Shown here piece by piece: positions 1 to 40,136 of a stretch of 40,136 nt of DNA. The notes beneath the pieces are model-generated. The model was not told the DNA's origin and ran no database searches. It saw nothing but the letters and a program-made list of their open reading frames with translations. Source of the stretch: an uncultured Arenicella sp. GTDB lineage: Bacteria > Pseudomonadota > Gammaproteobacteria > Arenicellales > Arenicellaceae. The stretch spans positions 1-40,136 of the forward strand of contig CALJWL010000014.1 of the NCBI GenBank assembly GCA_937974565.1. The letters run 5' to 3'. The position numbers were made by a program, and so were the translations under genes. How positions within the stretch are numbered: the first letter of the stretch is position 1; the number at the start of each line of letters is the position of its first letter.

Positions 1-126
1 TACGCCAAATCATTCAGTGGCTTTGCCACTCGAATGATTTCTAAAATAACCGCGTTAACCGTCATTCAATGGATTAACAAACGCAGTGGAAACAATATCA
101 ATAACTTGAAAATCGTTATTTCCTAA
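1..126 (+). CDS. IS982-family transposase, C-terminal fragment (cut by window edge)
   Basis: The frame is open from the first base and ends at TAA; 41 residues are visible. The peptide starts YAKSFSGFATRMISKITALT and continues with VIQWINK and NINNLK. That is the pattern I know from the C-terminal end of IS982-type DDE transposases, where AKSF-GF-TR-I-KITALTV-Q-INK is typical. The rest of the gene lies outside the window, so I cannot say whether the element is intact. A few bases after the stop the sequence reads CACCACGGGT; its reverse complement begins ACCC, as many IS982 ends do. The family call rests on remembered similarity only. Confidence 0.6.
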   Translation, partial: YAKSFSGFATRMISKITALTVIQWINKRSGNNINNLKIVIS

Positions 127-139
127 ATGCACCACGGGT
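1..139 (+). mobile_element. Right end of an IS982-like insertion sequence
   Basis: It comprises the transposase tail and a short trailer ending in a GGGT-type terminus near base 139. The left end and any target duplication are outside the window, so the outer boundary is a guess. The roughly 195 bases that follow, up to the next gene, hold nothing I recognise. Confidence 0.45.
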
Positions 140-334
140 AAACTCACATAATGTGACATTAGCGACCCGGCCACAAATCTTGTCAACGAGGGCAGAGGCG
201 CTGTTGAACTGAGCCCCAACGCTGATTTTCTAACGGCTTAGGGGTGTCAACTAACTCTAAGAGAATCCTCAAATTCCCGATAGTCTGCAAAAGCCATCAA
301 CGCAACGCATTCGAAGGAAGAGGGCAATGCTCTA

Positions 335-737
335 TTACTCTTTGTCGAAGCTATCTACCACTATGGCTCCCATTGACGCTGGCATGGCAATCACAATTAA
401 GCGCTTCAGAGCAATGAGAGGGTCATCAAGTATTGGAAATTTGTTCAAACAAAAAAGTGTGATGGCCACTACCAAACTTGCCAAGCCATAAGCGATAACT
501 ATTCTGAGAAAGTATCCAAACAACCGTCGCCTCACATTGCCTTGAAACACGCTCTGATATGTGAAGATAGAGAGAAAAATCAGCGATACAAACAGCAATG
601 CAACAAGATTCATCAGAGGTAATGTTCTCACCCAGCCGCCAAGCTTCTTCAGAAAAGGAAATGGGCACTGCAAGCGCAAAAGCGCCAGTCATCACTTGAC
701 CAGCATCTTCCCAATTAAAACTAATCTCAGTTTTCAT
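335..737 (-). pseudogene. DUF2391 / TIGR02587-type integral membrane protein, frameshifted
   Basis: Two overlapping minus-strand frames make one protein only if a single frameshift near bases 620-665 is corrected. The first frame starts MKTEISFNWEDAGQVMTGAF and reaches PISFSEEAWRLG, which recalls the early 'EMWWLG' part of DUF2391 proteins. The second frame continues from about TLPLMNLVALLF with three hydrophobic segments and ends VVDSFDKE. Even joined, it would have about 130 residues, well short of the roughly 270 I expect for the family, so a shortened protein is also possible. The start overlaps the end of the upstream mgtC-like gene by about 11 bases, suggesting a former two-gene operon. 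The function of the family is unknown. A sequencing error is the main alternative to true decay. Confidence 0.45.
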
Positions 738-1194
738 TGTTGTTGCTGTCGGAGTGTGTTCCTGTCTCTTGCTTGACTTTGCCAACCAGTTTAAACGTAA
801 TGAACGTCATAAAACTTAAGGCGATCGCTATTTCTAAGCGCCCAAGCCCCGCCGCGATACCCACGGCGCCAGTAGACCAAATGGCCGCGGCAGTGGATGT
901 GCCACTGACTTGCGATTTGTCTTTTAATATTGCTCCGCCGCCGATGAATCCTATACCAGTGATAATGCCAGCAATAATTTTGCCTTGCGCATTGGGGTCA
1001 TCAAACATGCTCATCGCGAGTAAAGTAAAGCTGCATGCAGCCATGGATACAAGGGGAAAAGTTCTTAAGCCAGCGGAGCGTGCTTCAGTTTCACGATTCC
1101 ACGCTGTAAACAACGGTAATACAAAAGCCACCCCCAACTGCACCAGATGGGTATAAAGTTGTTGAAGGTTTATGTCGAATATCTGTAGCGGCAT
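727..1194 (-). CDS. MgtC/SapB family membrane protein
   Basis: This is an inner-membrane protein of the MgtC/SapB family (155 residues from the chosen start). Members are linked to growth at low magnesium or to modulation of membrane ATPases; the role here is not known. The visible family core is AGLRTFPLVSMAACSFTLLA, followed by the glycine-rich helix GIITGIGFIGGGAIL, the polar KDKSQVSGTSTAAAIW stretch and a last hydrophobic helix. The frame extends upstream to base 1371, but that would overlap the divergent antiporter gene. The start at 1194 gives the usual short N-terminus before the first helix, although it has no strong ribosome site; 1257, preceded by GGAAAG, is an alternative. The gene is followed, overlapping, by the frameshifted membrane protein. 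Confidence 0.8.
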   Translation of the reverse strand: MPLQIFDINLQQLYTHLVQLGVAFVLPLFTAWNRETEARSAGLRTFPLVSMAACSFTLLAMSMFDDPNAQGKIIAGIITGIGFIGGGAILKDKSQVSGTSTAAAIWSTGAVGIAAGLGRLEIAIALSFMTFITFKLVGKVKQETGTHSDSNNNEN

Positions 1195-1303
1195 CTTAGG
1201 CTGAAAGCTGTTAATCTTACAAAACAACATTGTGTCAGAAATCAATGCGCTAAGCATCGAGAACTTTCCGACATTGTTATATTGATTTTGATAGGTAAGT
1301 TTA

Positions 1304-3115
1304 ATGTCCTCACTCACCATGCTAGGCTTAATAGGCTTTATCGGTTTTTTGTGCCAATGGTTTTCTGCCAAGGTTAAGTTACCGGCGATTTTATTCTTGT
1401 TACTCGCGGGTATTTTACTTGGCCCTGTGTTTTCCGTGTTTGATCCTAACGTGCTGTTCGGAGACTTACTGTTTCCTTATATTTCTTTGTCAGTGGCGGT
1501 TATTTTATTTGAGGGTGCATTGACACTTAAACGCACTGAACTGGCCGAAATAGGCCGGCCTGTTAGACGTATGATCACCTCAGGTGTGATAATTAATGCT
1601 GGGTTAATGATGGTAGCAACACACTACCTTATGGGCTTAAGCTGGTCTTTATCAGCCTTGTTCGGCGCGATGATGGTGGTAACCGGCCCTACGGTTATTA
1701 TGCCGATGTTAAAAACCGTAAGGCCGACGCCTAAAATAGCCAACGTTCTACGTTGGGAAGGTATCGCTATAGACCCAATCGGTGCCTTGATAGCCGTGTT
1801 GGTCTTTGAATGGATAGCAGTACAAAATGCCGCTGCTGAGGTCAGCGAAACTTTTACTGTATTTATCGGTACCATCTTAACAGGCCTATTAATAGGCTTG
1901 TTTGCAGGCTATTTGTTTGGTCTATTTTTGCGGCACCATCTCATTCCTGAGAAGTTGCACAACTTCGCAGCTCTCGCCTCTGTGTGTTTGGTGTTTGCCA
2001 TATCCGATGGATTGATGCACGAATCTGGGCTACTGGCTGTCACTGTGATGGGAGTCTTGCTTGCTAATATGAAAGACGTACACATCGATCCAATATTAGA
2101 ATTTAAGGAAGACTTGACCGTGGTTTTTGTGTCCACTTTGTTCATCGTGTTGGCAGCTAGACTTGACCTTAATGCGTTCTTGGCACTTGGTTGGGGGGCT
2201 GTGGTTCTGTTGTTGGTGATGCAATTTATTGCAAGGCCGTTGAAAGTTATTTTCAGCTTTCGAGGCTCAGATTTCAGTTGGCCAGAGAAGGCCATGGTGG
2301 CTTGGATCGGGCCTCGTGGAATTGTTGCCGCAGCCGTTTCTTCGGTCTTTGCTTTGCGTTTAAGTGAATTAGGCGTGGATGGCGCCGACACATTAGTGCC
2401 ACTCGCTTTCTCAATCATTATTGGCACGGTTGTGTTACAAAGTCTAAGCTCCAGACCGCTAGCAAAAGCCTTGGGGGTTGCTATGCCAGCCACACATGGC
2501 GCGCTGATTATTGGTGCTAACGCGTTTTCAGTAGCCGTGGCTGAAGCTTTACGAAAGCAGGGCGTACAAACGGTTCTCTGCGACACCAGTTGGGAAAACT
2601 TAAAAAACGCCAGAGCATTGGGTTTAGATACTTACTACGGAAACCCAAGCTCTGAGCATGCAAGAATGCACTTGAATATCTCACCCTATGGATACATGCT
2701 CGGGTTATCCAGCCATTTCGAATACAACGTGACGCAAGCAAATGCCTTTCGAGATGAATTTGGTGCGCGTAACATTTTTACATTACCGCCAAATCAGCCA
2801 TCTAAACGGTTCCATAAGCACGTAGTTAGCACACACAATGGTGCGCGAATTTTATTTTCAGAAGACTCTTCATATAAGGATATTCGCAAGAGTATGGGCA
2901 GAGGCTGCATGATAAAAGTGACTGAATTGAGTGCCGAATATTCTTATCAGCACTGGCAAAAAGATAATCAACACGCAACATTGTTGCTCAGTCTAAAACC
3001 TAACGGTGATTTAGCGTTTAATACTACCGATCAATTAGTAGAGGCTGAGCCTGAAGATAAACTTTTCTATTTGACTGGGTTTGAACACTCTGGCCTTGGT
3101 ACTGAATCTGTTTAG
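1304..3115 (+). CDS. CPA1-family Na+/H+ (cation:proton) antiporter with C-terminal TrkA-N-like domain
   Basis: This is a predicted inner-membrane cation/proton exchanger of the NhaP/CPA1 type, for pH and sodium balance. Residues 1 to about 395 form a multi-helix transporter with the family marks FEGAL, TGPTVIMPML and EGIAIDPIGALIA; the last carries the conserved acidic ion-binding residue. A soluble domain follows from about residue 400. It opens GALIIGANAFSVAVAEAL and continues as a Rossmann-like TrkA-N/RCK nucleotide-binding fold, a fusion known in this family and usually regulatory. The total of 603 residues fits such two-domain members. The gene is divergent from the mgtC-like gene, with about 110 bases between the chosen starts. 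The ion specificity (Na+ or K+) cannot be read from sequence. Confidence 0.85.
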   Translation: MSSLTMLGLIGFIGFLCQWFSAKVKLPAILFLLLAGILLGPVFSVFDPNVLFGDLLFPYISLSVAVILFEGALTLKRTELAEIGRPVRRMITSGVIINAGLMMVATHYLMGLSWSLSALFGAMMVVTGPTVIMPMLKTVRPTPKIANVLRWEGIAIDPIGALIAVLVFEWIAVQNAAAEVSETFTVFIGTILTGLLIGLFAGYLFGLFLRHHLIPEKLHNFAALASVCLVFAISDGLMHESGLLAVTVMGVLLANMKDVHIDPILEFKEDLTVVFVSTLFIVLAARLDLNAFLALGWGAVVLLLVMQFIARPLKVIFSFRGSDFSWPEKAMVAWIGPRGIVAAAVSSVFALRLSELGVDGADTLVPLAFSIIIGTVVLQSLSSRPLAKALGVAMPATHGALIIGANAFSVAVAEALRKQGVQTVLCDTSWENLKNARALGLDTYYGNPSSEHARMHLNISPYGYMLGLSSHFEYNVTQANAFRDEFGARNIFTLPPNQPSKRFHKHVVSTHNGARILFSEDSSYKDIRKSMGRGCMIKVTELSAEYSYQHWQKDNQHATLLLSLKPNGDLAFNTTDQLVEAEPEDKLFYLTGFEHSGLGTESV

Positions 3116-3236
3116 CGTCATGCGTATTTTTTACGGCTATTGAGAATAAATGCACACCGTTTGCTGTAGAGTAAGCTAAATTCAAACCTAAACAAAATGC
3201 TTCGGGTTCGCGCAATGGCTGCCACTTTATTGTTAA

Positions 3237-4369
3237 GGAAACTCTGAAAAAAGCCGTTTTCAGCAAGCGCCACACTCGCTCAACGAATTTCAAGCAAAGC
3301 CACTCTTGTTACTAGTTAATTTGTCCCGCAATCTGGCTTCATTGCCAAACTGCAGGCACACTACGGCCTAGGCCGCTAACTCATGCCTCGACATACATAG
3401 GTCGACAACGTCAATAAGGTGAATGCCTAACATGCATTCTTATGTAAACCCTTGTACCGGGCCTTGCGATACCTCCACAGATTGTTAAGTACACTGAAGG
3501 CATGTTCAACCTTCGCTCGTCTTCGATTACTCTTTCGGTTAATAGCTTATCCGCGTAGCTCAACTTGCGTCCTCGACGCGCCTTTCGATTAACGCGCCAA
3601 TTCACACCATCCGCTTCAGCTTGCGCTCGCTTCTCGTCGTTCACGTAGGCTTTATAACCGTAAGTCTCACTTTCTTCACTATGAAATAAATCGCCCATCA
3701 CCACGCAATCATGAACTGAGGCGTCCGCCACAACCGCACTGTGAATGAGGCTATTCCTATTCGTGCCAATATGAGTCTTCATGTCAAAGTGCCAGTGATT
3801 ACCTTTCTTGGTCTGTTTCATTTCAGGATCGCGCGCTCGTTTCTCATTCTTAGTCGAACTGGGCGCTGAGATAATATTGGCATCGACAGTCGCGCCTTCA
3901 CTCAAGATCAAACCTCGTTCGGACAAGTATTGTTCAGTGAACTGAAATAGCTTTTTGGTGAAATTACGAGCTTCGAGGTAATGCCGAAAGCGGTAGATCG
4001 TACTCTCACCAAAGATGGGTTGTAAGCCAACTTTAGCGAAGTGGCGCATGGACTCAATGTCGTACAAATTGTCTTCCATCGCTGAATAGCTTAGGCGTAC
4101 TATTGCGCATGAAATAAATGCGCGGCAAGGTTTCTATTGACACTGGTGGGTGCCCACGTGAGCCTTTCGGGTATTTGGTCTTGATCAGTTTAAGCATCAC
4201 CGATCACGGTAACACCGAGCCTATTTCACCCAGAAAACGTTCCTTGTGGGTCACTTTCTTTTTGTTTTCGTAGGCTAAATCGGTGAAGTTGGGTTGTTTC
4301 ATGGTCTTCAGTAACCCAAATTAATCTTATCTTATGCATTATACTTTAAGGCCTTTTTGCAGAGTTTTC
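3237..4369 (-). mobile_element. Decayed IS5-family insertion sequence
   Basis: The element is about 1.13 kb and encloses a broken IS5-type transposase on the minus strand. Its left end reads GGAAACTCTGAAAAAAGCC. The reverse complement of its right end reads GAAAACTCTGCAAAAAGGCC, so the termini are imperfect inverted repeats. The flanking tetranucleotides are TTAA (3233-3236) and TTAG (4370-4373). Both fit the YTAR-type target of many IS5 members, although they are no longer identical. It separates the antiporter from tamA. Confidence 0.7.
3376..4303 (-). pseudogene. IS5-family transposase, multiply broken
   Basis: This is a DDE transposase of the IS5 type, recoverable only across several lesions. 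The N-terminus begins MKQPNFTDLAYENKKKVTHK and reaches an in-frame TGA where the family normally has Trp (VLPW). After PPVSIETLPRIYFMRN the frame shifts, and it continues as LSYSAMEDNLYDIESMRHFA. The middle part is intact, with EGATVDANIISAPSS, HFDMKTHIGTN and YGYKAYVND. Near the end it shifts again into NRRRAKVEHAFSVLNNLWRY, which contains the catalytic-Glu helix, and a further stop lies in the tail. At least two stops and two frameshifts make the gene inactive. The longest surviving frame is 222 residues (3411-4079). Confidence 0.85.
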
Positions 4370-4448
4370 TTAGGAAATTAAAGCACTTTTTATGGCACGA
4401 AGTACGTCATAATAACACCATATCAAAAACTACGATTTATCTTTTAAT

Positions 4449-4485
4449 GATGAATACAACCCTAATTTTTAGAGTGATATTCATC
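4449..4485. repeat. Inverted repeat upstream of tamA
   Basis: There is a perfect 8-bp inverted repeat, GATGAATA ... TATTCATC, with a 21-base AT-rich spacer. It lies about 55 bases before the tamA start codon and outside the IS5 element. It could be a protein-binding site or a weak RNA hairpin in the leader; nothing else supports a role. Confidence 0.35.
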
Positions 4486-4540
4486 GTAAGACTCTAATTT
4501 AAGTAAGAACCTAACTAAGTCGTATTACTCTTGTTCAATA

Positions 4541-6373
4541 ATGTGTTCAATATTTAAGCATACCCTCTGGTTTTGCATTTTTGTTTACTTTGGAGTGGCG
4601 GCCACGGCGGATGGCAATGAGCTAAGACCAGAGATCAGCTCTGAGTCAAAACCAGCACCAATTAACCGCATCGAGTTTGCCGGGGTACAGGGCGAGGCCC
4701 TAAACAATGTGAAACTGAGCGTGCGCCTAGCCAACCGACTCCGTACTCAAAAGGCACTGACACCCTCAGAACAGCGTAGGTTGGTTCGCAGCGCAAAAAG
4801 TGAGATTAAAGCAGCGCTAGAACCATTTGGTTACTATCGAGCCACGATTAAAACACAGCGAGATACCAAATCAGGCTCTTTGAAGTATGAGATTAACGTG
4901 GGGCAGGCAACCAAAATCGCCTCTATCGATATTCAACTCAATGAACAGGCAAAGCTACAACCTGAGTTTGTCGAGTGGCAACGAACGTTTCCACTGCAAA
5001 AAGGGGAGGCGCTTCTGCACCAACAATACGAGCGGGCCAAAAAGGAGTTGTTAGCGATAGCCCTCAATTTTGGGTATTTTGACGCTCGGTATAAACGTAG
5101 CGAAATCATTATCAACGAGGCGCTAACCACCGCCGCAATTTTTATCGATTTTGATAGCGGAGCGCGCTATTCAATTGGGGACGTTAACAGTAATTGGAAC
5201 AACTCGCTCTTGAACAAAAATGAACGCAACCACGCAATTGGGCAAACCATCGATGCCGAACTTTACCAGTCGTATCTGCAAGTGGCCAAAGGCCAAGTCT
5301 ACAGTATAGATGCACTAAGGAACACTCAAACTGAACTTTCGTCCACCCCTTACTTTACGGCGGTCGATGTGCAACCGGGCAAACCAGATCAATCCACCAA
5401 GACAGTTCCTATTGATATTATTCTTACGGCTAAGAAGCAGCGGAGTTATACCTTGGAGTTTGGTGCCGGAACGGATACCGGTTTGCGCGGCGGTGTAGGT
5501 TACGAAAATCGATTGGTTAATCGAAAAGGTCACACGTTAAGCGTTCGCTTAGGAGCATCTGAGTTGAAACGATCTGTAAATCTTAATTACAGAGTGCCAT
5601 TAACACGCAAACCCAGCGACAGTTGGGACTTTTTCGCCGCACTGGAAGATGAAAACGGTGATTTCCGAGATTTCTCTAAAACAAGAGCGGGCACACAGCT
5701 GTCCATCGCTTGGAGAGACTCTTTTCTAATCTTTGGAATCACAGCTAGCAGAGAAACATCGTTGCAACGAGACACTGACTTGGTGGAGCGCGAACAAACC
5801 ACTGACCTCATTTTACCAAGCGTGAGTTGGCAATACACCACCGCCGACGACCTACAATTTCCAACACGTGGCTGGTCCGCATCACTGACCCTTAAAGCGG
5901 CAGATACGAGCCTTGGCTCAGACGTAGACCTGTTGCAAGCAGTGGCTAAAACAAATTTACTTACTCCACTGTATAAAGGAAGGCTAAAAAGTAGGTTAAC
6001 ACTCGCAGGCAGTGTGGTTGATGAGAGTGCTCTTCTGCCCGAATCACTCGGATTTCTAACTGGCGGTGATGAAACAATACGTGGCTACAGCTTTGAAAGC
6101 ATAGGCGCTCTGCGCAATGGAGAAACCGTAACCGCTAAAAACTTGGCGGTCGCCAGTGTTGAATATCAACACCCTATTAGGAATGGGTTAGCGTTAGCCA
6201 CATTCATTGATATTGGTGATGCTTTTGACAACAATGCCGATCTAAAACGCGGCGCAGGGTTCGGTTTACGCTGGCGTTTACCTTTCGGAGCTCTTCGTTT
6301 GGACGCCGCATCGGCGCTCGATTTAGAAGGCCGGCCGTGGCGTCTGCATTTTGGTTTTGGTACGGATTTATGA
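4541..6373 (+). CDS. tamA: Translocation and assembly module outer-membrane protein TamA
   Basis: This is an Omp85/BamA-superfamily outer-membrane barrel that works with TamB in assembly of outer-membrane proteins or lipid transport. An N-terminal signal sequence (hydrophobic LWFCIFVYFGVAATADG) is followed by POTRA-type domains to about residue 290, with INRIEFAGVQG and IASIDIQLNEQ as strand openings. The C-terminal surface-antigen barrel begins near YTLEFGAGTDTGLRGGVGYE. The lid-loop type motif GGDETIRGYSFESIG is clear near residue 510, and the protein ends with an aromatic-rich strand (LHFGFGTDL). The length of 610 is close to E. coli TamA (577). The stop overlaps the tamB start (ATGA), as is typical of this pair. 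The ATG used has no strong ribosome site. Confidence 0.92.
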   Translation: MCSIFKHTLWFCIFVYFGVAATADGNELRPEISSESKPAPINRIEFAGVQGEALNNVKLSVRLANRLRTQKALTPSEQRRLVRSAKSEIKAALEPFGYYRATIKTQRDTKSGSLKYEINVGQATKIASIDIQLNEQAKLQPEFVEWQRTFPLQKGEALLHQQYERAKKELLAIALNFGYFDARYKRSEIIINEALTTAAIFIDFDSGARYSIGDVNSNWNNSLLNKNERNHAIGQTIDAELYQSYLQVAKGQVYSIDALRNTQTELSSTPYFTAVDVQPGKPDQSTKTVPIDIILTAKKQRSYTLEFGAGTDTGLRGGVGYENRLVNRKGHTLSVRLGASELKRSVNLNYRVPLTRKPSDSWDFFAALEDENGDFRDFSKTRAGTQLSIAWRDSFLIFGITASRETSLQRDTDLVEREQTTDLILPSVSWQYTTADDLQFPTRGWSASLTLKAADTSLGSDVDLLQAVAKTNLLTPLYKGRLKSRLTLAGSVVDESALLPESLGFLTGGDETIRGYSFESIGALRNGETVTAKNLAVASVEYQHPIRNGLALATFIDIGDAFDNNADLKRGAGFGLRWRLPFGALRLDAASALDLEGRPWRLHFGFGTDL

Positions 6374-9300
6374 AGTTTGCCAAACGCGCACTTAGCGTGA
6401 TGTTTGTCATTGCGTTAGTAGTCAGCCTTGCCGTACTCGTGTTGTTAAAGACACAGCTTGGCTTAAATATCACACTCAGTCTATTGCCCGATGGCATAGA
6501 AGTGGAGAAGGCTCGCGGCTCGTTAACGTCGCTCTCAATTGATAAACTGGTTTATCAACAAAACGGTATTGCCGCTGACGCCAAAGGCATCAAACTGGAG
6601 TGGCATGTGCTTTCGCTTATCAGCGGAACGTTCAACTTAGAGAAGGCTATCGTTAACAAATTACACTTGACAATAACTGAGTCAGACACATCAACTGAAG
6701 TGGCTTCGCCCAGTTTTCAAGGTTTGGATTTACCCATAGACGTAATAGTGAACCGACTTTCGATAGCAAACTTATCGTTGGCAATGAGTGGCGAAACACC
6801 GATAACACTTCAACGCATCGAAAGTCGATTTAGTTTGGACAACAATATTCTGCGAATAGACTCAATCAAACTGAGCAATCCTGACAGTTTGGCAAAAGTA
6901 AGTGGCAAAATTGACCTCTCAAATGCACAGGAAGGTCAGATCGAACTACTCTCTGATGTGAAATGGCGGATTGAGGACTATTCAATTATTAGCGTGGGGC
7001 GCGCGCAAGGGTCGTGGAAGAGTTTGAGTCTGACGCAACAACTCAGTGGCCCAGTTGCCGTTAATATCGAAGCTAAAATTGATAATATTTTAGGTGATAC
7101 TATCAGTTGGAATGTGCGTCTTGATGATGCACCTGAGATTAAAGATGATGTCAAAGGAATACCAATCACGATACTTGAAGGTGGCTTTGAGTCTCAAGGC
7201 CAGTTCACTGCCGCTGAGGGGCTGGCTGGGCTTGAGTTAGACGTCAATGGTAGCGCTTCCATTGCAGCGGCCAACAATGCCTTATGGAAGGCGGCTTTCG
7301 ACGTAACTCTTGCCAATCAAAATCTAACGATCCAAACCTTAAATTTACGCCAGCAAGACTCAAAAACTCCATCAATCAGCACCCAAGGGCAGATAACACA
7401 GTTCGTAAGCTTTTTAAATGCCAACGATGGATATGCTGATTTAAAGGGCCAATGGAGCGAGGTAAACCTTGATGTAGGCGCTCACTTTCAAACACAGGAA
7501 AATAAGCAAGCACTGGAAAATAGGCTAGTTACCTCTGGTTCATTCAGCGCCCAAGGTATTATGTCTGATCTGCAATTGAGATTGAAGTCGACAGGCGCAT
7601 TGTTGGGGGTTCAACACCAAATTGATCTAGCTGCCCGTGTTAAAAACCGTGTACTAGCTATCACAAGCTTCAAGGCAATATCAGACAGTAGCACTCTTAA
7701 ACTCAAGGGAAATGCTGACTTCAGCGACACTGAGCCCATTTACAACCTAGAGTGGTCGATAAACTCGACAAATATTGGAGATTTCGTGCCACTTACTTCA
7801 GGTGATTTGGTTGCCGAAGGTCGTATTGAAGGCGCTCAAAGCTTGCCTGAAGTCAAAGTTAAGGCACAATCTAAGTCGCTAAGCTACCAAGACTTAACTA
7901 TCTCTTCTGTTACCGCAAACATCGTGTTCGCCGCAATTAAGGAAGATTCACCACTGTCTCTTAATTTGGCGTTTGATGAACTTATTCAAGAAGGCTCCAC
8001 GCTTGTCGACTCATTTGACCTACTGTTGGGTGGCTCGATTGGGAAACACGAGCTTGAGATCAAGACGTCATTCAATCAGAACATAAACCTTCGCCTGGCT
8101 TTAACTGGAACTGCGAGTAATAACACTAATGACAGTACCAAGAATAGCACCAAACAACACGAGCCAAGTTGGCATTGGTCTGGCGACTTGGCTCGCTTGA
8201 GCCTTAGTAATACCCCCGCCGGAGACTGGTTACTTGACAATTCATCACAGATCGAAATCAATACTGAGAGCCTATCATTAACACCGCTTTGTTTACGTAA
8301 TTTTGAACAGTCGATGTGTCTAGGCGCTGATTATATCGACGGCAATCAAACGGCTAATGTCCAACTTATTCGTTTCGACTTAGCCTCGATTGCCCCATTG
8401 TTTGAACTTGCCGATTTAAACTTATCTGGTTGGGTTGATGGACAGGCCAATTATCAGCTAGCGAATGACCAAACTGCACCGACGATTAAACTTAGGCTTG
8501 AAGCCCATGACACTCAATTGTCATGGGAAGAACTGGACGAAGAAACCTCTACATTACAAGTAGAGAATCTGGGCTTTGATCGATTTATCGTGTCTCTTGA
8601 CCAAGACTCTGATCTAACATTGGACGCAGACGTTCTAATGAGTAATGGCAGTTCAATGCGAGCCCGATCAATGGTGAGCCAACCATTTGGGGCAGCGAGC
8701 TTTGAGCAAGCAAAGCTTAGTGGTATTGCAGATGTAACAATCACAGATTTAAGCGACATTCCACCTAGTTTGACCTCAGCAATAGACTTAAACGGCGCCT
8801 TAAAGAGCAAAGTTCAATTTGGCGGCACCGTACAGCGACCAACAATAAGCGTAAGCAGTTCGCTTAGTGGGGCTTTGGCTGAAATTCCTCAGTTAGGCCT
8901 GGCGATGAGAGACATCAATTTAAACATCGACAGTCAAAACGACTCAGTTATCACAGTGAAGGGCGATATGTTGTTAGGTGAGGGCACACTGAATGTTGAT
9001 GGTCTTCTCGATTTGAGTGATTTCTCAAGCCCCGTTGTACAAGTTGATTTGTTCGGTACAGACTTGCAACTGGCCGACAGTACCGAGATTGCGATCTTGA
9101 GTAACGTGAACCTTAAAACCAACGTTACAAAAGAATTGTTAGACATTAGTGGAAACATCGATATTCAAAACGCACGACTTGATTTCGAATTACCTGATAG
9201 CGCGATCGTCGCTTCCAGTGATGTGGTTATCAAAGGTAAAGACACAAACCAAACAAGCATGGCGCAAAAACTCAATATAACCATAGATTTGGGCGACAAC

Positions 9301-9975
9301 ACACGAATACAGGCTCAGGGTTTAAACGCCGGGCTCACTGGTAGCTTGAGAGCAATAAAATCATCATCGGGCATTATTCGTGGTGAAGGGCGAATTAACG
9401 TAGTAAACGGAGAGTATCGAGCCTACGGACAACGGCTCGACATCGACAAAGGGGAACTCATCTTTAATAGTGGTAGCATCGATGACCCTAGCCTACAATT
9501 GCGGGCGCAGAAAACAGTGGATGAGTTAACAGCGGGTGTCCAAGTATCGGGCCAAGCCAGCGACCCAGTTCTAACGCTTTACTCGTCTGCCGGGCTTAGC
9601 GATCAAGATATTTTATCGGTTCTGATATTCAACAAGCCCATAAGCGAACTAGACACAAAAGATGGCCTTGTCTTATTGCAGATTGCTAACTCAATCCGCA
9701 GTGGAGGCACTAACCCTGGAACTCTGTTTACGGTGACCCAAAACTTGCAAAACGCTCTTGGCTTGAGTGAGCTAGAAGTCAATTTAACCGGCGATGAACC
9801 TAATATTCGCGCTGGCAAGCAGCTTTCTTCGCGATTTTATGTTGGCTACGGCTACGGCCTTCTAGACGCGGCACAATCGTTGATCTTGCGTTACAAACTC
9901 AGCAAAGCATGGTCGATAAAAGCAGACCTTGGTAATGATAGTGGCGCTGACCTAAGGTATCAGATTGACTACTGA
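6370..9975 (+). CDS. tamB: Translocation and assembly module inner-membrane protein TamB (AsmA-like)
   Basis: This is a long periplasm-spanning protein anchored in the inner membrane. It partners TamA and belongs to the bridge-like AsmA/TamB group implicated in outer-membrane protein insertion and phospholipid transport. From the ATGA overlap with tamA the protein has 1201 residues (E. coli TamB has 1259). An N-terminal signal anchor (ALSVMFVIALVVSLAVLVLL) precedes a very long beta-rich repetitive body. The conserved C-terminal TamB domain is recognisable: NGEYRAYGQRLDIDKGELIF, DDPSLQLRA, then a glycine-rich barrel-like tail ending ADLRYQIDY. An in-frame ATG 33 bases earlier lies inside tamA and was not used. 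Confidence 0.92.
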   Translation: MKFAKRALSVMFVIALVVSLAVLVLLKTQLGLNITLSLLPDGIEVEKARGSLTSLSIDKLVYQQNGIAADAKGIKLEWHVLSLISGTFNLEKAIVNKLHLTITESDTSTEVASPSFQGLDLPIDVIVNRLSIANLSLAMSGETPITLQRIESRFSLDNNILRIDSIKLSNPDSLAKVSGKIDLSNAQEGQIELLSDVKWRIEDYSIISVGRAQGSWKSLSLTQQLSGPVAVNIEAKIDNILGDTISWNVRLDDAPEIKDDVKGIPITILEGGFESQGQFTAAEGLAGLELDVNGSASIAAANNALWKAAFDVTLANQNLTIQTLNLRQQDSKTPSISTQGQITQFVSFLNANDGYADLKGQWSEVNLDVGAHFQTQENKQALENRLVTSGSFSAQGIMSDLQLRLKSTGALLGVQHQIDLAARVKNRVLAITSFKAISDSSTLKLKGNADFSDTEPIYNLEWSINSTNIGDFVPLTSGDLVAEGRIEGAQSLPEVKVKAQSKSLSYQDLTISSVTANIVFAAIKEDSPLSLNLAFDELIQEGSTLVDSFDLLLGGSIGKHELEIKTSFNQNINLRLALTGTASNNTNDSTKNSTKQHEPSWHWSGDLARLSLSNTPAGDWLLDNSSQIEINTESLSLTPLCLRNFEQSMCLGADYIDGNQTANVQLIRFDLASIAPLFELADLNLSGWVDGQANYQLANDQTAPTIKLRLEAHDTQLSWEELDEETSTLQVENLGFDRFIVSLDQDSDLTLDADVLMSNGSSMRARSMVSQPFGAASFEQAKLSGIADVTITDLSDIPPSLTSAIDLNGALKSKVQFGGTVQRPTISVSSSLSGALAEIPQLGLAMRDINLNIDSQNDSVITVKGDMLLGEGTLNVDGLLDLSDFSSPVVQVDLFGTDLQLADSTEIAILSNVNLKTNVTKELLDISGNIDIQNARLDFELPDSAIVASSDVVIKGKDTNQTSMAQKLNITIDLGDNTRIQAQGLNAGLTGSLRAIKSSSGIIRGEGRINVVNGEYRAYGQRLDIDKGELIFNSGSIDDPSLQLRAQKTVDELTAGVQVSGQASDPVLTLYSSAGLSDQDILSVLIFNKPISELDTKDGLVLLQIANSIRSGGTNPGTLFTVTQNLQNALGLSELEVNLTGDEPNIRAGKQLSSRFYVGYGYGLLDAAQSLILRYKLSKAWSIKADLGNDSGADLRYQIDY

Positions 9976-10064
9976 TACTATGCTCGCGCCTTCTAACCAA
10001 GCTTGACCGGCGTGTTTATACAACAGTATATTGAGTAACCACAGCCACTCGACTCAACGGAAAA

Positions 10065-10481
10065 ATGACCATCACATATCCCAAACGCAATTTGGTAGCG
10101 TTGGTTTTGCACATAAGCACCTTATCCTTGCTTGTCTCTACTCAAGCCATTGCTCAACCTGTCGATGGTGACAAAACTATTTCTAAAAAGCAAGTATCTG
10201 CCTATCTACAGCGAAATAAAGGCGACATAATTCAATACAACTGTGATTCGTCAAACAATGACCATTGTACGATTGTTTGCAGTTCGGGAGGGAATGATTA
10301 TATTAAAGCCAATAAGGTAAAAAGCGCCTTTTATGGAGAGCGCCGAAGCAGCCTGAATGGCAGTGTTATTGGTTATTATTTAGCCGTAGATGTTGAGGAA
10401 GAAAACGATAACAGAAACATCTGGGCCACTTTGCAAGTTGAATCGTCTTGTCTATTTAGTGGCATGGCCCCTGTGCTATAA
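10065..10481 (+). CDS. Small secreted or periplasmic protein of unknown function
   Basis: I do not recognise this 138-residue protein. It has a clear signal peptide: basic start TYPKR, hydrophobic LVALVLHISTLSLLVSTQ, and a likely cut after AIA in QAIAQPVDG. The mature part is polar with four cysteines (YNCDS, DHCTIVCSS and SSCLF), which could form disulfides in the periplasm. The ATG is preceded by ACGGAAAA at a reasonable ribosome-site distance. It lies 89 bases after tamB on the same strand, with no evident link to it. Confidence 0.6.
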   Translation: MTITYPKRNLVALVLHISTLSLLVSTQAIAQPVDGDKTISKKQVSAYLQRNKGDIIQYNCDSSNNDHCTIVCSSGGNDYIKANKVKSAFYGERRSSLNGSVIGYYLAVDVEEENDNRNIWATLQVESSCLFSGMAPVL

Positions 10482-10525
10482 GTGTTATAAAAGTATCTAC
10501 ACAATCCATTTCAACTGTGGACTTT

Positions 10526-10729
10526 TCAAGGGGCCGAGTGTTCAAGCAGCTCACCGACGCTGCAATCGAGAAAATCACATAGTGCTTCAAGCTCATCAAA
10601 ATCTATGTGGTTTGCTTTCTCAGTCAAAAGTAACCTTATCGTTGCCTTACTCACTCGTGTTTTTTCATGCAACTTTTCAGGTGTGAGTTCGTGCTTTTTC
10701 AAAATCGCATCTAAATTATTAGTGATCAT
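10526..10729 (-). CDS. Short XRE/Cro-type helix-turn-helix regulator
   Basis: This 67-residue protein is almost entirely one Cro/CI-type helix-turn-helix domain. LDAILKKHELTPEKLHEKTR and VSKATIRLLLTEK form the DNA-binding helices, followed by the usual DFDELEALCDFLDCSVGEL helix-and-cap region of stand-alone HTH_26/XRE proteins. The ATG has GGAAAC upstream as a fair ribosome site. It points towards the preceding secreted-protein gene and is alone on this strand. The target is unknown; no toxin partner or phage gene is next to it. Confidence 0.75.
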   Translation of the reverse strand: MITNNLDAILKKHELTPEKLHEKTRVSKATIRLLLTEKANHIDFDELEALCDFLDCSVGELLEHSAP

Positions 10730-10901
10730 AACGATGTTTCCAGTATTTTCTAGTTTAGAACTTTAACGCAGACAGCTGTATTTACAGCGTGAATATTAAA
10801 TGGTTCAAGGCCTCAAGCCCAGACATTTTATATATTTTATTAAGCGAGTTGGCACTCGATGAAACTTCTGAGTAGCCCCAAAAATAACGGTAATTATTAC
10901 C

Positions 10902-10920
10902 CTTGATTAGAAAAATCAAG
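10902..10920. repeat. Perfect palindrome just upstream of the mscS-like gene
   Basis: CTTGATT and AATCAAG flank a 5-base loop, ending 13 bases before the ATG of the mechanosensitive channel gene. It may be an operator or a small leader hairpin near the ribosome site. There is no second copy to support either reading. Confidence 0.35.
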
Positions 10921-10933
10921 ATAGCCTGAGAAT

Positions 10934-11821
10934 ATGCAAAAATTTAATCAAATTTGGGATTTTAATGTCATAAGCACCGCCAGTGGCGTCTCGATTTCGG
11001 TTGGCGACATCGTGCTTGTTTTGTTACTGATGTTGATCGGTTACTTACTATCCCGCTTGGCTGAAGTGATTTTGGCGCGGCGCTTAGAGAAGACTGACCT
11101 CAAACCAGACTCGGTTCAAGTTATAAAGCGGATCATCTTTTATGTAATCTTACTGATGATTGCTTTGACCATCATGAGCTTATTAGGCATTCCCATAACC
11201 GCCTTTGCTTTCGCGACGGGTGCAATCGCCATTGGCGTCGGTTTCGGTGCGCAAAACATTATCAATAATTTTATCAGCGGGTGGATTTTAATGGCCGAGA
11301 GGCCCATTCGAGTTAATGATTTTATTGAGGTTGAAGGGTTTATGGGAACCGTCAAACGAGTTGGCACACGTTCAACGCTAGTACACAGGCCTGATGGTGT
11401 TCATGTGTTAGTACCAAACAGCAAATTACTGGAAAATACCGTGGTTAACTGGACGCTGATAGACGGTTTAATTCGAAACTCGGTCAGAGTCGGTGTGGCT
11501 TATGACAGTCACATACCCGATGTAGTGAACGCGTTGGAAGAGGCCATTAACGGCTGTGAGGGGCCACTATCAAAACCAAAACCTGAAATTGTTTTTGAGG
11601 ACTTTGGTGACAGTGCGTTGATATTTGACGTCTATTTTTGGAGTGATATGACTAAGTCTAAACCGCTTCGAATTATCCGCAGTGAAGTTAGAATGGCAAT
11701 CGCTAGAGAATTAGACAAGCGTAATATTATCGTGGCGTTTCCACAGCGAGACCTCCACCTTTTCTCGGACAAACCGATAAAAATCAAAGTCGAAGATAAA
11801 CCTTCGTCAAACGCTGATTAG
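10934..11821 (+). CDS. MscS-family small-conductance mechanosensitive channel
   Basis: This is an inner-membrane channel that opens under membrane tension to release solutes during osmotic downshock. Three hydrophobic segments occupy about residues 20-115. The pore helix is the Gly/Ala-rich stretch AFATGAIAIGVGFGAQNIIN, followed by FISGWILMAERPIRVNDFIE, the signature start of the MscS beta domain. VLVPNSKLLENTVVNW ends that domain, and an alpha/beta C-terminal domain follows. The length of 295 matches E. coli MscS (286). The ZntB-like gene starts 10 bases later, so the two are probably co-transcribed. Confidence 0.9.
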   Translation: MQKFNQIWDFNVISTASGVSISVGDIVLVLLLMLIGYLLSRLAEVILARRLEKTDLKPDSVQVIKRIIFYVILLMIALTIMSLLGIPITAFAFATGAIAIGVGFGAQNIINNFISGWILMAERPIRVNDFIEVEGFMGTVKRVGTRSTLVHRPDGVHVLVPNSKLLENTVVNWTLIDGLIRNSVRVGVAYDSHIPDVVNALEEAINGCEGPLSKPKPEIVFEDFGDSALIFDVYFWSDMTKSKPLRIIRSEVRMAIARELDKRNIIVAFPQRDLHLFSDKPIKIKVEDKPSSNAD

Positions 11822-11831
11822 GGTACGTTAA

Positions 11832-12806
11832 ATGACTAATGAAATGCCAAAGTTCATACACCAAATATTGCTCGATGGGGAGGGCGGATACAACGTATCA
11901 CCCTCGCTGAAAGACCACGCAACTAGCGGGGTTCAAGTTGTATGGCTGCACATTGATCTTAGTGAACCATCAGCCGTGTCATGGTTAGAAAACGAATCGG
12001 GCTTAGATAACAATATTATTGGGTCAATGACGGTTGAAGAAACTCGACCACGCGCATTTAAGTTCAAGAACGGATTGTTAGCGGTGTTGCGAGGGGTAAA
12101 CCTGAACCCCGGAAACGACCCAGAAGATATGGTATCAATACGAGTTTGGCTTGAATCCAATCGCATCATCACTGTGCGTCGTCGGCCCATGGTGTCTATT
12201 CAAGACATGATTCATGACCTCGAACTAGGGGAAGGGCCTGCAACACCCGGCGAGTTTTTTACTCAACTCATCGATCAACTGGCCAATCGAATTGGCGACT
12301 TCGTAAGCACCTTGGGTGAAGAACTCAGCGACGTGGAAGACAATATAGAAACCATGGAAGCCTCAGAGTTACGAAACTCACTGGGGTCATTGCGGCGACA
12401 GATAGCGACTGTAAGACGCTATTTGGCACCTCAACGTGATGCCTTAGACCGCATGTTTTTAATCGAATCGCCATTACTGAGCGAACGAAACAAAGCCAGC
12501 TTGCGAGAAGAGTCTGATCGCGTATCAAGGTATCTAGAAGACCTTGACCTAGCTCGCGAGAGAGCCATAGTGCTGCAAGAAGCGTTTTTGTCACAGATAG
12601 CCCAACAGCAGAACAATCGTATGTATGTGTTATCGATAATTACCGCAGTGTTTCTACCATTAGGGTTTGTGACTGGCTTATTTGGCATCAATGTTGGCGG
12701 CATGCCAGGGGTTGATAATCCAATCGCGTTTTGGATAATTTGCGCTTTATTAGTAGTTGTTTCAATTGGAATTATCGTGGTGTTTCGAAAAATGAAATGG
12801 CTATGA
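11832..12806 (+). CDS. ZntB/CorA-family metal ion transporter
   Basis: This is a predicted pentameric inner-membrane transporter of the CorA superfamily. A large cytoplasmic N-terminal domain (to about residue 262, with long charged helices) is followed by two C-terminal membrane helices. The signature loop after the first helix reads GLFGINVGGMPG, so the motif is GIN (residues 285-287) rather than the GMN of CorA. GIN is typical of the ZntB zinc branch, so zinc is more likely than magnesium or cobalt. The length of 324 is close to E. coli ZntB (327). It follows the MscS gene closely on the same strand. Confidence 0.85.
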   Translation: MTNEMPKFIHQILLDGEGGYNVSPSLKDHATSGVQVVWLHIDLSEPSAVSWLENESGLDNNIIGSMTVEETRPRAFKFKNGLLAVLRGVNLNPGNDPEDMVSIRVWLESNRIITVRRRPMVSIQDMIHDLELGEGPATPGEFFTQLIDQLANRIGDFVSTLGEELSDVEDNIETMEASELRNSLGSLRRQIATVRRYLAPQRDALDRMFLIESPLLSERNKASLREESDRVSRYLEDLDLARERAIVLQEAFLSQIAQQQNNRMYVLSIITAVFLPLGFVTGLFGINVGGMPGVDNPIAFWIICALLVVVSIGIIVVFRKMKWL

Positions 12807-12939
12807 TTATTGTTATTTTAAAACTATTTAGACCAAAAAACGGTAGGTGCTGAAGCGTAAGTTATTCGAGCAGTTTTTATGTGTAAATGAGACCCCAGCA
12901 TAGCTCAAAACTGACTAACTAAATTTGTTAAACTAAGGA

Positions 12940-13261
12940 ATGCAAAAGCCCTTCTCAACCAAGAGCGAATTGTTTGTTTCAAGTACGGGTATGGAGCATC
13001 CGATATTGTGCGGCCTTGATCATACAGAGGCTATTTTGGTCTAAAATCGAACACGCTCTATCGTCCATCTATGCATCAGAAACGGGGCGTCCGAGCTATC
13101 CTCTGTTAAGCTTGTTCGCAGTATGTTGCAGGTATTTTTATCAACCCTCGGGCGTGCAATTGGCTGAGCTGTTATTGATGTATATTTTCGAAAAAAAGGT
13201 CAGTTGGTTAAACCCGTATTTAATAAACCCAAAACACGATAGGCAACCTGCTTACTGCTAG
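12940..13261 (+). pseudogene. IS5-type transposase, N-terminal relic
   Basis: The N-terminal third of an IS5-group transposase remains, in two frames. The first begins MQKPFSTKSELFVSSTGMEH and runs to GLDHTEAILV before a TAA. After a frameshift the homology continues as SKIEHALSSIYASETGRPSY, PLLSLF and, after a local scramble, VQLAELLL. This corresponds to the family's 'GRPSYPPL.LFKALLLQ..Y.LSD..LEEAL' block. The catalytic DDE part is absent and the adjacent sequence belongs to the AraC gene. It differs from the other IS5 relic in the window, so it is a separate insertion. About 130 bases of AT-rich sequence before it show nothing recognisable. Confidence 0.7.
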
Positions 13262-13275
13262 CCGTTGTGTTTCAA

Positions 13276-14046
13276 CTAAGAATATCGGATGCGATCTAAG
13301 TAGGAGTATTGATTTATACGGCTTTTGTATTCGCGTGGTGTAACGCTCACCATCTTTTTGAATTCACGCTGGAAATGCGACTGATCAGTAAAGCCTAAAT
13401 TATGCGCAAGGGTTGAAAGTGGTACTTCGTTTTGATGATCGATGTCATTAATAGCTAACTGGCACCGGATGATTCTACTAAACACCTTTGGCGACACACC
13501 AATATCATTGATAAATCTTCTGAATAATGTCCGTCTCGTATACCCAGTTTCGTGTTCTAGCTCCTTGGCTCGAATATTGCCATTACTATTGCAGATCAAC
13601 TCGACTGCATGAGACGTAAGTGGCGATTGCTCATGCTGAGGCTGGTTTCCTAGAAACTGATTCAGTAAAACTGCTTGTTCTAAATGAGAAGTCTGGCAGA
13701 CAATTTTCTCGAAAATTTCAGAGGCTTCTGGCATTAAATCTAATAGATCTATTTGCTGGTTTACCAGTAAGTCTGCACTTATATCGAGAAACTTCGGCAT
13801 TAAGCCAAGTTCAAATCTAACTCCAAAATAATGATGATCTGCGGTAAATTTTGGATTAGTTGGTTCAAGTGTGGTGCCACAAATCTTCGCACTAGGATTT
13901 GTATCACTACAATCAAACACGATATCCACACAACCATCAGGAATTGCTAAGGTTAGCTCACTCGACTGCCCGGCAGTAAAACTATAAAAGTGCGAAATAG
14001 AAGGATCTTGAGACACAATCAGACGATAGTCCGATGCGGCATTCAT
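13276..14046 (-). CDS. AraC-family transcriptional regulator
   Basis: The C-terminal third is a standard AraC double helix-turn-helix. Helix one is near LEHETGYTRRTLFRRFINDI, and the second half has LSTLAHNLGFTDQSHFQREF, KKMVSVTPREYKS. The N-terminal region (about 150 residues, with PDGCVDIVFD and YFGVRFELG) looks like the cupin-type sensing domain seen in DUF6597-type AraC proteins. Two starts are possible. ATG at 14046 (256 residues) is used here because the alternative at 14082 is a GTG, and neither has a clear ribosome site. It is divergent from the ornithine cyclodeaminase-like gene across a 269-base gap, so it probably controls the amine module and itself. The ligand is unknown. Confidence 0.85.
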   Translation of the reverse strand: MNAASDYRLIVSQDPSISHFYSFTAGQSSELTLAIPDGCVDIVFDCSDTNPSAKICGTTLEPTNPKFTADHHYFGVRFELGLMPKFLDISADLLVNQQIDLLDLMPEASEIFEKIVCQTSHLEQAVLLNQFLGNQPQHEQSPLTSHAVELICNSNGNIRAKELEHETGYTRRTLFRRFINDIGVSPKVFSRIIRCQLAINDIDHQNEVPLSTLAHNLGFTDQSHFQREFKKMVSVTPREYKSRINQYSYLDRIRYS

Positions 14047-14315
14047 TATGAACCATGGCTGTTTTGATTGGTGCACTAACACAATAGTTTAATTATAGAT
14101 TTTTTGTTTTTAGGTTACTTTTCGTCAAGATTATCGTTAGCAATATTAGAATAATAAACAGGTCTTTCCAATGCCGAAACCATCAACAATGTCCCAAAAA
14201 TACAATAATTGCATCTCAGCAATTGATATTGTCTGACGATAAATATTTAGCAGTAAAAAAATAGTAACCATTCATGCTACGAAAATGTGGGCCTAATATT
14301 AAGTGAGTAATAACC

Positions 14316-15452
14316 ATGTCAAATACTAAAATCGATTTCATATACCTGTCGGAACCCGACATGATAAAAGCAGGCGTTACGGATATGCCCGGTTGTGTAG
14401 ACACTATGGAAGAAATGTTTGTCTTGCTACATAAAGGCGATTATCGTATGGCAGGCCCGAATAGTGACTCGCATGGCGCCATGATCACTTTTCCCGAGGA
14501 ATCTCCGTTTCCAACCATGCCAAAGCCAACCGCTGATCGACGCTTAATGGCAATGCCAGCTTACTTAGGCGGTGATTTTCAAACTTGTGGCGTTAAGTGG
14601 TATGGCTCAAACATCGCGAATCGCGAGCACGGGCTGCCACGTTCGATCTTAATGTTTACTTTAACAGATATCGTTACCAGTGCGCCTTTGGCCTACATGT
14701 CGGCTAATCTTCTTTCGGCTTATAGAACTGGTGCGATTCCGGGTGTAGGTGCCCGTCACCTTGCTCGTAAAGATTCAAAAGTAATTGGCTTGCTTGGCCC
14801 TGGTGTTATGGGCAAGACCACGGTTGCTTCGTTCATGGCCGCATGCCCAGAATTGGACACCATTAAAATTAAAGGTCGGGGTAAAGACAGCCTTGATCGT
14901 TTCCTTTCTTGGGTTAAAGAGGAGTTTCCGCAACTGGTAAACATTGAAATAGTCGACAACGTCGAAGCCGTTGTTCGTGATTCAGACTTAGTTACTTACT
15001 GTAATTCTGGTGAGACAGGTGACCCATCAACCTACCCAATAGTTAAACGCGAGTGGGTAAAACCTGGGGCATTCCTAGCGATGCCAGCCAGTTGCAGTTT
15101 AGATGACGGCATGAGCGACGGCAATATTCGCAAGGTGATGGATAGCATTGGTTTATATGAAGCTTGGTATGAGGAAGTGCCTAAGCCAGCTCATAACAAC
15201 ATTCCACTAATTGGCATGCGTTTCATGGACATGATCGCTGATGGACTAATGAAGCACGAAGAACTCGAAGATCTTGGTGCAATTATTGCTGGTGATACGC
15301 CAGCGCGTCAAAACGACGATGAAATCATAATTCTTTCGGTAGGCGGCATGCCTGTTGAAGACGTTGCCTGGGCTACAAAAATTTATCGCAACGCCCTAGA
15401 AAACAATATTGGCGTTAAGTTGAATTTGTGGGACGAGCCAGTTTTACGCTAA
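14316..15452 (+). CDS. Ornithine cyclodeaminase/mu-crystallin family protein (tyramine oxidase subunit B-like)
   Basis: This 378-residue protein is of the OCD/mu-crystallin superfamily, whose members are NAD(P)-dependent imine or amino-acid enzymes. The Rossmann loop is GLLGPGVMGK (residues 158-167). CGVKWYGSN (91-99) holds the conserved substrate-region lysine, and LLSAYRTGAI carries the conserved arginine. The subfamily, longer than classic OCD and opening with DMIKAGVTDMPGCVDTMEE, is the one I know under the label tyramine oxidase subunit B, but the label's biochemical support is thin. It heads a probable operon with ridA and a FAD oxidoreductase, pointing to oxidation of an amine or amino acid and handling of the resulting imine. 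Confidence 0.8.
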   Translation: MSNTKIDFIYLSEPDMIKAGVTDMPGCVDTMEEMFVLLHKGDYRMAGPNSDSHGAMITFPEESPFPTMPKPTADRRLMAMPAYLGGDFQTCGVKWYGSNIANREHGLPRSILMFTLTDIVTSAPLAYMSANLLSAYRTGAIPGVGARHLARKDSKVIGLLGPGVMGKTTVASFMAACPELDTIKIKGRGKDSLDRFLSWVKEEFPQLVNIEIVDNVEAVVRDSDLVTYCNSGETGDPSTYPIVKREWVKPGAFLAMPASCSLDDGMSDGNIRKVMDSIGLYEAWYEEVPKPAHNNIPLIGMRFMDMIADGLMKHEELEDLGAIIAGDTPARQNDDEIIILSVGGMPVEDVAWATKIYRNALENNIGVKLNLWDEPVLR

Positions 15453-15523
15453 CTCAATGACGTAAAGCGAAGCTCGTTACCAACAAAAACTTATTATCAA
15501 CCTAGATTAAAAATCAAAGACTT

Positions 15524-15943
15524 ATGCCAAAGATCACCAAAGTAAAAACAGGTTCTAAATTCGAAGACATCGCCAGCTACTCTCGCGTCGTTGCCGTTGA
15601 TAATCTCATTATGGTCTCGAATACCGCTGGCCGTAACCCAGACACTCAAGAAATTCCAGAAGATGTGATCGAGCAAACTGAACAAGTATTTAGAAACATT
15701 GAACGTGCACTCGCTGCGGTTGATTCATCATTAGCTGATGTTGTGCAGTCTCGCGTATTTATTCAGGACCCCAAAGACATTCATAAAGTCATGGAGTACA
15801 TAGGCACTAAGTTTCGAGGTATTGACCCCGCGAATACGGCAACATGCCCACCTCTTGGCTCGACAACTTATAAAGTCGAGATTGAAGTCACTGCTTATCG
15901 TGGCGCAGCCAAAGGTGATGTTGAGCGTATCAATATTGCGTAA
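15524..15943 (+). CDS. RidA/YjgF family enamine/imine deaminase
   Basis: This is a RidA-family protein of 139 residues. The family hydrolyses reactive enamine/imine intermediates made by PLP or flavin enzymes to the keto product and ammonia. The fold signature is visible: VDNLIMVSNTAGRNPDT, then EQTEQVFRNIERALAAVDSS and LADVVQSRVFIQDPKD. Near the C-terminus, FRGIDPANTATCPPLGSTTY and EIEVTAYRG cover the region that holds the catalytic arginine in active RidA. Here the usual 'P-R' position reads PANTAT, so it may belong to a Rid subfamily other than the canonical one. Its place between the OCD-like and FAD oxidoreductase genes fits a role in clearing imines from the flavin enzyme. Confidence 0.85.
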   Translation: MPKITKVKTGSKFEDIASYSRVVAVDNLIMVSNTAGRNPDTQEIPEDVIEQTEQVFRNIERALAAVDSSLADVVQSRVFIQDPKDIHKVMEYIGTKFRGIDPANTATCPPLGSTTYKVEIEVTAYRGAAKGDVERINIA

Positions 15944-15958
15944 CTATATTGCGTAACT
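15933..15958 (+). repeat. 13-bp tandem duplication across the ridA stop codon
   Basis: ATATTGCGTAACT occurs twice with no gap. The first copy contains the last codons and TAA of the RidA gene; the second adds an identical non-coding copy. Confidence 0.9.
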
Positions 15959-15974
15959 ATCTCGAGAATCCAAC

Positions 15975-17267
15975 ATGTCTTTATTACTAGAACCCGTTAA
16001 CACTCAGGATGAACTACCTTCCTCGTCAACGATAGTGATCATTGGCGGTGGCATTGTAGGTGTAACAGCTGCACTCACTTTAGCTGAACGCAATATCCCA
16101 GTCGTATTACTTGAGAAAGGGCATATTGCCGGTGAACAGTCTTCACGTAATTTAGGTTGGATCCGAAAAACCAGTCGACATGTTAATGATGTACCGTTGG
16201 CACAAGCGGCAGATCGTCTATGGGTGGACCTGCCTAGTCGCATTGGCCGCGATGTAGGTTATAAGCGACAAGGTATTATGTTCTTGTCTTCTAGTGAAGA
16301 GGAACATGCTGGTTACGAGGCTTGGCTAAAGTCTGTAGAACACCTTTCATTGGGTTCTCGTATGTTGAGTACCAACGAGATTGAACAGCATGCTCCTGGC
16401 GGAAAAGGCAACTGGTATGGCGCTATTCATACTCCCAGTGATGGTGTTGCTGAGCCAGCAATTGCGACAAGTGCGATGGCATCAGCGGCGGTAAAGAACG
16501 GCGCAGTAATCGTTCAAAATTGTGCGGTTCGAACTCTTTCTAGATCTGGTGGTAAAGTTACTGGCGTGATGACTGAGAAGGGTGAAATAAAGTGTGAACA
16601 AGTCTTGTTAGCTGGTGGTATTTGGTCTCGACGCTTTCTTGGTAACTTAGGCATATCCTTACCAATTCTGCCTCTGATTTTATCGGTACTAAGAACTAAA
16701 CCGATGGAAGGACCTTCAGATATATCTATCGCTGGGCCTGATTTTTCTTTTAGAAAACACCGAGATGGTGGCTACATCATTACCCAACGTGGAGCGCTGG
16801 ATTCTCCGATTCTTCTGGATCATCTTTTGGTAGGCACACATTATTTAAGCCAACTAGACGCTTTTCGCAAACTATTGCGTATCAAAGTAGGCAAGCCATT
16901 CATTGATGACTTTAAACTTGCGCGTCGCTGGAAAGGGCACGACAAGTCACCTTTTGAACACATCAGAACGATGGACCCAACGGCAAATTCGGCGTTAAAC
17001 AAAGAAGCAATGACCAATTTGTGCAACGCGTGGCCAATATTTGAGAACGCTGAAATAGATGAAGCATGGGCAGGGAGAATGGACATTACTCCAGATTCAA
17101 CGCCAGTGATCGATAAAATTGAATCCATACCCGGCTTGAGTATCGCTTCTGGTTTTTCAGGCCATGGATTCGGAACAGGGCCAGCAGCAGGGCAATTAGC
17201 CGCCGACATTCTGACTAATGAAACACCGATTGTTGACCCGAGCCCATATCGATTTGGCCGATTTTAA
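15975..17267 (+). CDS. FAD-dependent amine/amino-acid oxidoreductase (DAO superfamily)
   Basis: This is a flavoprotein of the D-amino-acid dehydrogenase/glycine oxidase superfamily, 430 residues. The N-terminal FAD-binding loop is VIIGGGIVGVTAALTLAERN (about residues 21-40), followed by VVLLEKGHIAGEQSSRN. LLAGGIWSR lies mid-protein. The C-terminal FAD site is ASGFSGHGFGTGPAAGQLAA. WIRKTSRHVNDVPLA resembles DadA-type enzymes. It should oxidise a C-N bond to an imine and pass electrons to oxygen or the quinone pool. With the OCD-like and RidA proteins 31-71 bases apart on the same strand, it probably forms a three-gene amine-oxidising unit. The substrate is not readable; an arylethylamine is my inference. 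Confidence 0.85.
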   Translation: MSLLLEPVNTQDELPSSSTIVIIGGGIVGVTAALTLAERNIPVVLLEKGHIAGEQSSRNLGWIRKTSRHVNDVPLAQAADRLWVDLPSRIGRDVGYKRQGIMFLSSSEEEHAGYEAWLKSVEHLSLGSRMLSTNEIEQHAPGGKGNWYGAIHTPSDGVAEPAIATSAMASAAVKNGAVIVQNCAVRTLSRSGGKVTGVMTEKGEIKCEQVLLAGGIWSRRFLGNLGISLPILPLILSVLRTKPMEGPSDISIAGPDFSFRKHRDGGYIITQRGALDSPILLDHLLVGTHYLSQLDAFRKLLRIKVGKPFIDDFKLARRWKGHDKSPFEHIRTMDPTANSALNKEAMTNLCNAWPIFENAEIDEAWAGRMDITPDSTPVIDKIESIPGLSIASGFSGHGFGTGPAAGQLAADILTNETPIVDPSPYRFGRF

Positions 17268-17377
17268 ACGTTTAGCCAATAATTTATAAAATTAGGGCCG
17301 TCACTAGCAATGCAAGCAAGGTCAAACAAAAAAAGTTAATCAAGTAATCGAAGATCGTTTTATTAAAACGGCTAATA

Positions 17378-17395
17378 GTTAGACATTATTCTAAC
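17378..17395. promoter_or_regulatory. Palindrome at the ribosome site of the first MFS gene
   Basis: GTTAGA-CATTAT-TCTAAC is a perfect 6-6-6 inverted repeat directly followed by the GAGG ribosome site and the ATG at 17404. It could be an operator or a hairpin affecting translation. A second small palindrome, CGTTTT-ATT-AAAACG, lies at 17356-17370. Confidence 0.4.
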
Positions 17396-17403
17396 GAGGT
17401 ATT

Positions 17404-18564
17404 ATGAAATCGAGTAATTCACTAGACATCAATAGCATTAAGTCCGTCGCCAGTATGATCTATTTATCCGTAGTCGGGGTTTGTGTGTTTATTATTCAGC
17501 CCGGAATTGTGCAGGGTTTTGTAAGTGAATTAAGCTTTACTCCTGAACAGGCCGGTTATGCCGCATCAGCCGAACTTTGGGGATTAGCAATCACCACCGT
17601 ATTGCTCACTTTTTTGGCCGACAAATTTGATTGGCGAAAAATCGCCTTAATTGCATTGTTAATTGCTGTGATCGGCAATATTGCTTCTACGTTCGCTACT
17701 GACAGTCAAACGTTTATTCTAATTCGCGCTCTAACAGGCCTTGGTTTAGGTGCGATGATTAGCTTGCCGTTTGCCATGCTCGGCATGACTAAGAAAATGG
17801 ATTTTAATTTTGGCATGGCGCTCGTATTCATCTTATTGTACGGCGCCTTAGGCTTGTTTTTAATTCCTTGGGCTTTAGAAAAAATTGGGCTTGACGGTAT
17901 TTTTGTATTTATTGCGGTATTTTGCGGTATTGGTTTGTTGTTGATTCCTAACTTACCGACAGGCGCTCATCAAGCAACGAATTTTGATGACTCAAACCCG
18001 AGTGAACTCGGCTTACAAAAAGTCTTAGCACTCATCGGTGTTCTCTCGTTTAATTTAGGCATTGGCGCAGTATGGGCTTACTTGTTCTTGGTAGGGCTTG
18101 AAGCCAATATTACCGAGCAGGGCGTTGCCAACGTACTTACTATTTCTCAATTGTTAGGCATGCTTGGTGCATTTGTTGTTGTCTTCCTCTCTTCTAGAGT
18201 CAAGCGAGGATTGCCTTTTGCAACATCGATTTTATTGTGCGCAATAGGCGTAGGCTTTTTATTGTTCGGTGTCGATTTCTTGAAATTCTCTATCGCCGTT
18301 TATCTGTTCAATTTCGCTTGGAATATGGTTGTGCCTTACATCATGGCCACTTTGTCCTCGTTTGCCGACAACAGCAAAACAGTAATCCGAGGCTCGTGCA
18401 TGCAAATGTTAGGCGTTGCGACAGGTCCTTATATTGCGGCCAAAATTGTCGGCAGTAGTGCAACACAGGCTTATGATACGGTGAACTTATTTGCTGTCTC
18501 TATGTTTATTGTGGCCTTACTGTTGTTGCTGCCAGCCATTATTGCCCTCAAGGATCGCGATTAA
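17404..18564 (+). CDS. Major facilitator superfamily transporter
   Basis: This 386-residue protein is made almost wholly of hydrophobic helices, consistent with the 12-helix MFS fold. The loop between helices 2 and 3 reads FLADKFDWRKI, a degenerate form of the MFS motif A (normally GxxxDRxGRR). A family-typical RALTGLGLGAMISLPFAM helix follows. A central soluble linker (about residues 182-200) divides the two halves. The substrate is unknown; uptake of the amine or acid handled by neighbouring enzymes is plausible. The start is supported by GAGG seven bases upstream. A palindrome overlaps this site. Confidence 0.8.
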   Translation: MKSSNSLDINSIKSVASMIYLSVVGVCVFIIQPGIVQGFVSELSFTPEQAGYAASAELWGLAITTVLLTFLADKFDWRKIALIALLIAVIGNIASTFATDSQTFILIRALTGLGLGAMISLPFAMLGMTKKMDFNFGMALVFILLYGALGLFLIPWALEKIGLDGIFVFIAVFCGIGLLLIPNLPTGAHQATNFDDSNPSELGLQKVLALIGVLSFNLGIGAVWAYLFLVGLEANITEQGVANVLTISQLLGMLGAFVVVFLSSRVKRGLPFATSILLCAIGVGFLLFGVDFLKFSIAVYLFNFAWNMVVPYIMATLSSFADNSKTVIRGSCMQMLGVATGPYIAAKIVGSSATQAYDTVNLFAVSMFIVALLLLLPAIIALKDRD

Positions 18565-18643
18565 TTAGTTTGAATAATAGTTTTTGCTAAACCTACGTGT
18601 AATCGTGATAACTTAATCTTGTTATTACTAGGAGAAGAAGCAA

Positions 18644-19981
18644 TTGAATTCATCGTCCCAGCAGCAAGAACAAGAACAAGTGCAATTTAATACCGCTGAG
18701 TTTTTTGACCAGCAGAAATTTGGCATACAACAATTTATTGTAATTGCCCTGTGTATGGTAGTTAACATGTTAGACGGTTTCGACATCACCGCGATGGCCG
18801 TTGTAGCAAATGATGTGAGTATTGAAATGGCAATACCGGATCATCAGCTTGGTTTAGTGTTTAGTTTTTCACTAGCAGGGATGATGTTAGGAGCCATGTT
18901 TCTTGGTTCTCTGTCTGATGTATATGGTCGCCGAAAGGTGATTTTGTTTGGCTTAATGGTTGTGGGACTGTCTGTATTGGCAACAGCCTATGCTCAAAGT
19001 ATTGGCCTGCTGATATTCCTACGTTTTATTAGCGGCTTAGGTGCAGGTGCGATGCTCGCCAGTCAAGCAACCTTAGCATCAGAATATAGTTCTGTGCGCT
19101 TTCGCGCTCTTGCCGTTGCGGTGGTTACCGCGGGTTACCCCTTAGGAGCAATGTTCACCGGAGTAGTCGGTGGGTATTTGGTTCCCGAATATGGGTGGCG
19201 AAGCATGTTTTTCGCGGGCGGGGCGGTTACATTGGGACTTTGGTTTATTACCTTTTTATTACTGCCTGAGTCTCTGCAATTTTTATTGAACAAGAAGCCG
19301 TCTAATGCATTACAAAAAATAAATACCATTCTAGGGCGCTTCTCGGCCAATCCATTAACCAGTTTGCCATCGAACGATGAGCAGGTTTCAAAAAATGTTT
19401 CATCCAATATTCTCGCACTATTAGCTCCAAGTTATAGAGTTAAGACGATTACTCTTTGGGTGAGCTTTATGTTTGCTGTCTTTACCTTATATTATTTTTT
19501 GAGTTGGTTACCTAAGAGCCTTATTGACAAAGGTTTTGACGCAGAATTTGGGCGTCAAGCATTCACTCTCTTTAATTTAGGAGGTGTGGCTGGGATTTTC
19601 ATACTAGGTACCTTGGCGGCACGCTGGAGGCTTTCAAGGGTAGTCAGTTTGTTTTTTTTACTTGCCGCATTACTGATGTTTTCGTTTAGTTTATTCAGTA
19701 CTCAAGAAACCGGTATTCTTGTGTTGGTTACCATCATTGGCTTACTGATGTCTGGTGGCTTTGTTGGCCTTTATGCATTGCCTGCAAAACTCTACGCAAG
19801 TGATATCCGAAGCACTGGTGTTGGTTGGGCGATCGGGCTAGGTCGATTAGGCGCGGTTTTCGGCCCCGCCGTAGCAGGTTACTTAATTGCCAATGGCGTA
19901 TCCATGGAAGTAAACTTTGCCATATTCGCAGTACCCGTCGTGTTCGCTTGCTTGGGCGTTTTAACACTCAAGATTTCTTGA
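18644..19981 (+). CDS. MFS transporter of the aromatic acid:H+ symporter (AAHS) type
   Basis: This is a 445-residue proton-coupled transporter. The first helix contains DGFD (residues 44-47), the AAHS signature seen in PcaK and BenK, and the helix 2-3 loop has an intact motif A, GSLSDVYGRRKV. RFISGLGAGAMLASQ and FLLLPESLQFLL are typical of sugar- and AAHS-type MFS proteins. The start is an unusual TTG, chosen because AGGAG at 18630-18634 sits nine bases before it and no in-frame ATG occurs early. Its family suggests uptake of an aromatic acid, so it is a candidate inner-membrane importer for indole-3-acetate or a related arylacetate. Confidence 0.85.
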   Translation: MNSSSQQQEQEQVQFNTAEFFDQQKFGIQQFIVIALCMVVNMLDGFDITAMAVVANDVSIEMAIPDHQLGLVFSFSLAGMMLGAMFLGSLSDVYGRRKVILFGLMVVGLSVLATAYAQSIGLLIFLRFISGLGAGAMLASQATLASEYSSVRFRALAVAVVTAGYPLGAMFTGVVGGYLVPEYGWRSMFFAGGAVTLGLWFITFLLLPESLQFLLNKKPSNALQKINTILGRFSANPLTSLPSNDEQVSKNVSSNILALLAPSYRVKTITLWVSFMFAVFTLYYFLSWLPKSLIDKGFDAEFGRQAFTLFNLGGVAGIFILGTLAARWRLSRVVSLFFLLAALLMFSFSLFSTQETGILVLVTIIGLLMSGGFVGLYALPAKLYASDIRSTGVGWAIGLGRLGAVFGPAVAGYLIANGVSMEVNFAIFAVPVVFACLGVLTLKIS

Positions 19982-20112
19982 GTTTTTTAAGCTGGAAACG
20001 GCAATAATGTTTTTATGGTTTCACACATAAAAAACAATCGTTAGTTAACTTGGTTGGTTGCTGCGTTTAAGTAATAGAGGAGAGACTAGCTTTAGCTATT
20101 TCGTATTTTCTT

Positions 20113-20130
20113 ATCAGCTAATTAGATGAT
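20113..20130. promoter_or_regulatory. 18-bp near-perfect palindrome upstream of aldehyde dehydrogenase gene
   Basis: ATCAGCTAATTAGATGAT matches its own reverse complement at 16 of 18 positions. A copy differing at one base lies upstream of the TonB-receptor gene at 22731. This is a candidate operator for a dimeric regulator, with the LuxR-type protein encoded between the two sites as the first suspect. Confidence 0.65.
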
Positions 20131-20192
20131 GGTTGAATCAATTGCCAGTTTGCTAAGCTGTATTTAACGATTCAAATTTTATGGGAAAAAAA

Positions 20193-21614
20193 ATGCAACA
20201 AGCTAAATTTTTGATCAACGGCGTTTCAAGAACTTCGAAGATGACCGCAGATGTGATCAACCCTGCGACCGAAGAGGTGTTCGCAAAATGCCATATATCG
20301 AACAAAGATGACGTTAATGATGCGGTAAGTGCGGCACGTAACGCTTTTCCTTTTTGGAGTACCTTGAGCAATGATGAACGCAAATCCAGGCTGATGGAGC
20401 TAGCCTCTTCCTTAGAGGAAAACATGCCTGAGCTAATGGGACTAGTGACCAAAGAAAGCGGCAAGCCACTAGGTGGTTTAAACGGTATCGGTTCAGGGAT
20501 GGAAGTAGGCGGATCAATTGCTTGGACACAAGCAACAGCCAGTTTTGAATTACCTGTAGAAGTTATTCAAGATAATGAAGAAGCTAGAATAGAGATCCAC
20601 CGTAAGCCACTCGGGGTTGTGGCTTCAATTACTCCATGGAACTGGCCCTTGATGATCGCAGTTTGGCACATTATTCCCGCGTTGCATACTGGAAATACCG
20701 TCGTTGTGAAGCCATCGCCTTACACCCCAGTAGCAACATCAAGGTTTGTAGAATTGGCAAATCGCGTTTTACCTAAAGGCGTGTTGAATTTAGTACATGG
20801 AGACACCGAGGTTGGCTCATTATTGAGCACTCATGAAGACGTCAGTAAAATAATTTTCACGGGATCTACGCCGACGGGCAAAAAAATCATGCAAGCATCA
20901 GCGGTTAATTTAAAAAGACTGACATTAGAGCTCGGCGGTAATGACGCTGGAATAGTTTTGCCTGACAGTAATGTAACTGAATTAGCTCCGAAGATATTTG
21001 GAGCAAGTTTTCATAACAACGGCCAAACCTGTGCTGCACTAAAACGTTTATATGTTCATGAGTCTCAATACGATGAAATGTGCAACGCGCTAGCCGACCT
21101 TGCAAAAAATGTAAAAGTTGGCAACGGATTAGAAGAAGGTGTTGAGCTTGGCCCGCTGCAGAACGCGAGGCAACTACAAATTGTGAAGTCTCTGGTAGAC
21201 AGTGCGCGCGAGAATGGTGGTAAAATTCTTGCTGGTGGTAACGAAGGTAATGGTGCAGGTTACTTTTACGAGCCTACGATTATCGCTGATCAAAGCGATG
21301 GCGATCGTATCGTTGATGAAGAGCAATTTGGCCCAGCATTGCCTGTGATTAAGTATTCTGACCTTGATGAAGTGATCGCTCGCGCAAACGCTAATGAAAA
21401 TGGCCTCGGAGGCTCGGTATGGTCGAGTGATTTGGAAGCCGCATCTAAAGTAGCCTTACAATTAGAATGTGGCTCAGCCTGGATCAATGACCACGGTGCT
21501 GTGCAACCTGATGCACCATTTGGGGGCATAAAACAGTCGGGTTTTGGCGTTGAGTTTGGTTTACACGGCCTAAAAGAATACACCTCGATTCAAACGTTGA
21601 AAATTTGCAAATAG
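20193..21614 (+). CDS. NAD(P)-dependent aldehyde dehydrogenase
   Basis: This enzyme oxidises an aldehyde to the acid. From the chosen start it has 473 residues, normal for the family. Visible active-site elements (numbered from this start) are the PWNWP segment with N150, the cofactor-site lysine in VVVKPSP (173), FTGSTPTGKKI, the general base E246 in LELGG and the nucleophile C280 in NGQTCAA. The frame also has an ATG 12 bases earlier. The second ATG is preferred because GGGA lies six bases before it and the first has no ribosome site. It is not in tight operon spacing with the MFS gene. In context it may turn an arylacetaldehyde, such as indole-3-acetaldehyde, into the arylacetate; the substrate is inference. 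Confidence 0.9.
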   Translation: MQQAKFLINGVSRTSKMTADVINPATEEVFAKCHISNKDDVNDAVSAARNAFPFWSTLSNDERKSRLMELASSLEENMPELMGLVTKESGKPLGGLNGIGSGMEVGGSIAWTQATASFELPVEVIQDNEEARIEIHRKPLGVVASITPWNWPLMIAVWHIIPALHTGNTVVVKPSPYTPVATSRFVELANRVLPKGVLNLVHGDTEVGSLLSTHEDVSKIIFTGSTPTGKKIMQASAVNLKRLTLELGGNDAGIVLPDSNVTELAPKIFGASFHNNGQTCAALKRLYVHESQYDEMCNALADLAKNVKVGNGLEEGVELGPLQNARQLQIVKSLVDSARENGGKILAGGNEGNGAGYFYEPTIIADQSDGDRIVDEEQFGPALPVIKYSDLDEVIARANANENGLGGSVWSSDLEAASKVALQLECGSAWINDHGAVQPDAPFGGIKQSGFGVEFGLHGLKEYTSIQTLKICK

Positions 21615-21696
21615 CCGAGCAAGTTGCCTTAAAAGAGTAACTTTTCGGCAAAGACCATGTCAGCTCACATTACTAAATAGGCGTTTTATATCATTG

Positions 21697-22395
21697 ATGA
21701 ATAATCCTCAGTCCCATGAAGAGTTTCAAACTCAATTGTTTAAACTATGTTCAAGCTTATTCGCTTTAGATGGAGTACGGTTCGATATCTACGTGCCCAA
21801 GACGAATCTAGATTACTACATGGGCTCTGACGGTGAGATTGATCTCATGAGAGATGGTTATAATAGAATATTTTGGGAGTGTGACCCGATGCATCCGTCA
21901 CTGTTTGAAGGTAAGGATACGGTTGTGGTTACAAACGCAATGCTCATGACAGATTATGCCTGGCAAAAAACTCGAATCTATAAAGAGTTTTTTAAGCCCC
22001 ATAATTATTATCATGATGCAGATGTCTTTTTCCGTCAAAATGGGGTAATTATTGCGGTGCTTACATTGCTAAGAAAAGACCCCGCAAAAATGTTTACTGA
22101 CCATGAGGTTGAATTGTTAAAAAAGGTTCAGCCTTTCATTGAATATTGTTTGAAAAAAGTCTATCTGCCGAAAAGAATACATAATCGAGAAAGTTTATCA
22201 AAAGAGTTTGGCTTTACTGCAAGGGAACTGGACGTAGTAGAACTTGCTTTGACTGGCGCGAGTAACAAAGCACTGATTAAGCAACTTAAAATTAGCCTAC
22301 CCACGCTAAGAACGCACATGCAAAATATCTACTCAAAAGTAGGCGTTCACTCAAGCAGTGAACTCATATCTACTTTAATGAGCATTTTAAAGTAG
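21697..22395 (+). CDS. LuxR-type helix-turn-helix transcriptional regulator
   Basis: The C-terminal 65 residues are a GerE/LuxR helix-turn-helix: FGFTARELDVVELALTGASN, KALIKQLKISLPTLRTHMQN and IYSKVGVHSSSELIS. The first 160 residues form an unknown sensing domain, probably GAF/PAS-like. It has some aromatic and acidic residues placed as in autoinducer-binding domains (IFWECDP) but not enough to call it quorum sensing. ATG at 21697 is used; a TTG directly in front of it is also in frame. The gene sits between two genes that carry the same upstream palindrome, so it is the likely regulator of the aldehyde dehydrogenase and the TonB receptor. Confidence 0.85.
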   Translation: MNNPQSHEEFQTQLFKLCSSLFALDGVRFDIYVPKTNLDYYMGSDGEIDLMRDGYNRIFWECDPMHPSLFEGKDTVVVTNAMLMTDYAWQKTRIYKEFFKPHNYYHDADVFFRQNGVIIAVLTLLRKDPAKMFTDHEVELLKKVQPFIEYCLKKVYLPKRIHNRESLSKEFGFTARELDVVELALTGASNKALIKQLKISLPTLRTHMQNIYSKVGVHSSSELISTLMSILK

Positions 22396-22687
22396 ATGCG
22401 CGAATGCTTTGGATGAATAAAAATTATGACGCATAAATTACCTGAATAAGTACTGTGTTAATTGCATCCGAGAATGGGCGGGGTATTTCACCGACCGTCG
22501 TGTTTTTTAGTCGACCATTACCACATCTTTACTCATCTTTTTCCTTCCATTGTTACGTACAGATTAAACCCGAGAATCGTATAGAAAACGCCCATTAAGG
22601 CTGAAAGGTTCTTCGCCAATCGCCAGATTTTTCTTTCAAAATCAAGTGTTTATACGTCATAAATCATTCAATATAACCGATAAAAAC

Positions 22688-22708
22688 AAGAGGATAAAAC
22701 CTCTTTTT
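22688..22708 (+). terminator. Possible Rho-independent terminator
   Basis: AAGAGG-ATAAAA-CCTCTT forms a 6-bp stem followed by three more T residues. It could end transcripts from the luxR-type gene before the receptor promoter. The stem is short and 290 bases from the gene. Confidence 0.4.
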
Positions 22709-22728
22709 AAAATCACTCCAATTTCTGG

Positions 22729-22750
22729 GTATCAGCTTATTAGATGATAC
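22729..22750. promoter_or_regulatory. Second copy of the shared palindrome, upstream of the TonB receptor
   Basis: The core ATCAGCTTATTAGATGAT (22731-22748) differs from the site at 20113 at one base. Flanking GT and AC extend the dyad to 22 bases, of which 18 are self-complementary. It lies about 50 bases before the receptor start codon, a place suited to an operator or activator site. Confidence 0.65.
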
Positions 22751-22798
22751 AAATATCTATCGAATATCGCTAAAGTAGTTCAATAACAAAATCTTGAG

Positions 22799-24991
22799 AT
22801 GAGAAGTATGACCAATAAATCCAGAGCAAATATGAAAACATTTAAGAAGAGTGACAAGTATTTAAAATTAACTAGTGCGATAGCGTTAGCTACTTTTACA
22901 GCCAATTCAGCCTACGCTCAAGAGGCGCGTGTGCTTGAAGAAATAATTGTTACTGCGCAGAAACGTGAGCAGTCACTATCTGATGTGAATTTGTCGATAA
23001 CTGCGTTTAGTGGAGATGACATTGAAGCACTTGGGATTGCTGACAGTGTTGGCATAGCCCAACAGACGCCTGGCTTATCGATTGGCACACCGGTAGGAGA
23101 GGGAAACAACCCAGCTTTATCGCTACGCGGCGTTGGTTTGAACGATTTTAATGATATTGCCGAAAGCACGGTCAGTTTATACGTTGACGATGTTTACTTA
23201 GGTGCGCTTGCAGGTCAAACGTTCCAGCTGTTTGATGTCGAGCGCATCGAGGTTCTGCGTGGACCGCAGGGAACATTGTTCGGACGTAATAGTACCGGCG
23301 GATTGGTCCATTATGTATCTCGAAAGCCGAGCAACGACAACAGCGGTTATGTTTCTTTGGATGTTGGTGAAGAGTCTTTAACTGAGATTGAATTTGCGCA
23401 AAACATTGCTTTTTCTGAGAGTGTTAATGGCCGAATCTCTTTAAAGAAAAGAGACCATGATGGCTACGTAGAAAATCGTGTCGGACCAGATGGCAACGAA
23501 GCCGATTCATTCGCATATCGAGCCCAATTGTCAGCTGATCTTAACGACAACTGGAACGCTACCTTAAACTTTCATGGTGGTGACTCAGATACTGTCGCGC
23601 CAATCTACCAAGTTCAGGCAACTGGTGCTGGCGGCACTGATGATTTCGGTTTCGTTGATACCGATAATGATGTTTTTGCAGGCGAGTCAGATCGAAATGG
23701 TGTTCTAGATATTGAGACAAGCGGCCAGACCCTAACATTCACAGGCCAACTGACCAACAATATCACTTTCACTTCAATTACTGGCTTAGAAGATGTTGAA
23801 AAGCTTCATGAGGAAGATACTGACAGTAGTTCTCTGCAAACCGTAGAAGGTACGTTTGGTTTCGACTATGACCAATTTACTCAAGAGCTTCGTTTAAACA
23901 TCGCCTCGGGTGAACATAATTATACGATTGGCGCTTTCTATTACGAGCATGACTCTGCTGGTTTTCAAGATTTAGAGATTCTTGGTGGTAACTTTCTAGT
24001 TCAAGAGAGTCAATTTGATCAAGATCTAGAGAGTTTTGCGGTTTTTGGTCAAGCTGACATTCGAACTAACGATGCGTTTAGTTGGTCGCTCGGTTTACGT
24101 TATACCGATGAAGATAAAGATTTCTTCTACAGCAACGTAATTACTAATCTTGATTTCGGTGATGGAAATGGCAATTTAGGGCCTATTCCAATTGCTGATA
24201 ACTTTAGCGATTCTCGCAGCACAAGTGAAGTTACAGGGAATATTACCGCCAGCTGGGATGTATCTAATAATACGAATACTTATGCATCTATTCGCCGAGG
24301 CATAAAAGCAGGTGGTTTTAACACCGGTTTTGGCGCTGGCAGCGAGTTTGATGAAGAAGAGTTGACGAGTTATGAAGTTGGCATCAAAACAAATTTCGGT
24401 ACTTCAACACGACTTAATGCATCGGTTTTCTACTATGACTATGAAGACTTTCAAGCATTGAGCTTTAATAGTGAACTTGCCGCAGGTGAGATCGTGAATG
24501 CTGACGATACAACTGTATTTGGTGGTGAAATCGAGCTGGTTACGTATCTAACTGATAACTTATTATTCAGCGCTGGTGTCGCTTATAACGATAATGAAAT
24601 TGACGCAATTACAAGTGCTCAAGGAGAAACCTTCGTTGATCGTCAACTAGTATTGGCTCCTGAACTAGAGGCAAATTGGATACTGCGTTATAACTTACCA
24701 TTGGCTTCAAAGGGTGATATTTCGTTCCAACTTGACGGTAACTATAAGTCCGATCACTTTTTTGACGTGACAAATACCGATGTGTCTCGCCAAGGTGGAT
24801 ACACGGTCAGTAATGCGCGGATAGGCTGGGCTTCGGAGAATAAGAATTTAGAGATCTCTCTTTGGGCTAAAAATATCTTCGAAAAAGAGTATCAGGTTTA
24901 TTCCTTTGACTTCACCGGTCTAGCTGGTTTTAACCAACAGTTTTTTGGTCAGCCACGATGGATTGGCGGTTCAGTTAAATATCAATGGTAA
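22799..24991 (+). CDS. TonB-dependent outer-membrane receptor
   Basis: This is an outer-membrane, TonB-energised importer of 730 residues. A signal peptide is visible (hydrophobic LTSAIALATFTANSAYA, cut before QEA, about residue 41 from the first ATG). A TonB-box-like EEIIVTAQKREQSL follows, then the plug domain with TPGLSI, SLRGVG, VYLGALAGQ and the strong VERIEVLRGPQGTLFGRNST signature. A 22-strand-type barrel ends in KYQW with a terminal aromatic residue. The subgroup (VTAQKREQ, GRNSTGG) is common in marine and sphingomonad bacteria for non-iron substrates. The position next to iac genes, and a palindrome shared with the aldehyde dehydrogenase gene, suggest uptake of an aromatic or indolic compound. 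Three ATGs are possible at 22799, 22808 and 22832. Confidence 0.92.
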   Translation: MRSMTNKSRANMKTFKKSDKYLKLTSAIALATFTANSAYAQEARVLEEIIVTAQKREQSLSDVNLSITAFSGDDIEALGIADSVGIAQQTPGLSIGTPVGEGNNPALSLRGVGLNDFNDIAESTVSLYVDDVYLGALAGQTFQLFDVERIEVLRGPQGTLFGRNSTGGLVHYVSRKPSNDNSGYVSLDVGEESLTEIEFAQNIAFSESVNGRISLKKRDHDGYVENRVGPDGNEADSFAYRAQLSADLNDNWNATLNFHGGDSDTVAPIYQVQATGAGGTDDFGFVDTDNDVFAGESDRNGVLDIETSGQTLTFTGQLTNNITFTSITGLEDVEKLHEEDTDSSSLQTVEGTFGFDYDQFTQELRLNIASGEHNYTIGAFYYEHDSAGFQDLEILGGNFLVQESQFDQDLESFAVFGQADIRTNDAFSWSLGLRYTDEDKDFFYSNVITNLDFGDGNGNLGPIPIADNFSDSRSTSEVTGNITASWDVSNNTNTYASIRRGIKAGGFNTGFGAGSEFDEEELTSYEVGIKTNFGTSTRLNASVFYYDYEDFQALSFNSELAAGEIVNADDTTVFGGEIELVTYLTDNLLFSAGVAYNDNEIDAITSAQGETFVDRQLVLAPELEANWILRYNLPLASKGDISFQLDGNYKSDHFFDVTNTDVSRQGGYTVSNARIGWASENKNLEISLWAKNIFEKEYQVYSFDFTGLAGFNQQFFGQPRWIGGSVKYQW

Positions 24992-25075
24992 TGTAATGCA
25001 GGGGCTTACTTAGTTGCCTCTCCCCCCAAATTTCACGTTTTGAAATTATAGGGGCAACTAGTAGGGTTGGAGCAT

Positions 25076-25113
25076 AAAGGTCGTTCAATATTTGTATATT
25101 GAGCGGCCTTTTT
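25076..25113 (+). terminator. Rho-independent terminator after the TonB-receptor gene
   Basis: A 16-bp stem runs from AAAGGTCGTTCAATAT to ATATTGAGCGGCCTTT, with a 4-base loop and two G-T pairs, followed by TTGCGTTTTT. It lies 85 bases after the receptor stop and separates it from the iac locus. Confidence 0.85.
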
Positions 25114-25263
25114 GCGTTTTTATATAGCCCGATTCAATAAATTTTAAGACTATTAAACAGGGTGGGGCTCCAATGGCGTTGTTGGACGCTAACTCAACTC
25201 AATGGAATGTATGTAAAAGTAATCTCCTTGTATATCTATACGAATTCAAACTGATTTAAATGA

Positions 25264-25740
25264 TTAACCTTCCTGTTCAAGGTTAGTAAACACCGTCTGA
25301 AGAAGTTCATTTAAATTGTCAGTTTTATCTTTATCTAATCCATCAAACGCTTGGTCAATGATTTTGGAGGTACTCTGAATCACCTCTTGGATAATATTGA
25401 GTCCTATAGTCGTTATATTTACCATTGTAACTCGTCCATCCCTTGAACTCTGATTTACTTCAACCCAGCCTCGCTCTTCCATTTTGTAGACCGACTTAGT
25501 AATTGTCGGTAATCGGCCAACCGCGTGTTTCGCTACCTCGGTCATGCTTAACCTGCCATTCTCTCTTAAGATCAAGCCAATTCGCCATGAAGTAATATTC
25601 ATACCTACCTTCTTTAACTCAACCTCCATAGCTTGTGTGTAGCGGCTTCCTAGGCGCATCACCCAATAAAAAGGGTACTCACGGAACTCAAAATTTTCAC
25701 TTGCGGGCTTGTACCTATTAAGGCTTTTTGTTTTGTTCAA
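25264..25740 (-). CDS. iacR: MarR-family regulator, probable IAA-responsive repressor IacR
   Basis: This is a 158-residue MarR-type winged-helix protein. WRIGLILRENGRLSMTEVAK, then LPTITKSVYKMEERGWVEVN and SSRDGRVTMVNITTIG, give the recognition helix and wing, flanked by dimerisation helices. The gene is divergent from iacH. In studied iac clusters IacR is a MarR repressor released by indole-3-acetate, and the same position and family here support that name. The start is a TTG preceded by GGTGA; the next in-frame Met is inside the conserved N-terminal helix (VMRLGSRY), so the TTG is favoured. Inverted repeats in the gap to iacH are its likely binding sites. Confidence 0.82.
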   Translation of the reverse strand: MNKTKSLNRYKPASENFEFREYPFYWVMRLGSRYTQAMEVELKKVGMNITSWRIGLILRENGRLSMTEVAKHAVGRLPTITKSVYKMEERGWVEVNQSSRDGRVTMVNITTIGLNIIQEVIQSTSKIIDQAFDGLDKDKTDNLNELLQTVFTNLEQEG

Positions 25741-25858
25741 AAGTTCACCGTTTTTTTGTAAGTGGCTCTTATTAAGGTTCTAGGCGCATTAAGTGCAACA
25801 AATCTAGAACAGCCTATCGTCCTATTTTACTCAATATTAACTCACAATATTCAATTGG

Positions 25859-25923
25859 TTAATTACTTGAAAAGTGTAATTAATTATTTGATAATAATTA
25901 CATGAAAATTCAAGTAATTATTA
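25859..25923. promoter_or_regulatory. Two AT-rich palindromes between iacR and iacH, candidate IacR operators
   Basis: Site 1 is TTAATTAC, a 9-base spacer and GTAATTAA (25859-25883). Site 2 is TAATAATTAC, a 12-base spacer and GTAATTATTA (25892-25923), ending six bases before the iacH ATG. Both contain the TTAC...GTAA dyad. In addition TTACTTGAA (25863) and its complement TTCAAGTAA (25909) face each other across the pair. Such placement suits MarR-type repression of the divergent promoters. Confidence 0.6.
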
Positions 25924-25929
25924 AATAGC

Positions 25930-27054
25930 ATGTTTGTGAGAAAACTCACTGAAAACGCCTCGGGCTTAACGTTTGCTGTTAAAGATAATATCGACGCAGC
26001 GGGGACAGCTTCTGGAATGGGCTGCGCAGCGTTTAAAGATGCTAATAATGCAATACGCTCGGCTAAGGTTGTACAGCGCCTACTTGATTCTAACTTCCAG
26101 TTGCTCGGCAAACTTGCGATGCATGAACTTGCGTTTGGCATGACTGGGATAAACAATTATTCAGGCACGCCAATCAATACGCTCTATCCTGATTTAATTC
26201 CCGGTGGTTCATCAAGTGGCTGCGCTGCAGCCGTTGCCTCCGGTGACGTAGATATTGCTATCGGAACCGACACCGGCGGCTCTATACGCTTACCAGCCGC
26301 TTGTTGTGGTGTGGTGGGCTTCAAACCGACTTATGGTCGTTTAAGCCGAGAGGGCGTCTCACCAAAGAAATCAAGCCTTGATTGTGTCGGCCCGTTTGCT
26401 CGCAACGTTACGTTGATTGAGCAAGCCATGCATGCAATGGATGAGTCATTTACTCCATCTAGGCAGCCTCGATCTATAACTCTTGGTGTATTAGACATCG
26501 AATGCGAAACATCAATTTTCGCTGAGTTTGAGTTAGCGTTACAAGGCATTGCTTCTTTAAGCACGGTGCGTATCAATAAAATTTCACTTGCGCACATGGA
26601 CAATGCGTTTGCCGCTGGAATGGTTCTTATCGCAAGTGAAGCCTTCGCTGAATTCGGAGGCTTACCCAAAGATCAGCTAGGAAGCGATATAGCGCAGCGT
26701 TTGCAAGCAGCGTCTGCTATTGGCGCCTCTCAGATTGAGCAAGCTCAGCGCACACAAGAAACGTTTAAACGCGAGGTTTCTGAGGCCTTATTAGGTGTCG
26801 ACGCGATTCTCTTGCCAACATTGCCATCTAAGCCGCTTTCACTAGATGCCGCTAAAAACGGCGCGATTGATCTGGCCTCCAGTTCGCTGGTTCGGCCATT
26901 TAATGTTTCCGGTCATCCTGCGATTACTTTGCCTGTTGCCTCTGTGAACCCATTTAGCGTTCAGTTAGTTGGCGCGTTAAATGAAGACGAAAAACTCTGC
27001 GCTATTGCGAAACAGATAGAAAGCCTGCTGCCAAAGCCGGTTTATCCAAATTAG
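25930..27054 (+). CDS. iacH: Amidase-signature family protein, IacH-like
   Basis: This amidase-signature enzyme is the first gene of the long catabolic unit. The Ser-Ser-Lys triad can be placed as K18 (AVKDNID), S94 (PGGSSSG) and nucleophile S118 (GTDTGGSIR), with the 24-residue spacing between the serines kept. It has 374 residues and begins almost at the lysine motif, so the usual N-terminal helices of 450-500-residue members are missing. A stop codon five codons upstream prevents extension, and the ATG lacks a ribosome site. In iac clusters the amidase IacH has an unsettled role. Indole-3-acetamide hydrolysis, giving IAA, is an alternative that sequence cannot exclude. Confidence 0.8.
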   Translation: MFVRKLTENASGLTFAVKDNIDAAGTASGMGCAAFKDANNAIRSAKVVQRLLDSNFQLLGKLAMHELAFGMTGINNYSGTPINTLYPDLIPGGSSSGCAAAVASGDVDIAIGTDTGGSIRLPAACCGVVGFKPTYGRLSREGVSPKKSSLDCVGPFARNVTLIEQAMHAMDESFTPSRQPRSITLGVLDIECETSIFAEFELALQGIASLSTVRINKISLAHMDNAFAAGMVLIASEAFAEFGGLPKDQLGSDIAQRLQAASAIGASQIEQAQRTQETFKREVSEALLGVDAILLPTLPSKPLSLDAAKNGAIDLASSSLVRPFNVSGHPAITLPVASVNPFSVQLVGALNEDEKLCAIAKQIESLLPKPVYPN

Positions 27055-27096
27055 ATATCTTGAAACTTTGTCATACAGGCCATTAAGAGAACACAT

Positions 27097-28245
27097 ATGA
27101 ATCATCAGCTAGACAAATCACTTTGGGGCGGCGAAGCCGTTTTTGATCAGTTACTGTCGGACATACGCTCTCGTAGAAAAGAAATTGAAGACTTGCGTCA
27201 TATTCCGCAAGACATAATTGAGCGCTTCAAAGAAATAGGTATCTATCGAGCATTCGTACCGAAAGAATTTGGCGGTGACGCCCGTTCACCAAGTGAATTT
27301 TTACAAGTGATTGAAGCAATTTCAGCCGCAGACGGTTCCTCTGGGTGGGTAGCAAGTTTCGGTATGAGCCCCGCGTATCTTGCAGGCCTACCCATGTCAT
27401 CTATTGAAAAAATATGGGGCGACAGCCCAGACGTCGTTTTTGCTGGAGGAGCGTTTCCTCCACAAGACGTGAAAATTGTTGACGGTGGCTATTGTGTAAG
27501 TGGTCGTTGGCCTTTTGGTAGTGGCTGTATGGGAGCGTCATTGATTGGCGTGTCGATCAAGATTGACGGCAAAGGTCCATTACCACAAATGGCTGTGTTA
27601 CCAGCCGAGAAAGTATTCATCGATGAATCTACGTGGCAGGTTCATGGGATGGCTTCAAGTGGCAGCTACGATATGGTTGTAGACGATGTGTTTGTTCCTA
27701 ATGAGTGGGTGTTTGAACGAGGTGGTAAACAGACTTTAGACTCGCCATTTTTTAGATACCCATCGCTCTCGATCTCAGCACAAGTCTTGTCGGTGACCGC
27801 TCTGGGTGTGGCACGAGAAGCCATTGATATGGTTGTTGCTATGTCAATAAGCCAAAAGACGGTTACAGGAGCCCCCAGAATTGGAGACCGTCATTACGCT
27901 CAGATTGAGCTAGCGAAAGCTGAAGCAAAGGTTCAATCTTCACGGGCTTTCTTTTATCAAACAACGGAAGACGCATGGCAGACCGTACTAGAAGGCGGCA
28001 AGCCGTCGCGCGAACAGTCCAGCATGTTGCGCCTGGCGACCACAAATTTGACCAGAGAGTGTGCCGAGGCTACCCAAATAGCGTATCGCTTAGCGGGCAT
28101 GTCTAGCACCTATTATGACAGTCATCTTTCTCGCTGTTACCGCGACGTAAACATGCCTACCCAACACGCTCTAATGGGTGAGGTTACGTATCAAAACGCC
28201 GGCGCCATGATGTTTGGTAATGACCCGTTTCCTGGCTATATATAA
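27097..28245 (+). CDS. iacA: Flavin-dependent indole-3-acetate monooxygenase IacA (acyl-CoA dehydrogenase fold)
   Basis: This 382-residue enzyme has the acyl-CoA dehydrogenase fold used by two-component (group D) flavin monooxygenases such as HsaA and HpaB-like proteins. GIYRAFVPKEFGGDARSPSE and AISAADGSSGWVASFG mark the N-terminal half, VSGRWPFGSGCMGASL the central beta part, and a helical C-terminal half ends with YRDVNMPTQHALMGEVTYQN. In characterised iac systems IacA starts the pathway by oxidising the indole ring of IAA, using reduced flavin from IacG. A MarR-fused flavin reductase in the same run of genes supports this. It starts 42 bases after iacH. An acyl-CoA dehydrogenase function is unlikely given the neighbours. 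Confidence 0.85.
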   Translation: MNHQLDKSLWGGEAVFDQLLSDIRSRRKEIEDLRHIPQDIIERFKEIGIYRAFVPKEFGGDARSPSEFLQVIEAISAADGSSGWVASFGMSPAYLAGLPMSSIEKIWGDSPDVVFAGGAFPPQDVKIVDGGYCVSGRWPFGSGCMGASLIGVSIKIDGKGPLPQMAVLPAEKVFIDESTWQVHGMASSGSYDMVVDDVFVPNEWVFERGGKQTLDSPFFRYPSLSISAQVLSVTALGVAREAIDMVVAMSISQKTVTGAPRIGDRHYAQIELAKAEAKVQSSRAFFYQTTEDAWQTVLEGGKPSREQSSMLRLATTNLTRECAEATQIAYRLAGMSSTYYDSHLSRCYRDVNMPTQHALMGEVTYQNAGAMMFGNDPFPGYI

Positions 28246-28340
28246 ATTAAAAATTTTTCCTTATCGCTATCCCAACTATTTTCGAAATACAGCAATAAGC
28301 GGCATTAACTAAATAATTAAGATTATCAGAGGATTTAATA

Positions 28341-28700
28341 ATGAATGTAGAAAGCAAACACAGAGTTTTATTTTGTATCGGCGTAAGTCAAAACTTCATG
28401 GATTCAACGCAAGAAGTCATGGGAGAGGTTTGGGTTGCTTTCCAGGCGATGATTAAGGGCATCAGTGATTTGCCGGGCGTTGAAGTACTCGGTGTTCTCG
28501 ACGATGACCGTATCCAGGTAGGCCCATCAGAAAACGCTCCTTGGACCGCTTACATTATGGCGGATGTGCCTGACTATGAAAGCGTTGTCGCGGGTTGTGA
28601 TTTCTTTCGTAACACCCCCGTTGGTGACGGTACTTACAAACTTTGGAAGTTCATGAAGGTTGAAGCGCGCATTGGCCGCGGCTTAGAAGTGCCCGAATAA
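28341..28700 (+). CDS. iacB: IacB-like small protein of the IAA degradation cluster
   Basis: This is a 119-residue soluble protein with no catalytic motif that I can name. The sequence VEVLGVLDDDRIQVGPSENA, PWTAYIMADVPDYESVVAGC and RNTPVGDGTYKLWKFMKVEA fits what I remember of IacB, a small dimeric alpha/beta-barrel-like protein found only with iac genes. Its exact step is not clear; genetic work links it to the cluster. The ATG has AGAGGA upstream. The end of the gene has been duplicated by 17 bases. The name rests on position (between iacA and iacI) and similarity recalled from the family. Confidence 0.75.
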   Translation: MNVESKHRVLFCIGVSQNFMDSTQEVMGEVWVAFQAMIKGISDLPGVEVLGVLDDDRIQVGPSENAPWTAYIMADVPDYESVVAGCDFFRNTPVGDGTYKLWKFMKVEARIGRGLEVPE

Positions 28701-28717
28701 TAGAAGTGCCCGAATAA
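28684..28717 (+). repeat. 17-bp tandem duplication across the iacB stop codon
   Basis: TAGAAGTGCCCGAATAA occurs twice back to back. The first copy carries the last codons and TAA of iacB; the second is non-coding in that frame. Confidence 0.9.
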
Positions 28718-28752
28718 TAAAACCATTCTCTGACCATAACTGGAAACACATA

Positions 28753-29292
28753 ATGTCAAATAGTCTCTCCACACAAGACGCCATTTTACTGCGTTTGGAA
28801 GCCCTCGAAGCAGAAAAAAAAGTTCGCCATTGTATGTCTCGATATATGTTGCTATGCGATGAGCTCGGTGTTGACACCCAGTTAGATGAGCTAACTAAAC
28901 TATTTGCTGATGATGCTGTATGGCAGGGCAAAGGCAAGCGCTACGCTAAAACGTTTGGCCGATACGAAGGTCGTGACGCGATTGGCGACATGTTTGCTAG
29001 CTACACCAAGCCACCAGCACACTTTTCCATGAATGCACACTTTCTTTGTAATGAGTTGATTCACATTGACGATACCAACACGTCAGCTAAAGGCACGTGG
29101 ATGTTGATTCAACCGTCCAGCTTTAGCACTGGAAAATCTCAATTGAGCTGCGCGCGCATAAGCGCTGAGTTTGTGCTGGTAGATGGTGCTTGGTTAATGC
29201 AGGTGTTTACCACTGAAAATATATTTAGCCGCCCGATGGCTAACTCGTGGGATAACTCTGCGAGCTTGGGCGTTCCGACAAAGAACTCTTAA
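28753..29292 (+). CDS. iacI: SnoaL/NTF2-like protein, IacI
   Basis: This 179-residue protein has an NTF2/SnoaL-like fold: an N-terminal helix (LRLEALEAEKKVRHCMSRYM), then LDELTKLFADDAVWQGKGK, GRYEGRDAIGDMFASYT, SMNAHFLCNELIHIDDT and a beta-sheet. The family includes ring-hydroxylating dioxygenase beta-like and polyketide-cyclase-like enzymes. In iac clusters a protein of this kind sits between iacB and iacC and is called IacI; its reaction is not settled. The closely spaced genes on both sides place it in the same transcript. It could be an isomerase or dehydratase of an unstable indole intermediate, or a helper protein. Confidence 0.75.
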   Translation: MSNSLSTQDAILLRLEALEAEKKVRHCMSRYMLLCDELGVDTQLDELTKLFADDAVWQGKGKRYAKTFGRYEGRDAIGDMFASYTKPPAHFSMNAHFLCNELIHIDDTNTSAKGTWMLIQPSSFSTGKSQLSCARISAEFVLVDGAWLMQVFTTENIFSRPMANSWDNSASLGVPTKNS

Positions 29293-29310
29293 TTTGGAGG
29301 ATTTTATATT

Positions 29311-30588
29311 ATGAATAAACCAATTGATAAAGAAGCGATCGCACAGCGTGCCGCTGACCTAGTACTCGAAGACCGAGTACATAAAGATTTGTATTCTGAC
29401 CCTGATATCTTCGAAGAAGAGCTTGATAAAGTATTTAACAATACCTGGGTATGGGTCGCGCATGAATCTGAAGTGTCTGGTAAGAACAACTATAAGACGG
29501 CGAAAATAGGCCGCCAACCGGTGATTGTTGTTCGCGAACGCAAAGGTGGCATCAATGTGCTGCTAAATCGTTGTCGTCATCGTGGTGCAACCGTTTGCGA
29601 AGGTAACGCTGGTAAAACCAAAGCGTTCACGTGCCCTTATCACGGCTGGGGTTATGGCTTAGACGGTTCTTTGAGAGCACTCCCTAAGCCTGAAGAATAC
29701 GAAAACCTAATGGATAAGTCTGAGTTTGGCCTAGTTAAATTACGCCATGAGTCTTATCAGGGAATGATCTTTGCAACCCTTAGTGATGACATTGAGCCCC
29801 TCGAAGATTTCTTAGGCGGCGCAAAGAAGTGGATAGACCTATTCATGAAGCAGGGCGCAGGCTACCCATTGAAGACCTTAGGCGAACAACGTTTTCGCTT
29901 TCCGGGTAACTGGAAGATTCAGTTGGAAAATACTACCGATGCCTACCACTTTCCGATTGTGCATAAGTCATTCTTATCGTCAATGGACGAAACATCGGCC
30001 GAAATTTTTGATTTTCTAGATGGCGATGGATTTGTTGAAGATCTAGGCAATGGCCACAGTGTCATGGTGATGATTCCTGAGTTAGTCGACTTAGAAGAAA
30101 AGTTGGATGATCCAATACCAGAACGTTTTGCAGATCTAGCTACCGAGTTAGCAGCTGAAGGTCATTCAGATGAGGAAGTTCGTCGTTTAGTACGGGCAGT
30201 TGGTGGCAGTGGCTTTAACCTGAATTTGTTCCCAAATATTTCTTTTTCTATGGCGTTTTTCAGAAACCTGGTTCCGATTAGTGCGCAAGAAACCGAGATT
30301 CATCACATTGCTATCGGCGGTGAAGGCGCGCCCGACGCTTACAACCAAAAACGCATGCGCTTGCACGAACATTTTCAAGGTCCAATGGGCTTTGGCACAC
30401 CGGATGACGGCGAAGCTTGGGAGCGTGTACAACGTGGCTCGATGGCCGGCGACGATGGGTGGATTATGGTGAACCGCGGCATGAGTCGAATGAAAACATC
30501 GGCGGATGGCAACCCCCAAGGCGCCGTGTGTTCGGAGACGGGTATGCGCGCTGCGTACCAGCAATATAAAAAGCAAATGGCGAGTTAG
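29311..30588 (+). CDS. iacC: Rieske non-heme iron oxygenase, large subunit IacC
   Basis: This is the alpha subunit of a ring-hydroxylating dioxygenase, 425 residues. The Rieske 2Fe-2S ligands are C88 and H90 (NRCRHRGA) and C108 and H111 (CPYHGWGYG). The bridging Asp and iron-site histidines are D210, H213 and H218 in ENTTDAYHFPIVH, with the third ligand at D365 or D366 (TPDDGEAW). In known iac systems IacC with IacD hydroxylates the oxidised indole intermediate (dioxindole-3-acetate) on the way to catechol, with electrons from IacF. The small subunit follows 25 bases later and the reductase two genes on. A strong GGAGG precedes the ATG. Confidence 0.9.
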   Translation: MNKPIDKEAIAQRAADLVLEDRVHKDLYSDPDIFEEELDKVFNNTWVWVAHESEVSGKNNYKTAKIGRQPVIVVRERKGGINVLLNRCRHRGATVCEGNAGKTKAFTCPYHGWGYGLDGSLRALPKPEEYENLMDKSEFGLVKLRHESYQGMIFATLSDDIEPLEDFLGGAKKWIDLFMKQGAGYPLKTLGEQRFRFPGNWKIQLENTTDAYHFPIVHKSFLSSMDETSAEIFDFLDGDGFVEDLGNGHSVMVMIPELVDLEEKLDDPIPERFADLATELAAEGHSDEEVRRLVRAVGGSGFNLNLFPNISFSMAFFRNLVPISAQETEIHHIAIGGEGAPDAYNQKRMRLHEHFQGPMGFGTPDDGEAWERVQRGSMAGDDGWIMVNRGMSRMKTSADGNPQGAVCSETGMRAAYQQYKKQMAS

Positions 30589-30613
30589 CCTCATTTTTTA
30601 GAGACGATTATCG

Positions 30614-31096
30614 ATGACTATAAATAACCAATTATTTAATCAAGTTTCTGAATTTTTGAGTACAGAAGCTGACATGCTCGACCATAGAGAATACCAAGAC
30701 TGGCTAAAGTTGTGGCAGCCTGACGGCGTTTATATTGTTCCTGTAGATGTGAACGCAGATGACTATAAGAACACGCTTAACGTGGCCTATGATGATGAAC
30801 ATATGCGTCAACTGCGAGTCGAACGCTTAGAGGGCGGTGAAGCCGTTTCGACAGCTGTAGCTATGCCAACAGTACGTTCAATATCGGCTCTGCGCATCGT
30901 CAGTGCCTCTGACGATGAAGTGACCGTTCGCTGTTCTTACATGCTGTACGAAAACAAAGAGGGCGATTTAAGGCCTTACCCAGCTAAAGCAGAGTTTGTC
31001 TTAGTGCCGAATAGCGACTCATTTTTGCTAAAGAAAAAACTGGTCAAGTTAATGCGCGCAAGCCAATACCTTGCCACCATCAGCTACATTTTCTAG
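30614..31096 (+). CDS. iacD: Aromatic-ring-hydroxylating dioxygenase small subunit IacD
   Basis: This is the beta subunit of the Rieske oxygenase, 160 residues, with the NTF2-like fold of that family. LFNQVSEFLSTEADMLDHRE and YQDWLKLWQPDGVYIVPVDV are the usual opening, with the 'E...LD...Y..WL.L...D..Y..P' pattern. A sheet with EVTVRCSYMLYENK and AKAEFVLVP follows. The subunit is structural and pairs with IacC, probably as alpha3beta3. It ends 11 bases before iacE. Confidence 0.88.
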   Translation: MTINNQLFNQVSEFLSTEADMLDHREYQDWLKLWQPDGVYIVPVDVNADDYKNTLNVAYDDEHMRQLRVERLEGGEAVSTAVAMPTVRSISALRIVSASDDEVTVRCSYMLYENKEGDLRPYPAKAEFVLVPNSDSFLLKKKLVKLMRASQYLATISYIF

Positions 31097-31107
31097 GGGA
31101 TAATCTA

Positions 31108-31851
31108 ATGAGTAGGACAGTATTAATTACTGGCGCCACCAAAGGGCTTGGAACAGCCATGGCAGAGCGCTTCTTTAATGATGGCTATCAAATTGTTATT
31201 AGCGGAACTAGCGAGGATGTTTCAAAACAGCTTGCCAGCAAGCTTGACCCTAGTGGTGAATATGTAGTTGGCATGGAGCTAAATGTTAGAAAAAAAGCGG
31301 ACTTCGAAGCTGGCCTTGGACTCGCCATCAGTAAATTTGGTAAGTGCGATGTGTTGATTAATAACGCGGCAATGACGCCTACAACATCGGTAATGGATAT
31401 TTCAGCCGAAGAGTTTGATGATGTGATTAGCACTAATCTTCGTGGCACCTTTTTTGGTTGTCAGGTGTTTGGACAGTATTTTGCCGATCAAAAATACGGG
31501 CGCATTGTTAACCTAACCTCGCTTGCCGGTCAGATGGGGGGAACCGCTTCAGGCGCTCATTATGCCGCGTCAAAAGGCGGCATCATTACCTTAACCAAAG
31601 TCTTTGCAAGAGCATTAGCTGCCGACGGTGTGACCGTTAACGCAGTGGCTCCTGGGCCGGTAGACATGCCGTCAACGCGAGAAAAAGTACCTGCGGAAAA
31701 GCTTGAGCAAATCATTCAAACAATGATTCCCACCAAAAAAATGAGTTCAGCGGGGTTTATCGCCGATATGGTAGCTGCACTCGCGAGTGATGATGCAGGT
31801 TGCACAACCGGTGCGTGCTGGGATTCCAACGGCGGCATATTTATGCGTTAA
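31108..31851 (+). CDS. iacE: Short-chain dehydrogenase/reductase IacE
   Basis: This is a classical SDR of 247 residues. The NAD(P) loop is TGATKGLG (8-15), NNAA is at 85-88, and the catalytic S138 (LTSLAG), Y152 and K156 (YAASK) are followed by the PGPVDMPST segment. In iac work, IacE acts after IacA and is needed to obtain dioxindole-3-acetate from the first oxidation product. The same order of genes here supports that role, though SDR substrate cannot be read from sequence. GGGGA before the ATG is a good ribosome site. Confidence 0.87.
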   Translation: MSRTVLITGATKGLGTAMAERFFNDGYQIVISGTSEDVSKQLASKLDPSGEYVVGMELNVRKKADFEAGLGLAISKFGKCDVLINNAAMTPTTSVMDISAEEFDDVISTNLRGTFFGCQVFGQYFADQKYGRIVNLTSLAGQMGGTASGAHYAASKGGIITLTKVFARALAADGVTVNAVAPGPVDMPSTREKVPAEKLEQIIQTMIPTKKMSSAGFIADMVAALASDDAGCTTGACWDSNGGIFMR

Positions 31852-31887
31852 CAGGCCTTTAAAAAACGCAAAGCCCGTAGCTAAAGC

Positions 31888-31926
31888 CAGTAGTTGTAGT
31901 CAGTAGTTGTAGTCAGTAGTTGTAGC
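31888..31926 (+). repeat. Three tandem copies of a 13-bp unit between iacE and iacF
   Basis: CAGTAGTTGTAGT is repeated three times, the last copy ending in C. The array sits in the 91-base iacE-iacF gap, starting 37 bases after the iacE stop. Copy number may vary between strains. Confidence 0.92.
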
Positions 31927-31942
31927 CAATGATTAAAATATT

Positions 31943-32899
31943 ATGTTAGAAGAAAACACCATCGATGTACTGATCAAAAGCCGCCAAGACCAAGGTAATG
32001 GTGTGGCTGTTTTAGAGTTGGTATCTGCCAGCGGCAAAGACTTACCTGGTTTTGATGCCGGTGCCCATATCGACGTTCATATCAACTCAGAGTTCACACG
32101 CCAGTACTCATTGAGTAATGCGCCAAGCGGTACTGAGTCAGCTCAATGTTATCGAATTGGTGTTCTCAATGACCCAGACTCTCGAGGCGGGTCAGTTGCT
32201 CTCTTTAATGAATTTTATGAAGGTAAAGAGATTCAAGTTAGCGCCCCGAAAAATTTTTTTGAAGTTGCTGATCATAGTAATTCAGTTATTTTAATTGCCG
32301 GTGGTATCGGCGTAACGCCGATTCTTTCCATGGCGCATCAGTTAAAGAAGGCTGGACGGCCATTTGAAATTCACTACTGCTTAAATAAATTGAGTAATGG
32401 TGCTTTTGTCGATGAGCTTAGCCAAGAGTTTCCTGATCAGTTAACAATCCACTGCAGTGCCGACAAAAAGTTCGACCCCAGTGAAACCTTCTCTAATCGC
32501 GGTGATGCGCATATCTACGTGTGTGGTCCCAGCGGGTTTATGGACTGGGTGATCGAGTCGGCTAAGGAGCAGGGCATAGCAAACGACAATATCCATTTCG
32601 AGTACTTCAATGTCGAGGTGGAACTGTCTGGCGATTCAATAGAGGTGCATTGCGTCGATAGCGATAAAACCGTGATGGTTGGCCCCGACGAGAGTATTGC
32701 TGCCGCCTTATCTAAAGCGGGTATAAAGGTCGATGTGTCATGCGAACAAGGAGTTTGCGGAACCTGTATTACCGATGTGCTTGAAGGTATTCCTGATCAT
32801 CGAGACCAATTTCTAACCGATGAAGAAAAAGAAGACAACGACCAAATGGCTTTGTGCTGTTCTAGAGCTAAAGGCTCAAAGCTGGTTATCGAAATCTAA
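31943..32899 (+). CDS. iacF: NAD(P)H:ferredoxin-type oxidoreductase IacF (flavin + 2Fe-2S)
   Basis: This is the electron-transfer partner of the IacCD oxygenase, 318 residues, of the phthalate dioxygenase reductase type. The flavin-binding motif is RQYSL (53-57), the nucleotide-binding parts are GGIGVTP (120-126) and CGPSGFM (194-200), and the C-terminal plant-type 2Fe-2S ferredoxin domain has C267, C272, C275 and C305. It takes electrons from NAD(P)H through flavin to the Rieske centre. The fused ferredoxin means no separate ferredoxin gene is needed, and none is present. It is separated from iacE by the 13-bp repeat array. Confidence 0.9.
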   Translation: MLEENTIDVLIKSRQDQGNGVAVLELVSASGKDLPGFDAGAHIDVHINSEFTRQYSLSNAPSGTESAQCYRIGVLNDPDSRGGSVALFNEFYEGKEIQVSAPKNFFEVADHSNSVILIAGGIGVTPILSMAHQLKKAGRPFEIHYCLNKLSNGAFVDELSQEFPDQLTIHCSADKKFDPSETFSNRGDAHIYVCGPSGFMDWVIESAKEQGIANDNIHFEYFNVEVELSGDSIEVHCVDSDKTVMVGPDESIAAALSKAGIKVDVSCEQGVCGTCITDVLEGIPDHRDQFLTDEEKEDNDQMALCCSRAKGSKLVIEI

Positions 32900-32995
32900 T
32901 ATTTGATAACTGGCAATAAAACTAATTTTGTTGATATGTCATTTCACGAAAATGATCTTTCAGCAACCCAATAATATTTTTAAAGAGTAAGAACA

Positions 32996-33067
32996 ATGTC
33001 AAGCATTCAAGTGAACATGATCGAAGGGCAATCTGAGAAATTACCTGCACACAAAGCCGGGTGTTGA
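32996..33067 (+). CDS. Possible 23-codon micro-ORF or gene remnant upstream of iacG
   Basis: An ATG with AGAG about eight bases before it opens MSSIQVNMIEGQSEK and LPAHKAGC, then stops. The first residues resemble the N-terminus of 4-oxalocrotonate tautomerase-like proteins ('IQV.MIEG.S.EQK'), so this may be a truncated tautomerase gene. Equally, it may be a chance or leader peptide. It fills most of the 217-base gap between iacF and iacG, the widest gap in the unit. Confidence 0.3.
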   Translation: MSSIQVNMIEGQSEKLPAHKAGC

Positions 33068-33116
33068 ACTCACATTTAAAGAAAAAACTACCTGTAAACG
33101 AGATATGGAGACAAGC

Positions 33117-34079
33117 ATGAGCACTACCGATAACAAACAAGAATTCGATATTAAGGACTTTCGTCGTGCGCTTGGGCAATTCCCGACTGGTGTGACGATT
33201 ATTACTACTCAAGATGAAAAAGGTGAACCTATTGGCGTTACTGCCAGTAGTTTCAATTCGGTATCTATTTCGCCTGCACTGGTTCTATGGAGTGTTGATA
33301 AAAGCGCATTCAGTGCATCAATCATGGAAAACGCCTCTCATTTTGCAGTGAATATCCTAAGCAAATCTCAAATAGATATGTCGAATCGCTTTGCAGGTAG
33401 AGGTGAAGATAAATTCGGCGGTATTGACTACTCTGAGAGCCCACATGGTTCGCCACTTTTTAAAGGCTGTTCGGCGCAGTTAGAGTGCAAAACGTGGAAT
33501 GTGTATGAGGGCGGCGACCATCTAATTATTGTTGGTGAAGTACTTGATTATCGCCATGATGAGTCGCAGCCTCCGTTGGTTTTTGCCTGCGGAAGTTACG
33601 CAGTCTCGATGCAACACCCAGCAACAACTGCTAGCAACACCACAAAAGTTCCAGGCGATGGCGTCTTGGGCGACTACATGCTGTATCTATTACGCGTTGC
33701 CTACAGCAATTGTTCAGCACAGTTGTATCCTGAATTAATGGCCAAACACGGAATTGCGCCTGAAGAATGGCGCGCGCTTACTTTGTTAAGTGATACTGGT
33801 AAAGCTGAGTCTGCGTACTTAGCGAAGATGATTGGTCAGCCGACCGACGTATTCAATTCAACAGTCGAACGTATGCAAAGTAAAGGCTACTTAGATTTAT
33901 TGCCTGAAGGCCAAGTTCAGTTAACCGAGCAAGGCGGTGAAATGTCAGCAAAGTTATTTGAAATTGCTAAATCTCAAGAAGAAAGTTTGCTGTCGGGTTT
34001 GAACGAACAGCAGCGTAATGACCTAAAAGCGAGCCTAAAGAAAGTCGCTGGAATGGGTAGTGAGGCGAGTGCCAGCTAA
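33117..34079 (+). CDS. iacG: Flavin reductase IacG with C-terminal MarR-like domain
   Basis: This is the NAD(P)H:flavin reductase that should supply reduced flavin to IacA. From the chosen start it has 320 residues. The N-terminal ~165 residues are the flavin-reductase fold ([53 protein letters not shown]). About 150 residues follow with a winged-helix MarR-like pattern ([40 protein letters not shown]). The C1 reductase of p-hydroxyphenylacetate hydroxylase has the same architecture, and there the MarR-like part is autoinhibitory and relieved by substrate. ATG 33117 is preferred to 33105 because GGAG lies six bases before it. The stop overlaps the next start by one base. Confidence 0.87.
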
Positions 34080-35428
34080 TGAAAGTAACTCCTCAAATAC
34101 CTCTGGCCGAGGCTGCTGAATTAGTTAATTCTGGCGACACAATGATTGTTGGCGGCTTTGGAATGACAGGCAACCCAGTGCACTTATTGCATGCAATTGC
34201 TGAAACTGATGTTCGTGACCTTACCTACGTTGGTAACAACGTAGGCGAAGCGGGCTTGGGCGGTGGAAGGTTGCTGCGTAACAAACAAATTTCGAAAGCA
34301 ATTGGCTCGTTCTTTACCTCAAACCCTGAAGCCGTGGCGGCGGCTCAGAGTGGCGATATAGACGTAGAGCTATTGCCGCAAGGCACATTAGCCGAAGCTA
34401 TTCGCGCGGGAGGCACAGGCATTGGCGGGTTTTATACCCCAACCTCGGCCAATACGCCTCTCGCAGATAATCGCGAAGTTAGAACATTTGATGACACCGA
34501 TATGGTTTTCATACCGGCGATTAAAGGCGATGTGTCACTCATACGAGCGTGGAAAGCCGATACCGCAGGTAATTTACAGTATCGAATGACTGAAAGTAAT
34601 TTCAACCCAGCAGCGGCGATGGCGTCTAAACTCGTTATTGCTGAAGTTGAAGAAATAGTTCCTGTCGGCGAGCTTGATCCCAACCTGATTCATACTCAGG
34701 GCTGTTTTGTCGATTATTTAGTACAAGCCACGCTCGAGCTTGATGATCTGGGCTCATCCGCTTCGGTTAAATCCAGTGATAAAAAAGTAAGCGAAACCCG
34801 CATGAATATGGCTAAAGCCGCCTTAGCTGAACTCAAACGTGGTGACTTGGTGAACTTAGGTATTGGTATCCCGACCTTAGTTGCTGATTTGATTAGTGAC
34901 AAAGACGGCATTATTTTGCATACCGAAAATGGAATGTTAGGCGTAGGCCCTGAGCCGGAAGAGGGTGGTGCTATGGACTACCCTGTGAACGCAGGCAAGA
35001 TACCGGTAACCGCTCTCGAAGGTTCTAGCTACTTTGATAGCCCAACGTCGTTCGGCATGATCCGTGGAGGGCATGTTGACGTAGCCATTATGGGAGGCCT
35101 TCAGGTAGATCAAAAAGGTAATTTAGCAAACTGGGCTGTACCCGGAAAACCCTTATTAGGAGTAGGCGGTGCGATGGATTTAGCGACTGGCGCTCATCGT
35201 TTAATCGTCACCATGTTGCATACTGACAAAGCGGGCAATTCAAAAGTGCTACCTGAATGCACATTACCACTAACCGCTGTAGGCGTGGTCGATGTACTAG
35301 TTACTGATCGTGCTGTGTTCCACTTTAAAGATGGAAACATGGTACTAACTCAACTCTTGTCTGGCTTTACGCTGGCCGACGTTGAAGAGTCAACCGAAGC
35401 TGAGTTTACGGTGGCCTTAAGTGAGTGA
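34079..35428 (+). CDS. catIJ: 3-oxoadipate CoA-transferase, fused alpha and beta subunits
   Basis: This enzyme moves CoA from succinyl-CoA to 3-oxoadipate, giving 3-oxoadipyl-CoA. Both subunits of the family I transferase lie in one 449-residue chain. Residues 1-220 are the A part (GGFGMTGNP 25-33, [31 protein letters not shown]). A linker at about 222-240 joins the B part ([15 protein letters not shown], catalytic E283 in [26 protein letters not shown]). Most PcaIJ/CatIJ enzymes are two proteins. The ATG overlaps the iacG stop by one base, coupling the iac and cat halves. Acetoacetate transferase (ScoAB) is the alternative in isolation, but catBCAD and pcaF around it decide the matter. Confidence 0.88.
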
Positions 35429-36545
35429 TAACAGTTTAAAGATCGAGAGAGTTGAGACGTTTGTATTAGATGTCCCAACCACTCGCCCTCATGTTTTAGC
35501 TATGACGACAATGAATCACCAAAGTATGGTGATTCTAAGGCTCACTTTTTCTGATGGTACTCAAGGCATTGGAGAAGCGACAACCATTGGCGGCTTAAGT
35601 TATGGTGATGAAAGTCCAGAGGGTATTCAGCTCACCCTTGATAACTACATAACGCCGATGCTGTTAAAAAATGAGTATAAGAGCGTTGGCGCGACCATGG
35701 CGTTTATTAATCGCAATATTGTTGGCAATCGCTTTGCCAAAACAGCGATTGAAATAGCTTTGTACGACGCATTAGGTCATCGTTTAGGCGTGCCTGTTTC
35801 TGAGTTATTAGGCGGCCGAGTCGTTGATCGTTTATCAGTGCTATGGGTCCTCGCAAGTGGCAATTTAGATTCCGATATAGATGAAGCGCATAAGATGATT
35901 GAGTCTCGCCGACACAATGTCTTTAAAATCAAAATAGGTAAACGCAGCGTTGAGGAAGATGTCGCTCATGTAGCCGCGGTTAAAAAAGCAATTGGCGACA
36001 CCGGTCGAGTTCAAGTTGATGTAAATCAAGCATGGACTCGTTCTCAAGCAAATCGAGCTGCCCCAATGCTGGCTGATGCTGGCATTGACTTAATCGAACA
36101 ACCGCTTGCATTCAATGATATTGAAGGTGCTCAACATTTGGTTAATCAAGGCGTTATCCCAATTATGTTAGATGAAAGCGTGCAAGGACCGAAGGTCGCG
36201 CTTGATCTGGTTCGCGCAAAAGCAGCCGACATTTACGCAATAAAAATACTTCAAGCAGGCGGGCTTACTGAAGCACAAAAAGTAATCTCATTCGCTCAAA
36301 CTTCAGGCGCTGCTCTTTATGGCGGCACCATGCTGGAATCGCCAGTATGCACTATTGCGTCCGCTCAACTGTTCAGCACCTATGAGCAATTTGAATGGGG
36401 CACTGAGCTGTTTTCACCATTATTGCAAAACGACAGTTTTATTAACGAAACACTAGACTATTCAGACTTTCAATTAACCGTGCCCAATACACCGGGCTTA
36501 GGTATTTCATTGAATCAAGAAAAGGTCGATTTTTATAAACGCTAA
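35421..36545 (+). CDS. catB: Muconate cycloisomerase CatB
   Basis: This enolase-superfamily enzyme converts cis,cis-muconate to muconolactone. It has 374 residues, as expected. The catalytic KIK motif is K169/K171, the metal ligands are D200 (DVNQAW), E226 (LIEQPL) and D251 (LDES), and the second-site lysine is K275. The N-terminal capping domain carries THRP-like [10 protein letters not shown] and the loop [11 protein letters not shown]. The start is a GTG overlapping the catIJ stop by eight bases. Chloromuconate cycloisomerase is closely related, but the context is the plain catechol pathway. Confidence 0.92.
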
Positions 36546-36614
36546 TCTTGAGATCCAACGTTAACACTTCGAATAACGTTAAACATAAGAATAGAGACAA
36601 AGAGGAAACTACCC

Positions 36615-36905
36615 ATGCTGTTCAAAGTAGAAATGGACGTAAACGTACCGCAAAACATTGACCCCAATGAGTTCGAGGCGACCAAAGCGAAAGAAAAGAA
36701 GTACGCCGAAGAGCTGCAAAAAAGTGGTAAGTGGCGTCACTTGTGGCGCATCGTTGGTCAATATAAAAATATAAGTATTTTTGATGTTGAGAATTCGGAA
36801 GAACTGCACAACATATTAATGGCCTTACCGCTTTATCCATATATGACTGTGCGCGTTGAAGCCTTATGTCGCCATCCGTCGTCCATTCATGAAGACGATC
36901 GATAA
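36615..36905 (+). CDS. catC: Muconolactone delta-isomerase CatC
   Basis: This enzyme isomerises muconolactone to 3-oxoadipate enol-lactone. It is exactly the usual length (96 residues) and follows the family from end to end: MLFKVEMDVNVP, FEATKAKEKKYAEELQKSGK, WRHLWRIVGQYKNISIFDVE and LPLYPYMTVRVEALCRHPSS. AGAGGA lies before the ATG. It sits between catB and catA. Confidence 0.95.
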   Translation: MLFKVEMDVNVPQNIDPNEFEATKAKEKKYAEELQKSGKWRHLWRIVGQYKNISIFDVENSEELHNILMALPLYPYMTVRVEALCRHPSSIHEDDR

Positions 36906-36940
36906 TTAAATAAGAAAACCAATCAAAGGAGAAATACGCT

Positions 36941-37816
36941 ATGAGCATCACTCAAAGTGCCGAAATACAAAGCTTGTTAGACGCCATTGCCGGAGTTAAA
37001 AACGATAAAGGCGACCCTCGAACTAAAGAAATTGTGCGCCGAATAGTTGGCGATTTATTTGCCACGATTGAAGACCTCAATATTACTGAAACAGAATTTT
37101 GGAAAGCACTTCACTTTATGCAAGCTGCCGCACCAGAATACGTATTGATCGCCCCGGGCTTAGGGTTTGATCATTTTCATGATGTACTCATGGATGCAGC
37201 CGATGCTGAAGCCGGAAAAACAGGTGGTACACCACGAACCATTGAAGGCCCGTTGTATGTTGAAAACGCGCCAGTCGCTGACAATGAAATCACCTTAGTC
37301 ACCGACGAAGAGGGCACACCAATGCATTTAAGTGGGGTGGTGAAAGATCTTGACGGCAAGCCAATCAAGGGCGCTGTTGTTGAAGTTTGGCATGCTAGCA
37401 AAGACGGTGGTTATTCGCACTTTGATCCTTCGTTGAAAGAATTTGCGTTCCGCGGAGGTATTCGCACGGGTGATACTGGTAGTTATACCGCTCACAGCAT
37501 CATGCCATCAGGCTATGCCGCCCCTCCAGGTGGCTCAACCGAAGGCCTTTTAGATCAACTCGGTCGTCATGGTAATCGCCCAGCACACATACATTTCTTT
37601 GTGTCCGCTCCTGGCTATAAGCATTTAACAACCCAAATCAATATCGCTGGCGATCCGTTTACGTATGACGACTTTGCATTTGGCACACGTGACGAACTAG
37701 TAGCTGAATCAAATTCAGTTGACGGAGTCGAACACGTGAAGTTTGACCTTATTATGGTTAAAGCAAGCGATGCTGATGATGAGCAACGCGCTGAACGCCC
37801 TCGAATGGTTGGGTAA
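36941..37816 (+). CDS. catA: Catechol 1,2-dioxygenase CatA
   Basis: This intradiol dioxygenase cleaves catechol to cis,cis-muconate with Fe(III). It has 291 residues. The iron ligands are Y158 (GGYSH), Y192 (PSGYAAP), H216 and H218 (RPAHIHFF); an N-terminal helical dimerisation domain covers about 1-100, and GPLYVENAP opens the catalytic domain. The order and spacing of the ligands match Acinetobacter and Pseudomonas CatA. A clear AAGGAG ribosome site precedes the ATG. It links the IAA pathway, which ends at catechol, to the beta-ketoadipate route. Confidence 0.94.
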   Translation: MSITQSAEIQSLLDAIAGVKNDKGDPRTKEIVRRIVGDLFATIEDLNITETEFWKALHFMQAAAPEYVLIAPGLGFDHFHDVLMDAADAEAGKTGGTPRTIEGPLYVENAPVADNEITLVTDEEGTPMHLSGVVKDLDGKPIKGAVVEVWHASKDGGYSHFDPSLKEFAFRGGIRTGDTGSYTAHSIMPSGYAAPPGGSTEGLLDQLGRHGNRPAHIHFFVSAPGYKHLTTQINIAGDPFTYDDFAFGTRDELVAESNSVDGVEHVKFDLIMVKASDADDEQRAERPRMVG

Positions 37817-37819
37817 ATT

Positions 37820-38614
37820 ATGTCTGCTGATGTCAAATATCTGGTCGCGCGTGATGGTTGTAAAATCGCGTACGAGTATCGTGTGATCGACCCAAGTTTC
37901 AAAACAGTGGTACTAGCGGGTTCGCTCGGAACCACTTTTGAAATGTGGAATCCACAAATAGATGCCTTAAGTGAGCGCTTTAACGTGGTGCGTTACGACG
38001 CACGCGGCCACGGGCGCTCAGATGTCTTTCCAGGCGCTTATTCAATTGATCGTCTGGGCTCAGATGTTATTGATTTGATTGACGCCTTAGACCTGAAAGC
38101 AGTCCACTTTTGTGGGCTGTCAATTGGCGGCATACTAGGGCAATGGTTAGCCTTGCGGCACCCTGAGCGTGTAGACCGCTTGGTACTCGCGAACACAGCG
38201 GCATTTATAGGTTCACCTGAGTTCTGGCAGCAACGCATTGAGTTAATCAATAAGGATGGTGTTGCCTCAATTTGGGAAGGCATTCGTGATCGATGGTTTA
38301 CCACTGAGTTTATAAGCTCAAATACCGAGCTAATGAATCGGCTGCAAACCATGTTCAAATCCATTGATACTCATGGTTATGCCGCGTGTTGTGCCGCTAT
38401 TCGAGATATGGACTTACGTCCTTTCGCGCATATGAATGAACTCGCCACATTGATCATTGCTGGCAGCGAAGACATGGCGACCCCGCCTGAGCAGTCAGAA
38501 GAGTTAGATAAGGCTTATTCAAATAGCCAACTCTTGGTACTCAAAGCCGGGCACCTATCCAACCTTGAACGCAAAGACGAATTTAACCAGGGTTTATTGA
38601 ATTTCTTAGGTTGA
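37820..38614 (+). CDS. pcaD: 3-oxoadipate enol-lactonase (PcaD/CatD)
   Basis: This alpha/beta hydrolase of 264 residues hydrolyses the enol-lactone to 3-oxoadipate. The triad is S101 (CGLSIGG), D218 (AGSEDMATPP) and H245 (KAGHLSNLE), with the oxyanion region near AGSLGTTFEMW and RYDARGHGRSD, both typical of PcaD. It begins three bases after the catA stop. Either pcaD or catD is a fair symbol; sequence alone does not separate them. Confidence 0.92.
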   Translation: MSADVKYLVARDGCKIAYEYRVIDPSFKTVVLAGSLGTTFEMWNPQIDALSERFNVVRYDARGHGRSDVFPGAYSIDRLGSDVIDLIDALDLKAVHFCGLSIGGILGQWLALRHPERVDRLVLANTAAFIGSPEFWQQRIELINKDGVASIWEGIRDRWFTTEFISSNTELMNRLQTMFKSIDTHGYAACCAAIRDMDLRPFAHMNELATLIIAGSEDMATPPEQSEELDKAYSNSQLLVLKAGHLSNLERKDEFNQGLLNFLG

Positions 38615-38684
38615 AACAGACTAAGCACACTACATGTCGTCGCTTGTATGGTGGCGAATAGACACTCCACACAAGAAACTTATG

Positions 38685-39890
38685 ATGACTGACGCTTTTA
38701 TTTGTGACGCTATTCGCACGCCTATCGGCCGATACGGCGGTTCTTTATCAAGCATTCGAGCCGACGACCTTGGCGCTATACCATTGACTGAGCTTATGGC
38801 TCGCAACCCATCTGTCGATTGGACTCAAGTTGATGACGTAATCTTCGGTTGTGCTAACCAAGCAGGTGAAGACAACCGAAATGTCGCTAGAATGTCGACC
38901 CTATTGGCCGGTTTACCTAACAATGTACCGGCTTCTACAATTAATCGCTTGTGTGGCTCTGGTTTAGATGCAATGAGCATGGCTGCAAGAACAATCAAAA
39001 CCCATGAGGCCAGTTTGGTTATTGCCGGTGGTGTTGAGTCAATGTCTCGTGCGCCTTTGGTAATGGGAAAATCGTCTTCAGCGTTTGGCCGTTCGCAAAC
39101 CCTATATGACACAACAATGGGTTGGCGCTTTATAAACAAAAAACTAAGAGCGCAATACGGCGTAGACACTATGCCCGAAACTGCCGAAAACGTTGCAGAG
39201 CAGTTCAACATAAGCCGTGAAGACCAAGACCTATTTGCCTTAAACAGTCAACTAAAGGCGGCGGCGGCGCAAAGCAATGGCTTTTTTGAAGAAGAAATTG
39301 CGTCGGTTGAGATTAACCAACGTAAAAAGGACCCAATCATATTTAACCAAGACGAACACATTCGAGCCAACACTAATCTAGAAGGCCTGGCGAAATTACC
39401 AACACCTTTTCGTGATAATGGAACAGTTACAGCTGGCAACGCATCTGGCTTAAACGATGGCGCATGCGCCATATTGCTCGCATCAGAGGCAGCGATTACA
39501 AAACACGGTTTAACACCCAAAGCAAAAGTGTTAGCAACGACTGTAGTAGGCCTCGAGCCTAGAATCATGGGGTTCGGACCAGCACCTGCCGTTAACAAGG
39601 TGCTTGCGCTCACGGGTTTAAACCTAGACCAAATAGACGTTATAGAACTCAACGAAGCGTTTGCTGCTCAAGGCTTAGCCGTTATAAGAGAACTCGGTTT
39701 GGCCGATGACGACCATCGAGTTAACCCAAATGGAGGAGCAATCGCATTGGGGCATCCTTTAGGGATGTCTGGCGCACGTTTAGTAACAACCGCTGTTAAT
39801 CAGTTAAACAGAATCCAAGGTCGTTACGCGCTTTGTACAATGTGCATTGGAGTAGGGCAAGGAATTGCCACTCTCATAGAGAGGGTATAA
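38685..39890 (+). CDS. pcaF: 3-oxoadipyl-CoA thiolase (PcaF/CatF)
   Basis: This thiolase cleaves 3-oxoadipyl-CoA to succinyl-CoA and acetyl-CoA, the last step of the pathway. C90 (NRLCGSG), H357 ([11 protein letters not shown]) and C387 (CIGVGQG) are the catalytic residues. The start at the second of two adjacent ATGs gives [20 protein letters not shown] and 401 residues, the usual PcaF start and length. The frame is open from 38634, but that part is unlike the family. It is the last gene of the run; an IS66-type end follows after about 105 bases. Confidence 0.93.
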
Positions 39891-39904
39891 TTTGTAAAAG
39901 TTCT

Positions 39905-39934
39905 GGCCTACGATAAGGTAGGTTATTGTAGGTC
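39905..39934 (+). terminator. Weak hairpin after pcaF
   Basis: GGCCTAC pairs with GTAGGTC (one mismatch, G-T in RNA), with an alternative inner pairing of CCTAC and GTAGG. There is no T-run, so a Rho-independent stop is doubtful. It is the only hairpin seen between pcaF and the IS66-type end. Confidence 0.25.
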
Positions 39935-39995
39935 AAAACAATGTAACTTACTCCTTTCTCAGTAATTGATATTCTGTCTTTGGCATAAAATTAAG

Positions 39996-40136
39996 GTAAG
40001 CGTCAAGTAACCGACACCCTAGCGCATAATGAAGATCACGATTATGTTCCTGACTTTAATCAGGAGCAAATGATGATCAGACGAAATAAAGCACAGTGGT
40101 TAGATTTAATTAGTGAACAGGCGAGCAGTGGCTTGA
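39996..40136 (+). mobile_element. Left end of an IS66-family insertion sequence (cut by window edge)
   Basis: GTAAGCGTCAAGTAACCGAC fits the GTAAGCG terminal repeat typical of IS66 elements. About 70 bases later an ORF begins that resembles the first accessory gene of this family. The other end and the 8-bp target duplication lie outside the window. Confidence 0.65.
40070..40136 (+). CDS. IS66-type accessory protein TnpA, N-terminal fragment
   Basis: Twenty-two codons are visible, opening MMIRRNKAQWLDLISEQASS before the window ends. The pattern 'RR....W..LI..Q..SGL' is the usual start of IS66 TnpA-like accessory proteins, which carry a helix-turn-helix. AGGAG stands four to seven bases before the paired ATGs. 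Whether the element is complete cannot be seen. Confidence 0.6.
   Translation, partial: MMIRRNKAQWLDLISEQASSGL

Follow-up and report, generated by a model that had tools for sequence, protein, structure and literature searches.

Does the locus analyzed here encode, as one unit under one switch, the whole route from indole-3-acetate (IAA) to central metabolism, and how did the bacterium come by it? The window, which is the whole 40,136-nucleotide contig of an uncultured Arenicella sp., contains in its ORF list 15 co-directional plus-strand ORFs at exactly 25930-39890, in the order iacH-A-B-I-C-D-E-F-G, fused catIJ, catB, catC, catA, pcaD and pcaF. The sequence-only reading had described this same-strand run, with overlaps of 1 base between iacG and catIJ and 8 bases between catIJ and catB; ORFs and family matches agree with the run, and both overlaps were reproduced. 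We consider it quite probable that an iac-like IAA cluster with the Acinetobacter/Enterobacter gene order, together with an attached complete catechol ortho-cleavage/beta-ketoadipate pathway, forms a single IacR-controlled 15-gene transcript and was acquired.

The iac genes were compared with 79 iac loci of other genomes, a non-random set made up of the best among at least 587 relatives. The amidase gene iacH (25930..27054; PF01425) shows 27-49% identity in 74/79 loci, seven of them at 27-30%, and iacA (27097..28245), for a flavin-dependent monooxygenase with the acyl-CoA-dehydrogenase fold, 41-63% in 73/79. The next gene, iacB (28341..28700; 42-71% in 63/79), has no Pfam or NCBIfam match, and its name rests on identity to the corresponding ORF at other iac loci; one plasmid copy is annotated as "IacB protein". 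The SnoaL-like iacI (28753..29292; PF13577) is found at 33-58% in 74/79 loci. According to the family match, iacC (29311..30588) encodes the Rieske dioxygenase large subunit, with 62-75% identity in 79/79 loci, which were themselves chosen by IacC, and 60-66% identity to five plasmid IacC proteins. The genes iacD (30614..31096, Rieske dioxygenase small subunit), iacE (31108..31851, SDR) and iacF (31943..32899, ferredoxin reductase) were assigned by family matches and by the other iac loci. As for iacG (33105..34079), it probably encodes a two-domain flavin reductase with a C-terminal MarR-like domain (C1-HPAH type): the best NCBIfam match, NF045919, is under the cut-off of that family, residues 10-316 match PDB 5zc2 (E 1.5e-64), the MarR_2 match is weak, and the long form was matched in 26/79 loci. 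The genes iacA, iacB and iacI are given in PMC9613470 as markers separating iac-like from iad-like loci. All three are in the run and have homologues in most other iac loci; iacC, D, E and F are present as well, and a MarR-type iacR lies beside the run.

The lower half of the run contains the complete catechol branch of the beta-ketoadipate pathway (catA, B, C, pcaD, CoA-transferase and thiolase). The 3-oxoadipate CoA-transferase gene catIJ (34079..35428) holds both subunits in one 449-aa frame, with TIGR02429 and TIGR02428 over cut-off; its nine plasmid matches (66-70%) are from Deinococcus and Hymenobacter. Matches over cut-off were also obtained for catB (35421..36545, muconate cycloisomerase, TIGR02534), catC (36615..36905, muconolactone isomerase, TIGR03221), pcaD (37820..38614, 3-oxoadipate enol-lactonase, TIGR02427) and pcaF (38634..39890, 3-oxoadipyl-CoA thiolase, TIGR02430). 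The putative catechol 1,2-dioxygenase gene catA (36941..37816) gives 355 bits with TIGR02439, under the equivalog cut-off of 392, yet this family is its best match by far. If the enzymes act as their families predict, IacA (with IacG) and IacE (with IacB) would, according to the published scheme, convert IAA into dioxindole-acetate, from which IacC and the remaining Iac proteins would form catechol. CatA, CatB, CatC and PcaD would then lead from catechol to 3-oxoadipate, and CatIJ and PcaF from 3-oxoadipate to succinyl-CoA and acetyl-CoA.

Whether such a run is read as one transcript depends on its joints. The larger gaps are those of iacA-B (95 bp), iacE-F (91 bp), iacF-G (205 bp) and catB-C (69 bp), all others being at most 52 bp; no plus-strand terminator-like sites were found in these gaps. 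The earlier statement that the run has no evident break needs a caveat for these gaps, of which iacF-iacG is the longest and one weak joint of the run. A promoter or a processing site may be located in the iacF-iacG gap; immediately 5' of iacF lies a 9/12 promoter-like site (31910-31939). The run might accordingly be divided in two, with iacHABICDE(F) under IacR and the adjacent (iacF-)iacG-catIJ-B-C-A-pcaD-pcaF transcribed from a separate promoter 5' of iacF or within the iacF-iacG gap; iacG would fall in the second unit because of its 1-base overlap with catIJ, and the lower pathway could then be expressed without IAA. We regard this arrangement as improbable: the consensus scan found no plus-strand promoter-like site within the iacF-iacG gap, no comparable second operator-like site occurs in the window, and the genome contains neither a close CatR homologue nor another Rieske catechol source over cut-off. 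The sigma-70-type scan of the region itself gave 19 promoter-like sites against 25.6 expected, not above chance, and is therefore uninformative for or against internal transcription starts, so that a strong internal promoter may yet be present. A gene remnant in the iacF-iacG gap was also considered and rejected, the only match being 16 bp long (E 0.087).

The single-transcript reading is consistent with the control region. The MarR-family regulator gene iacR (25264..25740, minus strand; PF01047) is divergent from the run, and the best PDB match of its product is 7KUA (E 6.3e-38), the IacR of P. putida 1290 according to PMC9613470. A predicted sigma-70 promoter of iacH, TTGAAA-17-GATAAT (25867..25895, plus strand), agrees with the consensus at 10/12 positions, such matches in the region being not above chance. 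Its -10 element is overlapped by a predicted IacR operator, the palindrome TAATAATTACATGAA-AA-TTCAAGTAATTATTA (25892..25923, no strand assigned), whose core occurs once in the window versus 0.01 expected. The operator pattern was derived from the window and then tested on the other loci, two of the 79 being dropped with a run start too near the end. In 59 of the remaining 77, many of which are close relatives, the best or equal-best match in the locus is located just 5' of the iac run (in the interval between 400 bp before the run start and 30 bp within the run); the tie-weighted count was 47.2 versus 5.7-11.0 for 12 shuffled palindromes. In the other 18 loci the best match falls outside this interval, and the weaker sites differ at 5-7 of 20 positions. 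A matrix built from the 59 sites, excluding the window, gives the window site 32.3 bits on one strand and 31.6 bits on the other; in the rest of the window, an adjoining half-site reaches 14.7 bits and all other positions at most 12.8. No comparable operator-like site was found elsewhere in the window, including ahead of the cat genes. The predicted operator and its single occurrence are best read as one IacR switch over the run. IacR, which probably binds the palindrome over the iacH promoter, would block transcription there; IAA would free IacR, and transcription would pass through all 15 genes. If so, catechol, a toxic intermediate, would be formed and cleared under a single switch.

A LysR-type CatR or CatM is usual, though not universal, in the catechol branch. 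None was detected among the 36 window ORFs scanned, and four CatR-type LysR matches in the genome are only 26-32% identical, with no close homologue. Since the contig, and with it the window, stops 246 bp past pcaF, the absence of a nearby catR can be judged within it only upstream. Its last 141 bp (39996..40136, plus strand) are the end of a repeated element starting with GTAAGCG, of which further, longer copies occur in the genome at 83-99%. The 22-aa frame at this end has no NCBIfam match, and the element is presumably IS66-like, judging from its GTAAGCG terminus. The first 141 bp of another contig, C1, are exactly identical to this end and are followed by core-type genes. Contig C39 has the same repeat with 2 mismatches, so C1 is a candidate for the true neighbor, and the join of this contig (C14) to C1 is suggested by an overlap inside the repeat. 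A CatR hidden past the contig end was considered and rejected, given the core-type genes on the putative neighbor C1: eight C1 ORFs scanned up to 10.9 kb include no regulator, and a LysR-family gene approximately 18 kb in is 28% identical to CatR. The earlier claim of no LysR-type catR in or near the run agrees with the scan of the window and, above 32% identity, with the genome-wide search.

In addition, no second catA was found in the genome (97.87% complete), which has one CatIJ-type match at E<=1e-40, the fusion check covering matches other than short half matches in longer frames, G120 and G320 among them. No Rieske ring hydroxylase alpha subunit over cut-off was found beyond the single one, in a search limited to Rieske oxygenases; salicylate and phenol hydroxylases, for example, which can also supply catechol, fall outside its range. 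Among the relatives, iacA (E<=1e-60) and catA (E<=1e-30) have no match in the 20 other family genomes, each being present in 1/21 (13 of the 21 are at least 90% complete); iacA was found in 1/109 order genomes (E<=1e-80) and 2/369 class genomes (E<=1e-100). The sequence-only reading had proposed that the catechol branch came under IAA control and lost its independent catechol induction. The first part agrees with one predicted IacR operator, none before cat, and no close CatR. The second is not the best description: without iacA or catA matches in family relatives, a second catA, or another Rieske enzyme over cut-off, the findings favor a dedicated unit that was acquired over a loss of catechol control. 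Nothing is demonstrated as lost, and the block looks acquired and dedicated; most likely, this genome acquired it and did not inherit it within the order, although loss in the relatives could also be the source of the iacA/catA absence. If so, one acquired block would let the bacterium live on auxin, the sequenced relatives of the order being without iac.

The insertion site was sought at the zntB region adjoining the block. In six genus relatives, out of eight with a match, no tynB, AraC, MFS, ALDH, LuxR, iacA or catB was detected there at E<=1e-10; L164 shows a 35% thiolase match and L167 a 30% TonB-receptor match. The zntB gene adjoins mscS in 5/6 of them; there is no clean empty site in the genus relatives, and none joins zntB to C1 genes. 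A search for IacA relatives on viral contigs returned none.

The fusion of iac and cat, implied earlier to be novel, is a published concept. Greenhut et al. 2018, as told in PMC8383072, describe IacR-controlled, IAA-induced iacHABICDEFG-mfs-pcaIJD-catBCA in Enterobacter soli LF7. The related claim that catechol is the end point of known iac pathways is true of the iac enzymes but not of known clusters such as this one. According to this account, LF7 shares with the window the iac gene order, the MarR-type IacR and the genes from catechol to 3-oxoadipyl-CoA directly downstream; in both, cat/pca genes lie co-directionally behind iac. In LF7, as described there, an MFS gene separates the two parts, pcaI and pcaJ are named separately, the order is pcaIJD-catBCA and no pcaF is named, whereas the window has no MFS gene between, a single-polypeptide CatIJ, pcaF included, and the order catIJ-B-C-A-pcaD-pcaF.

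The proposed neighborhood comparison likewise showed that cat adjacency is not unique to the window: in 7/79 other loci cat genes follow iac co-directionally without an intervening gene on the opposite strand, a lower bound, as 31/79 have less than 5 kb past the last iac gene. In six of the seven, one same-strand ORF intervenes, which belongs to the MFS family in all four that were checked; the 265-aa ORF separating iacG from catB in L084 has no Pfam match, and L057 was classed as uninterrupted from gene positions only. The seventh, L087 (Sphingomonadaceae MAG PASS1), has no ORF between iacG and catB. Like the window, it has an opposite-strand iacR upstream, an operator-like site (5 mismatches) before iacH, and iacHABICDE-G followed on one strand by cat/pca including pcaF and pcaD; unlike the window, iacF was not found, catI and catJ are separate, and the order is catB-C-A-I-J-pcaF-pcaD. 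In the tree, a long branch leads to its IacC, which is placed far from that of the window.

Acinetobacter iacR-iacHABICDEFG has the iac gene order of the window (PMC12502551) and, in most loci examined, the same opposite-strand upstream iacR; neighboring cat/pca genes are on the opposite strand in L066 and L070, and pca likewise in L058, unlike in the window. Marinomonas MWYL1/NFXS50 also has a marine gammaproteobacterial iac cluster, and the IacC proteins of two other Marinomonas (L018, L019) fall within the sister clade to that of the window. In MWYL1/NFXS50, as described in PMC11373566, transport genes and others come after iacR and before iacABICDEFG, iacH is distant, and cat lies elsewhere on the chromosome, in contrast to the window. 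The new details are pcaF in the run, the Deinococcus-like fused CatIJ, the predicted IacR box and the adjacent amine-oxidation module.

This amine/amino-acid oxidation module (14316-17267) has two transporters and an aldehyde dehydrogenase nearby; the upstream genes encode TynB, Rid, an FAD-oxidoreductase, AraC (FeaR/QhpR-like), an aromatic-acid MFS and ALDH. Their presence would fit a run that is IAA-controlled but serves a wider substrate, the module feeding indole amines or tryptophan into IAA and 13.3-39.9 kb forming one island with two switches. It would also fit that tynB occurs in 1/109 order genomes, as rare as iacA, and that the two are 7-20 kb apart on five plasmids and co-occur in L024 and L055. 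We treat this possibility as tentative: only 2/79 iac loci contain tynB within the flank covered, the module triad is found without iac on plasmid stretches of Klebsiella, Pantoea and Falsirhodobacter, and in Sphingobium next to nicotine genes, and a terminator-like hairpin, a LuxR gene and a TonB receptor part the module from the iac run. A slightly more doubtful extension is that 13.3-39.9 kb was horizontally assembled to carry indole amine or tryptophan to central metabolism: the TynB/Rid/LAAD-like module and ALDH would make IAA, and IacR would open one 15-gene transcript with a mosaic lower half containing the Deinococcus/Hymenobacter-type fused CoA-transferase. The IacR box would be shared by iac runs of several Pseudomonadota families, and the lower pathway would have been attached at least three times independently (this lineage, Enterobacteriaceae and sphingomonads). 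The predicted IacR box, located before most iac runs examined, may offer a simple means to map IacR control of adjoining cat, transport and amine genes.

The contig (C14, 40136 bp) is covered entirely by the window and belongs to a genome of 3.37 Mb that is 97.87% complete. According to the ORF map, every ORF of the run 25930-39890 lies on the plus strand in the order given by the sequence-only reading (iacH-A-B-I-C-D-E-F-G, catIJ-B-C-A, pcaD, pcaF), and the gene names of that reading agree with the profile searches. By profile matches, the cat/pca gene identities are secure: TIGR02428/02429, TIGR02534, TIGR03221, TIGR02427 and TIGR02430 were matched over cut-off, and CatA scored 355 bits against TIGR02439 (cut-off 392). 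Among the NCBIfam matches listed, none of the iac proteins exceeded an equivalog cut-off; their names rest on family folds, and on where homologues lie in other iac loci and how closely they match.

The gaps between the genes of the run are mostly short, and the overlaps read earlier, of one base for iacG/catIJ and eight bases for catIJ/catB, are both correct. The iacE-iacF gap (91 bp) is filled at 31872-31936 by 13-bp tandem repeats (CAGTAGTTGTAGT-like). The iacF-iacG gap (205 bp) contains an ATG-started frame of 23 codons at 32996-33067 (MSSIQVNMIEGQ...), for which no related DNA was found among the iac loci compared. IacG (33105-34079) is the long two-domain form of the C1-HPAH type, its C-terminal domain being MarR-like; 26 of 79 iac loci from other genomes have a full-length match to it. 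The MarR-like half shows weak similarity to the Variovorax IadR structure 7kfo, suggesting that flavin reduction by IacG is gated by substrate.

The iacR gene (25264-25740, minus strand) is divergent from the run. The closest solved relative of its product in the structure database was 7KUA (E 6.3e-38), which PMC9613470 identifies as the IacR of P. putida 1290; that paper also gives the PDB codes of the next two best matches, 7L19 and 7L1I. The IacR proteins of P. putida and E. soli are described as repressors, relieved by indole-3-acetate (IAA) in P. putida (PMC11753152, PMC9613470), and the related Variovorax regulator IadR binds a 24-bp site (PMC9613470). Upstream of iacR lie a TonB-dependent receptor gene (22799-24991) and, after it, a terminator-like hairpin (25076-25111); two Novosphingobium loci (L012, L082) likewise have TonB receptors near iac.

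A near-perfect palindrome at 25892-25923, the predicted IacR operator, overlaps the -10 element of the best plus-strand promoter-like site and stops 6 bp short of the iacH start codon. With up to three mismatches allowed, the window holds a single copy of its 24-bp core (0.01 expected). Of the 79 loci, which are the top-ranking among at least 587 relatives, 77 entered the operator test; in the other two the run starts too near the end. In 59 of these 77 loci, many of which are close kin, the best or equal-best match to the box, whose seed pattern was taken from the window itself, fell between 400 bp upstream of the run start and 30 bp inside it; in 18 it was not placed there. The tie-weighted count was 47.2, compared with 5.7-11.0 when 12 shuffled palindromes of equal composition were used, and the sites had 2-7 mismatches of 20. 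A matrix built from the 59 sites, window excluded, scored 32.3 and 31.6 bits on the two strands at 25896, 14.7 bits at an adjoining half-site (25861) and 12.8 or less in the rest of the window; neither iacF nor iacG nor catIJ is preceded by a site of similar score. Passages of PMC9613470, PMC11753152 and PMC11676955 do not give the box. Promoter-like sites were not above chance (19 observed, 25.6 expected), and the one before iacF (31910-31939) is weak, with a 9/12 consensus match. Terminator-like sites were somewhat above chance (25 observed, 16.2 expected), with none on the plus strand in any gap of the run. The predicted IacR site at the iacH promoter probably controls the run.

The iac-cat fusion, whose novelty was implied earlier, is not new as a concept: the IacR-controlled cluster iacHABICDEFG-mfs-pcaIJD-catBCA of Enterobacter soli LF7, upregulated by IAA, is in print (PMC8383072), and cat genes close to iac are mentioned in PMC7225977 and PMC11676955. 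In E. soli, mfs separates the iac and pca/cat parts, whereas here iacG directly overlaps catIJ. Within the DNA compared, catA, catB or catC lay near iac in 16 of the 79 loci (nine downstream on the same strand, three upstream on the same strand, two downstream opposite, one upstream opposite, one mixed) and in none of the other 63; less than 5 kb followed the last iac gene in 31 of the 79. A minus-strand LysR gene intervenes in two of the nine (L035, L091). The remaining seven run on: five are from Enterobacteriaceae (L048, L049, L057, L062, L074) and two from sphingomonads (L084, L087). A single MFS-family gene separates iacG from the cat genes in four of the enteric loci, and the spacing in L057 is the same. 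In L084 this position is taken by a 265-aa ORF with no Pfam family. L087, in which iacF was not matched, has nothing between iac and its catBCA, catI, catJ, pcaF and pcaD genes. In the IacC tree (87 rows), the window joins an 11-row clade of Marinobacterium, Marinomonas, Pokkaliibacter, two Pseudomonas and two MAGs (support 100/95), in which no cat gene was seen beside iac, with less than 5 kb downstream in 8 of the 11 loci. The enteric fusions are part of another clade; both sphingomonad fusions fall elsewhere, L087 on a long branch. Because gene orders differ among the fusions, cat genes have likely become attached to iac independently at least three times.

A search of the genome with the LysR-type CatR homologue of L024 gave four matches at 26-32% identity, catA is single-copy, and CatIJ had one match at E ≤ 1e-40. 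IacC is the sole Rieske alpha subunit to exceed the Pfam cut-off (one more stays under it, at 21.7 bits), and thus no benzoate- or anthranilate-type dioxygenase route to catechol was found in the genome by this search, which covers Rieske enzymes rather than flavoprotein routes (salicylate, phenol). At E ≤ 1e-60, iacA was present in 1 of 21 family genomes, as was catA at E ≤ 1e-30; among 109 order genomes, iacA and tynB each occurred in one, and iacA was present in 2 of 369 class genomes. The other class carrier (G470) is closest to Halomonas loci, by which the class is identified as Gammaproteobacteria. The zntB stretches of six genus relatives (out of eight with a match) contained no match to iacA, catB, tynB, AraC, MFS, ALDH or LuxR; one had a 35% thiolase match and another a 30% TonB receptor match. 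On these grounds, the run looks like an acquired, dedicated pathway. The proposed loss of independent catechol induction presupposes an ancestor that is not seen.

CatIJ (34079-35428) is a single 449-aa protein, whereas the proteobacterial CatI/CatJ pair is split. Among plasmid records, a biased sample for judging origin, nine (eight from Deinococcus and one from Hymenobacter) matched it at 66-70%; the remaining 539 were at <60%. The class search gave matches in 46 other genomes; of the 16 long enough for both halves, all but one (G472) are interrupted by a stop. Among the matches listed, the closest to CatA and CatB were proteobacterial plasmid proteins (54-55%), as were those to PcaF (68-70%). 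Since CatIJ is Deinococcus/Hymenobacter-like and CatA, CatB and PcaF proteobacterial-like, the lower pathway looks mosaic, and acquisition of CatIJ across phyla is possible.

A repeated element (39996-40136), presumably the end of an IS66-like element, starts 105 bp downstream of the pcaF stop codon and is cut off by the contig end. Its 141 bp are identical to the first 141 bp of contig C1, and the copy on contig C39 has two differences. Copies occur on several contigs, the one at the C1 start being degenerate. Beyond it, C1 carries genes for an esterase, a pterin dehydratase, an exonuclease, a DUF481 protein, a mechanosensitive channel, a radical-SAM/TRAM protein, isocitrate lyase and malate synthase, and a LysR gene at 17919-18746. 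If C1 is the true neighbour, the run ends at pcaF.

The neighbouring module (13276-21614) encodes an AraC regulator whose best profile, FeaR, is matched under its cut-off, TynB (over cut-off, "tyramine oxidase subunit B" profile), Rid, an LAAD-like FAD oxidoreductase of the DAO fold (closest solved relative L-amino acid deaminase 5fjm, E 3.6e-75), two MFS proteins and an aldehyde dehydrogenase. Six plasmids carried iacA and tynB on the same record among the best 40 of 42 iacA and 20 of 33 tynB matches, 7-20 kb apart on five and about 68 kb on one. The TynB-Rid-oxidoreductase triad lies beside iac in two of the 79 loci (L024, L055), both chromosomal, and L060 and L089 have a partial oxidoreductase at the edge of the DNA compared. 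The module, one for amine or amino-acid oxidation, may feed IAA formation; an indole-amine substrate is no more than a lead, because elsewhere the triad occurs without iac, alone or beside nicotine genes. At 3411-4079 on the minus strand, a 222-aa ORF, apparently a fragment, carries the DDE transposase domain PF01609 and lies next to the TamA/TamB genes.
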